The notes under the pieces were generated by a model. The model was not told the DNA's origin. It did not search any database and saw only the letters and a list, made by a program, of their open reading frames with translations. Made by a program: the position numbers and the translations under genes. A stretch of DNA of 64,000 bases from Bradyrhizobiaceae bacterium PARB1 (GTDB taxonomy: Bacteria > Pseudomonadota > Alphaproteobacteria > Rhizobiales > Xanthobacteraceae): positions 575,876 to 639,875 of the forward strand of contig NKIY01000004.1 of NCBI GenBank assembly GCA_002256345.1. The letters run 5' to 3'. Below, piece by piece: positions 1-64,000 of this stretch (position 1 is its first letter; each line of letters opens with the position of its first letter).

Positions 1-1132
1 CGCGTAGCTCGCGCTCGCGGCCGCGCAGTTGCGCCGCCATGCCGTAGAACGCGCGGGCCAGCGGGACGAATTCCGACGGCAACGAATTGCGCGGCATGCG
101 TGCCGACCAATCGCCACGGCCGAAGCGCTTGGCCATGGTGGAGATCGCCTGGATCGGCTTGATGATCATGCGCTCCGCCACCACCAGCGCGCCAAGCAGC
201 GCGAACAGGCAGACAATGGCGAGCTGGATATAGGCGTTGCGAATCTCGTGATCCGCAATCGCGGAGACGCGCGCTTCGTCGATGCTGACGATGAGCTGCG
301 CAGTGGTGCCGGGAATAGTCGCGAAAGACACCGCGCGCGGCGTGCCGTCATCGGCCGTGAAGGAAAGCGACCCCGATTGTCGCTGCGAGTTGTTCAGATT
401 CGCTGCAATCAAGGGCAGCAACGAGAGGTCGCCCATTGGTCGACCGACCGCATCGGGATTGTTCGGTGGCGCGGCCAGCACCGTGCCGGCGTGATCGACC
501 AGCAATGCGGTGACGCCCGGTCGCTCGCCGAGATTGCTCATCAGCTTCGACATCCAGTCGAGATTGACGGCCGCGAGGATTACCGCGTCGTCGGCGCGGG
601 TGTCGCCCGGTGCGAGGTAGGCGGCCATCACCGATGGCAGATTGGACAGGCGGCTGAACAGGTAATCGCTGACGGTGAACTCACCTGTCGCGATCGCCTG
701 TTTGAAATAGGGCCGGTCGGCGAAATTGAGTCCGTTCTCCACGACCTCCGGCCAGGTCGAACAGTGCGCGACGCCATCGACGCCGGCGACGGTCAGGCTG
801 CGCAGCCATGGCATATTGCCGCGCAGGCTGGCGCGCATGATGGCACAGCTGCGATTCACCTGCGCTGCGCTGGAATAGATATAGGCGGAAGATTTCAGCA
901 CCGCTTCGATGGAGGCGAAAACTTCACGCTGCGCATCGGCGCTGTGCCTGGCGATGCCGGCAAATTCCTGCGATGCGGCGGAGATCTGCTGTGCTCGCGC
1001 ATGATGCAGCGAGCGAATGCGCTCGGCCATCAGGGGCCCGACCATAATCAACGCAAACAGCACCAAGCGGGCACGAATGCCGAGCGCGCCCCTGAGCCTG
1101 GCTTTATTGCGGTTGATACCGATGCGTGACAT
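1..1132 (-). CDS. Membrane sensor protein with periplasmic dCache-like domain and HAMP linker (C-terminus outside window)
   Basis: Only the N-terminal 377 residues are present; the gene runs off the left edge. The start (MSRIGINRNK) is an ATG at 1132. A first membrane segment lies at about residues 21-37. It is followed by roughly 250 periplasmic residues resembling a dCache ligand-binding domain, including the stretch DRPYFKQAIATGEFTVSDY. A second membrane segment (IQLAIVCLFALLGALVVAER) leads into a HAMP-like linker (MIIKPIQAIST...RFGRGDWSARM). The output domain is cut off. In related bacteria this architecture most often ends in a GGDEF diguanylate cyclase, sometimes a histidine kinase, so the output is inference. 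The gene diverges from the YggS-type gene at 1263. Confidence 0.7.
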   Translation of the reverse strand, partial: MSRIGINRNKARLRGALGIRARLVLFALIMVGPLMAERIRSLHHARAQQISAASQEFAGIARHSADAQREVFASIEAVLKSSAYIYSSAAQVNRSCAIMRASLRGNMPWLRSLTVAGVDGVAHCSTWPEVVENGLNFADRPYFKQAIATGEFTVSDYLFSRLSNLPSVMAAYLAPGDTRADDAVILAAVNLDWMSKLMSNLGERPGVTALLVDHAGTVLAAPPNNPDAVGRPMGDLSLLPLIAANLNNSQRQSGSLSFTADDGTPRAVSFATIPGTTAQLIVSIDEARVSAIADHEIRNAYIQLAIVCLFALLGALVVAERMIIKPIQAISTMAKRFGRGDWSARMPRNSLPSEFVPLARAFYGMAAQLRGRERELR

Positions 1133-1262
1133 CTTCGGATCCCTGAGCCCCGCGGACATAGGTACTTCAAAGCGTTCACAAACCCTTTCGCGGAACCCTC
1201 AAATTGCCGTTGTCCCCACGAAAGCTCGCGTCATGGTTGAGAATAATTCAGTCCTGGGTTCC

Positions 1263-1937
1263 ATGACGTTAACGTCTTCTTCACCAGCCGGCGGACTTGC
1301 CGCGGTGGAAATCGAAATCCGCCGTGCATGCAAGGAAGCCCGTCGTGAGCGGGCTTCTGTCACGCTCGTCGCTGTGTCGAAGACCTTCGAGGCCGATGCG
1401 ATCCGGCCTGCCATCGATGCCGGCCAGCGCGTATTTGGTGAGAATCGCGTGCAGGAAGCCAAGGGCAAGTGGCCGGCGCTGATCGCCGCTCAACCCGGGA
1501 TTGAGCTGCATCTGATCGGGCCGCTGCAGTCCAACAAGGCCAAAGAAGCGGTTGCGCTGTTTGATGCGATTCACTCCGTCGACCGCCCCTCGCTTTGCGA
1601 TGCGCTGGCCAAAGAGATTGCCGCTCAACAAAAATCGCCGCAGCTGTTCGTGCAGATCAACACTGGCGAGGAACCACAAAAGGCGGGCATCGCGCCCGGC
1701 GACGCCGATGATTTCCTGGCGCGCTGCCGCGATCACTGGGGTCTCGTGATTTCCGGCCTGATGTGCATCCCGCCGGTGGACGAAGCGCCGGCGCCGCACT
1801 TCGCGCTCACCGCCAAGATCGCCGCGCGCAACGGGCTGACGCAGCTGTCGATGGGCATGAGCGCGGATTTCGCGGCGGCGATCCAGTTCGGCGCTACCCA
1901 TGTGCGGGTGGGCTCAGCGATCTTCGGGCATCGGTAA
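1263..1937 (+). CDS. YggS/PROSC family pyridoxal-phosphate homeostasis protein
   Basis: The 224-residue protein matches the YggS/PLPBP family, which binds PLP without known catalytic activity and buffers vitamin B6 and amino-acid metabolism in the cytoplasm. The PLP lysine lies in LVAVSKTF, followed by the family motifs FGENRVQEA, HLIGPLQSNK, VQINTGEEPQKAG, GLMCIPP, LSMGMSADF and the C-terminal VRVGSAIFG. One difference from most relatives is PLQSNK where many have HLQTNK. The ATG at 1263 is chosen because it gives the usual family length; an upstream in-frame extension has no family resemblance. The gene is monocistronic and faces the convergent gene at 1980. Confidence 0.93.
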   Translation: MTLTSSSPAGGLAAVEIEIRRACKEARRERASVTLVAVSKTFEADAIRPAIDAGQRVFGENRVQEAKGKWPALIAAQPGIELHLIGPLQSNKAKEAVALFDAIHSVDRPSLCDALAKEIAAQQKSPQLFVQINTGEEPQKAGIAPGDADDFLARCRDHWGLVISGLMCIPPVDEAPAPHFALTAKIAARNGLTQLSMGMSADFAAAIQFGATHVRVGSAIFGHR

Positions 1938-1979
1938 TCTGCCGGGCGGGCAAAGCGTAGCGTCCACATCCTACAAGCC

Positions 1980-2549
1980 TCACCCGATCTCGATCTCCGT
2001 CGTCGTCCCAAGCCGCGCCAGCAGCCGCAGCATTGCGCCCCTGCGCATGGAAACGCAGCCAGCGGTCGGGCCCCAGTTCTCCCGTGCCAGATGCAGGAAA
2101 ACGGCACTGCCGCGCCCCGCAATTCGCGGTCTGGTGTTCTGGTCGATCTCGACGATGAAATCGTAGAGATGGTCCTCGCGCGCCAGCCGGTCGCCTTCGC
2201 GGCCGGGCCGTAAGCGGACCGGCTGATTGTAGTGCCGGTCCGTCGGGTCCTCACACCAGCCGTCATCCGGTCGGATCAGCCGCACCGGCAGATGCGTGCG
2301 TGGTCGTGTATGGCGGTCGCCGCGCCACCAAAGCCGCAGCGGGTGAAACACCCCCTGCGGCGTTGCGCCGTCGCCTTCGCGTTTGTTCGCCTTGATTCCG
2401 CCGCGACCCAGCGCGACGGGTATGGTTGTGTGATCGAAGCTCAGCCAGCCGCGCTGCGGATTGCCCGCAACGCGCCGCACCAGCACCCGCTTAACCGGCC
2501 GATCACGCAAGCTTGTTCGATAAGTACCTGAATTAACGACGTTTCCCAT
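1980..2549 (-). CDS. YkuD-type L,D-transpeptidase-like protein without signal peptide
   Basis: This 189-residue protein carries the L,D-transpeptidase catalytic signature near its C-terminus: a histidine in VFLHLARENWGPTAGCVSM at about residue 153 and the nucleophile cysteine at about 165. The family cross-links peptidoglycan or attaches lipoproteins in the periplasm. No signal peptide or membrane segment is visible (N-terminus MGNVVNSGTYR), so either export is unusual or the protein has another role. The motif DRHYNQPV is typical of this short subgroup common in alphaproteobacteria. An ATG at 2549 is preferred over a TTG one codon upstream. It converges with the YggS gene, with a 42-base gap. 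Confidence 0.8.
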   Translation of the reverse strand: MGNVVNSGTYRTSLRDRPVKRVLVRRVAGNPQRGWLSFDHTTIPVALGRGGIKANKREGDGATPQGVFHPLRLWWRGDRHTRPRTHLPVRLIRPDDGWCEDPTDRHYNQPVRLRPGREGDRLAREDHLYDFIVEIDQNTRPRIAGRGSAVFLHLARENWGPTAGCVSMRRGAMLRLLARLGTTTEIEIG

Positions 2550-2737
2550 CAAATCCCGCCGCTTCGCCTTGGCTGTTTACCGCAAATGTTCTATTTCGCG
2601 CTGCAAAACCACATTCGCTGAGAATGCTGCGTTTTTTGCGCTAGACTATGCGGTGATCGCGAAACCGTGATGATCTCCACCCCATCATCTCGTTTCAAAG
2701 CGTCAGAGCCGCAGCAGCCCTCCAAAGGATTGTCGCA

Positions 2738-3424
2738 ATGCCGAATGCCCGCAAGATCTTGATCGTGGACGACGACACTGATTTGCGCGAGGCGCTAGTC
2801 GAGCAGTTGTCGCTGCACGAGGAATTCGAAGCCTCCGCCGTCGATACCGGCGCCAAGGGTGCGACCGCCGCAAAAGCCAATTCTCCCGATCTGGTGCTGA
2901 TGGATGTCGGCCTGCCCGACACCGACGGCCGTGAAGTCGTGCGCAGCCTGCGCAAAGGCGGCTTCAAGGCGCCGATCATCATGCTCACCGGCCACGACAC
3001 CGATAGCGACACCATTCTCGGCCTCGAATCCGGCGCCAATGATTATGTCGCAAAGCCGTTCCGCTTCGCCGTGCTGCTCGCGCGCATCCGCGCGCAGCTC
3101 CGTCAGCATGAGGCGAGCGAGGATGCCGTTTTCACCGTCGGTCCCTATAGCTTCCGTCCGGGCTCGAAGATGCTCACCGGCGCCAATGCCAAGAAGGTGC
3201 GGCTCACCGAGAAAGAAACCGCGATCCTGCGCTTCCTTTATCGCGCCGGCCAGATGGCGGTGTCGCGCGAGACGCTGCTGCAGGAAGTCTGGGGCTACAA
3301 TTCCGGCGTGACGACGCATACGCTGGAAACGCACATCTACCGGCTGCGCCAGAAGATCGAGAAGGATGCGGCCAATCCCGAAATCCTGGTAACGGAAGCC
3401 GGTGGCTACAAGTTGGTGCCGTGA
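2738..3424 (+). CDS. OmpR/PhoB-family response regulator
   Basis: The 228-residue protein has a receiver domain (about 1-122) and a winged-helix DNA-binding domain (about 130-228). In the receiver the acidic pocket is D11-D12, the phosphoacceptor is D56 in LVLMDVGLPD, the switch threonine is T84 and the conserved lysine is K106 in AKPFRF. The effector contains LTEKETAILRFLY and the terminal recognition/wing segment ending EAGGYKLVP. No cognate histidine kinase is adjacent, so it is an orphan regulator here. The sequence resembles the conserved alphaproteobacterial CenR-like regulators, but that assignment is not proven. The cyclic-nucleotide-binding gene follows 84 bases downstream in the same direction. 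Confidence 0.9.
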   Translation: MPNARKILIVDDDTDLREALVEQLSLHEEFEASAVDTGAKGATAAKANSPDLVLMDVGLPDTDGREVVRSLRKGGFKAPIIMLTGHDTDSDTILGLESGANDYVAKPFRFAVLLARIRAQLRQHEASEDAVFTVGPYSFRPGSKMLTGANAKKVRLTEKETAILRFLYRAGQMAVSRETLLQEVWGYNSGVTTHTLETHIYRLRQKIEKDAANPEILVTEAGGYKLVP

Positions 3425-3508
3425 TACGAATAGTGGACCGATTCGCCTCTAGCTCTCCGTTGCGTGTTGCGCCTCCGGTCCCCGCGGTCTTCCGGCTCGA
3501 TTTTCTCC

Positions 3509-3955
3509 ATGTCGATTGATGACGACGTCTCTCTGCTCGAGCGCGTGCCGACCCTGCGCCTGCTGGGCCGGGACGCCCTGCGTGTGATCGCCATCGGCTC
3601 GGAACAGCAGGATTTTTCCCGCGGCTCGTTCCTGTTTCGTGAGGATGAACAGGCCGATTGCGGCTATGTGGTGCAATCGGGCGCGTTCCGCATCAGTGTC
3701 GACGATGGCAGCGATCATGAAGTGGTCGCCGAGCGCGGCGCGTTGATCGGCGAACTATCTTTGCTGATTTCGATGCCGCGCCGCTCGACGGCGGTGGCGA
3801 CGGAATATTCAAGCGTGATCCGGATCACGCGGAGCCTGTTTCAGCGCGTGCTCGACAGCGATCCTGATGCAGCGCTACGCCTGCGCAACGACATGGCCGC
3901 GCGGGTGACTGAGCTGACCAACGATTTCGTTCAGGTGAGATCGAAGCTGGGGTAG
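3509..3955 (+). CDS. Cyclic nucleotide-binding domain protein (Crp-like, no DNA-binding domain)
   Basis: The protein of 148 residues is a single CAP_ED beta-roll: LFREDEQADCGYVVQSG, then the phosphate-binding-cassette-like GALIGELSLLISMPRRSTAVAT. No C-terminal helix-turn-helix follows, unlike Crp/Fnr regulators, so it is probably a stand-alone ligand-binding regulator or a partner of the preceding response regulator. The family usually binds cAMP or cGMP; whether this one does is unknown. The start at 3509 (MSIDDDVSLLER) is chosen for family length. The neighbour upstream is an orphan OmpR-type regulator. Confidence 0.8.
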   Translation: MSIDDDVSLLERVPTLRLLGRDALRVIAIGSEQQDFSRGSFLFREDEQADCGYVVQSGAFRISVDDGSDHEVVAERGALIGELSLLISMPRRSTAVATEYSSVIRITRSLFQRVLDSDPDAALRLRNDMAARVTELTNDFVQVRSKLG

Positions 3956-3965
3956 CTCCGCTCGC

Positions 3966-4055
3966 AGGATGGGTTGAGCGAAGCGAAAACCCATACTGTC
4001 CGTTGCTGCGATGAACTCCGCCGATGGGTTTTCGCGAAGACGCTCAACCCCTCCT
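3966..4055. repeat. Palindromic intergenic repeat, GGATGGGTTGAGCG type
   Basis: Imperfect inverted arms (AGGATGGGTTGAGCGAAGCG at 3966 and its near-complement, GGGTTTTCGCGAAG...GCTCAACCC, ending near 4055) flank a short loop. It lies between the convergent cNMP-binding and exonuclease III genes and may act as a bidirectional terminator. A related but diverged element is at 25199-25294. Confidence 0.75.
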
Positions 4056-4060
4056 ACGGT

Positions 4061-4876
4061 TCACACATCCACCACGACAGTCACCGGCACGTGGTCCGAC
4101 GGGCGCTCCCATCCGCGCGCATCGCTGAGCACGCTAAAGCCCCGCACCGAATCCTTCAGTGCGTTCGACACCCAGATGTGATCCAGCCGCCGCCCGCGAT
4201 TCGATGCTGCCCAGTCGGCTGCGCGGTAGCTCCACCATGTATAGATTTTCTCCGACAGCGGAATGCGCTCGCGCGCCACGTCGATCCAGTTGCCTTCGCT
4301 CTGCACCGCCAGCAGCTTCTCGCATTCGATCGGCGTGTGCGACACGATCTTCAGCATCTGTTTGTGCGACCACACATCGTTCTCGTGTGGCGCCACATTG
4401 AGATCGCCGACGAGAATATGCCGTGCATCGCCGCGCGGATGCAGCGGCTCGCAAGCGCGCATCTCATCGAGAAAAGATAGCTTATGCGCGAATTTCGGAT
4501 TGGCTTCGGGATCGGGAATATCGCCACCAGCCGGCACGTAGAAATCATGCACGATCAGCGGTGCGCTGAGTCCGGCCTGCGCGCCGAAGGCCACAGAGAT
4601 GTGGCGTGAATCCACCTTGTCGCAGAACACGCGGATGTCGGTGGTCTCGAACGGCAGTTTCGAGACGATGGCGACGCCGTGATAGCCCTTCTGCCCGTTC
4701 AGCGCGACATGGTTGTAGCCGAGCTGCTTGAAGCGTTTCAGCGGAAACGCATCGTCGGGGCACTTGGTCTCCTGCAGGCACAGCACGTCCGGCCGATGCT
4801 TCTTCAGGAAGTCGGCGACCAGTTCGATGCGGAGGCGGACGGAATTGATATTCCAGGTCGTGAGGGTGAGACGCAT
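4061..4876 (-). CDS. xth: Exodeoxyribonuclease III (AP endonuclease)
   Basis: The 271-residue protein is a full-length Xth/ExoA enzyme. The family cleaves DNA 5' of abasic sites in base-excision repair and has 3'-5' exonuclease activity, using Mg2+. Visible landmarks are TTWNINSVRLR at the N-terminus, the metal-binding glutamate E36 in LCLQETKC, HDFYVPAGGD, the catalytic HILVGDLNVAP segment, RRLDHIW and the terminal SDHVPV histidine motif. The ATG at 4876 matches the family start. A palindromic repeat lies immediately upstream and another between it and its convergent neighbour. Confidence 0.95.
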   Translation of the reverse strand: MRLTLTTWNINSVRLRIELVADFLKKHRPDVLCLQETKCPDDAFPLKRFKQLGYNHVALNGQKGYHGVAIVSKLPFETTDIRVFCDKVDSRHISVAFGAQAGLSAPLIVHDFYVPAGGDIPDPEANPKFAHKLSFLDEMRACEPLHPRGDARHILVGDLNVAPHENDVWSHKQMLKIVSHTPIECEKLLAVQSEGNWIDVARERIPLSEKIYTWWSYRAADWAASNRGRRLDHIWVSNALKDSVRGFSVLSDARGWERPSDHVPVTVVVDV

Positions 4877-4885
4877 GGGGCACTT

Positions 4886-4975
4886 GTAGCCCGGATGGAG
4901 CGCAGCGCAATCCGGGATTCAGCGCTTCCACATGTCGCCGTTTCCCAGATTACGCTTTCGCTCCATCCGGGCTAC
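4886..4975. repeat. Palindromic intergenic repeat, GTAGCCCGGATGGAGCG type
   Basis: The arms GTAGCCCGGATGGAGCG (4886) and CGCTCCATCCGGGCTAC (ending 4975, with one inserted pair) can form a long hairpin. It occupies the gap between lolA and xth, within 10 bases of the xth start codon, so it would lie in or near the xth leader. Confidence 0.8.
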
Positions 4976-4985
4976 ATCACGGCCC

Positions 4986-5846
4986 CTAATTCGCGCCGCC
5001 GCTCGGATATTTCGCGAAGTCGATCTTGAACAAACCCGGATCCGGTTTTTTCGTGGTGTCCAGATTATAGATCGCCACGGTGGTGTCGTAGCCCTGCGGG
5101 TCTGTAATGGTCCACTGCTTGAGCTGGCCGTCCTTGGTGCCGACCATCAGCATCAGGCGCGAGGTGCCGACTACGGCATTGCGTTCCTCGATGATCACCG
5201 AGGTGTAGAGATCGTCCGCGGTCACTGCGACGACATTGGTGTCTTTCATCAGATCGATCCGATCCGACAGCAGGAAACGCAGCGGCGTCTGCGACAGCGG
5301 GTAGATGTCCTGGGTCGCCAGCTTGGTGTCGCGCACCGCCAGCGACTGGCCGTCGGAAACCATCGCGATCGGCGTCGGCGCGTCATACTCGAAGCGCACC
5401 TTGCCAGGCTTCTGGATGTAGAAATCGCCGGTGGTGCGGCTGCCATCGGGGCCGACCTGCACGAAATTGCCCGAGAGCGTCGAGAGATTCGACAGATAGG
5501 CGCTCACCTTCGCGGCCGATGCCTTCTGGTTGGCATCGAAGGTGGTGAAGATGCTGGCCGGCACGTTACGGCGCGGATCGGGAATCACGGGATTTGGTGG
5601 CGTCGTCTGCCGCGGCGCCTGCGCCTGCTGGGCCGGAGCGATAGCGCCCGGCGGCCGGGCCGGCTGCGTCTCGGATGCGGCGACCTGGAAGGCGGCGTTG
5701 CGCGATTTGGGTGCGGGGCGCGGCAGCGGCGTGGTCTGGGCCTGCGCCGATGTCATCATGATGCCGACAGCAAAAGTCGCAGCAAGGCCAGCGGCGCTGG
5801 CGCGCAGGAGGGCCTGGTGTGCGGCGTGATGGGTGTCGCGTTTCAT
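4986..5846 (-). CDS. lolA: Outer-membrane lipoprotein carrier LolA family protein
   Basis: The protein has 286 residues. LolA is the periplasmic chaperone that carries lipoproteins from the LolCDE complex to the outer membrane. After a signal peptide (MKRDTHHAAHQ... with core GLAATFAVGIMM and cleavage near SAQA) comes a long proline/alanine-rich low-complexity stretch of about 75 residues. The LolA fold follows, with motifs LSGNFVQVGPDG, GDFYIQKPGKVRFEYD, DIYPLSQTPLRFLL and a C-terminal IYNLDTTKKPDPGLFKIDF. The proline-rich linker is longer than in enterobacterial LolA. The start at 5846 is chosen because it immediately precedes the signal peptide. ftsK is upstream on the same strand, 214 bases away. 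Confidence 0.88.
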   Translation of the reverse strand: MKRDTHHAAHQALLRASAAGLAATFAVGIMMTSAQAQTTPLPRPAPKSRNAAFQVAASETQPARPPGAIAPAQQAQAPRQTTPPNPVIPDPRRNVPASIFTTFDANQKASAAKVSAYLSNLSTLSGNFVQVGPDGSRTTGDFYIQKPGKVRFEYDAPTPIAMVSDGQSLAVRDTKLATQDIYPLSQTPLRFLLSDRIDLMKDTNVVAVTADDLYTSVIIEERNAVVGTSRLMLMVGTKDGQLKQWTITDPQGYDTTVAIYNLDTTKKPDPGLFKIDFAKYPSGGAN

Positions 5847-6060
5847 CAAAACGTCGTCCTGCTCGGCGATGCCATCGGCGGCGCATTGTAGCGCGCTTTG
5901 CGTCGGGGTGGGTATCGATCTTCCGTTTGGGATGGCGCTGCAATCCGCATCCGAACCGGCGGTTTCCGCCGCATGCGCAGGGGTTAAGCATGCGCTGTGG
6001 CGATTTCGCGACACCATGTGCGATCCTTGCGCGTGTTTGTGATCCGATACCGTCACGCGC

Positions 6061-8550
<2,490 letters not shown>

Positions 8551-8563
8551 GCTGCGCCTTCGA

Positions 8564-9787
8564 TCAGCCGAGAATCTTCACGAGGCGATGCAATGCCTCG
8601 GCGGTGGTGTCGCTGTCCTGAACCATGGCGATCCGGATGTAGCCGGCGCCGGGATTGCTGCCATCGGGCTGGGTGCGAGCGAGATAACTGCCGGGGACGA
8701 CGCGGACACCGCCGTCTCTGTAAAGCCGCACTGTTGCCTCTTCGTCGCCACCGGAATTCGTGACATCGAGCCACAAACAGAAGCCGCCGGCGGGCCTTTT
8801 GTAGCCGTGGCGCGAGCCGAGAATCTGGTCAGCGAGGTCGAATTTCAGTCCGTAAAGCCGACGGTTTTCCTCCACATGGCTCTCATCGCTGTAAGCGGCG
8901 ACCGCCACCTGCTGCAACGGCACCGGCACCTGCGGCGCGGCGACATTGCGCAACTCGTGGAAGGCGCTGAGGAATTTCCTGTCGCCCGCGACGAAGCCGA
9001 CGCGCATGCCGGGCAGGTTCGACCGCTTGGACAGCGACTGGAAGGCGACGACGTTCTGAAAATCCGACCCGGCCTGGGCCAGCATGCTGCCCGGCGCCTC
9101 GCGGGTGTAGATCTCCGAATAGCATTCGTCGGACAGGACGATGAAGCCGTGCTTCAAGCTAAGCGCATGAAGTTGCTTGAAATATTCCGGTGTTGCGACG
9201 GCGCCCTGCGGGTTTGCGGGGGAGGCGATGTAGATCGCCGCTGTCCGCCGCAAGATTGCCTCATCGATTGCCGCTAGATTCGGAAGAAACCCGTTTTCGA
9301 CCGTCGTGGGCAGAAAAATCGCTTCGCATCCCGCCGCCCGCGCGCCGGCGCCATAGGCTGGGTAGAACGGATTTGGCAGCAAAATCGCGGGCTTACCCTC
9401 GCGCGGCCCGACATAGCGCGCCGCCGCGATGCCAGCGAAGAACAGTCCCTCGCGGCTGCCATTCAGCACCAGCACTTCGGTCTCGGGGTCCACTGCACGC
9501 GGCAGATCGAACCGCTTTGTGATCCACGTTGCGGCAGCTTTGCGGAACGGCTCGATCCCCTTGGCGATCGGGTAACGTCCGAAGTCGTTGATATGCTTGG
9601 CCAAGATCGGCCCGACAAAGTCCGGCACCGGATGCTGCGGCTCGCCCAGCGACAGCGTGATCAGCGGCAATCCGGGCTGATAGGGCGCCAGAAGCTCCGT
9701 CAGCCGCGCAAATGGCGAGCGCTCGCCATCAGGTCCCGCGGAGGTCCGGGATGCACCATGCTGTTGCGCGGGAATCGTGGAAGCCAT
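8564..9787 (-). CDS. Class I/II PLP-dependent aminotransferase, DapC-like (succinyldiaminopimelate transaminase)
   Basis: The 407-residue fold-type I aminotransferase carries the PLP lysine in [17 protein letters not shown], the SDECYSEIY segment (aspartate binding the PLP ring nitrogen) and [10 protein letters not shown]. The [12 protein letters not shown] form of the active-site motif is typical of proteobacterial DapC-like enzymes of the lysine/diaminopimelate pathway. Substrate cannot be proven from sequence, and N-acetylornithine or aromatic amino acids are alternatives. It sits 13 bases upstream of ftsK and may share its transcript, linking peptidoglycan precursor supply to division only by position. 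The ATG at 9787 is preferred. Confidence 0.82.
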
Positions 9788-9923
9788 CGGAAAAACGCCC
9801 GTACTTTCAACACCGCCGACCGCCCCATGAGATCGGCAGGAATGGGATCACACCACCATAGATACGGCGAGGTTAAGGCCCGATTAACCATGGACGGGTG
9901 GGTGGTAAAGCCAAGTTCGACAG

Positions 9924-10268
9924 TCAGGGAAGTCGCGCAATTTCGCCGCCGACGGCGGCTTTCAAAATCGGCAGAGCAAAAATAACTGTATTCCAGATGA
10001 TCTCGCCAGCGATGTCTTCGTAGTCATGTCGATAGACATTTCCTGCGCCAGCGATTTGCTTCCAGATGATATGCGGATGCCGCACCTTCAATTCGTCAGG
10101 CAAGCGTCGCGATGCTTCGGAAATGATTTCGAGGCAGCGAATGACCGCATAAAGTGTGCGGGTGTCGTTCTGGAGTTCATCCGGCCCTGCGTCGGCGATG
10201 AACGCCGTTGCCAGATCGATATGATGATCGATATCGCGAAGCGCTGTCTCAGCCGGACTAGAAGGCAT
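9924..10268 (-). CDS. HepT-like (DUF86) protein, putative HEPN toxin of a MntA/HepT pair
   Basis: The product is about 114 residues. HepT-type HEPN proteins are RNases neutralised by a partner nucleotidyltransferase that adenylylates a conserved tyrosine. The HxY motif is present as RHDYEDI (H81, Y83 from the chosen start). The arginine of the classical Rx4-6HxY motif is not at the usual -5 position, which is G76 in GNVYRHDY; a common DUF86 variant has this GNxxRHxY form. The ATG at 10268 is chosen (another at 10277, a TTG at 10298); all overlap the end of the upstream nucleotidyltransferase gene, indicating coupling. Whether it is toxic is untested. Confidence 0.8.
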   Translation of the reverse strand: MPSSPAETALRDIDHHIDLATAFIADAGPDELQNDTRTLYAVIRCLEIISEASRRLPDELKVRHPHIIWKQIAGAGNVYRHDYEDIAGEIIWNTVIFALPILKAAVGGEIARLP

Positions 10269-10554
10269 AGACCGCATCTGCGGTTGCGGCAGGCGCAATA
10301 TAAGGCTTCAGGTTCTTGCGGTTCACCACATCGACCGGGCCATCGAACAAATCCGCGATATATTCCTTGAGACCAGCGTAGTCATAAACCGTCAAACGAG
10401 CCGCTGGATCGATTTCGATCATGATGTCGATATCGCTATTCGGGCCATTGTCGCCACGCGCGACCGATCCGAATAAGGCAGCATGACGGACGCCGCGTTC
10501 GCGTAACGCTCGCTCCGATCGCCGAAGGATTTCGATGACGCCGACGCTGTTCAT
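10258..10554 (-). CDS. MntA-like minimal nucleotidyltransferase (antitoxin)
   Basis: This 98-residue protein has the minimal nucleotidyltransferase signature GSx10DxD: G29-S30 followed by D41 and D43 (LFGSVARGDNGPNSDIDIM). In MntA/HepT type VII systems this enzyme transfers AMP to the partner HEPN toxin. It overlaps the HepT-like gene by a few bases, antitoxin first, the usual arrangement. The ATG at 10554 gives standard family length. Flanking genes (dapC-like and amtB) are housekeeping, so the pair looks like a small accessory insertion. Confidence 0.88.
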   Translation of the reverse strand: MNSVGVIEILRRSERALRERGVRHAALFGSVARGDNGPNSDIDIMIEIDPAARLTVYDYAGLKEYIADLFDGPVDVVNRKNLKPYIAPAATADAVYAF

Positions 10555-10604
10555 TCCCGAAATATAGCATGTCCGCCGTCATTTCGGGAGGCACCACATC
10601 CTTC

Positions 10605-10642
10605 AAAAAAGTGAAGGGCCCCGACTTGCGCTGGGGCCCTTC
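10605..10642 (-). terminator. Rho-independent terminator of the amtB transcript
   Basis: A perfect 10-bp stem, GAAGGGCCCC (10613-10622) with GGGGCCCTTC (10633-10642) around a 10-base loop, is followed on the minus strand by a run of six T (10605-10610). It lies 76 bases past the amtB stop codon. Confidence 0.93.
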
Positions 10643-10717
10643 GACGGCTCGGGCATTGCCGGGTATTGCCCGGGCCGATCTCGAAAGCTCCGGCGCCGTA
10701 GCGCCGCAGCCTGGCGC

Positions 10718-12157
10718 TTACATGTTGTAGGCGCGTTCGGTGTGCTCGGTGACGTCGAGGCCTTCGCGCTCGACTTCGACCGTGACGCGCAGGCCGACGA
10801 TCACGTCAACGACCTTGTAGAGGATCGCCGAACCGATGCCGGAGAATGCCAGCGTCAGCAGCACGGCCTTGCTCTGGGCCAGCATCTGGGTGACGAGGTC
10901 GTAGTCGGCGACCTTGCCGGCCACATAGTCCATCACGCCCGTGCCGCCGAGGGCCGGGTTGACGAGGATGCCAGTGCCGAGTGCGCCGATGATGCCGCCG
11001 ATGCAGTGAACACCGAACACGTCGAGCGAGTCGTCGTAGCCGAACGAGTTCTTGATGGTGGTGCAGAAGAACAGGCAGACGACGCCGGCGATAAGGCCGA
11101 GCACCAATGCGCCCATCGGGCCAGAGAAGCCGGCCGCCGGGGTGACAGCGACGAGACCGGCGACGGCGCCCGAGGCAGCGCCGAGCAGCGAGGGGTGACC
11201 CTTGGTCAGCCATTCCACGAACATCCAGGCCATGGCCGCGGCAGCGGTGGCGAGGAAGGTGTTCACGAGGGCGAGACCGGCGGCGCCGGAGGCTTCGAGG
11301 TTCGAACCGACATTGAAGCCGAACCAGCCGACCCACAGCAGCGAAGCGCCGATCATGGTCATGGTCAGCGAGTGCGGGGCCATCAGTTCCTTGCCGTAGC
11401 CGGTGCGCTTGCCGATGATCAGGCAACCGACGAAACCAGCGATACCGGCATTGATGTGCACGACGGTGCCGCCGGCGAAATCGAGCGCACCCCACTGGAA
11501 GATCTGGCCGGCATCGGCCATCACTTCGTCAAGCTTGGCCTGAGCGGCGGCCTTGGCATCGGGAGCGGCAGCGGCAACGGCCTTGGCGGCAGCGACGATC
11601 GCATCCGGACCGGCCCAGTACCAAACCATGTGGGCCATCGGGAAGTAGATCAGCGTGACCCAGAGCGGCACGAACAGTGCGACGGCCGAGAACTTGGTGC
11701 GCTCGGCAAAGGCGCCGACGATCAGCGACGGGGTGATGGCGGCGAAGGTCATCTGGAAGCAGAAATAGACCAGTTCCTGAACCGCGACATCAGCCGTGAA
11801 GGTCGCTGCCATGGAGTCCGGCGTGATGCCGGCCATGAAAGCCTTCGAGAAACCGCCGATATAGGCCGAGCCACCCGTGAAGGTGATGCTGTAGCCGTAG
11901 ACTGCCCAGATGATCATGACGATGCAGACCGTGTAGAGAATCTGCATCAGCACCGAAAGCATGTTCTTGGAGCGGACGAGACCGCCATAGAACAGTGCGA
12001 GGCCGGGAACGGTCATCAGCAGTACGAGGACCGCCGAGGTCATCAGCCAGGCATTGTCGCCCTTGTTAATCGTCGGATCGGCGTGAGCCGCGGTTGCGGC
12101 AAACAGGCCGATGGCAAGTGCCGCCAGTCCCGCGCCAGATGGACGCTTGAACGTCAT
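10718..12157 (-). CDS. amtB: Ammonium transporter AmtB
   Basis: The 479-residue protein belongs to the Amt/Mep/Rh family. It has a cleavable-looking N-terminal signal segment (ATAAHADPT) and about eleven membrane helices. Landmarks are the conserved aspartate-bearing DFAGGTVVHINAG with the first pore histidine, GWFGFNVGS, and VFGVHCIGGIIGALGTG with the second pore histidine. An alanine-rich insert (AAAKAVAAAAPDAKAAAQAK) lies in a periplasmic loop. AmtB conducts ammonium and is blocked by GlnK when nitrogen is plentiful. It is the last gene of the transcript with glnK (84 bases upstream) and ends at a strong terminator. Confidence 0.96.
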   Translation of the reverse strand: MTFKRPSGAGLAALAIGLFAATAAHADPTINKGDNAWLMTSAVLVLLMTVPGLALFYGGLVRSKNMLSVLMQILYTVCIVMIIWAVYGYSITFTGGSAYIGGFSKAFMAGITPDSMAATFTADVAVQELVYFCFQMTFAAITPSLIVGAFAERTKFSAVALFVPLWVTLIYFPMAHMVWYWAGPDAIVAAAKAVAAAAPDAKAAAQAKLDEVMADAGQIFQWGALDFAGGTVVHINAGIAGFVGCLIIGKRTGYGKELMAPHSLTMTMIGASLLWVGWFGFNVGSNLEASGAAGLALVNTFLATAAAAMAWMFVEWLTKGHPSLLGAASGAVAGLVAVTPAAGFSGPMGALVLGLIAGVVCLFFCTTIKNSFGYDDSLDVFGVHCIGGIIGALGTGILVNPALGGTGVMDYVAGKVADYDLVTQMLAQSKAVLLTLAFSGIGSAILYKVVDVIVGLRVTVEVEREGLDVTEHTERAYNM

Positions 12158-12241
12158 TTGTTTGACTCCTGAGTAAAAAAGAAAAGAGGTGAGCGTTGAG
12201 AGAGGATGTTCGTCTGAATTGCTTGGTCGGGATTCGGGCGC

Positions 12242-12595
<354 letters not shown>

Positions 12596-12682
12596 TTAGG
12601 CCCGACTGAACGGCCGGGCGATCTCGACTGAGGTTCACCACGCGGAGAAATTCACAACGCGGTCACAGCCTAGTCCGGTAGA

Positions 12683-12698
12683 ATCAAATGCCGTGCCA
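12683..12698 (-). promoter_or_regulatory. Sigma-54 (RpoN) promoter for glnK-amtB
   Basis: Minus-strand TGGCACGGCATTTGAT matches the -24/-12 consensus TGGCACG-N4-TTGCW with correct GG-N10 spacing and a single deviation (A for C in the -12 GC). It predicts transcription starting near 12671, about 90 bases upstream of the glnK start codon. Confidence 0.82.
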
Positions 12699-12854
12699 AA
12701 TGCGCGCAGACCGCTAACGGTTTATGAATCCCCCGCTTTTCGCGATTTAGATCGACCGACGCCAAATGCGCCATTCGGTCGCGCTCAAAGTCTAATCAAT
12801 GCTGCCTAAAACGAAAGCATGACAGAGTATCGACAAAATCTTGCCCAGCCGCGA

Positions 12855-12871
12855 GGCACGCTCGCGGTGTC
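12855..12871. promoter_or_regulatory. NtrC-like enhancer site
   Basis: The dyad GCACG-CTCGC-GGTGT (12856-12870) matches the NtrC half-site arrangement GCACC-N5-GGTGC at 8 of 10 positions. It lies about 160 bases upstream of the sigma-54 -24 element, a normal enhancer distance. Confidence 0.6.
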
Positions 12872-12988
12872 TGGTTACTCATAATCAACGTGGTTTGGTC
12901 GAAATTGTCTAATCTGCAGGCCGTTCAGCCGAGGCGCGAACGTTAGCCCGTTTTCAACTGCGAACAGGAAAACCCAGAAACTTATCGC

Positions 12989-13660
<672 letters not shown>

Positions 13661-15466
13661 ATGTTACTTTGGACCGAGAAGCGGACGCGTTCTTGCTCTC
13701 TGAGAGCGTCCACGAGCGCCCTGTACGTGACCGCGTTCGCCATGGTGCTCGCAGGCAGTGCGGCGGCCCAGGAGCTGCCGCCCGGCAATCCGCTCGCCGT
13801 GCCGAAAGCAAAGCTGCCAGCCACTGCCGTTGCGCCACCGGCCAAGCCGCCGGCCTTGCTGACCGTGGAAGCGATCGCAGCGCGTGCATTGCCCGCCATC
13901 GTCACGGTGCTGGTGAAGGATCGTCGCGGCGAACTGGTGAAAAGCGGCAGCGGCTTCTTCATAGAGCCGAAAAAATTGATCACCAATGTCCACGTCATCT
14001 CCGGCGGCGGCATTGTCAGCGTGGCGACGCTGGACAGGAAGGAATATCAGGTCACGGCGGCGCGGACGGACGAGGAGCACGATCTCGCCTTGCTTGACGT
14101 GCCCGACGCGCTGAACATCAATCCGTTGCCGATCGGCAATCCAGATATTCTGGCGATCGGCGAGACCGTGGTCGCCGCCGGTAGTCCGCTTGGCATGCAG
14201 GGCACCATCAGCACAGGCATCGTCAGCGCCAAGCGCTTGGTGAAGAATGTTGCCGTCATTCAGACGACGGCGCCAATCTCGCAAGGGTCCTCGGGCGGCC
14301 CGCTCATCAACAGCCGCGGGGAGGTCGTCGGCGTCAACTCATTTCTCGCCGTTGGCGGCCAGAACCTCAATTTCGCGCAGCTCAGCACGCACATCGCCGC
14401 CTTGCAGAAGGGCGGCGGCAAGACCGTCGATTTTTCGCGCGGTGATAGCGTCGCACCGACATCCGATGCGGCCGATCCGAATCAGGACATCATTCTCTCG
14501 ATGCTGGCACAGGCGAGTTTCTCGGGAACGGAGTTCAAACAGAGCCTGATTGGCGATGCAGAGCTGGTGCTGCTCGATCCCATGCGGCGCCAAGCCTACT
14601 TCGCCCTCAAGCAGGATCTGCAGGACAGCAATGACCGCAAGCGCGTCGATGCCACGGCGGCAAAATTCGTCGCCGATGTCTCTCGCGTCTCGCTCGGCAG
14701 CGACGATGGTATGCAATCGCGCTTTGCAACGGCGGTTTTTCGCCGCTCCCCCGAAAAATGGGTGTTCTTCGGAACGGATTTTGACAATCTCCGGCTCCGC
14801 ACCGGCGGCGCGCTCACCTTCAAGTTTAAGTCTGCGGACTATTCGATCTCATCCGGAGAGCTGCGGTCATTCATCGATAATGCCTCGGTCCGCGGCGGCG
14901 TGCTGACCGTCAATACGGCACATTATGCAAAGGAGCTTGGTCGCCGCTCGGTGACAAATTGGGGCGCCGTTGTCGCGCGGCCGGGGGAGCCATCGATGGC
15001 GCGGCTGGCGCGGACAATCACCAAGGACGTTCCCGAGGCGGACAAGAAAGTGCAGCGTCTGGTGGACTTCGTTGCCGAGGAGATTGTGACGGACGGTGTT
15101 CAGGCGGCCGGTCTCGCCAAGCGGGCATCGGAAGTGCTGATGACGCGGAAAGGAACGCCGGCCCAGAAGGCCGTGTTGCTGGCGTCGTTGCTTGAACAGA
15201 TTCCGGTTGAATATGCGCTCATCTATTCCGGCTACGATGTCTGGGTCGCCGTGCCGCAGGGCAATTTCCGCAACGACAACTTCATGAGCATCACCTTTGC
15301 GACGCGGCAATGGACGATGCTTGACCTCAGCAGGGCTGGCTTCGTGATAGGGCAGACCAAGGCGATCAACATCCCGGACCAGAATGCGCTCGCGCTCGCG
15401 CAGCGCCCCCAGCAGGACGGGCGGCTTTATCACCGCACCACGGGGATGCCCGTTGGCAGTCTGTAG
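13661..15466 (+). CDS. Exported trypsin-like serine protease with degenerate transglutaminase-like C-terminal domain
   Basis: The 601-residue protein has a signal peptide (core LYVTAFAMVLAGSAAAQ) followed by a proline/alanine linker (38-68). A trypsin/DegP-type protease domain (about 69-250) has a complete triad: H111 (ITNVHVI), D141 (EEHDLALLD) and S211 (QGSSGGPL). No PDZ domain follows. The middle region (290-430) is unassigned. Residues about 440-560 resemble a transglutaminase-like fold (RKGTPAQKAVLLASLLEQ...YDVWVAVPQG...WTMLDLS), but the expected cysteine is P500 and the expected histidine D526, with only D555 kept. The domain is therefore probably a non-catalytic binding module. A TTG at 13643 is rejected in favour of the ATG with the ribosome-binding site. 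Confidence 0.8.
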   Translation: MLLWTEKRTRSCSLRASTSALYVTAFAMVLAGSAAAQELPPGNPLAVPKAKLPATAVAPPAKPPALLTVEAIAARALPAIVTVLVKDRRGELVKSGSGFFIEPKKLITNVHVISGGGIVSVATLDRKEYQVTAARTDEEHDLALLDVPDALNINPLPIGNPDILAIGETVVAAGSPLGMQGTISTGIVSAKRLVKNVAVIQTTAPISQGSSGGPLINSRGEVVGVNSFLAVGGQNLNFAQLSTHIAALQKGGGKTVDFSRGDSVAPTSDAADPNQDIILSMLAQASFSGTEFKQSLIGDAELVLLDPMRRQAYFALKQDLQDSNDRKRVDATAAKFVADVSRVSLGSDDGMQSRFATAVFRRSPEKWVFFGTDFDNLRLRTGGALTFKFKSADYSISSGELRSFIDNASVRGGVLTVNTAHYAKELGRRSVTNWGAVVARPGEPSMARLARTITKDVPEADKKVQRLVDFVAEEIVTDGVQAAGLAKRASEVLMTRKGTPAQKAVLLASLLEQIPVEYALIYSGYDVWVAVPQGNFRNDNFMSITFATRQWTMLDLSRAGFVIGQTKAINIPDQNALALAQRPQQDGRLYHRTTGMPVGSL

Positions 15467-15490
15467 TCCGGCTCGCGGGCCCGTCGCTGT

Positions 15491-15787
15491 TTACAACAGG
15501 CACACGCCGCCCACATAGGCGCGGCGCTGCCGGACGATGCTGACGCGTTCGAACAGTCCGGCTGCGGTGAAAGGATCGGCGGCGATGAAGGCTTCGGCCT
15601 CGGTGCGATCCTCGGTGTCGAGCACATAGATGCCGCCGCCCATATCGCTGCCGTCGTCATGCAGTTTGGCGCCGCAGGCGAGCAGTTTTGCGGCGTGCTT
15701 TGCCAGAAACACCAAATGCGCCGGGCGGTGCTCCGCTCGGACGGCCTGGCTGCCGGGCTTGTCCCAGGTCTCGATGACATAGGGCAT
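15491..15787 (-). CDS. YciI-like family protein
   Basis: The 98-residue protein has the YciI/YCII dimeric alpha-beta barrel features: N-terminal MPYVIETWDKPG, a histidine in EHRPAHLVFLAKH, GGGIYVLD and the ADPF motif preceding the last strand (TAAGLFERVSIV). Functions vary in the family and are mostly unknown; the His-Asp pair is thought to be an active site. It lies 13 bases downstream of tesB on the same strand, suggesting one transcript. Confidence 0.85.
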   Translation of the reverse strand: MPYVIETWDKPGSQAVRAEHRPAHLVFLAKHAAKLLACGAKLHDDGSDMGGGIYVLDTEDRTEAEAFIAADPFTAAGLFERVSIVRQRRAYVGGVCLL

Positions 15788-15800
15788 CGGTGTCGGTCCT

Positions 15801-16676
15801 TCAGCTCTTCGGCTTCTCGCGGCGCTCGCGAACCGAGCCTTCCTGCGCCACGGATGCGACCAGCGTTCCGTCGGGCTTGAAGATCATGCCGCGGGCGAGA
15901 CCACGGCCGTTCTGGGCGCTTGGGGAATCCTGGCTGTAGAGCAGCCATTCGTCGGCGCGGAACGGGCGATGAAACCACATGGCATGATCGAGGCTTGCCG
16001 CCATGGCCTGGCCGTCGAACAGGGTGCGGCCATAACGTGACATGATGGAATCGAGCAGCGAGAAATCAGACGCGTAGGCGAGCGCGCACATATGCAAAGC
16101 CGGATCGTCCGGCAGCTTGGCGGCGGTGCGAATCCAGAAATTGATGCGGCCGTCGGGAATCTTCTCGCCGGCATAGCGCTTGAATTCGACCGGGCGTAGT
16201 TCGATCGGGCGATCGCTCTCGTAATAGCGGCGGATGTAATCCGGCATCTTTTCCATGATCGAGTCCTTCGCCACCTCTTCGGCCGAGAGCTTGTCCGGCG
16301 GCGGGACGTCGGGCATCGGGTCGAAGTGATTGAACGAATCTTCTTCCTCGGCGTGGAACGAGACCATCATGGAGAAGATTGCCTGGCCGTGCTGGATCGC
16401 GGTGACGCGGCGGGTCGAATAGCTCTTGCCGTCACGCAGGCGCTCGACCTCATAGATGATCGGAATCTGCGGATCGCCGGGCAGGATGAAGTAGCAATGC
16501 AGCGAATGCGGCATACGGCCTTCCACGGTGCGCACCGAAGCCACCAGCGCCTGGCCGATCACCTGGCCGCCGAATACGCGTTGCCAGCGCGTCTTCGGGC
16601 TGCGGCCGCGGAACATGTTCACTTCGAGGGTCTCGAGATCGAGAATGTCGATCAGGTCGATCAGGCTCTTGGACAT
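15801..16676 (-). CDS. tesB: Acyl-CoA thioesterase II
   Basis: The 291-residue protein has the double hot-dog architecture of TesB, which hydrolyses medium- and long-chain acyl-CoA in the cytoplasm. Motifs include RWQRVFGGQVIGQALVAS, HSLHCYFILPGDP, and in the second half LHMCALAYASDFSLLDSIMSRYG and SLDHAMWFHRPFRADEWLLYSQDSP with the DHAMWFHR signature. The start at 16676 (MSKSLIDLIDILDLE) matches the family start. The divergent hydroxylase gene begins 149 bases away. Confidence 0.95.
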   Translation of the reverse strand: MSKSLIDLIDILDLETLEVNMFRGRSPKTRWQRVFGGQVIGQALVASVRTVEGRMPHSLHCYFILPGDPQIPIIYEVERLRDGKSYSTRRVTAIQHGQAIFSMMVSFHAEEEDSFNHFDPMPDVPPPDKLSAEEVAKDSIMEKMPDYIRRYYESDRPIELRPVEFKRYAGEKIPDGRINFWIRTAAKLPDDPALHMCALAYASDFSLLDSIMSRYGRTLFDGQAMAASLDHAMWFHRPFRADEWLLYSQDSPSAQNGRGLARGMIFKPDGTLVASVAQEGSVRERREKPKS

Positions 16677-16825
16677 GTCTGGGTCTTTCGTGAATTCGTG
16701 CGGTCGGCGGCAGCGTGACGGTCGATTAACCAGGGCCGGATGATCCAGGTCATGGTCTCCCACCCTTGTTTCGCATTCCTGTTTCGCCCAGCTATAAGCG
16801 CGTGGCAACAGCAGGAACGGGTATC

Positions 16826-18046
16826 ATGGCGGTACAAAAGGGCATTGTCATCGGCGGTGGCGCTTTCGCCGGACTGGCGTTGGCCTTGGCGGTGCGCCAG
16901 GGCCTCGGACCGGATGTGCCGGTGGTGGTCGCCGATCCCGCGCTGGCAATGCGGCCGAGCCGCGATCCGCGCGCCTCGGCCATTGTCGCAGCCTGCCGGC
17001 GAATGTTCGCCGCAATCGGGGTGTGGGACGCGGTGGCGGCCGAATCGCAGCCGATCCTCGATATGGTGGTGACGGATTCGAAGATCGATGACGCCACGCG
17101 GCCGACCTTTCTGACCTTTGCAGGCGAGGTCGAGCCCGGCGAGCCGTTCGCCCATATGGTCGAGAATCGCCTCCTGATCGACGAGCTGGTGCAGCGCGCG
17201 GAAGCGGCGGGCATCGATCTGCGCGCGACGCCGGTGACGAATTTCGATACGCGGCCGGGTGGCGTCAGCGTGACGCTCGGCGATGGCAGCGTGATCGAGG
17301 CGGCGCTGCTGGTAGCTGCCGATGGTGCGCGATCGAAGCTGCGCGAGCGTGCGGGCATCGCGACCCATGGCTGGGATTACGACCAGTCCGGCATCGTCGT
17401 GACCGTCGGCCACGAGCGCGATCACGAAGGCCGCGCGGAAGAACACTTTTTGCCCGCCGGTCCGTTTGCGATCCTGCCGCTCAAGGGCAACCGCTCGTCG
17501 CTGGTGTGGACGGAGAAGCGCCGCGATGCCGAACGCATCGTCGCGCTGCCGGAGGACGAGTTCCATACGGAGCTGGAGCGCCGTTTCGGTTTGCATCTCG
17601 GCGAGGTGAAGGCGCTCGACAAGCCGCGCGCCTTTCCGCTCGGCTATTTCGTGGCACGCTCCTTCATCGGCGAACGTCTTGCGCTAATCGGCGATGCCGC
17701 CCATGTGATCCACCCGATCGCTGGGCAAGGGCTCAATATGGGTCTGAAGGATGTGGCAGCGCTGGCTGAGACGATCGTCGATGCGGCGCGGCTGGGGATG
17801 GATTTCGGCGGACCCGACGTGCTGGAGCGCTATCAGCGCTGGCGCCGTTTCGACACCATGAGCATGGGTGTCGCCACCAATGCCCTGAACTTCCTGTTCT
17901 CGAACGACCTGCCCTTCGTGCGCAGCATTCGCGATATCGGTTTGGGCATCGTCGATCGCCTGCCGCCGCTGAAGGGCGCCTTCATCAAGCAGGCGGCGGG
18001 ATTGTCGGGCGAAGTGCCACGGCTGTTGAGAGGCGAAGCATTGTAG
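16826..18046 (+). CDS. UbiH/COQ6-family FAD-dependent hydroxylase (ubiquinone biosynthesis)
   Basis: The 406-residue flavoprotein monooxygenase has the dinucleotide-binding motif VIGGGAFAGLALAL at the N-terminus, the GADGARS-equivalent LVAADGARSKLRE, and the UbiH-family FAD motif LIGDAAHVIHPIAGQGLNMGLKDV. The family hydroxylates the aromatic ring of ubiquinone precursors; which ring position this one modifies is not evident. The ATG at 16826 is chosen because the glycine-rich strand starts 8 residues later. It is expressed divergently from tesB and followed by a palindromic repeat. Confidence 0.88.
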   Translation: MAVQKGIVIGGGAFAGLALALAVRQGLGPDVPVVVADPALAMRPSRDPRASAIVAACRRMFAAIGVWDAVAAESQPILDMVVTDSKIDDATRPTFLTFAGEVEPGEPFAHMVENRLLIDELVQRAEAAGIDLRATPVTNFDTRPGGVSVTLGDGSVIEAALLVAADGARSKLRERAGIATHGWDYDQSGIVVTVGHERDHEGRAEEHFLPAGPFAILPLKGNRSSLVWTEKRRDAERIVALPEDEFHTELERRFGLHLGEVKALDKPRAFPLGYFVARSFIGERLALIGDAAHVIHPIAGQGLNMGLKDVAALAETIVDAARLGMDFGGPDVLERYQRWRRFDTMSMGVATNALNFLFSNDLPFVRSIRDIGLGIVDRLPPLKGAFIKQAAGLSGEVPRLLRGEAL

Positions 18047-18065
18047 AGCTTGACACTCTGACGTT

Positions 18066-18144
18066 ATCACCGGGCTTGTCCCGGTGATCTATCTTCACAC
18101 CGAGCTTCGTCAAAGATGGATGGCCGGGTCAAGCCCGGCCACGA
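18066..18144. repeat. Palindromic repeat, CCGGGCTTGTCCCGG type (copy 1)
   Basis: The arms ATCACCGGGCTTGTCCCGG and GCCGGGTCAAGCCCGGCC flank a central segment. It lies between the convergent hydroxylase and Trm112-like genes. A second copy of the family is at 24339-24418. Confidence 0.85.
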
Positions 18145-18156
18145 CCGAGTGCCTAG

Positions 18157-18351
18157 TCAGTCGATCTTCCGCGCCTCTTCCGGCAGCATGATCGGGATGC
18201 CGTCACGGATCGGATAGGCTAGTTTGGCCTGGCGCGAGATCAGCTCCTGACGGTCGGCGTCGAATTCGAGCTGGCCCTTGGTCACCGGGCACACGAGAAT
18301 CTCGAGGAGCTTCGGGTCGGTGCCATCCTGGCGTTCGGTCGGGGTGTTCAT
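18157..18351 (-). CDS. Trm112/UPF0434 family small protein
   Basis: The 64-residue protein has the family core [17 protein letters not shown], then [25 protein letters not shown]. Homologs (YcaR, eukaryotic Trm112) act as activating partners of methyltransferases. Of the zinc-ribbon cysteines only one (ILVCP) is kept, as in many bacterial members. It is the last gene of a three-gene run with the LON-domain and thioredoxin genes, with a 13-base gap upstream. Confidence 0.92.
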
Positions 18352-18364
18352 CGAAAACTCCGGA

Positions 18365-19039
18365 TCATTGCAGCGGCGGGTCGCCGCTGGTGCGTTTCTT
18401 GGCGAGGTCCATCTCGGTGACGGCGATCAGGATCTCGGCGCGGGTCTTCAGGTCCGGCGCTTCGAGCATCGCCTGTTTCTCCGGCGGGCCGTAAGGCGAC
18501 ATCATCGCGAGCGCATTCACCAGCGCCTCGTTTGGCGCCTTGTGGATGCCCTCCCAATCGACCTTGAGATTATTGACCTTGAGGAAATCGTTGAGCGCCG
18601 CGAGCAGCGCCGTGCGATCGACGTCCTCCTCGCCCTTGCGCGCGGTAAAGTCGTCAACGAAGGGGAAATAATCGACCTTGCATTGACGGTATTGCGTCAG
18701 CACCGACAATTCCGCGATCACCTCGAAACGGCAGATGCCGGTGAGTTCGAGGATGTAGCGGCCATCGCCGGATTCGGCGAGCTGGGTGATGCGGCCGACG
18801 CAGCCAACCTTGAACAGCGCGGGCTTGTCCGCTTCCGGTGGATGCGCAGAGGCTGGCTGGATCATGCCGATCAGCCTGTGGCCGTCGCGGAAGGCATCGT
18901 CCACCATGGCCAGATAGCGCTGCTCGAAGATATTGAGCGGCATCTGGCCACGCGGCAGCAGCAACGCGCCGGGCAGCGGGAACACCGGGATGACTTCCGG
19001 CAGCTCGGCCGGGCCGCGATAGTCGGCATTGATGGGCAT
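18365..19039 (-). CDS. LON substrate-binding (N-terminal) domain protein
   Basis: This 224-residue protein consists only of the LON N-terminal domain (PF02190-like): [57 protein letters not shown]. There is no AAA or protease domain. Stand-alone versions are widespread and may bind unfolded protein or regulate Lon; the role is unproven. It sits between the thioredoxin/TPR chaperone (29-base gap) and the Trm112-like gene, a conserved alphaproteobacterial order consistent with a protein-quality function. Confidence 0.92.
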
Positions 19040-19068
19040 GTCCGGCCTCGCTTCGCCGATAGAGGCGG

Positions 19069-19989
19069 TTACGCGAACAGGATAGTCGACAACCGCCGGC
19101 GGCCGTCAACCGTTGCCTCGTCCGTCGGGCCCCAGGCCTCGAAGAACTGCAACAGTTGCTTGCGGGCACCGTCGTCGTTCCATTTACGGTCGCGCTTGAC
19201 GATTTCCAGCAGATGCGCGGTGGCCGGTTCGCGCTGGCCAGCGGCGTTGAGCGCCACGGCGAGATCGAAGCGGGCCTGATGATCGCGCGGGTCGGCTTCG
19301 ACCTTCTGCTCCAGTTCGGTCACCGGGCCGAGAGCGCTGGCCTGCTCATTGAGGTCGATCTTGGCCTGCACGGCCTTGACCGCGGCCTCCTCGCGCTTGG
19401 CGGCGGGGACCAGTTCGAGCGTCTGCTTGGCCTGTTCGATGGCGCCGCTGGCGACATAGCAATCGGCCAGGCCGGCAATGGCGGCGATATTGCCAGCGTC
19501 GCCGGCGATGATCTCGCCATAGATCGCGGCCGCGGTGGCCGGATCGCCCTCGGCGAGGAGCCCGGCGGCTTCCTCGAGCAATTCAGTGGTGGTCGGCTCG
19601 GCGCCCGGGCGGCCGGCGGTGAGCTTGTCGATGAAAGCCGTGATCTGGCTTTCGGGCACAGCACCCATGAAACCGTCGGCCGGGCGGCCGTCGACAAAGG
19701 CGATCACGGCGGGGATCGACTGGATGCCCATCTGGCCGGGAATCTCGGGATTCTCGTCGATGTTCATCTTCACCAGCTTGACCCGGCCCTTGGCTGCAGT
19801 GACGGCCTTCTCGATGATCGGTGTCAGCTGCCGGCACGGGCCGCACCAGGGCGCCCAGAAGTCGATCAGCACCGGCTGGTGCTTCGATTCCTCGATCACG
19901 TCCTGCATAAAGGTGCGGGTGGTGGTGTCCTTGATGAGGGCGGACCCTGCCTGCGGCATTGAATCGCCGCCCTGTTCAATGATGGTCAC
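19069..19989 (-). CDS. Thioredoxin-domain protein with TPR tail (CnoX/YbbN-like)
   Basis: The 306-residue protein has an N-terminal thioredoxin domain with an active-site FWAPWCGPCRQL (C49, C52) and the cis-proline segment SIPAVIAFVDG. It is followed by about 170 residues of TPR-like helices. CnoX/YbbN proteins combine redox and holdase activities and pass clients to chaperones. Unlike E. coli YbbN this one retains a full CxxC, so it should be redox active. A GTG at 19989 (VTIIEQGG) is chosen because it is preceded by AGGTGAGG at good spacing; the upstream in-frame ATG lacks such a site. Confidence 0.9.
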   Translation of the reverse strand: MTIIEQGGDSMPQAGSALIKDTTTRTFMQDVIEESKHQPVLIDFWAPWCGPCRQLTPIIEKAVTAAKGRVKLVKMNIDENPEIPGQMGIQSIPAVIAFVDGRPADGFMGAVPESQITAFIDKLTAGRPGAEPTTTELLEEAAGLLAEGDPATAAAIYGEIIAGDAGNIAAIAGLADCYVASGAIEQAKQTLELVPAAKREEAAVKAVQAKIDLNEQASALGPVTELEQKVEADPRDHQARFDLAVALNAAGQREPATAHLLEIVKRDRKWNDDGARKQLLQFFEAWGPTDEATVDGRRRLSTILFA

Positions 19990-20284
19990 GTCAACCTCAC
20001 CTGTGTTCGGGAATTTCTGCGCGCTTCTAGCACGTCCGAAGGGCATTAAATGGCGTCCGTGACAGTAATTTGCAATCGGGCCGAAACGGCCGCATTGCCG
20101 CGGAGCGGCGCGGTGAGCCGCAATCGGGCTGCTTTCACTGCAATTTGGCAGTTTACCGGGCTAAAACCGGCGAAAAACTCCATTAACGGAACTTGGCGTA
20201 TTCCTTCGTCTTTCTGTTGCAATCGCCGCCGGCATTTGGCATATGTCCGCGCGTCGGCGGCGCAAGCGCTGCCGCTTCTCGGAT

Positions 20285-20359
<75 letters not shown>

Positions 20360-20502
20360 GAATTTCCGCTCCGGGATCTTTCTCCAATCGTGGTTTTATG
20401 AATACCGCCGCCATGCGGCCGTATTGTCGCGCGTTGATCCATCTTGCTTGAATTCAGGCAAGGTTGCGCAGACAATCGGCCTCGTACGGGTGTGAGACGA
20501 AG

Positions 20503-20958
20503 ATGCCGTCGACTACGGATTCCAATCTGGAAATCGCCAGGCGCGCCAATGACGAGGCGCGGGCCGATTTTGCGACCTGGCTGATGATGTCGAAGCTCAA
20601 CAGCGTCGATGCCCTGCCCCAGGAAGCCCAGACCTTCTTCGCGGGCTATCTCGCTCTGGCCGCGCGTGGCAGACAGTCCGAATCCGCGGCGGCCGAGACG
20701 ACCATCCAGACTGTCTATCGCCATTATTATGCCCGCATGGGCGGCACCGGCACAGCGCCGGTGATCGTGCCTGCTCCGAAACCGAAACTCATGTCCGACA
20801 ACAACCAGAACCACCGCGACAACGTCACGCCTTTCCGCCGCATCAAGCCCAATACGCCGCCGCCGCGTGAAAAGAAAAAACTGCCGGTGGCGCTGATCTT
20901 TATCGGCCTCGTGGTGTTGGCGATCGCGTGGCGTTATCTGAGCAAGGGTAGCCTGTAA
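20503..20958 (+). CDS. Hypothetical protein with C-terminal membrane anchor
   Basis: I do not recognise a characterised family for this 151-residue protein. The N-terminal half is soluble and helical (MPSTTDSNLEIARRANDEAR...). A proline-rich, charged linker (residues about 95-135, ending PPPREKKK) precedes one membrane segment, LPVALIFIGLVVLAIAWRYL, near the C-terminus. The topology would be a tail-anchored inner-membrane protein with its body in the cytoplasm. An internal ATG (about residue 109, MSDNNQN) could start a short membrane peptide, but no clear ribosome-binding site supports it. The coding base composition matches its neighbours. Confidence 0.7.
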   Translation: MPSTTDSNLEIARRANDEARADFATWLMMSKLNSVDALPQEAQTFFAGYLALAARGRQSESAAAETTIQTVYRHYYARMGGTGTAPVIVPAPKPKLMSDNNQNHRDNVTPFRRIKPNTPPPREKKKLPVALIFIGLVVLAIAWRYLSKGSL

Positions 20959-20968
20959 GGCGAAATCC

Positions 20969-21056
20969 GTAGAGCAGACTAGCGAAGCGCAGTCCGCCGT
21001 TGTTCGTCTCATGCACTCGGGCGGCGGATTACGCCTTCGGCCAATCGGCCCTACTA
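20969..21056. repeat. Palindromic intergenic repeat, GTAG...GGCGGATTACGCC type
   Basis: The imperfect inverted arms (GCGAAGCGCAGTCCGCC and GGCGGATTACGCCTTCGGCC ... CCTAC) lie just past the hypothetical gene. The rest of the 285-base gap to 21243 is AT-richer and must contain the promoter of the PQQ dehydrogenase gene. Confidence 0.65.
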
Positions 21057-21243
21057 CACATCTCGCATCGCAACTAACAAAACGCACATGCGTCATGCGC
21101 GTGTCGTTGCACGGTTGCACTTTCTCCCTGCGATAGTTGTGCTAGCATCCCCTCGTCTACTTCAACTAGCAGACCAATAAAGTTCGTCTCGAACGATCAA
21201 TAAAACATAGCAGCCTCAACTCGCTGCACAGGGAGTGAACGCG

Positions 21244-22515
21244 ATGAAATCGATACTGAATCGATCCGTTGTTGCACGATCCGTTCTTGCATGCGCCGTG
21301 ATCCTCGCCACTGTCGGGATCACCCACGTCAGTGCGCAGCAAAAGCTCAAGAGCTACAAATCCGACACCAAGGATTTCTGGACCAATCCGCCCGATGACT
21401 GGTTCCTCGGCGACGAGACCGAAGCGCAGAAGGGCCTCGCACCGCCGTCCGGCCCGCCCACCGGCGCGTCGGACAAAGAACTCGCCGACATGATGAAGAA
21501 GATCAAGCTGCCGGCGGGCTTCAAGATCGAGGTCTATGCCTCAGGCGTGCTGGCCGCGCGGCAGATGGCCTGGGGCGACAACGGCACGCTGTTCGTGGGC
21601 TCGTTCGGCATCGGCAATGTCTATGCGATCACCGACAAGGGCGGAAAGAAAGAGGTCAAGACGATCCTCAAGGGCATGAAGATGCCCACCGGCATCGCCT
21701 TCCAGAATGGCGCGCTCTATGTGATCGATATCGACAAGCTGATCCGCTACGACAATGCGGAAGCCAATCTCGACAATCTCGGCACCGGCAAGGTCGTCTA
21801 TGACGACATGCCATCCTATGCCGCACATGGCTGGAAGTATCTCGCGCCCGACAAGGATGGCTGGTTCTATGTGCCGTTCGGACCGCCCTTCAATATCGGC
21901 ATTCCGCCGACGTCGCTGTCGCAGATCCGCCGCGTCGATCCCAAGACCGGAAATGCCGAGATCGTTGCGCTCGGCGTACGCAACAGCGTCGGCGGCGATG
22001 TCGATCCGCGCACCGGAAAATACTGGTTCACGGAGAATGCGCGCGACTGGATCAGCGACGACATGCCGAGCGACAAACTCAACATGATCACCAGGCTCGG
22101 CGAGCATTTCGGCTATCCGCATTGCCACCAGGGCGACATGCCGGATCCAAAATTCGCCATGGGGCACCAGTGTTCGGAATTCACGCCGCCGGTGCTCAAT
22201 CTCGGCGCGCACGTGGCTCCGCTCGGCATGAAGTTCTACACCGGCGACATGTTCCCGGCGGAGTACAAGAACAACATCTTCATCGCCGAGCATGGATCCT
22301 GGAATCGGCACAAATATCAGGGCGCACGGATCAAGCGTGTGATCGCCGATCCCGATGGCAAGAACGCCAAGCAGGAGATCTTCGCCTCCGGCTGGATCGA
22401 GGGCGATCAGGGTTATCTCGGCCGCCCCGCCGATGTAGTGCTGGCGAAGGATGGCTCGCTGCTGATTGCGGATGACTGGGCCGGTGCGGTGTACCGGATC
22501 AGCTACGCGAAGTGA
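21244..22515 (+). CDS. Periplasmic PQQ-dependent sugar/sorbosone dehydrogenase-like protein
   Basis: The 423-residue exported protein has a signal peptide (ARSVLACAVILATVGITHVSAQ) followed by a six-bladed beta-propeller of the soluble glucose/sorbosone dehydrogenase family. Landmarks are LPAGFKIEVYASGVLAARQM, GIAFQNGALYVID, GVRNSVGGDVDPRTGKYWFTEN, and the characteristic FIAEHGSWNRHKYQGARI and GRPADVVLAKDGSLLIADDWAGAVYRI. Such enzymes oxidise sugars or aldehydes using PQQ; the substrate is unknown. The ATG at 21244 has AGGGAG eight bases upstream and is preferred to a GTG at 21235. A diheme cytochrome c gene follows 155 bases downstream and is the likely electron acceptor. Confidence 0.87.
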   Translation: MKSILNRSVVARSVLACAVILATVGITHVSAQQKLKSYKSDTKDFWTNPPDDWFLGDETEAQKGLAPPSGPPTGASDKELADMMKKIKLPAGFKIEVYASGVLAARQMAWGDNGTLFVGSFGIGNVYAITDKGGKKEVKTILKGMKMPTGIAFQNGALYVIDIDKLIRYDNAEANLDNLGTGKVVYDDMPSYAAHGWKYLAPDKDGWFYVPFGPPFNIGIPPTSLSQIRRVDPKTGNAEIVALGVRNSVGGDVDPRTGKYWFTENARDWISDDMPSDKLNMITRLGEHFGYPHCHQGDMPDPKFAMGHQCSEFTPPVLNLGAHVAPLGMKFYTGDMFPAEYKNNIFIAEHGSWNRHKYQGARIKRVIADPDGKNAKQEIFASGWIEGDQGYLGRPADVVLAKDGSLLIADDWAGAVYRISYAK

Positions 22516-22562
22516 CGTAACACGGGGTATGTAGCGAGAGACCGGGCACACCGGTCTCTCCA

Positions 22563-22639
22563 CGTCATTGCGGGCGCAGCGAAGCAATCCAGTAAACCAA
22601 GAGCTGGATTGCTTCGTCGCTTCGCTCCTCGCAATGACG
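22563..22639. repeat. Palindromic repeat, CGTCATTGCGGGC/AGCAATCCAG type
   Basis: The arms CGTCATTGCG...GAAGCAATCCAG and CTGGATTGCTTCG...CGCAATGACG form a near-perfect long hairpin between the PQQ dehydrogenase and cytochrome genes. It may cap the 3' end of the first message or lower expression of the second. Confidence 0.85.
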
Positions 22640-22670
22640 AGCGTAGACACGAGCGAGCCGGAATGCGGAA

Positions 22671-23252
22671 ATGCAATCCCGATCCATTCTCATTTCTCTT
22701 TACCTGTTTATCCTTGGTTCTCTTCAAGCCACCGCCGCCGACATCGCCGCCGGCAAGGAAAAAGCCGAGCTTTGTACCGGCTGCCATGGCGAGAACGGCA
22801 TATCGCAGATGGAGAACACGCCCTCCCTCGCCGCCCAGCCGGATCAGTTCATCCAGTGGCAGTTGATCTTCTTCCGCGCGGGAACGCGCAAGAATGAGCA
22901 GATGCAGCCGATCGTCGAGCAACTCGACAACAACGACATCCGCAATCTCGGCGCTTACTTCGCATCACTGCAGCCACCGGAAAAGAAGGAGGATGACGAC
23001 CCCGATCTCTCGGCGAAGGGCAAGCAGGCTGCAGCCGGTCGCCGCTGTGCGTCATGTCATCTGGATAGCTATGCCGGCACCAAGGCGGTGTCGCGCATTG
23101 CCGGCCAGCGCGAGGACTATCTGTTGAAGGCGCTGCGCGACTATAAATCCGGCGTACGGGCCGGCGGCGGCATGGCCGCGATGGCCGAGGTCGCCTATTC
23201 GCTGAGCGAGGAGGAGATCGAGGCGCTGGCGCACTACCTGGCGCATCTGTAG
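22671..23252 (+). CDS. Periplasmic diheme cytochrome c (cytochrome c4-like)
   Basis: This 193-residue exported protein (signal peptide about 1-22) has two haem-binding motifs, CTGCH at 35-39 and CASCH at 126-130, in two similar domains as in cytochrome c4. Candidate axial methionines lie in KNEQMQPI and GGGMAAMAEVAYSL. The family shuttles electrons between periplasmic dehydrogenases and terminal oxidases. Its position after a PQQ dehydrogenase suggests it is that enzyme's electron acceptor (inference). The ATG at 22671 directly precedes the signal peptide. Confidence 0.92.
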   Translation: MQSRSILISLYLFILGSLQATAADIAAGKEKAELCTGCHGENGISQMENTPSLAAQPDQFIQWQLIFFRAGTRKNEQMQPIVEQLDNNDIRNLGAYFASLQPPEKKEDDDPDLSAKGKQAAAGRRCASCHLDSYAGTKAVSRIAGQREDYLLKALRDYKSGVRAGGGMAAMAEVAYSLSEEEIEALAHYLAHL

Positions 23253-23263
23253 ATCGCTTGTTC

Positions 23264-23389
23264 GTGCCCCGGACGCGATGCGGCATGCAATGCCGCTTCG
23301 CAGAGCCGGGGCCGTCCCAAACGCTTTCGCTCGCGGCGGTCCCGGTTCTGCGGAGCAACGCTACGCGTTGCACCGCGCCCGGGACACGA
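23264..23389. repeat. Palindromic repeat, CCCGGACGCGATGC type (copy 1)
   Basis: This roughly 125-base element begins CCCGGACGCGATGC and ends GCGCCCGGGACA, with internal arms TTCGCAGAGCCGGG and CCCGGTTCTGCGG. It fills the gap between the convergent cytochrome and ApbA genes. A second copy is at 51388-51512. Confidence 0.85.
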
Positions 23390-24313
23390 CTACGCACCCC
23401 TCTGATTCTCATACGTCTTCAGATGCGTATAGATCATCCGCAGCCGCGGCACGGCGACCTTGGCCGCATCGGCGCGTGCGACAAGATCGCCGATGATCTG
23501 GTCGGCTTCGATCGCTGAACCCGCAAGGATGTCGCGATACATCGAGGCGGTCATTCGCGACGCCTTGTCTGTGAGCATCGTCTCGGTGCGCTCGATAAAC
23601 GGCTTGCGCGGCGCGTACCCATTCGCGGTTGCTACGGCGGTTGCCTCGTCGCGCACGCCGAGAACGAAATCGCGGCCGCCCGGTGCGGCAATGATGTCGC
23701 CGATGGCGCCGCGCATGGATGAGGTCGAGCCGGCAGCCGTCGCCAGGAACACCCACTTCTCCCACATGTCCTGCATGATGGTTTCGGACATCGCACCGCC
23801 GAAATTGCCGGACTTCATGATGTCGTCGATGGCCTCGGCGCGTTCCGAGCTGCCGCCCTTTCGCTCGCCGAAGGAGAGCACCTGCATCGGCGCCATCTGC
23901 ACCACCTCGCGCTGGGCATTCAGCGTCGCAGCAATCTGGCACTGTCCGCCCATCACGGCGTCGGCACCGAAAATCTGCTCCAGTACGTCGAGATGTTTCA
24001 TGCCGTTGAGCAGCGGGATGATCGTGGTCTTGGGGCCGACGGCGGGGGCGAAGGATTTGATGGCATCGTCGAGATCGAACGCCTTGCAGCTCAGCAGCAC
24101 GACATCGAATTTCTCGGCGAGTTGATCGGCCTGGACGGTGGGCGGGTTTTTCAGCGTCACATCGCCATGCGGGCTCTTGATGATGAGGCCGGCGCTGGCG
24201 AGTTCGCTCGCGCGCTTCGGGCGAACCAGAAAGGTGATGTCATTTCCGGCCTGGAGCAGCCTGCCGCCGAAATAGCCTCCAATGGCGCCGGCGCCGACGA
24301 CGAGAATACGCAT
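23390..24313 (-). CDS. ApbA/PanE family 2-dehydropantoate 2-reductase-like protein
   Basis: The 307-residue protein has the NADP-binding motif MRILVVGAGAIGGYFGGRL, the LLSCKAFDLDDAI segment (with the conserved substrate-binding/catalytic lysine), PLLNGM, and a C-terminal helical domain containing KASRMTASMYRDILAGSAIEADQIIGDLV. Ketopantoate reductase converts 2-dehydropantoate to pantoate in pantothenate synthesis. Many genomes of this group carry several ApbA paralogs with other substrates, so a panE name would be premature. ATG 24313 is at the start of the Rossmann strand. Confidence 0.88.
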   Translation of the reverse strand: MRILVVGAGAIGGYFGGRLLQAGNDITFLVRPKRASELASAGLIIKSPHGDVTLKNPPTVQADQLAEKFDVVLLSCKAFDLDDAIKSFAPAVGPKTTIIPLLNGMKHLDVLEQIFGADAVMGGQCQIAATLNAQREVVQMAPMQVLSFGERKGGSSERAEAIDDIMKSGNFGGAMSETIMQDMWEKWVFLATAAGSTSSMRGAIGDIIAAPGGRDFVLGVRDEATAVATANGYAPRKPFIERTETMLTDKASRMTASMYRDILAGSAIEADQIIGDLVARADAAKVAVPRLRMIYTHLKTYENQRGA

Positions 24314-24338
24314 GGGATAAGTCCTTGATGTCTTTTGT

Positions 24339-24418
24339 CATGGCCGGGCTTGTCCCGGCCATCCACTTTCGTCTGCATCATCAAAAGCTGGATGCCCGGG
24401 TCAAGCCCGGGCGTGTCG
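24339..24418. repeat. Palindromic repeat, CCGGGCTTGTCCCGG type (copy 2)
   Basis: The arms ATGGCCGGGCTTGTCCCGG and GCCCGGGTCAAGCCCGGGC match the 18066-18144 element. It lies between the ApbA and SDR genes. Confidence 0.87.
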
Positions 24419-24443
24419 TTCGGGGGGAGGGGCAGCTCTGCGT

Positions 24444-25181
24444 CTACCACTTCTCTCCGAACGGCCGAATTTCCATCTCGAAGGTCCAGGCGCTGCGCGG
24501 CTGGCTGTAGAGCTGCCAGTAGGATTCCGCCACCGAAGCGGGCGGCATCAGCAAATCGGGATTGTCGAGTGCGTTGGGGCCAAGCGACTCAAGCCGACGT
24601 TGCCGCACCCATTCGGTATCGACACCGCTGTCGATGATCAAATGCGCCACATGGATGTTTTTAGGGCCGAGCTCGCGCGCCATGGACTGTGCCACCGCAC
24701 GCAGGCCGAATTTGGCTGAGGCGAAGGCGGCAAAGCCGGAGCCGCCGCGCAGGCTGGCGGTGGCGCCGGTAAAGAAGATATTGCCCTGCCCGCGCGGCAG
24801 CATCAGCCGCGCCGCCTCGCGACCGGCGAGGAAGCCGGAATAACAGGCCATCTCCCACACCTTGCGAAATACCCGCTCGGTGGTGTCGAGAATCGGGAAA
24901 TTGACGTTGGCACCGACATTGAAGATGCAGATCTCCAACGGCGCATGGGCATCGGCGTCATTGAGGAAGGTGGTGATCTCCTCCTCCTTGCGCGCGTCCA
25001 GCGAGCGCGCATGAACGCTGCCACCTTTGGCTTCGATCTCGGCCACCAGGGGAGCCAGCTTGTCGCCATTGCGGCGGCCGGCGAACACGGTGAAGCCCTC
25101 GGCGGCAAATTTCTTGGCGATCTCGGCGCCGATAAAGTCGCCAGCACCGATCACGGCAACGGTGGCGTTGCGCTTGGTCAT
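24444..25181 (-). CDS. Short-chain dehydrogenase-like protein with substituted catalytic tyrosine
   Basis: The 245-residue Rossmann protein belongs to the SDR superfamily (AVIGAGDFIGAEIAKKFAAEG; NVGANVNF in place of NNAG). The usual YxxxK is replaced by F153-A-S-A-K157 in GFAAFASAKFGLRAVAQSMA, and the catalytic serine position also appears to be non-serine (IFFTGATAS). The lysine and the LGPKNIHVAHLI strand are intact. The protein may bind a nucleotide without classical dehydrogenase chemistry, or use another residue. The start at 25181 (MTKRNATVAV) is chosen over an upstream ATG lying in repeat sequence. The HCCA-isomerase-like gene is 114 bases upstream. Confidence 0.85.
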   Translation of the reverse strand: MTKRNATVAVIGAGDFIGAEIAKKFAAEGFTVFAGRRNGDKLAPLVAEIEAKGGSVHARSLDARKEEEITTFLNDADAHAPLEICIFNVGANVNFPILDTTERVFRKVWEMACYSGFLAGREAARLMLPRGQGNIFFTGATASLRGGSGFAAFASAKFGLRAVAQSMARELGPKNIHVAHLIIDSGVDTEWVRQRRLESLGPNALDNPDLLMPPASVAESYWQLYSQPRSAWTFEMEIRPFGEKW

Positions 25182-25198
25182 TCGAGACTCCTCGCTCT

Positions 25199-25294
25199 TA
25201 GGATGGGTCGAGCGCGGTCGCGAAGCGCCGGAACGATACCCATCAATAGCGGTGCGTGGATCGATGGGCATCGCTGTGCTCAATCCATCCTACG
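25199..25294. repeat. Palindromic intergenic repeat, GGATGGGTCGAGCG type
   Basis: The arms TTAGGATGGGTCGAGCG and GCTGTGCTCAATCCATCCTA resemble those of the 3966-4055 element. It separates the SDR and isomerase genes. Confidence 0.75.
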
Positions 25295-25295
25295 A

Positions 25296-25898
25296 TCAGC
25301 CCGCGATCATCTCCTCGACTTCCCGGAGCTGCTCCTTGCCAAAAAACATCTCCTTGCCGACGAAGAACGTCGGCGAACCGAATGCGCCGCGTTCCACGGC
25401 GTCCTGCGTATTCGCGATCAGCTTAGCCTTCACCTCAGCCTCCTGCCCGCGCGTCAGCAGCTTCGCGCCGTCGAGACCGGAGGAATTGAGCGCTGCAATC
25501 GCCGTGTCGAGATCGTCCATCTTTTTCGGCTCCACCCACATGTGATGGAATGCGGCCTCGACATATTGTTCGAACACGCCCTCGAGCTGCGCCGCGACTG
25601 CAGCGCGCATCAGGTTCAGCGTGTTCACCGGGAAATGCGGATTCCACACATAGGGCTTCACCTTGAAGCGCTTGACGAAACGTTCGGTCTCGAGCTGATG
25701 GAATTCGCGCTTATTTTTCACGCCTGCATAGGTCTCGGCGGGGGAGCGGTTATTGGTGGCCTTGAAGATGCCGCCGAGCAGCACGGGCACATAGTCGAAT
25801 GTGGCGCCGGTGCGTGCCGCGATGGCGGGAATCGCCTCATGGCTCAGGAAAGCGTTGGGGCTGCCGAAATCGAACAGGAACTGAACTGTGTGCGCCAA
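25296..25898 (-). CDS. 2-hydroxychromene-2-carboxylate isomerase-like DsbA-family protein
   Basis: This 200-residue kappa-class thioredoxin-fold protein has FLFDFGSPNAFLSH with serine 13 at the glutathione-activating position rather than a CxxC. HFPVNTLNLMRA and FGSPTFFVGKEMFFGKEQL follow. Characterised relatives isomerise 2-hydroxychromene-2-carboxylate in naphthalene degradation using glutathione; in soil bacteria many homologs have unknown substrates. The start is a TTG at 25898, supported by GGGAGGG six bases upstream and by the family N-terminus. Confidence 0.88.
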   Translation of the reverse strand: MAHTVQFLFDFGSPNAFLSHEAIPAIAARTGATFDYVPVLLGGIFKATNNRSPAETYAGVKNKREFHQLETERFVKRFKVKPYVWNPHFPVNTLNLMRAAVAAQLEGVFEQYVEAAFHHMWVEPKKMDDLDTAIAALNSSGLDGAKLLTRGQEAEVKAKLIANTQDAVERGAFGSPTFFVGKEMFFGKEQLREVEEMIAG

Positions 25899-26018
25899 GC
25901 GGCCCTCCCGGATGTCATGATCTTGCCGACCATTGTTGCCTGAGAGTGTGACGCGGCAGGGTTGCCGTGTCCACTCTTTTCATGATGGTCGTCATATCGC
26001 AGCCGTGGCCGGGTGCAA

Positions 26019-27368
26019 TCAGACCAAGCGCGTGATGGTCTTCTTGCGCCAGACGAAGCGGTAATAGCTCGCCTGCAACAGGAGCATGACGCAGAAGGTG
26101 ATCGGCCAAGCATACCAGACACCGGTGACGCCGAAATGCCGGCTCAGCACGATGGCGCTCGGCACCTCGATCAGCGCGATCGCCAGCACCGACAGCAGCG
26201 TCGGAACGAAGACAGTGCCCGATGCCCGCATGGTGCCGGAGAAGATTCCGGCCATGCCGAACACGATGCTGCTCCACAGTACGATATGCAGGAGATGTTG
26301 CGAGAGATCGAGAACGGCGGTGTCGGTAATGAAGAAGCCCATCACCGTGCGCGAGAACAGGTAGATCAGCGCGACCAGTCCGCCGGTCAGCACGAGGTTC
26401 AGCAGCAGCGCGGTGCGCACGATGGCGCCGAGTCGCGCGACATCGCCGCGGCCGATCGCCTGAGCACCGAATACCGAAGCCGATATTGCAATCGATATGG
26501 CCGGGAACTGCGCATAGCCGATCACCTGATTGACGGCGCCGTAAGCCGCAGTGGCATCGGAACCGAAACCGTTGACGATGCCGAGCAGCGCCAGTTCGGC
26601 CAGCGACATGGTGACGATCTGGATCGCGGTGGGAATCCCGAGCCGCAGGATGCGGCCGAGCAGCGACAGGTCCACATGCAGGTGCCGCAGCATGGCGGCG
26701 TCCGGCGCCAGCGGGTGGTTGCGGCGGATCAGATGGATCACGAACCACGCCATGCCGACCGCCGTGGAGATGGCGGAGGCGATAGCCGCGCTGGTGACAC
26801 CGAGTGGCGGCAACCCGGTCCAGCCGAGGATCAATGCCGGCGTGATGATCAGGCCGAGCACGGTGGAGATCGCAAGGCCGAGCAGCGGCGTCACAGTATC
26901 GCCGACGCCGCGCAGCAGCGATGTCGAAAGCAAAAAGGCAAAAGTCAGCGGCATGCCCAGCATCATGATGCGCGCATAATCCGTGGCCTGGTCGAGAATA
27001 TTGGCCGGTGTCGCCAGCGCGATCATCAATTGGCGGGTGAACAGTCCGCCGAATACCGAGATGGTGATGCCGATCACCAGTGTCGCGAGCAGCGCTGCGG
27101 CAGCGATTTCCTTCACCTTGTCACGCTGCCCCGCCCCCCAGGCCTGGCCGATCAGGATGCTCGCGCCGGCGCCGAGACCGATCACGAAGGCGACGAAAAG
27201 GAACATCAGCGGGAATGCAGCCGATGCCGCGGCCAGCGCGTTCACGCCGATCAATTGGCCGAGATAGATATTGTTGATAGTGCCGAACAGCGATTGCAGG
27301 ATGTTGCTCACCATCATCGGGGCGACGAAGACGAGAAAGGCCTGCCACAGAGGTTTTTCTGCGGGCAT
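26019..27368 (-). CDS. MATE-family multidrug/sodium antiporter
   Basis: The 449-residue integral membrane protein with about 12 segments shows the two-fold MATE repeat: N-terminal FVAPMMVSNILQSLFGTINNIYLGQLIG and FGAGASILIGQAWGAG, then in the second half SLAELALLGIVNGFGSDATAAYGAVNQV and SVFGAQAIGRGD. The family exports cationic drugs or metabolites using Na+ or H+ gradients. The ATG at 27368 is preferred. The DUF2239 gene ends 60 bases upstream on the same strand. Confidence 0.92.
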   Translation of the reverse strand: MPAEKPLWQAFLVFVAPMMVSNILQSLFGTINNIYLGQLIGVNALAAASAAFPLMFLFVAFVIGLGAGASILIGQAWGAGQRDKVKEIAAAALLATLVIGITISVFGGLFTRQLMIALATPANILDQATDYARIMMLGMPLTFAFLLSTSLLRGVGDTVTPLLGLAISTVLGLIITPALILGWTGLPPLGVTSAAIASAISTAVGMAWFVIHLIRRNHPLAPDAAMLRHLHVDLSLLGRILRLGIPTAIQIVTMSLAELALLGIVNGFGSDATAAYGAVNQVIGYAQFPAISIAISASVFGAQAIGRGDVARLGAIVRTALLLNLVLTGGLVALIYLFSRTVMGFFITDTAVLDLSQHLLHIVLWSSIVFGMAGIFSGTMRASGTVFVPTLLSVLAIALIEVPSAIVLSRHFGVTGVWYAWPITFCVMLLLQASYYRFVWRKKTITRLV

Positions 27369-27428
27369 TGGAGAAGTCCTGAATGTGAGTACGCGGCGGC
27401 GCGCGAAAAGCGCGCCGCAATTGAGATG

Positions 27429-28031
27429 CTAGGTGCGATCGGCGAAAGCGAGCCTGATCACGTGATCGCGGATATCGGCGGGCCAGCCGGCGATCAGCTC
27501 GCCGAATTTGCGGCGGTCAGCCGCGAACAGCGCGCGCGAGGCTTCTTCGAAATCCGGTAGATCGCCGGCCATGGTGGACATGAAGTAATAGGCGGCATCG
27601 CGGGCGGCGCGGGCACGTTCGCGGTCGCCGTTGGCGCGGCGGGCATCTTCCACCAGTTTTCGCAAAGCCACCGAAGCGCCGCCGGGCTGGGCGGCGAGCC
27701 AGTCCCAGTGCCGCGGCAGCAAGGTGACCTCGCGGGCGACGACGCCGAGCTTCGGCCGGCCGCGACCGCGCGGCTCGGTTGGAGCATCCGGCTCCGCCGT
27801 GGCTGCTGCCGGGGGCTGCAGCCGGGCGACGATCTCGCGATGGGTGCCGCGCAGATCCACGTCGAGGGACTTGCCGGTGGTGTTGTCAAAAATGATGATG
27901 GGATCGGCCATTCCCCCAGTGGCGATCTTTACGGCGATCGCGACCTCGGCCAATGACCCAGACGCCAGCAGCTTGTGGCCGGCAAAGGCGGTATAGGGAG
28001 CTGTCATTGTCGTGTCGGTTGTCATCGGCAT
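27429..28031 (-). CDS. DUF2239 family protein
   Basis: The 200-residue protein matches the DUF2239 family. An N-terminal beta-rich part (YTAFAGHKLLASGSLAEVAIAVK, IIIFDNTTGKSLDVDLRG) is joined by a basic hinge (RGRGRPKLG) to a helical part, VAREVTLLPRHWDWLAAQPGGASVALRKLVEDARR, ending WPADIRDHVIRLAF. The RGRPKLGVVAREVTLLPRHWDWL segment resembles a small DNA-binding or ribbon-helix-helix-like module, which suggests autoregulation through the adjacent twin operator (inference). No biochemical function is known. It diverges from the GST gene across about 100 bases. Confidence 0.88.
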   Translation of the reverse strand: MPMTTDTTMTAPYTAFAGHKLLASGSLAEVAIAVKIATGGMADPIIIFDNTTGKSLDVDLRGTHREIVARLQPPAAATAEPDAPTEPRGRGRPKLGVVAREVTLLPRHWDWLAAQPGGASVALRKLVEDARRANGDRERARAARDAAYYFMSTMAGDLPDFEEASRALFAADRRKFGELIAGWPADIRDHVIRLAFADRT

Positions 28032-28060
28032 GGGTCCGTTTCGCGAGAAAGTCAGACGCT

Positions 28061-28109
28061 AATTATACCCGGATAATAATTCCGTCAATATTATCCGGGC
28101 AATAATTTG
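28061..28109. promoter_or_regulatory. Twin palindromic operator between DUF2239 and GST genes
   Basis: The motifs ATTATACCCGGATAAT (from 28063) and ATTATCCGGGCAATAAT (from 28090) are each palindromic. They also form a perfect inverted repeat with each other (CCCGGATAATA at 28068-28078, TATTATCCGGG at 28089-28099). The site is strongly AT-rich against a G+C-rich background and spans the divergent promoter region. Confidence 0.75.
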
Positions 28110-28132
28110 CTCGGCTCAGGCCAGGAAAATTG

Positions 28133-28798
28133 ATGCTCACCGTCCATCATCTCAACAATTCCCGCTCGCAGCGCGTGCTCTGGCTGCTCGAAGAGTTGGG
28201 CGTACCCTATGAGATCGTGCGCTATCAGAGGCAACCGAACATGCTCGCGCCGAAAGAGCTGCGCGCCATCCATCCGCTGGGCAAGTCACCGGTCATTACC
28301 GACAACGGCAACACGGTCGCGGAGTCCGGCGCCATCGTCGAATACATCGTGAAGGCCTATGGCGCCGGTCGGCTGATCCCGCCGGACGATAAGCCGGAGC
28401 GGCTGCGCTACACATACTGGCTGCATTACGCCGAAGGCTCGGCGATGACGCCGCTCCTGCTCAAATTGATCTTCGGCATGCTCCCGAAGCGCGCGCCGTT
28501 CCTGATCCGGCCGATCGCCAACGCGATCTCTTCGAAGGCGCTGGCGAGCTTGGTGACGCCGCAGCTCAAGCAGCACATGGCGTTCTGGGAAAGCGAACTC
28601 GGCAAGAGCGAATGGTTTGCAGGCAATGATTTCACCGCGGCCGATATTCAGATGAGTTTTCCGCTCGAGGCGGCCAGCGCGCGTGGTGGGCTCGATCAGA
28701 GCTATCCCAAAGCGATGGCATGGCTTGGGAAGATACATGCCCGGCCCGCCTATCAACGTGCGCTGGAAGTTGGCGGACCGTATCAGGTGGGGAAGTAA
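28133..28798 (+). CDS. Glutathione S-transferase
   Basis: The 221-residue cytosolic GST has an N-terminal thioredoxin-like domain with LTVHHLNNSRSQRVLWLLEELG (N/S region that activates glutathione), the cis-proline KSPVITDNG and the ESGAIVEYI glutathione-binding motif. A helical C-terminal domain carries FTAADIQMSFPLE. The substrate is unknown. The ATG at 28133 follows the GG-rich CCAGGAAAATTG; a TTG one codon upstream is less likely. It diverges from DUF2239 and could share its operator-based control. A hairpin terminator lies 17 bases downstream. Confidence 0.92.
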   Translation: MLTVHHLNNSRSQRVLWLLEELGVPYEIVRYQRQPNMLAPKELRAIHPLGKSPVITDNGNTVAESGAIVEYIVKAYGAGRLIPPDDKPERLRYTYWLHYAEGSAMTPLLLKLIFGMLPKRAPFLIRPIANAISSKALASLVTPQLKQHMAFWESELGKSEWFAGNDFTAADIQMSFPLEAASARGGLDQSYPKAMAWLGKIHARPAYQRALEVGGPYQVGK

Positions 28799-28814
28799 TA
28801 AGTCTTACTTGGAC

Positions 28815-28844
28815 TGTCGTCGCCCGCGTAAGCGGGCGACGACA
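28815..28844. terminator. Bidirectional hairpin terminator/repeat
   Basis: A perfect 13-bp stem, TGTCGTCGCCCGC (28815-28827) and GCGGGCGACGACA (28832-28844), closes a GTAA loop between two convergent genes. The same design appears at 47293-47320. No T-run follows on either strand, so it may be a dispersed repeat that also terminates. Confidence 0.75.
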
Positions 28845-28851
28845 AAGATTG

Positions 28852-30057
28852 TCAATGCGTCAGATACGGACAGCCGCCTTCACTCATCGGACGAAACGCG
28901 TCATCGCCGGGAATCGTCGCCACGGTCTCATACAGATCCCACGGCTGCTTCGACTCGGTCGGCTTCTTGATGCGCATCAGATACATGTCGTGCACCATGC
29001 GGCCGTCGTCGCGGACTTTGCCGCCCTGCGCGAAGAAGTCATTGACGGGATTGGCGCGCATCCAGGCCATCACTTTCTCGGTGTCGGTGGACTTGGTCGC
29101 CGCCACAGCCTTGAAATAGTGGCGCAGCGCTGAATTCACACCGGCCTGATAGGCGGTCGGCATCGCGCCGTGGCGCTTGTAGAATTCCTGGCTGAACGCG
29201 CGGGTCTCCGGCGTGCGGTCCCAATAGAACGAGTCGGTGAACATCAGGTCATGTGCGTTGGAAAGACCCATCGCATGCACGTCGGTGAGCGTCACCTGCA
29301 GCGCCACGATCTGCATCGCCTGTTGAATGTTAAACTCGGCAGCCTGGTTCACCGCGGTGGAGAAGTCGGAGCCGGCGTTGGCGAGGCCGAGAATCTTGGC
29401 GCCGGACGACTGCGCCTGCAGCAGGAAGGATGAGAAGTCCGCCGTGCTGAACGGATGACGGACAGAGCCGATCACCTTGCCGCCCGCGGCGATGACAGCC
29501 TTCGAGGCATCGCGCTCGAGCGCCTGGCCGAACGCATAGTCCGCCGTGAGAAAGAACCACGAATCGCCGCCGCGCTTGACGATCGCCTTGGCGGTGCCGT
29601 TGGCAGCGGCATAGGTGTCGTAAGTCCACTGCACCGATGTCGGCGAGCACTGCTTGCCGGTGATGTCGGAGGAGCCGGCGCCGGAGATCAGAAAGATCTT
29701 CTTGCGCTCGCGGGTGAGGTTCTGCACCGCCAGCGCGACGGCGGAGTTCACGCCCTCGGCAACCACATCGATATTCTTGTTGTCGATCCAGTCCCGCACG
29801 ATGGCGGTGGCGACGTCCGGCTTGTTCTGGTGATCGCCAGAAATGATCTCGATCTTGCGGCCATTGACGCTACCGCCGATCTCCTCGGCGGCCATCTGCG
29901 CCGCGATCACCGAACCCTTGCCATTGCCGTCCGCGTACTGCCCGCTCATGTCTGTGATGATGCCGACCCGCAGCGCGCCATCCTCGGCGCGCACCGCAGC
30001 GGTCGAACACATCAGCAGCAGGCCCGCTGCAACGGCTTTCACGAAATTCGAAGTCAC
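28852..30057 (-). CDS. Branched-chain amino-acid-type ABC transporter substrate-binding protein
   Basis: The 401-residue periplasmic type I binding protein of the LivK/HAAT class has a signal peptide (KAVAAGLLLMCSTAAVRA). It begins GALRVGIITDMSGQYADGNGKGSVIAAQMA, followed by IEIISGDHQNKPDVATAIVRDWI and DSWFFLTADYAFGQALERD. Homologs deliver amino acids, amides or aromatic acids to Liv-type permeases. No permease or ATPase gene is adjacent here, so partners are elsewhere. The start is a GTG at 30057, preceded by GGGAGGAA; the longer upstream frame has no signal peptide. Confidence 0.92.
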   Translation of the reverse strand: MTSNFVKAVAAGLLLMCSTAAVRAEDGALRVGIITDMSGQYADGNGKGSVIAAQMAAEEIGGSVNGRKIEIISGDHQNKPDVATAIVRDWIDNKNIDVVAEGVNSAVALAVQNLTRERKKIFLISGAGSSDITGKQCSPTSVQWTYDTYAAANGTAKAIVKRGGDSWFFLTADYAFGQALERDASKAVIAAGGKVIGSVRHPFSTADFSSFLLQAQSSGAKILGLANAGSDFSTAVNQAAEFNIQQAMQIVALQVTLTDVHAMGLSNAHDLMFTDSFYWDRTPETRAFSQEFYKRHGAMPTAYQAGVNSALRHYFKAVAATKSTDTEKVMAWMRANPVNDFFAQGGKVRDDGRMVHDMYLMRIKKPTESKQPWDLYETVATIPGDDAFRPMSEGGCPYLTH

Positions 30058-30214
30058 GGAATTCCTCCCTGTCACGCCCCATTTTGCGGGCTCTGGCGGC
30101 GCGACATGGCGCCGTCCGATGCGGGGAGGTTGCCGGGGGTGCGACATTTTGGCAATGCGCGGAGCTACCCGTGTTCGCCCGTCTGCCATGCGGAGGCAGG
30201 CGCTGTGTCGCCCT

Positions 30215-31960
30215 TTAGTTGCCGATGGCCGCCGCGCCACGCGTGCGTGGGTCGGGCGCGCCAAGCAAGCCGCCCGGCGTGACCGCAATGGAATTCGCGG
30301 ATGTCTGCCCCATTGGCTTCACGATGCGGTGATCCATCGCGCGCAAGCCATCTAGCACCGGCTCCGGAAAGCCGTTCTCGATCCGCACGTCGTCCGGCAG
30401 CCATTGATGGTGCAACCGCGGCGCAGCCACGGCGGACATGACATCCATCCTGTAGTCGATCACGTTCACGATGACTTGCAGTGTCGTTGAGATAATCCGG
30501 CTGCCGCCGGGCGAGCCGGTGACCAGCACCGGCTTGCCGTCCTTCAGTACGATGGTCGGTGTCATCGAGGAAAGCGGGCGCTTGCCCGGCCCCGGCAGGT
30601 TGGCCTCATAGCCGACAAGGCCATAAGCATTGGATGCGCCGGGTGAGGCCGTAAAGTCATCGAGTTCGTTGTTGAGCAGCACGCCGGTGCCTTCCGGCAC
30701 GAGGCCCATGCCGTAGCTGAAATTTAGCGTGTAAGTGTTGCTAACCGCATTGCCAGCACGATCGACGACGGAATAGTGCGTGGTGTTCTGGCCTTCGCGC
30801 GGCGGCTTCGGCGTGAGCGCGTCGCTCCAAGGCGTTGCGCGCCTGGGATCAATGGTGCCGCGCTGTTTGGCGGCATAGTCTTTTGAGATCAGTGCCGCAA
30901 TCGGCGCATTCACAAAAGCGGGATCGCCGAGATAACGCGCCCGGTCGGCATAAGCGCGCTTCATCGCCTCGATGAGCAGATGCAGCGACGGTGTCGAGCC
31001 CTGCTGCATGTCGCTCATCGGAAAACCTTCGAGGATATTCAATGTCTCCAGCAGCACCGTGCCGCCGGATGACGGCGGTGGCATCGAGATGATATCGTAG
31101 CCGCGATAGCTGCCGCGCACCGGTTGGCGGATGATGGGCCGATAGGTCTTGAGATCGTCCAGCGTAAAAATGCCGCCGGCCTTGTTGATGCCATCCACCA
31201 GTTTCTCAGCAACTGGCCCCTCATAGAAGCCACGCGGTCCCTGTTGCGCGATAGCCGTCAGCGTATCGGCAAGGTCGCGCTGAACAAGTCTGTCGCCCTC
31301 ACCTAGCGATGTTCCATCTGCGCGTGAGAAAATCGCCTTGCTGGATGGCCAGCGCGCCAGGCGGCGATGCCAGTCCGGCAGCGTGTCGGCGCCGTCGTCT
31401 GTGAGCACGAAGCCGTCGCGCGCCAGCGCGATCGCTGGCTGTAGCAAATCGGACAAGGTGAGTTTACCCGACCCGTATTTCTCCAGCGCCAGCGCAAGGC
31501 CGGCCACCGTGCCGGGCACGCCGATACCGAGTGCACTGTCGCGCGACTTCGTGATGTCCGGCTTGCCGTCGCTGCCGAGAAACATGTCACGGGTGGCTTT
31601 GCCGGGTGCCGTTTCGCGATAGTCGATGGTGACGTCCTCACCCTTGGCGGTGTGGATCACCATGAAGCCGCCGCCGCCGATATTGCCGGCGCGGGGATAG
31701 GTAACGGCCATGGCGAAGCCGGTGGCCACCGCTGCATCGACTGCATTGCCACCGCGGGCCAGCACATCCGCTCCCACCTGTGCGGACAGCCGCTCTTGCG
31801 TCACGACCATGCCTCCGGTTGCGGTGACCGGCTTGAGCGTCCCTAATGGTGCGGGAGTATAGTTGTCGCGCGATTGCTGCGCATTTGTCGGCTGGCCCCA
31901 CACCAGTATTACTGCGAGTGTTGCGGCGCATGCACAACGCAGGAAAGCAAAACGCGTCAT
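30215..31960 (-). CDS. ggt: Gamma-glutamyltransferase
   Basis: The 581-residue exported proenzyme (signal about 1-28) cleaves gamma-glutamyl bonds of glutathione in the periplasm. The autoprocessing site and nucleophile are T393 in GQNTTHYSVVDRAGNAVS. Other signatures are GGNAVDAAVATGFAM, RETAPGKATRDMF and GYEANLPGPGKRPLSSMTPTI, with the GSPGG oxyanion loop (LVTGSPGGSRII). Size and order match E. coli GGT. It diverges from the MFS gene. The ATG at 31960 directly precedes the signal peptide. Confidence 0.95.
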   Translation of the reverse strand: MTRFAFLRCACAATLAVILVWGQPTNAQQSRDNYTPAPLGTLKPVTATGGMVVTQERLSAQVGADVLARGGNAVDAAVATGFAMAVTYPRAGNIGGGGFMVIHTAKGEDVTIDYRETAPGKATRDMFLGSDGKPDITKSRDSALGIGVPGTVAGLALALEKYGSGKLTLSDLLQPAIALARDGFVLTDDGADTLPDWHRRLARWPSSKAIFSRADGTSLGEGDRLVQRDLADTLTAIAQQGPRGFYEGPVAEKLVDGINKAGGIFTLDDLKTYRPIIRQPVRGSYRGYDIISMPPPSSGGTVLLETLNILEGFPMSDMQQGSTPSLHLLIEAMKRAYADRARYLGDPAFVNAPIAALISKDYAAKQRGTIDPRRATPWSDALTPKPPREGQNTTHYSVVDRAGNAVSNTYTLNFSYGMGLVPEGTGVLLNNELDDFTASPGASNAYGLVGYEANLPGPGKRPLSSMTPTIVLKDGKPVLVTGSPGGSRIISTTLQVIVNVIDYRMDVMSAVAAPRLHHQWLPDDVRIENGFPEPVLDGLRAMDHRIVKPMGQTSANSIAVTPGGLLGAPDPRTRGAAAIGN

Positions 31961-32065
31961 CGATTACTCCGCTCAAGCAGCGGACATGATCGCTTCGCCG
32001 CCACGCATGCTATATGGCTTGAGAATCGTCTTTCACAACACGCGGTTCTTTCAGGAGAACTATTC

Positions 32066-33454
32066 ATGGCGGACGTTGCCGCATCCTCTCATGTCGCGGC
32101 ATTTCCGACGACGTATCCGCCGCGCCGCGCCGTGGTCAGCTGGATGTTCTTCGATTGGGCGGCGCAGCCCTATTTCAGCCTGATCACGACTTTCGTATTC
32201 GCGCCCTATTTCGCCACCCGCGTCGCGGCGGATCCGGCTACAGGACAATCGCTGTGGGGGTTCGCCACCGCGAGCGCCGGCCTGATCATTGCACTGATGT
32301 CGCCGGTGCTCGGCGCCATTGCGGATGCCAGCGGGCGGCGCAAGCCATGGATCGCGGGCTTCGGCGCCATCTTCGTGATCGGCGCCTGCCTCATGTGGAT
32401 CGGCAAGCCCGGAGATCCCGCGCTGATCCTGCCGCTCCTGATCGCCTATGGCTTTGCGACCATTGGCGTCGAATTCGCCACCGTGTTCAACAACGCGATG
32501 ATGCCGACCCTGGTGCCACCCGACAAGATCGGGCGGTTGTCGGGTTCGGGCTGGGCGCTCGGTTATGTCGGCGGCATTCTCAGCCTGATCATCGTGCTCG
32601 GCTTCATGGCCGCCAATCCAACGAGCGGCAAGACGCTGTTCGGCCTGACCCCGATTCTCGGTCTCGACCCCGCGACATTCGAAGGCGATCGGATTTCGGG
32701 GCCGCTGTCGGGCCTGTGGTTCGTCGTCTTCGTGCTGCCGATGTTTCTGTTCACGCCGGATTTTCCGGCCCGGGTCTCGGCCGGCAGTGCCGTGCGTGCA
32801 GGCCTCACCGATCTCCGACACACGCTGCGCGAATTGCCGAAGCACAAATCCATGATGGCGTTCCTGATCGCCAACATGATCTATACCGACGGCCTCGTCT
32901 CGCTGTTCGCCTTCGGCGGCATCTATGCGGCAGGCACCTTCGGCTGGAATACAATTCAGATCGGCACATTCGGCATCATCCTCGCCATCGCCGGCACCTT
33001 CGGTGCTTTCATCGGCGGCAAGCTCGACGATGCATTGGGGCCGAAACGTGTCATCGCTGGCGCGATGCTGCTGTTGCTGTTCGCGATCGTGTCGATCCTT
33101 TTGATCGACAAGGAAACCATCCTGTTCGTGCAGGTGACGCCGCCGCAGCCGAATGGCGGGCTGTTCGCAGCACCCGCGGAGAAGGCGTATCTGCTGCTCG
33201 GCTGTTTGATCGGTATGGCCGGGGGACCATTGCAGGCGGCCTCGCGCACGCTGCTGATCAGACTGGCGCCGCGGGATCGCATTGCGCAGTTCTTCGGCCT
33301 GTTCGCGCTGACGGGGAAAGTAACGTCCTTTATCGGTCCGTTGCTGATCGGCGTCGTCACCGCCGTGACGGCCAGCCAGAAGGCCGGGATGGCCGTGCTG
33401 GTGGGGTTTTTCGTGGTGGGATTGGCGCTGCTGGCACGGGTGCGGCAGAACTAG
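32066..33454 (+). CDS. MFS transporter, Atg22/UMF1-like
   Basis: The 462-residue membrane protein has about 12 segments and the Atg22-like signatures VVSWMFFDWAAQPYFSLITTFVFAPYFA at the first helix and SPVLGAIADASGRRKPWIAGF in the first inter-domain loop. The second half includes FFGLFALTGKVTSFIGPLLIGVVTAVT. Eukaryotic Atg22 exports amino acids from vacuoles; bacterial substrates are unknown. The start at 32066 is chosen because TCAGGAGAAC precedes it at good spacing. Confidence 0.9.
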   Translation: MADVAASSHVAAFPTTYPPRRAVVSWMFFDWAAQPYFSLITTFVFAPYFATRVAADPATGQSLWGFATASAGLIIALMSPVLGAIADASGRRKPWIAGFGAIFVIGACLMWIGKPGDPALILPLLIAYGFATIGVEFATVFNNAMMPTLVPPDKIGRLSGSGWALGYVGGILSLIIVLGFMAANPTSGKTLFGLTPILGLDPATFEGDRISGPLSGLWFVVFVLPMFLFTPDFPARVSAGSAVRAGLTDLRHTLRELPKHKSMMAFLIANMIYTDGLVSLFAFGGIYAAGTFGWNTIQIGTFGIILAIAGTFGAFIGGKLDDALGPKRVIAGAMLLLLFAIVSILLIDKETILFVQVTPPQPNGGLFAAPAEKAYLLLGCLIGMAGGPLQAASRTLLIRLAPRDRIAQFFGLFALTGKVTSFIGPLLIGVVTAVTASQKAGMAVLVGFFVVGLALLARVRQN

Positions 33455-33463
33455 CCGCTCGGC

Positions 33464-33608
33464 CTCTTCCTTCTCCCCTTGTGGGAGAAGGTGGCTTCGC
33501 GAAGCGAAGACGGATGAGGGGTGTGGCTGGGCTCTGAGCTTGTGGCACCCCTCACCCGTCTGCGCGCAAAGAAGCGCGCATCCACCCTCTCCCACAAGGG
33601 GAGAGGGA
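33464..33608. repeat. Palindromic repeat, CTTCTCCCCTTGTGGGAGAAGG type
   Basis: This 145-base element has outer arms (CTTCTCCCCTTGTGGGAG and CTCTCCCACAAGGGGAGAGG) and inner arms (GATGAGGGGTG and CACCCCTCACCCG). It fills the convergent gap between the MFS and purH genes and could terminate both. Confidence 0.87.
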
Positions 33609-33618
33609 AAAAGAGCAA

Positions 33619-35211
33619 TCAATGCTTGAAGTGGCGCACGCCGGTAAACACCATGGCGATGCCGGCATCGTCAGCGGCCTTGATCACTTCGTCATCGCGC
33701 ACCGAGCCACCGGGTTGGATCACCGCCGTGGCGCCAGCTTCGATCGCCACCAGCAGTCCATCCGCGAACGGGAAGAACGCGTCGGAGGCGACCACCGAAC
33801 CCTTGGTCATCGGTTCGGCAAGCTTCATCTCCGTCGCCGCATCCTGCGCCTTGCGAGCGGCGATGCGTGCGCTGTCGATACGGCTCATCTGGCCGGCGCC
33901 GACGCCGACGGTGGCGAGGTCCTTGGCATAGACGATGGTGTTCGACTTGATGTGCTTGGCGACACGGAATGCGAACTTCAGATCGCGCAGTTCGGCTTCG
34001 GTGGGCTGGCGCTTGGTCACGAACTTCAGTGTCATGTCATCGACGACAGCATTGTCGCGGCTCTGCACCAGCAGGCCACCCGCAACGGTCTTGGCAGTGA
34101 AACCCTTTGCGCGCGGATCGGGCAAGGCGCCCGCCAAGAGCAGACGCAGGTTCTTCTTCGCTGCGACGATCGCGATAGCCTCGTCGGTCGCATCCGGAGC
34201 CACGATCACTTCGGTGAAGATTTCGGTGATCACCTTTGCGGTTTCGGCATCCAGCGTCTGGTTCAGCGCGACGATGCCGCCGAAAGCCGAGGTGGAATCG
34301 CAAGCCAATGCCTTGCGATAGGCTTCGACGAGATTGCTGCCTTCTGCCACGCCGCAGGGATTGGCGTGCTTGACGATCACACAAGCGGCGGTGCGCTTCG
34401 GGTCGAACTCGGCGATGGCCTCATAGGCTGCATCGGTGTCGTTGATGTTGTTGTAGGAGAGCTGCTTGCCCTGCACCTGCCGCGCCGAGGCGACGCCGGG
34501 ACGCAGCTCGGGCGTGCGATAGAAAGCTGCCGTCTGGTGCGGATTCTCGCCATAGCGCAGCGCTTCGACGAGCTTGCCGCCGACGGCGCGAAAATCCGGC
34601 GCGTCGGTCTTGAGCTGTTCGGCGAACCAGTTGGAGATCGCGGCATCGTAAGCGGCGGTGCGCGCATAGGCCTTTGCGGCGAGGCGGCGGCGCAGCGTCA
34701 GCGAGGTCGCGCCCTTGTTGGTTGCGAGCTCGTCGAGCACCGACTGATAGTCGGACGGCTCAACGACGACGGTCACGTCGTCGTGGTTCTTCGAGGCGGC
34801 GCGGATCATCGCCGGGCCGCCGATGTCGATATTCTCGATGCAGTCTTCCCAGGAGGCGTTCTTCGCGACGGTCTCTTCGAACGGATAGAGATTCACCACC
34901 AGCAGATCGATCTGTGCGATGCCGTGATCCGCCATCGCCTTTTTGTGCTCGGCATTGTCGCGGATCGCGAGCAGGCCGCCATGCACCTTCGGATGCAGGG
35001 TCTTGACGCGGCCGTCCATCATTTCTGGGAAGCCGGTGAGGTCGGAGACGTCGGACACCTTGAGGCCCGCAGCCGCGATCGCCTTGGCGGTGCCGCCGGT
35101 GGAGACGAGATCGACGCCATGCGCGGCCAGCGCGCGGGCAAATTCGATCAGTCCGGACTTATCGGAAACGGACAAGAGAGCGCGAGTGACCTTGCGCGGA
35201 TGGTCGGTCAT
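33619..35211 (-). CDS. purH: Bifunctional AICAR formyltransferase / IMP cyclohydrolase
   Basis: The 530-residue bifunctional enzyme performs the last two steps of IMP synthesis. The N-terminal MGS-like cyclohydrolase domain starts [35 protein letters not shown]. The AICAR transformylase domain carries the catalytic lysine-histidine in [14 protein letters not shown], then [12 protein letters not shown] and the C-terminal [28 protein letters not shown]. It consumes 10-formyl-THF. No riboswitch was recognised upstream. In this lineage purH normally lies next to rsmB-heparinase; here a serine hydrolase gene intervenes. Confidence 0.97.
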
Positions 35212-35534
35212 GACTGTGTATCCCGTGGGAGAAGGCAGCCGCGTAGCACGGTTTGACGGGGACCGAAACCAGGGCGGTTGGCATGCCAGAAATTCGCGCG
35301 CGGCCTCCTGACTCTCCCCTCATCGCAAGGAGCCGCGCAGCGGCGTCTCCTTGCGAATGGCGAAGCCATTCGCTGGGGATGGCAGGGAAACTTCAGAGCC
35401 ACACAAGCTCTTGGTTCGAGACGCGCGCAAGAGCGCGCTCCTCACCATGAGGGACTGAGTTATTGAATTACAACGGTAATTCCGGCTCCCGCCGGGTATT
35501 TCGCCGGCGGTGCGCCTGCGACGACACATCTACC
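35212..35534. other. Gene-free stretch (323 bases) with repeat and heparinase-end remnant
   Basis: No intact gene lies here. It contains the purH promoter region, a palindromic repeat-like segment around 35314-35457 (arms including CTCCCCTCATCGCAAGGAG and CTCCTTGCGAATGG), and the duplicated heparinase 3' end described separately. Confidence 0.6.
35468..35521 (-). pseudogene. Remnant copy of the heparinase gene 3' end
   Basis: Bases 35469-35507 match 37420-37458 at 36 of 39 positions. Read on the minus strand, both encode RRNTRREPELPL followed by a stop codon (TAA here, TAG in the gene). The intact heparinase gene uses this as its real C-terminus, so the copy is best read as a scar of duplication flanking the serine hydrolase gene. 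Confidence 0.72.
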
Positions 35535-37274
35535 TCAAACGTCATCCGCGTCGATCCGCGGAACCACGAACGTGCCGTTCGGCTGGTGAAAGACAAGTTC
35601 GTCGGCGGATTTTGTCGGCCCCGGCCGAAATTCCACGCGAAATCCTTCGAGTTCGACGATGCTGAAAACAGCACCCTGATACGGGCTCAGTTTGTACAAT
35701 GGCTGATAGTCCAATTTCAGCGTCAGTTGGCCATTGGCCCGCAACGAGATTTCGTGGGTGATCGATCCGCTCCTGTATCGGCCGACACAGGCTTCCCGAA
35801 AGGCGATGTCCATGCATTCGCCGCTTGCCACCCGCGCAAAGACGATGTCTTCGGTCATCGGTTCGAGCTGCGCCGACAGGCTGGATACATTGCCATCGCG
35901 ATCGGTCATGAACGATATCGCCAGATGATCCGGATTCAGTTCGTAGACCAGGCGGGGGACATCAAATGTCTCGTAGTGTCGATGCGACAAGGCGCCGGAA
36001 AGGGTGCGCCACGTCCAGTGAAGCTCGTCTCCGTTGCGGGTGATGGTTATCTGACCATAGGCCGGATGGTGATAGTTGCCGGCATAATCGGACAGGTCGT
36101 GGCCGTGCGGCGCATTCGGCTTCCGGACCGTCGGCTGGTCGGCCTGTTCCCGCTCCACTTCCTTGCGGCGTAGATCACGAAGCCGGTTCAGCCATGGCAC
36201 CGGCTCCTTCCCGCAGAGCCGATCAGACACGTAATTGATCAGAATGGCCGGCACGGGCGCCCCGCCGAGATTGCAGAATACCGCGATGCCCAGATTTCTC
36301 TCGGGCAGCAGGCGCATCAGTGTACTCCAGCCGAGCCAACCGCCTGAATGTCCGACGATCCGCTCGCCGCGATAGGTCGTCGAAACATATCCGAGGCCGT
36401 AGTGTGACGGGCCGAATTCGGATTCCGGCGCGCCTGCATAGACGCGCGGCGCGTGCATCTCGCGTATCAATGCGCTCGATAGCAGCTGTTCGCCGCGAAA
36501 TTTGCCGTCAGCCAGCAGAAACGTCATCCAGTTGGCGATCGCAGTCACCGATGTATTGATGGCACCCGCCGCTGTGGCCCGGATCGGCCAATGCCTTGTG
36601 GCTTGGCGTTGGTCGCGATGGATGATGTAAGGTGTTGCGGCATCCTCCGTGGCTTCCAGATTCTCTGCCGCGAACGTCATCGGCATGTTCAGCGGATCTG
36701 CGATACGCGTTTGTGTAAATTCCTCCCAGCTCAGGCCGGTGATCCGCTCCGCAACGATACTCGCCGCGTTGTAACCGAGATTGCTGTATTGATAGCTGGT
36801 TCGAATGTCCCGGCTTGGCTCGACATGGCGCATGGCGGCCAGCATCTCCGTGCGGGAGAGATCGCCGGGCATCCATATCCAGTCGTGTCGCGGCAGGCCG
36901 GAATGATGAGACAGCAGATCGCGCACCGTCACGCGGTCCGTTGCGATCGCTTCGTGCAGTCGAAATTCCGGAATGTAGTCGCGGACGGGCTTCGTCCAGT
37001 CGAGAAGCCCCTCATCGACCAGCATCGCGAGGCCGGTTGCGGTAAAAGTCTTTGTGATCGAGCAGATGGTAAAGTGAGTCTCGGCGGTGGTCGGCAATCC
37101 CGTTTCCGCATTGCGCTGACCGTGGGCTTTGAGCAGCACGGTCTCGCCGTTCTGCACCACGGCCATCGCAACAGCAGGCACCTTCCACTCCGCCATTGCC
37201 TCAGCGGCGAGCGCATCGAGCTCCGGCCCGATGGTCGCCAAGGTGGCTTCGTTCATGCCGAGTTGGGCGGACAT
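35535..37274 (-). CDS. Class C beta-lactamase-like serine hydrolase
   Basis: The 579-residue protein of the beta-lactamase/D-aminopeptidase (PF00144-like) family has the SxxK motif S72-I-T-K75 in TICSITKTFTA, a YxN as YQYSNLGYN and the third motif HSGGWLGW. A C-terminal beta-rich extension of about 200 residues resembles DUF3471-type domains (LSDYAGNYHHPAYGQITITRNG). No signal peptide is seen, so it is likely cytoplasmic and more probably an esterase or peptidase than an antibiotic-resistance enzyme. It is bracketed by duplicated ends of the heparinase gene. Confidence 0.85.
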   Translation of the reverse strand: MSAQLGMNEATLATIGPELDALAAEAMAEWKVPAVAMAVVQNGETVLLKAHGQRNAETGLPTTAETHFTICSITKTFTATGLAMLVDEGLLDWTKPVRDYIPEFRLHEAIATDRVTVRDLLSHHSGLPRHDWIWMPGDLSRTEMLAAMRHVEPSRDIRTSYQYSNLGYNAASIVAERITGLSWEEFTQTRIADPLNMPMTFAAENLEATEDAATPYIIHRDQRQATRHWPIRATAAGAINTSVTAIANWMTFLLADGKFRGEQLLSSALIREMHAPRVYAGAPESEFGPSHYGLGYVSTTYRGERIVGHSGGWLGWSTLMRLLPERNLGIAVFCNLGGAPVPAILINYVSDRLCGKEPVPWLNRLRDLRRKEVEREQADQPTVRKPNAPHGHDLSDYAGNYHHPAYGQITITRNGDELHWTWRTLSGALSHRHYETFDVPRLVYELNPDHLAISFMTDRDGNVSSLSAQLEPMTEDIVFARVASGECMDIAFREACVGRYRSGSITHEISLRANGQLTLKLDYQPLYKLSPYQGAVFSIVELEGFRVEFRPGPTKSADELVFHQPNGTFVVPRIDADDV

Positions 37275-37418
37275 TACGGAATCTCGTCAGGCCAAGACGT
37301 CAACCGATCTGTGGTGCGAGACTACTCAAGATCGCGGAACCGGTCGAGACGGTTTGACGTGGTCGTGAACGACGTTTGTGCTGGGTGGCGATTCAACCGT
37401 TTGGCTGAGCGGGTTGGT

Positions 37419-39170
37419 CTACAACGGCAGTTCCGGCTCGCGCCGGGTATTTCGCCGGGCACTCGTCTGCGATGGCGACGAATTGGAGCGGGCAAAACTC
37501 CAGCGCACGCTGCCGGTCTGGCGGGCGTCCTGGTGGATCACGATCTGGGCGGTGCGGCGCGGGCCGTCATTGCCGGCCAGGAATACGCTGTCTTCGAGAT
37601 CGACCTTGTCGTCCAGCGCCTCGAAGGTCCACACATCGCGGTTCGGCAGCACCAGCATGACGCCGCGGGCGTCGCTCAGCCGGCTCGCTTTCACCGACGG
37701 ATGCAGATGGAAGCGGATGGCGTAATCCGTGTTGTTGCCCTTCAGCTTCGCGCCAGGTGCGGGCGCAACGATGTCCTCGCCATCCAGCCGGTTGCCATCT
37801 GCCGCGACGCTGAGGATGCGGCGATGCTCGATGCCGAAACGCGATTTGTAGCCGTCATGGGCGGTGGTCAGCATGGTGCCGTCGGACGTCACTTCGCGAT
37901 AATTCTCGACGGTATGCGGCCCGTTGGTGATCGGCGAGCCGCGCAAAAACTTCTTCATCGCGCCGGCCTCGACGAACTGGCTCGATGAAGCGTTGTGATA
38001 GCTCATCGTCGAATGCGCAGGCGTCGAGCGCGCAAAGACGCGCCAGTTGTCGCGCGCGGTCGACGGCATGCCGCAATTGACGACGATGCGGCTGGCACCG
38101 GAGGACAGTTCGAAAGCCAGCGTGCCCGCATGCGCCTCGTGGCTGACATCGGCCGGCGGCGGCGGGCCGGTGTCGATCACGACAGTCATATTGCCCGCTT
38201 CGAGGCGCTGAAAGCCGGTATGCGGCATATGCGCCATGGGCACGCCATGGGTGTCGTCATAGGCCAGCAGCGTGGCGACGAGATGTGACGGCGTCGAACT
38301 CATACCGTTGAACAGCGCGAAATTGCCGTCGCCATGGCGGAAGAAGCGCAGCATCGGCATCATGCGGTCGATCGCATTCAGCAAGGCCGGCGGCGGCGCG
38401 ATATTTCGCGCGGCAAAGGTTTGGCGCAGCGGCAAAAGATCGATCAGCAATTCGATCAACGCGTTGGGATTGCGAGAGACATGGCCGCCATCGGGCAGGA
38501 TCTGTTTCTGCAATTCATCCGACAGCCGCTTCGCCGCGCCGCGGATATTGTTCGCCTGATTGGCGAGGCAGAGCGAAGCGTAGCACAGCGCAATCAGCAC
38601 CTGCATCTTCGGCAGGCCGTCAGGGGCGCTCGGCAGCGAATAGCGCAGCGCGCGGATTTCGCGCGCCAGCGTACGCAGATAACGGCGATAGAATTTCCCG
38701 TCGGTATCGCCAAGCACCAGCGGCGCCTGCGACAGCAGCGAAATCACCCGGCGTGCGATCACCTCCGGCCTTCGTCCGACCGGTCGCTTGCGCGCGGCAT
38801 TCGACATCCAGTCGTCGATCAGCGAACGTGCATTGGCGCGGGTGATGGCGGTGTCGGCGGCGCGCAGATGGCGCAGCCAGCCAAAGCCGAGCAGGGAGAT
38901 TTCCCAGTCTTCCGATGGCGGCTCGAGATCGAAAATCGAGCGGCCGTGGCAGGTGACGATCTTGCCGGCGAAGACGAAACGGCCGGCATAGATTTCGGCG
39001 GCGCGGGTTGCATCGGTGGTGCGCAGGTCGTGCGGCGCGATCAGCAGGCGGTCGGTGCGCCCCGGCCACAATTTCGAGATCGCCGCCGAGCCGCCTGACG
39101 CGCGCGCCAAAGCGCTCCGCGCGAAGCGGCCGAGGATCAGCCTCGAAATACGTCTGCGTTGAGCGACCAC
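37419..39170 (-). CDS. Heparinase II/III family protein
   Basis: The 583-residue protein has an alpha/alpha-toroid N-terminal half (LLGFGWLRHLRAADTAITRANARSLIDDWM, ILPDGGHVSRNPNALIELLIDLLPL) and a beta-sandwich heparinase II/III C-terminal domain. The latter contains HEAHAGTLAFELSSGASRIVVNCGMPS and THSTM-like AHSTMSYHNASSSQF. The family contains polysaccharide lyases; the polymer here is unknown and may be a cell-surface glycan. No signal peptide is visible. The start is a GTG at 39170 with AAGG upstream. It lies 121 bases downstream of rsmB, the usual order in this lineage. Confidence 0.9.
   Translation of the reverse strand: MVAQRRRISRLILGRFARSALARASGGSAAISKLWPGRTDRLLIAPHDLRTTDATRAAEIYAGRFVFAGKIVTCHGRSIFDLEPPSEDWEISLLGFGWLRHLRAADTAITRANARSLIDDWMSNAARKRPVGRRPEVIARRVISLLSQAPLVLGDTDGKFYRRYLRTLAREIRALRYSLPSAPDGLPKMQVLIALCYASLCLANQANNIRGAAKRLSDELQKQILPDGGHVSRNPNALIELLIDLLPLRQTFAARNIAPPPALLNAIDRMMPMLRFFRHGDGNFALFNGMSSTPSHLVATLLAYDDTHGVPMAHMPHTGFQRLEAGNMTVVIDTGPPPPADVSHEAHAGTLAFELSSGASRIVVNCGMPSTARDNWRVFARSTPAHSTMSYHNASSSQFVEAGAMKKFLRGSPITNGPHTVENYREVTSDGTMLTTAHDGYKSRFGIEHRRILSVAADGNRLDGEDIVAPAPGAKLKGNNTDYAIRFHLHPSVKASRLSDARGVMLVLPNRDVWTFEALDDKVDLEDSVFLAGNDGPRRTAQIVIHQDARQTGSVRWSFARSNSSPSQTSARRNTRREPELPL
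37420..37458. repeat. Direct repeat copy B (heparinase 3' end)
   Basis: This 39-base segment includes the heparinase stop codon and is repeated at 35469-35507 with three mismatches. The two copies flank the serine hydrolase gene. Confidence 0.85.
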
Positions 39171-39291
39171 GTGCGCCTTGGGTGAGAGGATTACCGGTGC
39201 GAATCCTTCTTAGCCGGAAACGCCCGCCGCACACAGCACAAGGAGGCGCCCTGTGGACGCCTCGCGAATCAAAGGAATAACCCAGTAAATA

Positions 39292-40632
39292 TCAGGATTT
39301 AATCAGCCGCGCTGCATAGAAGCCGTCGAGCCCGCCAAGCCGGGGATCGGCATGTGGCAAATGGCTCGGCAGGGTGCGCAGATCGCCATCGTGGGTGACG
39401 ATTTCGGCGAGGCCGGAGACCTCGCTGGCGGTGACCGGCATGCGGCGGATGCTGTTGTCATGGGCGAGGAGATCGGCGATGGCGTGCTCGCCTTCGTCGG
39501 GTTCCATCGAACAGGTGCAATAGACCAGCAAGCCGCCAGGCTTCAGCATGGTCACCGCCTTGGCCAACAGGCGGCGTTGCAACGCGGTCAGCATGGCGAT
39601 GTCGGCTTCCTGTTTCAGCCAGGCCACATCGGGATGACGGCGGATCGTGCCGGTGGACGAACACGGTGCGTCGAGCAGCACGCCATCGAAGCCTTCGCCC
39701 GGATATTCGGTGCCGTCGGAAACGATGGTCTCCGCCTGCAACGACAGCCGCGCGAGATTCTCGCGTAAGCGCGCCACACGGTTGGGCGAGCGATCCACCG
39801 CGACCACATCGGCACCGCCTTGCGCGAGCTGTGCGGTCTTGCCGCCCGGTGCGGCACAGAGATCGACGATGCGTTTGCCTCTGAGGTCGCCGAACAGCCG
39901 CGCCGGCAGTGCCGCGGCGGCATCCTGCACCCACCACTGGCCGTCATTGAAACCGGGCAGCATGGTCACCGAGCCCTGCAGCAACGTGCGAACGGTGCCG
40001 GTGGGCAGCACCTCGCCATGCAGGCGCGTGGCCCAGGCCTCGGCGTCGGATTTCACGGTGAGATCGAGCGATGGCTCATAGCTCAGCGCGGTCGCAATAT
40101 CGCGTGCGGTCGCCTCGCCATAATGCGCGGACCAGCGGGCCAGGAGCCATGGCGGAATGTCGAGGCTTTGACCGGCGGTTTCCTCCACGAGCTCCTTGCC
40201 CTCGCGCGCGCAGCGCCGCAGTACGGCATTGACGAGCCCGGCATATTTCGCGGCGCGCCGGTCGGATTGCACCATCCGTACCGACAGATCGACGGCAGCG
40301 TGATCCGGCACGTCCATCCAGAGAATCTGCGCGGCGCCGATCAGCAGCGCGCTTTGCGCGCGCGGTGCATCGGTAGGTATGCCGCGGTCGAGCAGGCGCG
40401 AAAGAATTTGGCCGAGCGTGCCGAGGCGGCGCAGAATCGTTGCGACAAGACGGCGCATCAGCGCGCGGTCGCGGTCCGAGAGCGTCTTCAGGCCAGGATG
40501 TGCAGCGGCGCCTTCGAGTTGATCATCGAGCGTGCGATGTTTCTGCAGCACGCCATCGAGAATGTCGGCTGCAATGCGTCGCGCGGCGAGGCCGGGGACC
40601 TCGGGAGGCGGTGCGTATTTCACTTGCGGCAT
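39292..40632 (-). CDS. rsmB: 16S rRNA m5C967 methyltransferase RsmB-like
   Basis: The 446-residue protein has an N-terminal NusB-like RNA-binding domain (about 15-145) and a C-terminal RNA m5C methyltransferase. SAM-binding is at VDLCAAPGGKTAQLA. The two cysteines of the mechanism are in LLDAPCSSTGTIRRHPDV (product release) and LVYCTCSMEPDEGE (nucleophile). RsmB methylates C967 in the 16S rRNA P-site region. The ATG at 40632 is used. A divergent DUF1674 gene starts 257 bases away. Confidence 0.93.
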   Translation of the reverse strand: MPQVKYAPPPEVPGLAARRIAADILDGVLQKHRTLDDQLEGAAAHPGLKTLSDRDRALMRRLVATILRRLGTLGQILSRLLDRGIPTDAPRAQSALLIGAAQILWMDVPDHAAVDLSVRMVQSDRRAAKYAGLVNAVLRRCAREGKELVEETAGQSLDIPPWLLARWSAHYGEATARDIATALSYEPSLDLTVKSDAEAWATRLHGEVLPTGTVRTLLQGSVTMLPGFNDGQWWVQDAAAALPARLFGDLRGKRIVDLCAAPGGKTAQLAQGGADVVAVDRSPNRVARLRENLARLSLQAETIVSDGTEYPGEGFDGVLLDAPCSSTGTIRRHPDVAWLKQEADIAMLTALQRRLLAKAVTMLKPGGLLVYCTCSMEPDEGEHAIADLLAHDNSIRRMPVTASEVSGLAEIVTHDGDLRTLPSHLPHADPRLGGLDGFYAARLIKS

Positions 40633-40760
40633 GCAGCAACATCACGGTGGAGGGAGCGGGGATGGCGAAAATTTCGGCCGGCGCCATCGGGCGGGACCGA
40701 TTCTGTCGCACGCGAATATGCCAAATGTAAGAATCGCCCTTATATGCGCATATTCGCACA

Positions 40761-40815
40761 CTAGATCACGATCCGGAAAGTATTGGCCGGCTTTCGGCAA
40801 AGATCGTGCTCAAAC
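40761..40815. repeat. Degenerate GAGCATGATC-type palindrome (copy 1)
   Basis: CTAGATCACGATCCGG at 40761 and GCCGGCTTTCGGCAAAGATCGTGCTC at 40788-40811 follow the plan of the elements at 50571 and 51573, with several substitutions. It lies upstream of the DUF1674 gene. Confidence 0.65.
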
Positions 40816-40889
40816 AAGTGTTCGATGCGAAATTGGTAACGTGTGCCGACCCCATGTGCAGTCACTCGGCAGTTACAAGGATCATCGAG

Positions 40890-41105
40890 ATGAACGACAG
40901 ACCAGCAAACCACTCCATCGTGCCCGAACCAGCGCCGGAGAAGGTGCTCTCGCCTGCTGCGAAGCGGGCTCTGGCCGAGGCGGAAGAGCGCCGGGTCGCA
41001 GTTGCTGCGCCGACGCCTCATGCCAAGGAATTGCATGGACCGGATGGCTTGGAGCCGACTCGTTTCGGCGACTGGGAGCGCAACGGCATCGCGTCGGACT
41101 TTTGA
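40890..41105 (+). CDS. DUF1674 family protein, SDHAF4-like succinate dehydrogenase assembly factor
   Basis: The 71-residue protein ends with the diagnostic C-terminal motif GPDGLEPTRFGDWERNGIASDF, the signature of DUF1674/SDHAF4. Eukaryotic SDHAF4/Sdh8 binds the flavinated SdhA subunit before complex II assembly; bacterial function is inferred from homology. The rest is charged and probably disordered (AEAEERRVAVAAPTPHAKELH). The start is the ATG at 40890 (MNDRPANHS). It is followed 56 bases later by the nuclease gene. Confidence 0.88.
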   Translation: MNDRPANHSIVPEPAPEKVLSPAAKRALAEAEERRVAVAAPTPHAKELHGPDGLEPTRFGDWERNGIASDF

Positions 41106-41161
41106 CGTCTCGCCAGTTCCGACTTCTCGATTGTCCGTAGCGCTCGCTGTAACGCGGAATC

Positions 41162-41719
41162 ATGCCGCCAACCTCGCGCATCCATCATGCGTCGCCATGG
41201 CGGGCGCGACTGTCGCGCCTGTGGCCGTGGATCTTCGTGCTCGGTATGGCCGCCGGCAGTATGTTGCCGTTGAAGCGCTGGCTGCCGGCCATTCTCCACG
41301 ATGAAACGCAGGCCGAGCGCGACGCGAACATGATCGTGCAGCGAACCGGAAGCCGCGATGATCGCCATGCGGTCGATGTACTCTACACCATCGATGGCGA
41401 TACGTTCGGCGCCCGCGTCCATCTCGCGCCGGGAGACGATCTCACCGCGCGCATCCGTTTGCGCGGCATCGATGCGCCGGAACTGAAAGGCCAGTGCACC
41501 ACGGAGATCCGTCTCGCCGAGGACGCCACGGCCGCGCTCAAGCGCCTGCTCAAGGAAGGCGGCGTGACCATCTATGACATCGGTCCCGACAAATATCCCG
41601 GCCGCGTGGTGGCGAGCGTCGCCACGCGGCGCACGCCGGATGTCTCCGCCGTTCTGCTCACCGGCGGCTTCGCCCGCCGCTATGACGGCGGACATCGCGG
41701 TGGTTGGTGCAACAAATGA
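41162..41719 (+). CDS. Membrane-anchored staphylococcal-nuclease-like protein
   Basis: The 185-residue protein has an N-terminal membrane segment (about 19-37, LWPWIFVLGMAAGSMLPL) and then an SNase fold: VLYTIDGDTFGARVHLAPG, RIRLRGIDAPELKGQC (catalytic arginine and calcium-site aspartate), LAEDATAALKRLL and VAVSA-like DVSAVLLTGGFARRYDGGHRGGWC. It is probably a periplasm-facing calcium-dependent nuclease; activity is untested. Two cysteines (QCTTE and GWCNK) could form a disulfide, consistent with export. The ATG at 41162 is used. A terminator follows directly. Confidence 0.87.
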   Translation: MPPTSRIHHASPWRARLSRLWPWIFVLGMAAGSMLPLKRWLPAILHDETQAERDANMIVQRTGSRDDRHAVDVLYTIDGDTFGARVHLAPGDDLTARIRLRGIDAPELKGQCTTEIRLAEDATAALKRLLKEGGVTIYDIGPDKYPGRVVASVATRRTPDVSAVLLTGGFARRYDGGHRGGWCNK

Positions 41720-41721
41720 AA

Positions 41722-41744
41722 AAGCCGCGCATCTGGCGCGGCTT
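41722..41744. terminator. Hairpin terminator between nuclease and L,D-transpeptidase genes
   Basis: A 9-bp perfect stem, AAGCCGCGC (41722-41730) with GCGCGGCTT (41736-41744) around ATCTG, sits in the 48-base convergent gap. The upstream AATGAAAA gives a U-rich tract for the minus-strand transcript. Confidence 0.85.
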
Positions 41745-41767
41745 CGTCAGACTGGATCCGGCGGAGC

Positions 41768-42286
41768 TCAGCGTCCGGTGACGACCACCTGGGTGCCAAC
41801 CGAAACGCGCGAGAACAGGTCGGTGATGTCCTCGTTATACATGCGCACGCAGCCGTACGAGACGTAGCCGCCGATCGACTTCGGTACATTGGTGCCGTGG
41901 ATGGCGTATTCGCCGCCGGCCAGGGTCATCGCTGCGACGCCCATTGGATTGGCGGGCGAGCCGCCGGGGATCACGTCCGGGATGGCCGGATTGTCGCGCT
42001 TCACATCGGCCGGGGGCGACCAGGCGGGTTGGCGATATTTGCCGTCGATCTTGGTGACGCCCGCCCATTGCTTACCAGGCTTGCCGACGCCGACCGGATA
42101 ACGCACGGCGACTCCGGGCTCGACCACGAGATAGAGTTTTCGCTCGCCGGTTTTCACCACAATGGTGCCGGGAGCATAATCGCCGCGGAAATTGACGATG
42201 CTGGGGGCGGCTTGCGCGGAAGTGGTGGCGGCTAGTGTACCGGCAATGAGGGTCGCAGCCAGCGCACCTGCAATCTTCGAAGACAT
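41768..42286 (-). CDS. Periplasmic L,D-transpeptidase (YkuD/ErfK family)
   Basis: The 172-residue exported protein has a signal peptide (about 1-27, ending AQAAP) and a YkuD domain with the catalytic H130 (EYAIHGTN) and C146 (SYGCVRMYNEDI). The family forms 3-3 cross-links in peptidoglycan or links lipoproteins to it. Small size and the absence of a LysM domain are typical of the many paralogs in this group. The ATG at 42286 directly precedes the signal peptide. Confidence 0.94.
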   Translation of the reverse strand: MSSKIAGALAATLIAGTLAATTSAQAAPSIVNFRGDYAPGTIVVKTGERKLYLVVEPGVAVRYPVGVGKPGKQWAGVTKIDGKYRQPAWSPPADVKRDNPAIPDVIPGGSPANPMGVAAMTLAGGEYAIHGTNVPKSIGGYVSYGCVRMYNEDITDLFSRVSVGTQVVVTGR

Positions 42287-42678
42287 CTATCTCTCCAAAT
42301 TCCACTCGCCGGTATCGGCCGGGCGAGGTCGTTCCCGCCTTCTCGGCGGGCACAGAATTGCAACACCAGGAAGGTTCAACCGGATGCGTAAACAGCCGGT
42401 CTCCATCGGCATGAGAACCGTGCCGTGAGCGCCGCCTAATGAGGGGAACTGCGAAACAAAGTAAATGTCCGGGAAACAACACTCGCTCTAAATTGGACGG
42501 GAGCGGGTGGTGGGAGGCTGACAACCGCGTGAACGTCCATCGTTGTCATTCTGGGGCGCGCTCTTGCACGAACCCGGAATCCCGGAGTGGCTTGGCTCCC
42601 TGGAGACTTCCATGTCGAGATTCCGGGCTCTGTCCCGTCGCCTGCGGCGCCGGTACATCCCGGAATGACGCTTACGCG
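42287..42678. other. Gene-free stretch (392 bases)
   Basis: It contains the promoter region of the L,D-transpeptidase gene, a small hairpin (CCCGCCTTCTCGGCGGG near 42336-42352) and the palindromic repeat at 42543-42670. I see no plausible gene. Confidence 0.6.
42543..42670. repeat. Palindromic repeat, TTGTCATTCTGGGGCG...CCGGAATGACG type
   Basis: The outer arms (GTCATTCTGGG and CCCGGAATGAC) and inner arms (GAACCCGGAATCCCGG and GAGATTCCGGGCTC) are separated by about 30 bases. It lies just past the kelch gene's 3' end. Confidence 0.8.
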
Positions 42679-43800
42679 TCACCCCAGCGTAAACGCCTCA
42701 TGGATCGCCGATTGCACGGCGCCGCCGGTCACCGCGCCGCCGCCGGCGACGTAGATCCAGTCGCCAATCGCGGTGGCGCCCACGGCATGGCGCGGCGTCA
42801 GCATGGGCGCGTGGCTCTGCCAGCTGTCGGTTTTCGGATCGTAGCTTTCCATCTGCCCGAACACCTTTTCCTGCGTGATCTTGCCGTCGCGGATCACGCC
42901 GGACTCGCCGCCCATGGCGAACAGCCGGTCGCGATAGACCACGAGCCCGTGGCCGGAGCGGGCCACCGGCAGCGGCGCACGCAGCTCCCAGGTGTCGCGC
43001 TCGGGCAGATACACGTGGTGCAGATCGGTATTGTATTCGAAGGTGTTGAAGCGCCCGCCGATGACATGGATGGCGCCGCCATAGGCGACGCACCCGACAT
43101 GGTCGCGCGCGCCGGGCAGCGCTTTTCGCGTCTCCCATTTATCGGTCTTGGGATCGTACACTTCGTGCCAGCTCACACTGGCGCGCTCCGCTGAGGGCTC
43201 CGAGGCGCCCCCGATCAGATGAATCCTGCCGTTCAGCGCCACCGCGGCCCCCGCCCCGCGCGGGCGTAGCAGCGGCGCGATGGTGTCCCAGCGATCCGCG
43301 GCGACGTCATAGGCATAGGCGTTCTGATCCGAGCCGCGATTCTGCTGCATGAAGCCGCCCAGCGCATAAACGCGGCCGGCATCCGCTGCGACCGAGACGT
43401 GATTGGCCCCGCGCGGCAGAGGTGCCGCGTTGAACCATTGATCCTTCGCGGCGTCATAGACGTGGTGATACGGCCGGTCGACGCGGCCTTCGCCATAGCC
43501 GCCGACGATGTGCATGCGATCGGCCCAGGCCGTCGCCCACGCCATCTCGCTCCGGGGCAGTGGCAAGGCTGCGCGCGGTTGCCATTTGCCGGCCGGCCCT
43601 TTCGGTGCCGGGCTATCGGTGACGCGCTGCGCCTCCTGCTCTGGCGTCATGTGATGCGGCACGCCGCCCTGCAGCTTGGCATAGGGCTCGGGAGAGGGCG
43701 GCGCGGCGGGCAGCGTAGGGGAATGGCCGGCGTGCTGGGCGTGGGCAGCAGTACTGACGACGGCAGCTGCGCTGCCGAGAACAAAGGACCGGCGATCCAT
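42679..43800 (-). CDS. Exported kelch-repeat beta-propeller protein (Tat signal)
   Basis: The 373-residue protein has a twin-arginine-like leader (MDRRSFVLGSAAAVVSTAAHA) and about five to six kelch motifs, each with a GG pair and spaced Y/W (IHVIGGRFNTFEY...DTWELRAPLPVARSGHGLVV; LFAMGGESG...DSWQSHAPMLTPRHAVGATA). The propeller probably binds a partner or a glycan; a few bacterial kelch proteins are sialic-acid mutarotases or oxidases, but no catalytic signature is visible. A histidine/proline-rich linker lies at 23-60. Confidence 0.88.
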   Translation of the reverse strand: MDRRSFVLGSAAAVVSTAAHAQHAGHSPTLPAAPPSPEPYAKLQGGVPHHMTPEQEAQRVTDSPAPKGPAGKWQPRAALPLPRSEMAWATAWADRMHIVGGYGEGRVDRPYHHVYDAAKDQWFNAAPLPRGANHVSVAADAGRVYALGGFMQQNRGSDQNAYAYDVAADRWDTIAPLLRPRGAGAAVALNGRIHLIGGASEPSAERASVSWHEVYDPKTDKWETRKALPGARDHVGCVAYGGAIHVIGGRFNTFEYNTDLHHVYLPERDTWELRAPLPVARSGHGLVVYRDRLFAMGGESGVIRDGKITQEKVFGQMESYDPKTDSWQSHAPMLTPRHAVGATAIGDWIYVAGGGAVTGGAVQSAIHEAFTLG

Positions 43801-43822
43801 GACGTCTTCCCCTCACTCCGTT

Positions 43823-43946
43823 TGTCATCACCCGATTTGATCGGGCGATCCAGTATACACAGACGGTAGTGAAAGTACCGAGACGTGGCCGTTTACTGGA
43901 TCACCCGCTCCTGGCGCGCAATTGCGCGCGGGGGCGGGTGATGACA
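43823..43946. repeat. Palindromic repeat, TGTCATCACCCGATTTGATCGGGCGATCCAG type
   Basis: The arms TGTCATCACCCG and CGGGTGATGACA, plus the inner pair GATCCAGTATACAC / TTTACTGGATC and a GCGCGCAATTGCGCGC hairpin, occupy the gap between the acs 3' end and the kelch gene start. Confidence 0.83.
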
Positions 43947-43975
43947 GTTCGGGCGTGGAGAGATATCGGGAGCGC

Positions 43976-45925
<1,950 letters not shown>

Positions 45926-46148
45926 CGTTCCCTCCACTTTTCTCGCAGCCTGTGAGATCGCCCTGCGCTGCAAGCCGTTTCTCGTTCGATGTTCCAATTA
46001 TGCGTCGGGGCGGGTAGGCCAAACAAGCCGGCCGCGTCTCACCCTTTCGTCGGTTGCGACATCGATGCGGCGAAGACGACGCAGGAACGAAAATCGATTG
46101 ATTCGCATTATCGCGGCGGAGGGCGAGGACGAGAAAGCGCGTAAAGCC

Positions 46149-47285
46149 ATGATGGAGCAGCAGAATTTCACGATGCACCGCGGCGCGACCGCCCGCTCGG
46201 CGCTGTCGGCGGCCAAGGTTTTGGCTTCGAAACTAGCCGACCGGCAGCCGAAGCTGCGTGGCAAGCGCACCGTCGAAGCATTGGCGCGCGAACTTGGCCT
46301 GACGCTGGGCGATCAGTCGGAATTGACCATCCGCCGCCGCAAGAGCGGCAAGGTCTACGCGTTCATCCGTGCCGACGGCACGCGCATTCGCCATGCCGGC
46401 ACCATCCGGCGATTGAACGCGATGGCTGTGCCTCCCGCCTATGTCGATGTCCGCTATGCCGCCGACCCCAATTCGCATCTGCAGGCGGTCGGCCGCGATG
46501 CCGCGGGGCGTTTGCAATATCGCTATCACGCTGACTGGGAGAAGGTCCGCGAACATCGCAAGGCGAACCGGTTGGGGCGGCTGGTCAATGCGCTGCCGAA
46601 GATCCGTCGCAACGTGTCGCAGATTCTCGCTGGCGACGAGCCGACGCGCGACTTCGCGCTTGCCGCCGTGATCGAGCTCGTCACCCGAACAGCGATCCGC
46701 GCCGGCAACGAAAGCTACATGAAGCTCTCCGGCACCCGCGGCGCCACCACGCTGATGAAATCGAATGTGCAGCTCGAGGGCGAATCTATCGTGCTGTCCT
46801 TCAAGGCCAAGGGCGGCAAGGCCGTGCGCAAGGAATGCGGCGCGAGCAAGCTGGTGCGTGCCATCGGTATCCTGCATGACGTGCCGGGCCGGCGCCTGTT
46901 CCAGTATCGCGACAAGGTCGGTCGCATCCACAAGGTCAACACGGCGGCGGTGAACGCCTTCCTGCGCGACATCGCCGGCATCAAGATCTCGCTGAAGGAT
47001 TTTCGCACGCTGATGGCCTCGGCCACCGTGGTAGAGACACTGGCGAAGGTCGAGCCGGCGGAGTCGATGCGGGGCCGCAAGAAACAGGTTCTGGACGCGG
47101 TGCGCTCGGCGGCGGACGAACTGTCGAACACGCCGACCATCTGCCGCAAGAGCTATGTGCACGACACGATCGTGACGGCCTTCGAGAACGGCGCGCTGGC
47201 GCGGATTGCAGCCAAGCAGAGCGGCTATCGCTCGCAGTCGAAGCGCGAGCAGTTGTTGGCGCAGGTGGTGGCGGAGGCCGGGTAA
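46149..47285 (+). CDS. Type IB DNA topoisomerase (poxvirus-like)
   Basis: This compact bacterial topoisomerase IB, about 378 residues from the chosen start, relaxes supercoils through a 3'-phosphotyrosine. The N-terminal beta-domain includes TIRRRKSGKVYAFIRADGTRI and AVPPAYVDVRYAADPNSHLQAVGRDAAGRLQYRYH. The catalytic domain has TAIRAGNESYMKLSGTRGATTL (active-site arginine), the lysine/histidine segment and the nucleophile tyrosine in TPTICRKSYVHDTIV. Start choice is uncertain: ATGs at 46065, 46149 and 46152 are in frame and the upstream one would add an arginine-rich tail (MRRRRRRNE). Confidence 0.9.
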   Translation: MMEQQNFTMHRGATARSALSAAKVLASKLADRQPKLRGKRTVEALARELGLTLGDQSELTIRRRKSGKVYAFIRADGTRIRHAGTIRRLNAMAVPPAYVDVRYAADPNSHLQAVGRDAAGRLQYRYHADWEKVREHRKANRLGRLVNALPKIRRNVSQILAGDEPTRDFALAAVIELVTRTAIRAGNESYMKLSGTRGATTLMKSNVQLEGESIVLSFKAKGGKAVRKECGASKLVRAIGILHDVPGRRLFQYRDKVGRIHKVNTAAVNAFLRDIAGIKISLKDFRTLMASATVVETLAKVEPAESMRGRKKQVLDAVRSAADELSNTPTICRKSYVHDTIVTAFENGALARIAAKQSGYRSQSKREQLLAQVVAEAG

Positions 47286-47292
47286 ACACCGC

Positions 47293-47320
47293 TGTCGTCC
47301 CGGCGTTAGCCGGGATGACA
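47293..47320. terminator. Hairpin terminator between topoisomerase and methyltransferase genes
   Basis: TGTCGTCCCGGC (47293-47304) pairs with GCCGGGATGACA (47309-47320) across a GTTA loop with one G-T wobble. It lies exactly in the convergent gap and matches the design at 28815-28844. Confidence 0.75.
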
Positions 47321-47992
47321 TCATGCGAGCGTCCACACCGCCGTGTTCTTGATCTCCGCATCCTCGAGATCGCGCGTCACCGGCACCTTGTATTCCGCGA
47401 GCTTCCGCAGCTTGTCCTTCGGCAGGTAACTCCGTCCGGGATCGCCGATCAGCACGGTCGCGCCGCGCTCAACCTGCGCGGAGAGAAATGCATATGCACG
47501 TTCTGCCGTGTCGCGCTCATAGAAAATGTCGCCGGCCAGAATGGTCTGCGCCTCCGGCGCAATGGCATCACCGAGCAGATCATCCCCGCGCGCTTCGACA
47601 ACAACATCATTGTCCGCCGCATTGATCGCGATCGCCGCCCGCGCAAATGCGTCGATGTCGTAACCGATCACGCTCGCAGCTCCCGCTTTCATCGCGGCAA
47701 TCGCCACCAGCCCGGATCCCGAGGCGAGATCGAGCACCGCACGAGCGGCAACATGTTCGCGATGATCGAGCACATAACGCGCCAGCGCCTGTCCGCCCGC
47801 CCATGCAAAGGCCCAGAACGGCGGCGGCAATCCGGCTTCCCCCAGCTCTTCTTCAGTCTTGCTCCACAGCGGTACCGCCTCATCCGCCACATGCAGCGAA
47901 ACTTCCGGCACCAGTGGCACCGGCAGGAGGCGTGTATTGGCGCGGATGAATCCGGCGGGATCGGCAATCGCAGGCTTGATGCCCGCGCTCAC
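47321..47992 (-). CDS. Class I methyltransferase, ETFB lysine methyltransferase (METTL20)-like
   Basis: The 223-residue SAM-dependent methyltransferase has PFWAFAWAGGQALARYVLDH before motif I (LDLASGSGLVAIAAMKAGA) and the post-I acidic residue in GYDIDAFA. The DIFYERDTAE segment corresponds to the D-x-F/Y signature of the METTL20/METTL21 group. Agrobacterium METTL20 methylates electron-transfer flavoprotein beta, the likeliest substrate; L11 methylation is the alternative. A GTG at 47992 overlaps the EVE gene's stop codon (GTGA), indicating coupled translation, and is preferred to an ATG at 48022. Confidence 0.8.
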   Translation of the reverse strand: MSAGIKPAIADPAGFIRANTRLLPVPLVPEVSLHVADEAVPLWSKTEEELGEAGLPPPFWAFAWAGGQALARYVLDHREHVAARAVLDLASGSGLVAIAAMKAGAASVIGYDIDAFARAAIAINAADNDVVVEARGDDLLGDAIAPEAQTILAGDIFYERDTAERAYAFLSAQVERGATVLIGDPGRSYLPKDKLRKLAEYKVPVTRDLEDAEIKNTAVWTLA

Positions 47993-48405
47993 AGTCCGCC
48001 CATCTTGCAGAGCAGCTTCCATTCCTCCGCCGTGATCGGCGGCACCGACAGACGCGACTGCTTGATGATCGCGACCTCAGCGAGCTTCGGCTCCGCCTTG
48101 ATCGCCGCCAGCGACACCGGTTTCGGCAGGTCCTGCACGGCCTTCACATCGACGCAGACCCACGGCGTTCCGGGTTCGGCGGTCGGGTCCGGATGATACT
48201 CCTTGACGATCTCGGCGATCCCCACGATCTCCTTGCCGATATTCGAATGATAGAAGAAGGCGCGGTCGCCCTTCTTCATCTTCATCATGTTCAGCTTGGC
48301 AGTGTGGTTGCGAATACCGGTCCATTCGGTGCCCTTGGCACCGGCCTTTTTCTGCTCGTCCCACGACCAGGCGTCGGGCTCCGATTTGATCAGCCAGTAT
48401 TGCAT
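47989..48405 (-). CDS. EVE-domain protein
   Basis: The 138-residue single EVE (PUA-like) domain starts MQYWLIKSEPDAWSWDEQ, then WTGIRNHTAKLNMMKMKKGDRAFFYHSN and VGIAEIVKEYHPDPT. EVE domains bind modified bases in DNA or RNA; the human homolog THYN1 is of this type. It is the third gene in tsaD-gpsA-EVE-methyltransferase, with a 3-base gap from gpsA. The conserved linkage to tRNA-modifying TsaD is suggestive of nucleic-acid-modification biology but unproven. Confidence 0.93.
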   Translation of the reverse strand: MQYWLIKSEPDAWSWDEQKKAGAKGTEWTGIRNHTAKLNMMKMKKGDRAFFYHSNIGKEIVGIAEIVKEYHPDPTAEPGTPWVCVDVKAVQDLPKPVSLAAIKAEPKLAEVAIIKQSRLSVPPITAEEWKLLCKMGGL

Positions 48406-48408
48406 TGT

Positions 48409-49389
48409 CTAACCTTCTGCCTTGAACGGCCGTGTCAGCAGGCCTTCGATCACCTGATCGACGCTGGCGCTGCCAGCCAGAATCATCGCTACCGCTTTTG
48501 CCACGGGCATATCGACATTATTGGCCTCGGCCAGTTCGATCAGCACCGGCGCGGTGAACGCGCCCTCCGCCAGCTTGCCTGCCGGCGGCGGCTCGCCGCG
48601 GCCGATGGCCGTGCCGAGCGAAAAGTTTCGCGATTGCGCGCTGGAGCAGCTGAGAATGAGATCGCCGAGACCGGAGAGACCGGAGATCGTTTCGGCTCGC
48701 GCCCCGCAGGCGACGCCAAGCCGCAGCAATTCGCTGAACCCACGCGTCGTCAGTGCCGCCAGCGCCGATGCGCCAAGCTCCTTGCCGGCAACGATGCCGG
48801 CCGCGATCGCCAGCACATTCTTCGCCGCGCCGCCGATCTCGACGCCGCGCACGTCGGTCGTGTGATAGGGCCGGAAGGTCGCCGAGCCCAGCGCCTGCAC
48901 GAGCTTGATCGCCACGTCCTCATCGGCGCAGGCCAGCGTCACCGCCGTCGGCAAACCGGCCGCGACATCATGGGCAAAATTCGGACCGGACAGGATCGCC
49001 GGCAACGCATCCGGCGCGACCTCGGCGATCACCTCGGTCATGAATTTGTGCGAGCCCTGCTCGATGCCCTTGGCGCAAGCGATCACGGGGCGACCAGCGG
49101 TGAGCAGTGGCACAATCGCCGTTAACGCCTCGCGAAGCTGTTGCGAGGGCACCGCGAGCAGAATGATATCGGCCCGCGCGGCGAGCGCGAGATCCGACGT
49201 CACGAACACCGCGTCATCGATGCTCGCGCCCGGCAGCCGCGGATTGCTGCGCGAGGTCTGCATCATTTCCGCCGCCGCGGGCGAGCGTGCGTAAAGCACG
49301 ACCTCGCGCCCGGCACGCGCGGCCACATCCGCGAGCGCCGTGCCATAGGCCCCGGCACCGATCACCGCGACGGATTGAAACGTGCTCAT
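48409..49389 (-). CDS. gpsA: NAD(P)+-dependent glycerol-3-phosphate dehydrogenase
   Basis: The 326-residue protein makes sn-glycerol-3-phosphate for phospholipid synthesis from dihydroxyacetone phosphate. The nucleotide-binding motif is [21 protein letters not shown]. Other signatures are [41 protein letters not shown], and the substrate/catalytic lysine region [27 protein letters not shown]. The start at 49389 ([11 protein letters not shown]) is correct by family. It lies one base downstream of the tsaD stop codon. Confidence 0.96.
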
Positions 49390-49390
49390 C

Positions 49391-50482
49391 TCAATATCCC
49401 GCACGGCTGTTCTTGTGTCCCGCCGGCGCTTTCGCATCGGCATCGAGCAGCCAGCGCGCGCGAGGCGCCGCGTCCATGCCGTCGCTGATGCCGAGCGCCA
49501 GACGCTCCGCGCCGGCCCAGGCGATCATCGCGCCGTTATCCGTGCAGAGTGCGGGCGGCGGCAGCAGCAGCACCGTGCCAGCCTTCTTGGCCACATCTTC
49601 CAGCGCAGCGCGGATGGCCTGATTGGAGGCGACACCGCCGGCCGCGACCAGCGCCTGCGGCGGTCCGAAGCGTTCAGTAAAGATGCGCAGCCCCACTTTC
49701 AGCCGGTCCGCCGTCGAGGCCAGCACGGCGGCCTGGAAACTCGCGCAGAGATCGGCGATGTCCTGCTCTTCCAGCGGCAACAGACGCGATGCTTCGTTGC
49801 GCACGGCCGTCTTCAGACCCGATAGCGAGAAATTCGGTTCCGGCCGCCCGACCATCGGCCGCGGAAAATCGAACCGCGTCGCATCGCCTTGCGCCGCCGC
49901 GCGCTCCACCTGCGGCCCGCCCGGATAGGGCAGCCCGAGCATTTTTGCCACCTTGTCGAACGCCTCGCCCATGGCGTCGTCCACGGTGGTGCCGAGCCGC
50001 ACATAGTCGCCGACGCCGAGCACGGCGACGATCTGCGTATGCCCGCCCGACACCAGGAACAGGCAGTAAGGGAATGCCAGTGGTTCGGTCAGCCGCGGCG
50101 TCAGCGCATGGGCTTCGAGATGGTTCACCGCGATCAGCGGCGTGTTATGCACCATGGCGATGGCCTTCGCGGTGGTCAGCCCGACGATCACCCCGCCGAT
50201 CAGCCCCGGTCCCGCGGCCGCTGCGACGCCAGACAGCTCGGCATAGCCGACACCCGCCTCGGTCATGGCGCGGTCGATCAGCCCGTCCAGCAGGTCGACA
50301 TGGGCGCGCGCGGCGATTTCCGGCACCACGCCGCCATAGGGCGCGTGATCCTGGATCTGCGAATGCACGATATTCGAGAGGATGCGGCCGCTGCCGTCCG
50401 GCTGCCGTTCGATCACGGCGGCCGCGGTCTCGTCGCAGGTCGTCTCGATCCCCAGCACCAGCATCGGTTGGTCGGCGGTCAC
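49391..50482 (-). CDS. tsaD: tRNA N6-threonylcarbamoyladenosine transferase TsaD
   Basis: The 363-residue ASKHA-family enzyme completes the t6A modification at A37 of ANN-decoding tRNAs with TsaB/E. Motifs are [17 protein letters not shown], the metal-binding histidines in [25 protein letters not shown] and [26 protein letters not shown] at 50482 is chosen because AAGGA lies six bases upstream; an ATG at 50464 or 50497 is possible. A GAGCATGATC repeat separates it from the divergent hemD gene. Confidence 0.96.
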
Positions 50483-50570
50483 GCTCGGTCCTTGCATTGT
50501 CAGCGAAATATGGGTTCTTGCTGCCCTTCGCCTAGCATTGCGGGGTCGCAAGGTGCAATCACCCCGCGCC

Positions 50571-50623
50571 GGAGCATGATCCCGACAAGCGGATGCCGGT
50601 TTTCGGACAGGATCATGCGCCAA
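50571..50623. repeat. GAGCATGATC-type palindrome (copy 2)
   Basis: GGAGCATGATCCCGAC and GGACAGGATCATGCGCC flank GCGGATGCCGGTTTTC. It sits immediately upstream of hemD, in the tsaD-hemD divergent gap. Confidence 0.9.
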
Positions 50624-50637
50624 CAGAGAGCCGCTTG

Positions 50638-51369
50638 ATGGCCATTCTCGTCACCCGCCCGCAGCCGGATAACGCCCGAACCATTGCGGCTTTGCGCGCG
50701 CAGGGCCATGGGGCGCTCGCTGCGCCGATGCTGCGTTTCGAAAAAGTGATGTTTTCGCTGGATGCGGAGGCCGATTTTGGCGCCGTCATTGTCACCTCCG
50801 CCAATGCCCTGCGCGGCCTCGCCGACCAGCCCGCCGGTGCAAAACTGTTCCGCCTTCCCGTCTTCACCGTCGGCGACCGGACTGCGCAGGCGGCGCAGGA
50901 TGCAGGCTTTCGCGATGTCATTTCCGCCGGTGGCGACGCCCATGATCTGCGCGCGTTGCTCACGGCCCGCGCACAGCCGGTAAAACCGCTACTTTATCTC
51001 GCCGGAGTCGATCTTTCCCGCGATCTCGCCGCCGAACTCGGCAGCCGCGGCTTTCAGGTGACCACTTACACCACCTATCGCATGGCGCCCGTCACAGACC
51101 TGCCGGACGAGGTTACGGCTGCCTTTGCCGCCGGCCAGATCGAGGCTGTCCTGCATTATTCCCGCCGCAGCGCCCGTGCCTTCTTCCAGGCGGTCGGCCT
51201 CGCCGGGGTCGAGATCGCTGCGCTGGCGACCCCGCATCTCTGCATGTCCCAAGCGGTGGCGACAATCGCCCATGATGCGGGCGCGACAAAAGTCATGGCG
51301 GCAGCCACGCCGGATGAAGATACCCTATTCGCGGTGCTGGCCCGTGCCATCCCGCCAAATGCACGCTAA
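50638..51369 (+). CDS. hemD: Uroporphyrinogen-III synthase
   Basis: The 243-residue two-domain protein starts [24 protein letters not shown] and has [30 protein letters not shown] and a second-domain [10 protein letters not shown]. It cyclises hydroxymethylbilane to uroporphyrinogen III for haem and other tetrapyrroles. hemC is often directly upstream in related bacteria but is not present here; tsaD lies across the repeat instead. The start at 50638 gives the normal length. Confidence 0.93.
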
Positions 51370-51387
51370 GGATGGGATGATGGCTCG

Positions 51388-51512
51388 TGTCCCGGGCGCG
51401 ATGCAACGCTCTTGCGGTGCTTCGCAGAACCGGGACCGTTCCGGATGCCGGAGTTTGTTGCGGCCCCGGCTCTGCGAAGCAGCATGAAGGATGCCGCATC
51501 GCGTCCGGGACA
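51388..51512. repeat. Palindromic repeat, CCCGGGCGCGATGC type (copy 2)
   Basis: It starts TGTCCCGGGCGCGATGC and ends GCATCGCGTCCGGGACA, with internal TTCGCAGAACCGGG and CCCCGGCTCTGCGAAG arms. It is homologous to 23264-23389. Confidence 0.88.
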
Positions 51513-51572
51513 AGGTTGAACGACAAACTTGCTCTAAAAACCGGTGTTAACAGAGAGGCCACCGAATCCCTG

Positions 51573-51626
51573 TTAGAGCATGATCCTGAAAAGTGGATGC
51601 CGGTTTTCGGATAAGATCATGCTCCA
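51573..51626. repeat. GAGCATGATC-type palindrome (copy 3)
   Basis: TTAGAGCATGATCCTGAAAA and GATAAGATCATGCTCCAA flank GTGGATGCCGGTTTTCG. It closely matches the copy at 50571 and ends 44 bases before the mitofilin-like start. Confidence 0.92.
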
Positions 51627-51669
51627 ACGTAGGAAATCTACGACGGGGCAACTCACGAGGGACTGTGCG

Positions 51670-52875
51670 ATGGCCGACGACAACGAGACGGGATCGGTTC
51701 CGAGCGCCGGCCGGCCCAAACGCCAGCCGCCGACCCTCGAACTCGCCGCCACCAATGTGACGGAACGGCCCAAACCGGGCCAAGATAGCGCGGCGGAGAC
51801 CGTTGTGCCCGCGCCGGAAGCCTCGTCGCCCGAACCCTCGAAGCCCGGCGCGCCCGATCACGACACGTCGCCCTCGGACATGCCGCCTTTCGCGGCCGAA
51901 CCCTCTGCAGAAGAACCCGCTGCTGCAACCCCACGCGAAAAATCGGCGCTGGTGCTGCCGGTTGTCGCAGGCGCCGTGGCCGGCGCTGTCGTCGCAGGCG
52001 CCGCATGGTTTGTGCTCGCGCACATGACGCCGTCAGACAATTCCGCCAGTGATGCCCTCACGAAACGCATTGCAGAGCTCGAAGCCCGTCCGCTGCCGAA
52101 GCCGGATACGAGCCTCGCCGGCCGCATCGACGGTCTCGAAAAAGCCATTGCCGCCCTGCGCAGCGATCTCGCGGCTGCAAGGACGCAGTCGGATCGCGCG
52201 AGCGCCGACATCAACCAGCTCAAATCCGCGCCGCGTCCGGCGGCGGGGGCCGTGGTCGATCTCGCCCCCATCACCGAGCGTCTGAGCGCCATCGAGCGCG
52301 CTACCGGCGACCTGAAATCCTCCGCCGAACAGCAAGGTGCGAAGCCCGTCGATGATACGGCGCTGCGCCGGACCGTTGCTGCCGCGCTGCTCGATACGTC
52401 GGTGCGCCAGGGCGAGCCCTATGCCGGCGCGCTTGCCGCCGTAAAACCGCTGGCCGCCGATGCCGCGCAGCTCAAGCCGCTCGATGCCTTCGCCGCATCG
52501 GGGGTGCCGGGTGATGCCGCGCTCAGCCGTGAGCTGCTCGCATTGCTGCCGAAACTCGCGCCGGCGCAGACCGAAGCGCCGTCACCAAATGCCGGCTTCC
52601 TCGATCGCCTGCAGGCCGGCGCCGCAAAGCTTGTGCGCATCGAGCGCACCGATGCCGCAGGCAGCGGCAGCAACAGCGCCGTCATGCGTGCCGCAGCTGC
52701 CGCGCGCAGCAACGATGTCGTCGCCGCGAAGCGCGAACTCCTGACGCTCGCGCCGTCAGACCGCACCCTGGTCCAGCCATGGCTCGACAAGCTCGCTGCG
52801 CGCGATGCGGCGCTTCTGGCCTCCCGTCAATTCGCAGCCGACGCGATGGCGGCGCTCTCCAAACCGGCGCCGTGA
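51670..52875 (+). CDS. Mitofilin-like inner-membrane protein of the hemD-hemY cluster
   Basis: The 401-residue protein has a long proline/glutamate-rich cytoplasmic N-terminus (about 1-95), one membrane segment (LVLPVVAGAVAGAVVAGAAWFVLAHM) and a predicted coiled-coil (ITERLSAIERATGDLK, IAELEARPLP...). It ends in a helical C-terminal domain related to Mic60/mitofilin. In alphaproteobacteria the mitofilin homolog shapes or stabilises intracytoplasmic membranes and lies between hemD and hemY. The start at 51670 excludes repeat-derived codons upstream. Confidence 0.85.
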   Translation: MADDNETGSVPSAGRPKRQPPTLELAATNVTERPKPGQDSAAETVVPAPEASSPEPSKPGAPDHDTSPSDMPPFAAEPSAEEPAAATPREKSALVLPVVAGAVAGAVVAGAAWFVLAHMTPSDNSASDALTKRIAELEARPLPKPDTSLAGRIDGLEKAIAALRSDLAAARTQSDRASADINQLKSAPRPAAGAVVDLAPITERLSAIERATGDLKSSAEQQGAKPVDDTALRRTVAAALLDTSVRQGEPYAGALAAVKPLAADAAQLKPLDAFAASGVPGDAALSRELLALLPKLAPAQTEAPSPNAGFLDRLQAGAAKLVRIERTDAAGSGSNSAVMRAAAAARSNDVVAAKRELLTLAPSDRTLVQPWLDKLAARDAALLASRQFAADAMAALSKPAP

Positions 52876-52882
52876 GTTTCCG

Positions 52883-54610
52883 ATGATCCGTATCGTTGCT
52901 TTCCTCGTCCTCATCGCGCTTCTGGCCTTGGGCGCCGCCTGGGTGGCCGACCAGACCGGCGATGTCGTGCTCTCCTGGGGCGGCTGGACGCTCTCCACTT
53001 CGCTGCCGGTCTTCGTGCTGGCGCTCGGCCTCGTCATCCTCGCCGGCATGCTGCTGGTGTGGCTGATCTTCAGCGTCTGGCGTGGCCCGGCACGCTATCG
53101 CCGCCATCGCCGCAACAAGCGTCAGGCCCGCGGCCGCCATGCCATCACGCAAGGCCTGCTCGCGATCGGCCAGGGCGATAGCGCCGCGGCCAGGCGCCAT
53201 GCCGGCATGGCAAAACGCCTGACATCGGACGATCCGCTGGCGCTGCTGCTGCATGCGCAGTCCGCCCAGCTCGACGGCGATCGCGCCGGCGCCCATCGCG
53301 CCTTCCAGGCCATGGCGGAGCGGCCGGATACCCGTCTGCTCGGCCTGCGCGGCCTGTTCATCGAGGCGCAGCGCAGCGACGATCCGACGAGCGCCGTCGC
53401 GCTGGCCGAGGAAGCATTGAAGCTGGCGCCAAATTCGACTTGGGCCGCGCAGGCCGTGCTCGGCTTCCGCTGTGCCCAGTCCGATTGGACCGGCGCGTTG
53501 AAGATTCTCGATGACAATCTGTCGAGCGGCCTGATCGACCGCGCCACTTTCCGCCGCCAGCGCGGCGTGCTGCTCGCCGCCCGCGCGCTCGACGCCGAGA
53601 CCAAAGACCGTGACCTCTCCCGCGACAGCGCCATGGAAGCCGTCCGCCTCGCGCCGACGCTGATTCCCGCCGCGGTGCTTGCCGCGCGTTTCCAGAGCGA
53701 GGCGCATCAGATCCGCCGCGCCATGAAGATCATCGAGACGGCATGGCTGGCGCAGCCGCATCCCGATCTCGCCGATGCCTATGCCCATGTGAAGCTCGGC
53801 GATTCCGCGCGTCAGCGGCTGGTCCGCGTCGAGACCTTGGCGTCGAAAGTGCCCGGTCATGTGGAAGGCGCCCTCGCCATCGCCCGCGCCGCCATCGACG
53901 CCGCCGAATTCACCAAAGCCCGCGATGCGCTGGCGCCCTTCATCGCCGAGCCGACCCAGCGCGTCGCCATGCTGATGGCCGAGCTGGAGCGCACCGAACA
54001 TGGCGACAGCGGCCGTGCCCGCGCCTGGACGCTGCGCGCCGTCCGCGCCCGCCACGATCCGGTCTGGACCGCCGACGGCTTCGTTTCCGAACGCTGGCGC
54101 CCGGTCTCCCCGGTGACCGGCCGCATTGATGCTTTCCAATGGCAGGAGCCGCTGGCAGCGCTGCCCTCCGGGGAGGCCGATCCGCTGGCGTCGCTGGAAG
54201 CGGAAATTTTGCGCGAAACCGTTCTCGCCCCGCCAATGCCCCGTCCCGCAGTTCAGCCATTGGCTGAGCCGATTCCGGCGACCCCGATCGCCGAGAAGCC
54301 GCCGGAGCCCATCCTGACGCCCGCAGCGGTGGCCGAGCCCGACCCGGAACCGGTCGCTGAGACGCCGCCCACCGATGTCCCGCCATCGCCCAAGCCGGAA
54401 CCGGTGCCCGTCCCGCTGTTCCGCGAGCGTGCCGACATCGCCAAAGGCGCCAAACCGGCCGTGCCAATTCCCGCCGTGATCCCCATCACCCGCGCGCCAG
54501 ACGATCCCGGCGTCGATGAAGAAGACCCCTATCGCGACGAATTTGCGGAACTGAATGGCGGTCAGCAGCAGGGCGGCTGGCGCGGTTTCATGCGCCGCTG
54601 GGGTGGCTGA
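52883..54610 (+). CDS. HemY-like protein with TPR repeats
   Basis: The 575-residue protein starts MIRIVAFLVLIALLALGAAWVADQTGDVVLSWGGW, the HemY N-terminal domain with two membrane segments (about 3-21 and 40-64). TPR-like helices (130-400) and a long proline-rich, acidic tail end PYRDEFAELNGGQQQGGWRGFMRRWGG. HemY-like proteins are implicated in haem synthesis in E. coli but their activity is undefined. It is 7 bases downstream of the mitofilin-like gene. The tail from about 425 is low complexity and longer than usual. Confidence 0.88.
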   Translation: MIRIVAFLVLIALLALGAAWVADQTGDVVLSWGGWTLSTSLPVFVLALGLVILAGMLLVWLIFSVWRGPARYRRHRRNKRQARGRHAITQGLLAIGQGDSAAARRHAGMAKRLTSDDPLALLLHAQSAQLDGDRAGAHRAFQAMAERPDTRLLGLRGLFIEAQRSDDPTSAVALAEEALKLAPNSTWAAQAVLGFRCAQSDWTGALKILDDNLSSGLIDRATFRRQRGVLLAARALDAETKDRDLSRDSAMEAVRLAPTLIPAAVLAARFQSEAHQIRRAMKIIETAWLAQPHPDLADAYAHVKLGDSARQRLVRVETLASKVPGHVEGALAIARAAIDAAEFTKARDALAPFIAEPTQRVAMLMAELERTEHGDSGRARAWTLRAVRARHDPVWTADGFVSERWRPVSPVTGRIDAFQWQEPLAALPSGEADPLASLEAEILRETVLAPPMPRPAVQPLAEPIPATPIAEKPPEPILTPAAVAEPDPEPVAETPPTDVPPSPKPEPVPVPLFRERADIAKGAKPAVPIPAVIPITRAPDDPGVDEEDPYRDEFAELNGGQQQGGWRGFMRRWGG

Positions 54611-54737
54611 CCCAGGGTTGCCCCAAGCCTGCGCTTTTCGCGTCGGGCAGGCCTTCCGCGCCTTGCAAAACCGGGGTACGGGCGATATCAGAAGCCCCAG
54701 CGCGACCGGCCATCCGGCCGAATCGCGGATTTGGTTC

Positions 54738-54813
54738 GCCGCAATAGCTCAGTTGGTAGAGCACGTCATTCGTAATGACGGGGTCACAGGTTCGAGTCCT
54801 GTTTGCGGCACCA
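54738..54813 (+). tRNA. tRNA-Thr (anticodon CGT)
   Basis: The 76-base cloverleaf has acceptor GCCGCAA with TTGCGGC, a D-arm (GCTCAGTTGGTAGAGC), an anticodon arm CGTCATTCGTAATGACG with CGT in the loop, a T-arm (ACAGGTTCGAGTCCTGT) and an encoded CCA. Confidence 0.98.
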
Positions 54814-55017
54814 TCTAACAAACTGATTTCCGGCTACAATTTCTCAACGGTGTTTGTTCCGCCCTGCTTGTTGCCAGCGGGCCGATCCAACGACGTCCTG
54901 TTCGCACCGCGCTTTGGCAGGGTCTTGGTGAGCGGCGAAAGCACTACAATCGCTACCCAAGCTTCTACGTCTCTATGGCAGCGCTGGCGCAAAGCGGAAA
55001 TTCCATCGGTGGAACAT
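54814..55017. other. Gene-free stretch between tRNA-Thr and the LysR gene
   Basis: This is about 200 bases with no supported gene, att duplication or integrase. Open frames here read across from the LysR gene antisense. Confidence 0.55.
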
Positions 55018-55968
55018 CTATCGGCCGAGGTCGGCATAGTCCGGCGACATCGCGAGCGACGGGTCTCTGCCACGAAGTTGCTCCGAGACGATGGATCGCA
55101 ACCAGCGGACCGCCGGATCATTTTCCATCCGGCGATGCCAGAACTGCTTCAGCTCGATGAGCGGGATATCGACAGGTGGCTGCAGCAATTTCAGTCCGCT
55201 GTCCGCGTACCACGCGCCGAGTGAGAGCGGCACGGTGGCGATCATGTCGCTGTTGGCGATCATCTGCGGCACGCTCATGAAATGCGGAAGATGCAGCAGC
55301 ACGCGGCGATCCAGTTTGAGCTCCCGGACCCGGCGTTCGAAGATCTCCTGGCTCCGGCCATCCTGATTGACCACCAGATGGTCAGCCGCAAGAAATTGCT
55401 CCAGCGACAATGTATCGCCGATGGTCGAGTGATTCTTGCGCGCGATGCAGACGAAGGGATGATCGAACAGGCTCTCCGCCACGATGCCGGCGCCTGTCAA
55501 ATCCGGGAAGTAGCCGATCGCGAGGTCGATATCGCCGCGATCCAGCGAAGCTTCCAGCTGATCATGTGCAGAGGTGACGCAGCGCATGCTTGCTCTTGGC
55601 GCGAGCGCGCGGAGCCGTGCGAGCAAAGGCGGCACAAAGATCATCTCGCCGATGTCGGACGTCGTGATCGTGAAGACACGCTCGGTATCGCTCGGGCGGA
55701 ATGCCGGCGTGCGCAGGATGTCGCGGGAGATCATCGTGAGCACGGCTTTCACGGGCTCGGCGATCGACTCCGCGAAGGGCGTCGGGCGCATGCCGCGGCC
55801 CGTCGAAAGAAATAACTGATCGTCGAAATATGTTCGCAGGTGACGAAGATTGGCGCTGGCCATCGGCTGGCTCATGCCGAGACGGCGCGCCACCGCCGAC
55901 AGGTTTTGCTCGCGATAGAGCCCGTCGAACAGCAGCAACAGGTTGAGATCCAGCTTCCTGATATCCAT
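55018..55968 (-). CDS. LysR-family transcriptional regulator (NodD/NahR-like)
   Basis: The 316-residue protein has an N-terminal winged helix (MDIRKLDLNLLLLFDGLYREQNLSAVARRLGMSQPMASANLRHLR, the HTH at about 20-45) and a LysR effector domain ending at residue 316. The DLNLLLLFD start with the RRLGMSQPMASANL recognition helix is that of regulators responding to aromatic compounds or flavonoids (NodD, NahR, LinR group). It diverges from purU-demethylase-folD-transporter with a 210-base gap, so it very probably controls that operon; the inducer is unknown. The start at 55968 is chosen over a longer frame. Confidence 0.9.
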   Translation of the reverse strand: MDIRKLDLNLLLLFDGLYREQNLSAVARRLGMSQPMASANLRHLRTYFDDQLFLSTGRGMRPTPFAESIAEPVKAVLTMISRDILRTPAFRPSDTERVFTITTSDIGEMIFVPPLLARLRALAPRASMRCVTSAHDQLEASLDRGDIDLAIGYFPDLTGAGIVAESLFDHPFVCIARKNHSTIGDTLSLEQFLAADHLVVNQDGRSQEIFERRVRELKLDRRVLLHLPHFMSVPQMIANSDMIATVPLSLGAWYADSGLKLLQPPVDIPLIELKQFWHRRMENDPAVRWLRSIVSEQLRGRDPSLAMSPDYADLGR

Positions 55969-56081
55969 CAGGCTGATATCTCGTATTTCATATAAGCGGA
56001 TTGTCAATACCTGACACCCGAACGATCTTCCCGGCCAAGCAAGAGCAATCGAGCCGCCAAGGTGGCATGGGAGGAGACGGC
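55969..56081. promoter_or_regulatory. Divergent control region for LysR and the demethylation operon
   Basis: It includes an AT-rich patch with the inverted element ATATC...ATAT (GATATCTCGTATTTCATAT at 55975-55993), a plausible LysR T-N11-A-type target close to the LysR start. No operator is proven. Confidence 0.45.
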
Positions 56082-56168
56082 ATGATCTCGCAACGCAGAG
56101 CCGGCACCACGCCGATATGCGCCACCTGCACCGGCCCGGTTCGTCATCTCGCGAAACGTCACGCCTGA
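56082..56168 (+). CDS. Putative 28-residue leader peptide upstream of purU
   Basis: [20 protein letters not shown]... is preceded by a very strong ribosome-binding site (GGGAGGAGACGGC) and stops (TGA, 56166-56168) 10 bases before the purU start. It contains a CxxC (ICATC). It has no recognised homolog. It could be a translated leader that couples translation to purU, or chance. Confidence 0.4.
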
Positions 56169-56178
56169 GGACAGATCC

Positions 56179-57048
56179 TTGTCGACCGTCTCACCTTCCG
56201 AAACCTATGTTCTTTCGCTCGTCTGCGACGACAGGCCCGGTATCGTCGCGGATGTCACCAGATGTCTGTTCGACGACGGCGCGAGCATCGTCGAGGCCGA
56301 GCAATTCAACGATGCCGGCAACGACCGCTTCTTCATGCGCGTGGCCGTCAGTGCTCCGGCGGCGCGGTTGCCGGCGCTCCGGTCGGCCTTCGCACCGGTC
56401 GGCGAGAAGTTCGGCATGACGTGGTGGCTGCGCTCCAGGGCCGAGCGCAAGAAGGTGCTGTTGCTCGTCTCCAAATCGGATCATTGCCTCGGCGATCTGC
56501 TCTACCGGCACCGCCTCGGCGAACTGAACATGGACGTCGTCGGGATCGTATCGAACCATCCGCGTTCCGCGCTCAGCGTCAGCCTCATTGGTGATATTCC
56601 GTATCATCATTTGCCGGTCACGCGTGAGACCAAGCCGCCGCAGGAAGCACGCATCAAGGCGATCGTCGAAGAGACCGGCGCCGACCTCGTTGTACTCGCG
56701 CGCTACATGCAAATCCTGTCCGACGACTTCGCGAACTATCTGTCCGGACGCTGCATCAACATCCATCACAGCTTTCTGCCGGGCTTCAAGGGAGCGAGGC
56801 CCTATCACCAGGCGCATGCGCGCGGCGTCAAGCTGATCGGCGCAACCGCGCATTTCGTCACCGGCGATCTCGATGAAGGTCCGATCATTGCGCAAGACGT
56901 CGAACGCGTCAGCCATCGCGATACGCCGGACGATCTCATCCGCAAGGGGCGCGACATCGAGCGGCGCGTGCTGTCGCGTGCGGTCCTGCTGTTTCTTGAA
57001 GATCGCACCATCATCAACGGTGAACGCACCGTCATTTTCGCCGACTGA
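56179..57048 (+). CDS. purU: Formyltetrahydrofolate deformylase
   Basis: The 289-residue enzyme hydrolyses 10-formyl-THF to formate and THF. An N-terminal ACT domain ([34 protein letters not shown]) is followed by the formyltransferase-type catalytic domain. Catalytic residues are visible in [48 protein letters not shown] (Asn-His and Asp). The start is a TTG at 56179 with GAGGA eight bases upstream. The gene leads an operon with a LigM/DesA-type demethylase (18 bases), folD and a transporter. Confidence 0.93.
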
Positions 57049-57066
57049 CCAAGAGAGACGAGTCCG

Positions 57067-58344
57067 ATGCTACCTGCAAACCTGCGAAAAGTTCCCGAAG
57101 GCTATTTCACATCCCGCTGGGGCCAGCCCGAATATACCGACTGGATCGACGAAACCATGTCGTGGAAGCAGACCTGCTCGATCGGCGACTGGACCTTCCT
57201 GTGGGAACGCCGTTTCAAGGGGCCCGATGCGCTCAAGCTGTTCAGCGATACGTCGGGCAGCAGCTTCACCAAGTTCGACATCCTGCAGTCGAAGCACGTC
57301 ACGCACACGACATCGAAGGGCAAGGTGATCGCGGAGGGCATCCTGACGCGTCTCTCCGAAGATGAGTTCATGTTGTTCGGGCGAGGTACCTTCTGGGTCG
57401 ACTATGTTCGCCGTCACGGCAACTACGACGTCACCTCCGAAACCGATGACTGGTTCAACTATCAGGTCGCCGGCCCGACCTCGCTCGCTTTGCTCGAGAA
57501 GCTTGCGGGCAAGTCGATGCGCGACATCAAGTTCATGCATTCGGGCGAGATCGAGTTTGCCGGCTGCAAGATGCTGGCGTTGCGCCAGGGCATGTCCGGT
57601 GAAGTCGGGTTCGAGTTGCAGGGACCGGTCGATAAGGCCGCACAGGTCTATGACGCCATCGTTGCCGCCGGCGGCGAATTCGGGCTGCGTCGTCTCGGCG
57701 GCCGCGCGATCTTCATCAACCATCTGGAAGCATGCTTCCCGACGATCGTCACCGATTACATGCCGGCGATTTTCGACGACGAGATGAAGGGCTACCTCGC
57801 CGAGTTCAGGGCCGCGATGCCGGCCTTCGCCTCGACCTTTAACGTGGCAGGCAGTTTCGAAGCCGATGACATCAGCGCGTGGTATCGCAGCCCGGTCGAG
57901 CTCGGCTGGGGACGCAACATCAAGTTCGATCACGACTTCATCGGACGCGCCGCGCTGGAAGAGGAAGTCGCCAATCCGCGGCGCCTGATGCGCACACTGG
58001 TCTGGAACGGCAAGGACGTCGCCGATGTCTACGCTTCGCTCTTCAGCAAGGACGAGACGCCTTACCAGTTCATGGAAATGCCGCGCGATCAGCGCGGATT
58101 CATGTATGCCGACCGGGTGATTCACGAGGGCAAGGACGTCGGCGTCGCGACATCCCGCGGCTACAGCTATCACTTCCGGGAGATGCTCTCGCTCTGCACC
58201 ATCGACGTTGCCCAGGCCGAGATCGGCACCGAGGTCAGCGTGATCTGGGGCAATCCCGGTGGACGGCAGAAGGAGATCCGCGCCGTCGTGGCCCCGGCTC
58301 CCTACAAGCCCGACAACCGGCGCGCCGACCTGTCCAAGATCTGA
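57067..58344 (+). CDS. Tetrahydrofolate-dependent demethylase/aminomethyltransferase of the LigM/DesA (GcvT) superfamily
   Basis: The 425-residue protein has the GcvT fold. Its closest recognisable relatives are THF-dependent aryl O-demethylases of the LigM (vanillate) and DesA (syringate) type, with shared features such as SPVELGWGRNIKFDHDFIGRAALEEE, VWNGKDVADVYASLF and the C-terminal SRGYSYHFREMLSLCTIDVAQAEIGTEVSVIWG. It is shorter than LigM (about 470 residues), and the tyrosines important in LigM do not align obviously, so the methyl donor may differ; glycine cleavage and dimethylsulfoniopropionate demethylation are alternatives. Neighbours (purU, folD, AAHS-type transporter) supply downstream C1 oxidation and uptake. 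The ATG at 57067 is used. Confidence 0.85.
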   Translation: MLPANLRKVPEGYFTSRWGQPEYTDWIDETMSWKQTCSIGDWTFLWERRFKGPDALKLFSDTSGSSFTKFDILQSKHVTHTTSKGKVIAEGILTRLSEDEFMLFGRGTFWVDYVRRHGNYDVTSETDDWFNYQVAGPTSLALLEKLAGKSMRDIKFMHSGEIEFAGCKMLALRQGMSGEVGFELQGPVDKAAQVYDAIVAAGGEFGLRRLGGRAIFINHLEACFPTIVTDYMPAIFDDEMKGYLAEFRAAMPAFASTFNVAGSFEADDISAWYRSPVELGWGRNIKFDHDFIGRAALEEEVANPRRLMRTLVWNGKDVADVYASLFSKDETPYQFMEMPRDQRGFMYADRVIHEGKDVGVATSRGYSYHFREMLSLCTIDVAQAEIGTEVSVIWGNPGGRQKEIRAVVAPAPYKPDNRRADLSKI

Positions 58345-58359
58345 TCGGGAGGGGCGGCG

Positions 58360-59337
58360 GTGACGGCACGTATCATCGACGGCAATGCGATCGCCGCCCA
58401 GGTTCGTCACGAGGTTGCGACGGGCGTGACGGCCCTCCTTGCAGCGGGTGTCGACCGGCCGGGACTGGCTGTGGTGCTGGTCGGAGACGATCCGGCCAGC
58501 CACGTCTATGTCGCGAACAAGGTGCGTCAGACCGAAGCGGTCGGGATGCGATCGTTCCGTCACGACCTGCCGGCCGCGGTCAGCGAGCGGGATCTGCTGG
58601 ATCTGATCGCGCGCCTGAACGCCGACGATGCCGTCCATGGCATCCTCGTCCAATTCCCGTTGCCGGCGCACATCGATACCCGCCGCGTTGTGGCGGCGAT
58701 CGATCCTGACAAGGATGTCGATGGTTTCAATCCGCTGAATGTCGGCCGGGTCGCGTCCGGGATCATGGATGTGCTGACGCCGTGTACGCCTCTCGGCGTC
58801 ATGCGGCTGATCAGGTCCGTCCATGACGACATCGCCGGATTGGGTGCGCTTGTCGTCGGGGCATCCAACGTCGTCGGGCGGCCGATGGCGCGATTGCTTC
58901 TGGAGGCGCAGTGCACGGTCTCGATCGCGCATGTTCGCACCACCGATCTGGCGGCGCGCTGCAGACAGGCGGACATCCTGGTCGTCGCCACGGGCGTGCC
59001 GGGCCTGATCCGTGGCGCCGACATCAAGCCGGGCGCGACCGTGATCGATGTCGGCATCACCCGCACGGAGCAGCCTTCCGGCAAGAGCCGGCTGGTCGGC
59101 GACGTCCGCTTTGAGGAAGCCGTCGAGGTCGCCGGCGCCATCACGCCGGTACCGGGCGGGGTGGGTCCGATGACAATCGCATGCCTGCTCGCAAATACCT
59201 TGAGTGCCGCGCGCGCGGCGGCGGCCATGGCGATGGAGCGGCGGGTCCATGAAGACGTGCCGGACGCAACTTTGCCCGGCAGGGCTCGGGCGGATGTCAG
59301 CGGCGGGCGAAGTTCAACAACAACGATCTCGATCTAG
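58360..59337 (+). CDS. folD: Methylenetetrahydrofolate dehydrogenase/cyclohydrolase
   Basis: The 325-residue bifunctional enzyme converts 5,10-methylene-THF to 10-formyl-THF. Motifs are [24 protein letters not shown] with catalytic K54, [47 protein letters not shown] (NADP loop) and [19 protein letters not shown]-terminal extension of about 35 residues after [10 protein letters not shown] is longer than in housekeeping FolD. A GTG at 58360 is preceded by GGGAGGGGCGGCG. It is likely a dedicated paralog for the demethylase (inference). Confidence 0.93.
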
Positions 59338-59371
59338 GTCGCAAACGTAAAAATCAAAAGGGGGAAAAGAC

Positions 59372-60733
59372 ATGAACATCGAAGCGATATCAGCAAGTAC
59401 GCGGCCAACCATCGACATCGGCGCATTGGTCGATGACGGCGCATGGACCGGCTCTCGCAAGCTGGTCCTGCTGCTTGCGGCGTTGGCCATTGTGCTCGAC
59501 GGCCTCGATAATCAGGTTCTCGGTTTTGCGATCCCGTCGATGATCGCCGAGTGGAAGGTGGCGCGCAGTGACTTCGCCTCCGCGCTGGCGTTGGGCTTTG
59601 TCGGGATGACCATCGGAACACCCATCGGCGGCGTGCTCGGTGACCGGATCGGGCGCAAGATGACTCTCATTATATGCGTCTTGCTGTTCGGCCTCGCGAC
59701 TGCGGCGATCGCGACGGCAAGTGGCGTCTTCGAGGTCGCGCTTTACCGCTTCATCGCCGGGCTGGGACTGGGTGGCGCACTGCCCGCGGCCATGGCGCTG
59801 ATTGCGGAATTCACACCCAAACCCAAGCGAAGCCTGTCGGTCCTGCTCGGAATCGTCTGCATCCCGATCGGTGGCATGATCGGCGGCGTCATCGCCGCGG
59901 AGATCCTGCCGTCCTATGGCTGGCGGCTCCTCTTCCTTGTCAGCGGTCTCGCGCCGATGGTCGTCGCGTTGATCCTGATTGCCGCATTGCCGGAATCGCC
60001 ACAGCATCTCCTCAATAGCGGCGCGAGTTCCGAGAAGCTGATCCGCTCCGTCTCGTGGCTGGGGGTAACGGTGCCTCCGGGCAGCGAATTCGTGGACCGG
60101 CGCGACAGCGGCATTGCGCGTGCGTCGGTCGGAGCGCTGTTCACCAGCGAATTCCGGCGCAGCACCCTGGCGATGTGGATCGCGTTCTTCTTCTGCCTGT
60201 TGCCGGTCTATGTCCTCTATGCCTGGACGCCGACGCTGCTGACCGGCAAGGGCATCGACGTCAAGACCGCGAGCTTTGGCCTGGCACTGTTTAACTTCGG
60301 CGGTGTCGCTGGTTGCCTTGTTGCGGCCTGGGCGATCGGCAGGTTCGGATCGCGTCTTGGAATTCTCACCATGGCGGGCGGCGCCGTGCTCGGTGCGGTG
60401 TTCCTCGCCGTCATGCCGCTATCACCGGCGACCGAAACCCTGTTGCAGGTCGTGCTATGCGTCGAGGGATTCTTTCTGCTCGGAGCGCAGGGTTCGCTCT
60501 ATGCACTTGCAACGCATGTCTACCCGGCCGTCATCCGATCGACGGGCCTCGGCGCTGCAGCAGGCTTTGGTCGGGCCGGTGCGATCGTCAGCGCCTATGT
60601 CGGATCGGCAGCACTGGCCGTTGGCTCAGGAGCATTCTTCGGTGTGGTGGTGGGTTGCCTGGTCATCACCTTCGTCGCGGTGGCGATCGTGAACATCCAC
60701 GCAGCCACGTTGAGTTCGATGGCGAAACCATGA
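59372..60733 (+). CDS. MFS transporter, aromatic-acid:H+ symporter (AAHS)-like
   Basis: The 453-residue transporter has about 12 membrane helices. The first helix carries DGLDNQVLGFAIP (D43-G44-L45-D46), the AAHS/PcaK hallmark, and the loop GGVLGDRIGRKMTLI (D91). Substrates of the family are 4-hydroxybenzoate, protocatechuate, vanillate and similar acids. The last gene of the purU operon (34-base gap), it likely imports the substrate of the demethylase. ATG 59372 follows AGGGGGAAAAG. Confidence 0.88.
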   Translation: MNIEAISASTRPTIDIGALVDDGAWTGSRKLVLLLAALAIVLDGLDNQVLGFAIPSMIAEWKVARSDFASALALGFVGMTIGTPIGGVLGDRIGRKMTLIICVLLFGLATAAIATASGVFEVALYRFIAGLGLGGALPAAMALIAEFTPKPKRSLSVLLGIVCIPIGGMIGGVIAAEILPSYGWRLLFLVSGLAPMVVALILIAALPESPQHLLNSGASSEKLIRSVSWLGVTVPPGSEFVDRRDSGIARASVGALFTSEFRRSTLAMWIAFFFCLLPVYVLYAWTPTLLTGKGIDVKTASFGLALFNFGGVAGCLVAAWAIGRFGSRLGILTMAGGAVLGAVFLAVMPLSPATETLLQVVLCVEGFFLLGAQGSLYALATHVYPAVIRSTGLGAAAGFGRAGAIVSAYVGSAALAVGSGAFFGVVVGCLVITFVAVAIVNIHAATLSSMAKP

Positions 60734-60754
60734 TGCCGATGGAGGGCACTATAG

Positions 60755-60779
60755 GTCGCCGGGATGCAAGCCCGGCGAC
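60755..60779. terminator. Hairpin after the transporter gene
   Basis: GTCGCCGGG (60755-60763) pairs with CCCGGCGAC (60771-60779) across ATGCAAG. It lies 21 bases past the MFS stop and before the convergent gene at 60822. It has no T-run. Confidence 0.65.
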
Positions 60780-60821
60780 AGCGGCTTGCCGCGTGCGCGA
60801 TAGCGCTGCCCGCCGTTGTGG

Positions 60822-61622
60822 TCAGTCGGTCCTGCGAATGACACCAATCGCGTTCGGAAACAGGTAGTCGTCGTTTCCGTAAAGATTGTCTTTTGTCCTC
60901 AAGCCAGCAGTGTCCTGACCGGTCAGCCGGATTGCGTTCGAGCAGCCGACCTCCGGCTTGGTTAAAGTCGCTGTCAGAGTCGGGATATCGATCTTATCGG
61001 TAATACCGAGAAGCAATTGCTGCTTTGAATCGATGCAGATGAACATCTGCTCCTGAACAGATGCTGCAAGCTTCAAGTAGCCACTCGATTTGTGACTTGG
61101 GAGCTCGGAAGGCACCTTGCCATTCTGCAGCAACAGCGGTCCCGCCTGAACGCAATCGCGGAACTCGGAGGAAACCGAGGAAGACTTGGCGAGAGCAATC
61201 GTGGCCTTGCCCTGATCCGAGCAGAAAATCGCTTCGGTCAACCAGCTATTGTGTTCGGAGCCGAGCATGACACCGCCCGACTTCACCAATCCAAGCGAAG
61301 ATGGTGGCGAATAGCTGTCGATGTAACCTCCCGAACCAACGGCATGGGCTCCGAAGCGAGTCATATATTCTTGCAGATATACACCGCGTACGGCCCGTTC
61401 GGGATTGCCGCTCACGCGCCGCGCAGATCCGTCAGTGTTGAAAGTCACGAGCGGACTGAGAATCCGGACATCGTAGAGTTGGAGCGAAACGCGGACAAAG
61501 TGAAGCCGCTTGTTATCGGCCATCTGGATGTGACGGAGATTCAAGCTGTCCTGTCCTTGTGCCGAAACGAGTCCGGCCAGACAGAACAGAGAGGCGAGGG
61601 TTACCGTGGCCACCTTTTTCAT
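60822..61622 (-). CDS. Exported NAGPA/DUF2233-like phosphodiester glycosidase family protein
   Basis: The 266-residue protein has a signal peptide (MKKVATVTLASLFCLAGLVSA) and the hallmark motifs of the phosphodiester glycosidase family (NAGPA/YigE type): GSGGYIDSYSPPSSLGLV (96-113; usually NGGFFD...GLV) and QAGPLLL (159-165). Members remove sugars from phosphodiester or polymer linkages; the substrate is unknown. Codon use is AT-richer than the surrounding genes. It overlaps the preceding gene's stop by one base (TAATG). Confidence 0.72.
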   Translation of the reverse strand: MKKVATVTLASLFCLAGLVSAQGQDSLNLRHIQMADNKRLHFVRVSLQLYDVRILSPLVTFNTDGSARRVSGNPERAVRGVYLQEYMTRFGAHAVGSGGYIDSYSPPSSLGLVKSGGVMLGSEHNSWLTEAIFCSDQGKATIALAKSSSVSSEFRDCVQAGPLLLQNGKVPSELPSHKSSGYLKLAASVQEQMFICIDSKQQLLLGITDKIDIPTLTATLTKPEVGCSNAIRLTGQDTAGLRTKDNLYGNDDYLFPNAIGVIRRTD

Positions 61623-62287
61623 TACGGGACCAGTTTTATCGTGGGAGTTATCATGACGACGTAACTGATCTCGATCTCCGCTGATTGGCCGAGCTGGGCT
61701 GAATTCGAAGCAGAGTCGGAGTGTGCCGCTGGATCTGTATCTGAGCCTTCGAGCTGGAATGTTATCGGGCGCAAACCAGTCTGCAGTTTTCGGGTGGGCG
61801 AGTCGTCGAATACGTCATGCAGGAGCGCGGCTTGCCCGGTAGGGGGCTGGAAGTATTTTTCCAGAACAATCGCGCCTTCTTCCAGTTTCAGGGGAATCGG
61901 CTTCGAGTTAGGCGCAGCGAGCACGACATATCGCTTCTTCGGAACGATATCCCCTTTGAGGGTGTAGATGATCTTGCCCTTATAGCCTTCCGGAAAATAC
62001 ACATAGAGCGTGAATGATCGATTGGAGGCATTGAGAAGAAAACTCCCGACCGTCAACGCGCCAACGTCGGATTGTCTAATATTGGTCAACGCTGCCTTGA
62101 GTGCAGTAGGGAGCTCTCCGTTGTCCTTGACGAGGTTGTCCGCCGTTGTCTTGACGATATAGGCCTGAACGCGCTCCTCAATGCTGGACCAGGCTAAAGC
62201 GAGTGCAGCTGTAACAGCGGCTATCAAGCCACCATTGAGCAGCTTCTTGCCGTGCTCCGCGAGCAACGATTTCAACTGTTCGTACAT
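61622..62287 (-). CDS. Hypothetical membrane-anchored protein coupled to the NAGPA-like gene
   Basis: I do not recognise a family for this 221-residue protein. It has an N-terminal membrane segment (about 18-34, NGGLIAAVTAALALAW) followed by about 185 residues that would be periplasmic, beta-rich and likely Ig-like or lectin-like. Translational coupling to the glycosidase-like gene (TAATG) implies a shared pathway. Base composition is lower in G+C than the flanks, consistent with acquisition. Confidence 0.7.
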   Translation of the reverse strand: MYEQLKSLLAEHGKKLLNGGLIAAVTAALALAWSSIEERVQAYIVKTTADNLVKDNGELPTALKAALTNIRQSDVGALTVGSFLLNASNRSFTLYVYFPEGYKGKIIYTLKGDIVPKKRYVVLAAPNSKPIPLKLEEGAIVLEKYFQPPTGQAALLHDVFDDSPTRKLQTGLRPITFQLEGSDTDPAAHSDSASNSAQLGQSAEIEISYVVMITPTIKLVP

Positions 62288-62491
62288 TGAAGACGACCGA
62301 AGGGATTGAGAGATGCGCTTTCAACCTTAGGGTGGTATTGGTCGTCAATTCTCCAGCAGGACGCAAGACTTTTCTAACGGCGGCGGCCCCGCCGCATGCG
62401 GGCGTTCGTCGGGATGGAGGGCATCGTCACCCTCGCCTTTGGCCTTATGGAGGCGTTCCGGCAGCCGAACATTTCGGCCTCCGGACTCCGG

Positions 62492-63268
62492 CTATTTGAC
62501 CCAGTTCGGCTGGCGCTTCTCGACAAAAGCGCAGAGACCTTCCTGGGCTGCGTCGGTCACCGCCACATTGACGAAATCCTCGACGGCATTGGCGATGCTG
62601 CGGCGATAGTCCAGGTCGATCTGCCGCATGAATGCAGCTCGCCCCATCCGGAGCACCGTTTCGGATTTCGCGGCGAAGGTTGCCGCCATCGCCATGGCTG
62701 CGGCGTCGAGATCGGCGTCCGCCACCACGCGGGTGACGATGCCGAGATCGCAAGCCTCGCGGGCATCGAAGGTGCGGCCGGTGAACAGCAGCTCGAATGC
62801 ACGGTGTCGGCCGATGATGCGCGGCAGATGGGCGAAATGGATCGCCGGCAGCACGCCCACATCGATCTCAGGATATCCGAATGTCGCGCTTTCGGCGGCG
62901 AGAACCACGTCGCAGGACACGGCCATCGTCATGCCGCCGCCGCGGGCCGCGCCACTTACGGCCGCGATCGATGGCTTTCCGAGATTGTACTGCGCATCAT
63001 ACAGGTTGATGTAGAGCTCTTGCAGAAACTTGCGGATTTCTTCCCCGGGCTTGCCGAGCAGGATGTCGAGATCGAGGCCGGCGGAGAAGCGGCGGGCGAT
63101 CGTGCTCGACAGAACGACGGCCCGCGCCGTCCTGTCGTCGGCCGCCTGTCTGAAGGCAGTCACCACGGCGCGGATCAGTTCGAGACTCAACGCATTGACG
63201 GGCGGACGATTCAGCGAGATCCGTGCGACTGTATCGGTGACTTCGTAGCGAACGATTGGCTCGGGCAT
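62492..63268 (-). CDS. Enoyl-CoA hydratase/isomerase family protein
   Basis: The 258-residue crotonase-fold protein starts MPEPIVRYEVTDTVARISLNRPPVNALS and contains FSAGLDLDILLG and GAARGGGMTMAVSCDVVLAAESATFGYPEIDVGVLP. Of the two catalytic glutamates of a hydratase, the first (in GGGCEL) is replaced (GGGMTM), while the second (YPEID) is present. It is more likely an isomerase, hydrolase or other crotonase-type enzyme than a true hydratase. ATG 63268 is used. It follows the Bug-type gene at a 37-base gap in the same direction. Confidence 0.88.
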   Translation of the reverse strand: MPEPIVRYEVTDTVARISLNRPPVNALSLELIRAVVTAFRQAADDRTARAVVLSSTIARRFSAGLDLDILLGKPGEEIRKFLQELYINLYDAQYNLGKPSIAAVSGAARGGGMTMAVSCDVVLAAESATFGYPEIDVGVLPAIHFAHLPRIIGRHRAFELLFTGRTFDAREACDLGIVTRVVADADLDAAAMAMAATFAAKSETVLRMGRAAFMRQIDLDYRRSIANAVEDFVNVAVTDAAQEGLCAFVEKRQPNWVK

Positions 63269-63305
63269 CGGCGTCCTGTCCTTCAGATGCGTTGTGATTT
63301 GTCGT

Positions 63306-64000
63306 TTAGAGCGGCTTCAGGCCGATGTCCTGGGCCACGCGGGTCCAGCGCTCGCTTTCGCGCGCCACGAAGTCCTTCAGTTGCTCCTTCGGCACGATCA
63401 GACGTTCGGCCCCGCGCTGGGTCAACGCGTCAGCGAACGCCTGTTGGGATGCGGTCTGCTGGAAGGCGGCCTGCAGTCGCTCGATCGTTGCCGCCGGTGT
63501 CGCCGTCGGCACCTGGACAGAGAACCAGAAGTTGAGATCGAAGCCGGAGAAACCGATTTCCTTCATGGTCGGAATGTCCGGCAGTTGCGGCACCCGGCCG
63601 GGTGAGGTGACGGCGAGGCCGCGCACGGTGCCGGATTTGATCTGTTCGGCGCTGGTGGTGATGCTGTCGAAAAGAATATCGACGCGGCCGCCCACGACTT
63701 CGGTCAAAGCCGGAGCACTGCCGCGAAACGGAACGGGAAGAGCCTCGATGCCCGTCAGCTTCTGAAACAGCGCGCCGAGAATATGCGGCGACGAGCCGGA
63801 GCCGAAGGTCGCATAAGTGAGTCCGCCCTTTTTCTTCTTCGCATAGTCGACGAGCTCGGCCACGGATTTCACGTCGGTATATTGCGGATTGACGATCAGG
63901 ACGTTCGGCAGCGATGCCGTCGTCGCGATGGTCTGGAAATCCTTCATCGGATTGTAGTTGTTGGATGGATACAGGATCGGATTGACGCCGAGCATCGCCA
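63306..64000 (-). CDS. Bug/TctC-type tripartite tricarboxylate transporter substrate-binding protein (5' end cut off)
   Basis: Only the C-terminal about 231 residues are present; the gene runs off the right edge. Visible sequence includes YPSNNYNPMKDFQTIATTASLPNVLIVNP, FGSGSSPHILGALFQKLTGIEALPVPFRGSAPALTEVVGGRVDILFDSITT and a C-terminal IPKEQLKDFVARESERW. This is the Bug family of periplasmic binding proteins for carboxylates, abundant in soil Proteobacteria. The membrane components are not in the window. Confidence 0.9.
   Translation of the reverse strand, partial: AMLGVNPILYPSNNYNPMKDFQTIATTASLPNVLIVNPQYTDVKSVAELVDYAKKKKGGLTYATFGSGSSPHILGALFQKLTGIEALPVPFRGSAPALTEVVGGRVDILFDSITTSAEQIKSGTVRGLAVTSPGRVPQLPDIPTMKEIGFSGFDLNFWFSVQVPTATPAATIERLQAAFQQTASQQAFADALTQRGAERLIVPKEQLKDFVARESERWTRVAQDIGLKPL

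Follow-up and report, generated by a model that had tools for sequence, protein, structure and literature searches.

A LysR-linked gene cluster for folate-dependent C1 transfer in a Bradyrhizobiaceae genome, encoding a candidate demethylenase of the LigM superfamily

Gene content and insertion site of the cluster

The window (the whole 64,000-nucleotide stretch analysed from contig NKIY01000004.1 of Bradyrhizobiaceae bacterium PARB1) contains a compact cluster in which a minus-strand lysR gene diverges from four plus-strand genes that encode PurU, a 425-aa protein of the GcvT/LigM superfamily (hereafter protein X), FolD, and an MFS carrier, with gaps of 18, 15, and 34 bases between the four (Table 1). 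The sequence-only reading that preceded this analysis had described the same divergent, tightly packed layout, and the positions of the open reading frames bear it out. The cluster lies on an insert bordered on its left by a tRNA gene, the insertion being shown by comparison with a same-genus genome (G013) from which the insert is absent. Exact repeats of the tRNA end found downstream reach 10 bases at most, and no integrase was seen among the insert ORFs read by eye, part of which were scanned.

Table 1 Features of the cluster and its surroundings, in window coordinates
Feature	Coordinates	Strand	Evidence or remark
tRNA-Thr(cgt), left border of insert	54738..54813	+	
Insert, in-window part	54814..64000	.	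total about 11.7 kb, to about 66522 on same contig
LysR-type regulator, 316 aa from ATG	55018..55968	-	HTH_1 and LysR_substrate domains
Divergent intergenic region	55969..56178	.	stretches kept in three relatives, including GATTGTCAATACC; alignment of window, L004, and L005
purU, 10-formyl-THF deformylase	56179..57048	+	TTG start; TIGR00655 330 bits, above cut-off 286
Protein X, GcvT/LigM superfamily, 425 aa, probable THF-dependent methylene transferase (demethylenase)	57067..58344	+	family scans, residues, tree
folD, methylene-THF dehydrogenase / methenyl-THF cyclohydrolase	58360..59337	+	NF010785 424 bits, above cut-off 396
AAHS-like MFS carrier	59372..60733	+	TIGR00895 best NCBIfam model, 296 bits, under cut-off 419
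NAGPA-domain protein, on insert	60822..61622	-	PF09992 33.8 bits
Enoyl-CoA hydratase-family protein, on insert	62492..63268	-	PF00378 193 bits

The lysR-purU-X-folD order is kept across 4.2 kb in Mesorhizobium kowhaii at 82% DNA identity, with low dN/dS between the window and this species (lysR 0.046, purU 0.109, X 0.040, folD 0.086), so that the arrangement is more than a product of chance. Across the 17 kb looked at in M. kowhaii, no carrier gene was found behind folD, which lessens the weight of the carrier as an indication of the substrate. The earlier reading called the carrier an AAHS transporter; TIGR00895 is its best match, the score falls short of the cut-off, and the gene is outside the block conserved in M. 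kowhaii. In that species, folD continues in frame into a GAF/PAS/kinase-like stretch (by eye), and homology between the window folD and that of the relative L004 stops at 59232, leaving a C-terminal tail that is not common to both. For the regulator, the best NCBIfam model is BsrA (216 bits, under its cut-off of 480), and translation probably starts at the ATG (complement, ending at 55968), as in L004, whose LysR protein is 92% identical, rather than at a TTG at 56007 that would lengthen it by 13 aa. Elsewhere in the family, relatives of X stand beside TonB receptor genes (L033, annotated; L006, by eye), and molybdenum hydroxylase genes lie near L032 and L072.

Family placement and diagnostic residues of protein X

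Protein X is a GCV_T protein (121 bits), and its scores against the LigM/DesA models NF047885 (286 bits, cut-off 580) and NF047633 (284 bits, cut-off 800) reach neither threshold; in a control scan of eight LigM-type rows, seven reached a LigM/DesA cut-off and one (L080) reached neither. By these scores X is a relative, not a member, of the LigM/DesA model families, and models for GcvT, sarcosine, dimethylglycine, and DMSP enzymes all score it under cut-off. Its local-alignment identity to LigM is 35%, above the 26.7% reported for BrdA by another method, and its 425 aa are near the 429-463 aa of BrdA enzymes (available sections of PMC5547118), as against 466-475 aa for Dmt-type demethylases (PMC9404685, cited from an excerpt). 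The dicamba demethylases Dmt, Dmt50, and Dmt06 were dropped as an identity for X on the grounds of that length and of primer dF1, placed in a conserved demethylase region according to the same excerpt, which translates to an LFDQSHHM-type motif that X is without. No relative of X was found in a scan of viral contigs.

Evolutionarily, the 24 LigM-type rows (C) form one clade (99/97) with X outside it, and clades A and B, without L078, form another (91/99) that includes X. A grouping of A with C without B was rejected by the AU test (p 0.007, for a grouping picked after the tree had been seen). This placement argues against the earlier view of X as a LigM/DesA-like demethylase; nor does X group with GcvT, since a 100/99 branch, subject to a long-branch warning, separates it from the four GcvT-like rows. 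Left out of the tree were the truncated L005, L013, and L072, L006-L008 (Sphingobium copies identical to one another), duplicates of refetched loci, and further LigM-type rows.

At the residue level, X carries Ile215 where LigM-like rows have the catalytic tyrosine, which we take to be Tyr247 of LigM, and it has also lost the residue at the other LigM position kept in LigM-type rows, presumably His60. The C-terminal stretch present in LigM-type rows is absent as well, so the earlier remark that X is short for LigM and has an altered pocket holds. Among the 64 rows of a wider set (at least 350 aligned columns, most duplicates removed, the window's protein counted twice, and one window-like row off-family), tyrosine occupies the LigM tyrosine position in 40/40 LigM-like and 4/24 window-like rows. 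A catalytic role of the LigM-type tyrosine is described in PMC5656898 and PMC9296663, both cited from excerpts.

For SesA, published predictions name five expected proton donors (R81, H82, R100, R179, and H225) and three THF contacts (D95, E189, and Y221); BrdA enzymes keep all of these donors except R81 and keep E189, with D95 and Y221 varying (PMC5547118, in its available sections). By published numbers and spacing, rather than by direct alignment, SesA H82, R100, R179, and H225 correspond to H77, R95, R173, and H219 of X, and K76, E90, E183, and I215 stand at R81, D95, E189, and Y221; spacing within blocks is equal in the two proteins (13 and 5 for H82-D95-R100; 10, 32, and 4 for R179-E189-Y221-H225). 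All four corresponding donors are found in 13/14 clade-A and 6/7 clade-B rows (19 of these 21 X-like rows), and in none of the 24 LigM-type or four GcvT-like rows. The clade-A exception, L067 (7188-8627), has R at H82, and L078 is without R100 and H225. The two rows nearest the full SesA pattern, L088 and L089, both fall inside the A+B clade with X. Because R also occurs at R100 in 5/24 and H at H82 in 2/24 LigM-type rows, H219 is the main discriminator, with histidine at this position in 22/24 window-like and 0/40 LigM-like rows of the wider set. A Foldseek search with the structure model of X returned LigM first (E 4e-31, TM about 0.56); the model (mean pLDDT 65.7, 6 sequences) is too poor to position H219, since residues 211-236, which include it, have pLDDT below 50.

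The predicted C1 route and its alternatives

No metF is present in the cluster, and the single metF of the genome is on another contig. Within 5 kb, metF was found near 0/14 clade-A, 1/7 clade-B, and 6/14 LigM-type genes (A+B versus C, Fisher p 0.0099, with kinship ignored and the idea formed on the same data), and clade-A genes have purU nearby in 8/14 and folD in 6/14 cases; six of the 14 have neither within that distance, some flanks being cut. These counts cover loci chosen from top matches, not randomly, and the 14 of 24 LigM-type rows with longer flanks; flanks were cut at L069, L070, L009, L071, L011, L088, L074, L083, and L034, while L067, L083, and L076 contribute two rows each and one L034 metF counts in both B and C. 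The metF matches came from two annotated MetF queries (L085 and L080, each 100% to its own locus); the third query was a neighbouring MetH-like ORF picked by length.

Sequence comparison supports the view that X belongs to the LigM superfamily and transfers C1 units in a THF-dependent manner, and the absence of metF within 5 kb of the 14 clade-A genes, together with the residue pattern, suggests that a methylene bridge is removed as 5,10-methylene-THF. Thus, we posit, at a rough probability of 0.6, that X is a THF-dependent methylene transferase for a methylenedioxy aromatic acid, with FolD and PurU carrying the C1 unit to formate. The operon, a small mobile cluster in a soil bacterium, would import a plant-derived aromatic acid bearing a methylenedioxy ring, the simplest candidate being piperonylate (3,4-methylenedioxybenzoate), and X would pass the bridging CH2 to THF, yielding a catechol (protocatechuate from piperonylate) and 5,10-methylene-THF. 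FolD would convert the latter to 10-formyl-THF, from which PurU would release formate and free THF for another round with X; protocatechuate dioxygenases with genes at other sites in the genome would take over the catechol, and the LysR protein presumably senses substrate or product. The earlier proposal that FolD and PurU oxidise the C1 unit to formate is supported; both score above cut-off in family scans, and their genes here are extra copies in the genome. The remark that MetF is outside the window was also right, but MetF need not be a missing step, as the C1 unit probably leaves as 5,10-methylene-THF. The substrate is probably aromatic; no neighbouring gene proves a methylenedioxy one.

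It is unlikely that X is instead a divergent O-demethylase, acting on a methoxylated aromatic acid to give 5-methyl-THF that a MetF encoded outside the cluster, and then FolD and PurU, would take to formate. Such an enzyme would belong to the same superfamily, and among relatives of solved structure LigM comes first in both sequence and fold; the metF on the other contig could serve it, an AAHS-like carrier is present, and X R106 aligned in one alignment with LigM R122 (which we assume to be the substrate-carboxylate residue), a placement made uncertain by the loop that MAFFT leaves open. However, the tyrosine and His60 positions are lost, the clade of X lies outside LigM/DesA, the residue pattern is that published for demethylenases, and metF is within 5 kb of none of the 14 clade-A genes. 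For these reasons a demethylase of the LigM/DesA type is probably the wrong identity for X, and the earlier claim of methoxy-acid demethylation is probably mistaken.

Somewhat less likely still is a demethylenase whose substrate, like those of BrdA and SesA, is a large alkaloid or lignan, beside a carrier for another compound. D95/Y221 vary in the manner published for BrdA (PMC5547118, available sections), the TonB receptor genes beside L033 and L006 would suit it, and MFS genes similar to the window carrier (28-30%) occur near L011, L067, and L068 only; yet the window carrier sits 34 bases behind folD and is most like aromatic-acid carriers, and two protocatechuate dioxygenase beta genes, above cut-off, are available in the genome. 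We consider it very improbable that X takes a methyl group, or some other C1 unit, from a substrate with a better leaving group (for example a trigonelline-type N-methyl pyridinium acid, or a sulfonium), for which no tyrosine acid would be needed. The lost tyrosine and the molybdenum hydroxylase genes close to L032 and L072 fit such a reaction, but the L032 molybdenum subunit is most like the aldehyde oxidoreductase PaoC (under cut-off), methyl transfer would need MetF, not found near clade-A genes, and the His/Arg pattern is that published for demethylenases (PMC5547118, in the same sections).

Relation to known systems and significance

Functionally, LigM, DesA, and the Dmt O-demethylases have superfamily and fold in common with X, and some of their loci also hold purU and folD, but LigM-type rows keep the tyrosine, His60, and C-terminal stretch that X is without and have metF nearby in 6/14 cases. 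Both enzymes of the FolD-PurU branch of C1 catabolism are in the operon, as extra copies packed around X and without MetF. For SesA (LC101493), the product is reportedly 5,10-methylene-THF. The kind of enzyme proposed, a THF-dependent demethylenase, is already known: SesA and BrdA (berberine demethylenases) are GcvT-like and THF-dependent, as predicted for X, and SesA agrees with X in residue and spacing at the H82, R100, R179, H225, and E189 positions, with D95 replaced by E and Y221 by Ile in X. They act on lignans and an alkaloid, unlike the acid proposed for X, and the available sections of PMC5547118, on which this comparison draws, describe no operon of this make-up for either. PipA of Rhodococcus ruber No. 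14 is a methylenetransferase with greater specificity for piperonylic acid. This methylenedioxyphenyl acid is degraded towards protocatechuate, which would go well with an importer of aromatic acids. Unlike X, PipA comes from an actinomycete, where its piperine cluster has 48 genes; it is likened to X by its published description (PMC12753220, cited in part).

More broadly, and with rather less confidence than for X itself, clade A may form a subfamily of its own among THF methylene transferases, spread by horizontal transfer and unlike SesA at D95/Y221, whose members open the methylenedioxy rings of aromatic acids in sphingomonads, actinomycetes, and bacteria related to rhizobia. The operons of this clade would be without metF because the C1 unit exits as methylene-THF, and whether metF lies next to a LigM-like gene might then predict the oxidation state of the removed carbon. 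On this broader reading, many proteins that now bear the annotation aminomethyltransferase or vanillate demethylase would be demethylenases. Many compounds of plant defence, among them lignans, piperine, and berberine, are stabilised by methylenedioxy rings, and the literature surveyed describes few bacterial enzymes able to open such rings. For X, the short list of substrates makes the question directly testable. If the proposal for X is true, a plant-associated group would possess a compact operon combining regulator, enzyme, C1 disposal, and probable carrier, and a simple rule of residues and neighbourhood could tell demethylenases from the demethylases now annotated alike.

Cluster content and phylogenetic position of X

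The five-gene cluster described in the sequence-only reading, in which lysR diverges from purU, X (a GcvT/LigM-superfamily gene), folD and a carrier gene, with gaps of 18, 15 and 34 bases, was confirmed by open reading frame (ORF) reading and family scans. The cluster's PurU and FolD exceeded their cut-offs, and the carrier matched the AAHS family best, at a score below that family's cut-off. Since the rest of the genome holds one further PurU over the cut-off and two further FolD genes, the cluster's purU and folD are extra copies; the single metF lies on a different contig.

Features discussed in the text, with coordinates in the window or at the locus named
Feature	Sequence	Coordinates	Strand
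tRNA-Thr, adjoining the insert	Window	54738-54813	
Gene cluster	Window	55018-60733	
lysR-purU-X-folD block	Window	55018-59232	
lysR, more likely start (ATG; 316 aa, as in L004)	Window	55968	minus
X, GCV_T-domain protein, 425 aa	Window	57067-58344	plus
AAHS-like carrier	Window	59372-60733	plus
Second gene group (strand given for its three-gene run), with the IclR, NAGPA-domain and unknown genes	Window; L073	60822-64000; 1-3350	minus
folD frame and its continuation	L004, Mesorhizobium kowhaii	9294-11588	
Two clade-A genes	L067, genome G1074	7185-12837	opposite
X relative	L088, Psychrobacter plasmid	2139-3482	
X relative	L089, Deinococcus plasmid	4905-6275	
Run with LigM-type gene	L080, Rhodococcus opacus plasmid	2258-10113	
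LigM-type gene pair	L083, haloarchaeal plasmid	4917-7860	

The curated LigM and DesA model cut-offs lay well above the scores of X; as controls, seven of eight LigM-type sequences scanned passed a cut-off, with that of L080 passing neither. LigM is nonetheless the nearest solved relative of X by sequence (E 1e-65), and also by fold, where the model was modest. A tree was built from 49 sequences: 14 of clade A (X's own group), 7 of clade B (further X-like sequences), 24 LigM-type (LigM included) and 4 GcvT-like, the last with long branches that drew a tool warning. One clade (99/97) holds the LigM-type sequences and another (91/99) holds A and B minus L078, whose placement is unsure; clade B is not a single clade. 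An alternative tree joining A to the LigM-type sequences without B was rejected (AU p 0.007), for a grouping picked after the tree was seen. The phylogeny places X outside the LigM clade.

Active-site residues and one-carbon logic

At the LigM tyrosine position, presumably Tyr247, a number that fits our X-LigM sequence comparison, Tyr occurs in 40/40 LigM-like sequences; X has Ile215, and all 14 clade-A sequences have Ala, Ile, Lys, Ser, Thr or Val. LigM His60 is kept in 24/24 LigM-type sequences and has no counterpart in clade A. Four residues past the tyrosine position, X carries H219, with His in 14/14 clade-A and 6/7 clade-B sequences and in none of the 24 LigM-type or 4 GcvT-like ones. 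In LigM the tyrosine gives a proton to the substrate oxygen and the methyl group passes to N5 of THF (PMC5656898).

Demethylenases of this kind are already known: BrdA is described as opening the berberine methylenedioxy ring using THF and is compared with the sesamin demethylenase SesA (PMC5547118). There, SesA R81, H82, R100, R179 and H225 are the authors' predicted proton donors, all but R81 being kept in BrdA proteins, and D95, E189 and Y221 are predicted THF contacts, of which E189 alone is kept in all (PMC5547118). In X, K76, H77, E90, R95, R173, E183, I215 and H219 fall at the SesA positions, with identical spacing within blocks, a correspondence set by published residue numbers and spacing, not by alignment with SesA or BrdA. 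Clades A and B show the published variation pattern, unlike the LigM-type sequences, 24/24 of which are fixed at the D95 and Y221 positions and none of which has His at the H225 position. The four donors (H82, R100, R179 and H225 positions) occur together in 19 of 21 A and B sequences and in 0 of 28 others. We regard X as a supported reassignment inside a known superfamily and infer a demethylenase reaction, at a probability of about 0.6.

If a methyl group is removed, the product is 5-methyl-THF, on which FolD and PurU can work only after a MetF step, whereas a removed methylene bridge yields 5,10-methylene-THF. The sequence-only reading had taken the cluster for an O-demethylation pathway with MetF as its missing step. 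The cluster does lack metF, yet it contains exactly what a methylene donor would need; because FolD takes 5,10-methylene-THF directly, the absence is better read as a clue than as a gap. Within 5 kb, metF occurs by 6/14 LigM-type, 0/14 clade-A and 1/7 clade-B genes, the last being at L034, where a LigM-type gene directly precedes metF (A and B versus LigM-type, Fisher p 0.0099, with kinship ignored, flanks partly cut and the same data having suggested the idea). Clade-A genes neighbour purU at 8/14, folD at 6/14 and neither at 6/14, and the purU and folD frequencies of A and B versus LigM-type genes did not differ significantly (p 0.16 and 0.25).

Two LigM-type loci are recorded here for their content. 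L080 joins, in a single run, a Mur-ligase-family gene, pabB, a LigM-type gene, metF, purU and folD, together with genes annotated as protocatechuate/class III extradiol dioxygenase. L083 has a pair of neighbouring LigM-type genes, both retaining the tyrosine, near genes for an adenylate-forming enzyme and a branched-chain-type ABC transporter.

Candidate substrate

Aromatic-catabolism genes stand at loci of X relatives: a phenol 2-monooxygenase-family enzyme, two Rieske oxygenases and an FAA hydrolase in Sphingobium lactosutens (two contigs, L009 and L006), an FAD aromatic-ring hydroxylase and benzoylformate decarboxylase within 12 kb at L067, and a PaoC-like aldehyde oxidoreductase, below cut-off, in Rhizobium lusitanum (L032). 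Folate-supply genes also adjoin X relatives (pabB in L009; a chorismate-binding and a Pterin_bind gene in L077); the neighbourhoods of clade-A loci L069, L070 and L035 held no telling genes. Because the cluster has an AAHS-like carrier and the genome two protocatechuate dioxygenase beta genes over the cut-off, the simplest proposal is that X would convert piperonylate to protocatechuate. Such demethylenation has precedent in PipA of Rhodococcus ruber, described as a methylenetransferase with higher specificity for piperonylic acid that acts in a pathway to protocatechuate (PMC12753220). The case for piperonylate in particular, as against other methylenedioxy compounds, is weak, at perhaps one chance in three. 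Among the papers covered by the literature search, which took in few subscription titles, none was seen to describe lysR, purU, an X-like enzyme, folD and an AAHS-like carrier as one operon, a result that leaves room for an earlier description.

Mobility, distribution and conservation

The cluster lies on an insert of ~11.7 kb. In G013, a genome of the same genus, the sequence 81 bases past the match to the tRNA region corresponds to ours from position 66523 onward (window numbering continued along the same contig beyond the window's end). G011, G002, G012 and G016 carry non-matching stretches of ~1.3 to 5.8 kb at this site, so that the site is seen in five of six genomes compared; for G006, the 17 kb taken did not reveal the right flank. 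No integrase was seen among the insert's ORFs, read by eye, and exact copies of the tRNA end reach at most 10 bases; upstream of the cluster in Mesorhizobium kowhaii there are genes for an integrase and an IS transposase. By these comparisons the cluster appears to be mobile. The insert also carries a NAGPA-domain gene and one unknown gene, in a lower-GC stretch (0.55-0.58), and an IclR regulator diverging from a minus-strand run of genes for an enoyl-CoA hydratase, a TctC-type binding protein and a CoA-transferase III, which make up the second gene group.

The occurrence of X relatives is patchy. At E 1e-60, superfamily matches occur in 29/391 genomes of the family sample (own included), eight with at least 55% identity (the window's own and seven others), and in 5/349 of the phylum sample; at E 1e-70, own included, the order sample has 2/397 and the class sample 1/385. 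Relatives at 61-70% identity occur in a Streptomyces and on a Rhizobium plasmid, and one at 66% in a Sphingobium. At L067, two genes of clade A, which share 50% and 70% identity with X and lie within 6 kb of sequence, enclose purU, a GntR-type gene (by eye) and folD. The relatives at L088 and L089, whose pattern K-H-D-R-R-E-Y-H is closest to SesA among sampled sequences, adjoin an SMR efflux gene and a TetR regulator.

A Tardiphaga MAG has lysR-purU-X on a contig that stops within X, with no window match upstream of lysR; this contig also occurs in G008, of the same genus as the window's genome, which makes Tardiphaga the probable genus of the host. In Mesorhizobium kowhaii the lysR-purU-X-folD block is present at 82% DNA identity, and its folD frame continues into a GAF/PAS/histidine-kinase-like stretch (by eye), suggestive of a recombination joint where the conserved block ends. 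Between the window and M. kowhaii dN/dS is 0.046 for lysR, 0.109 for purU, 0.040 for X and 0.086 for the first 280 codons of folD, and X is the block's best-conserved protein (94%). On sequence comparison, the cluster is thus a selected unit.
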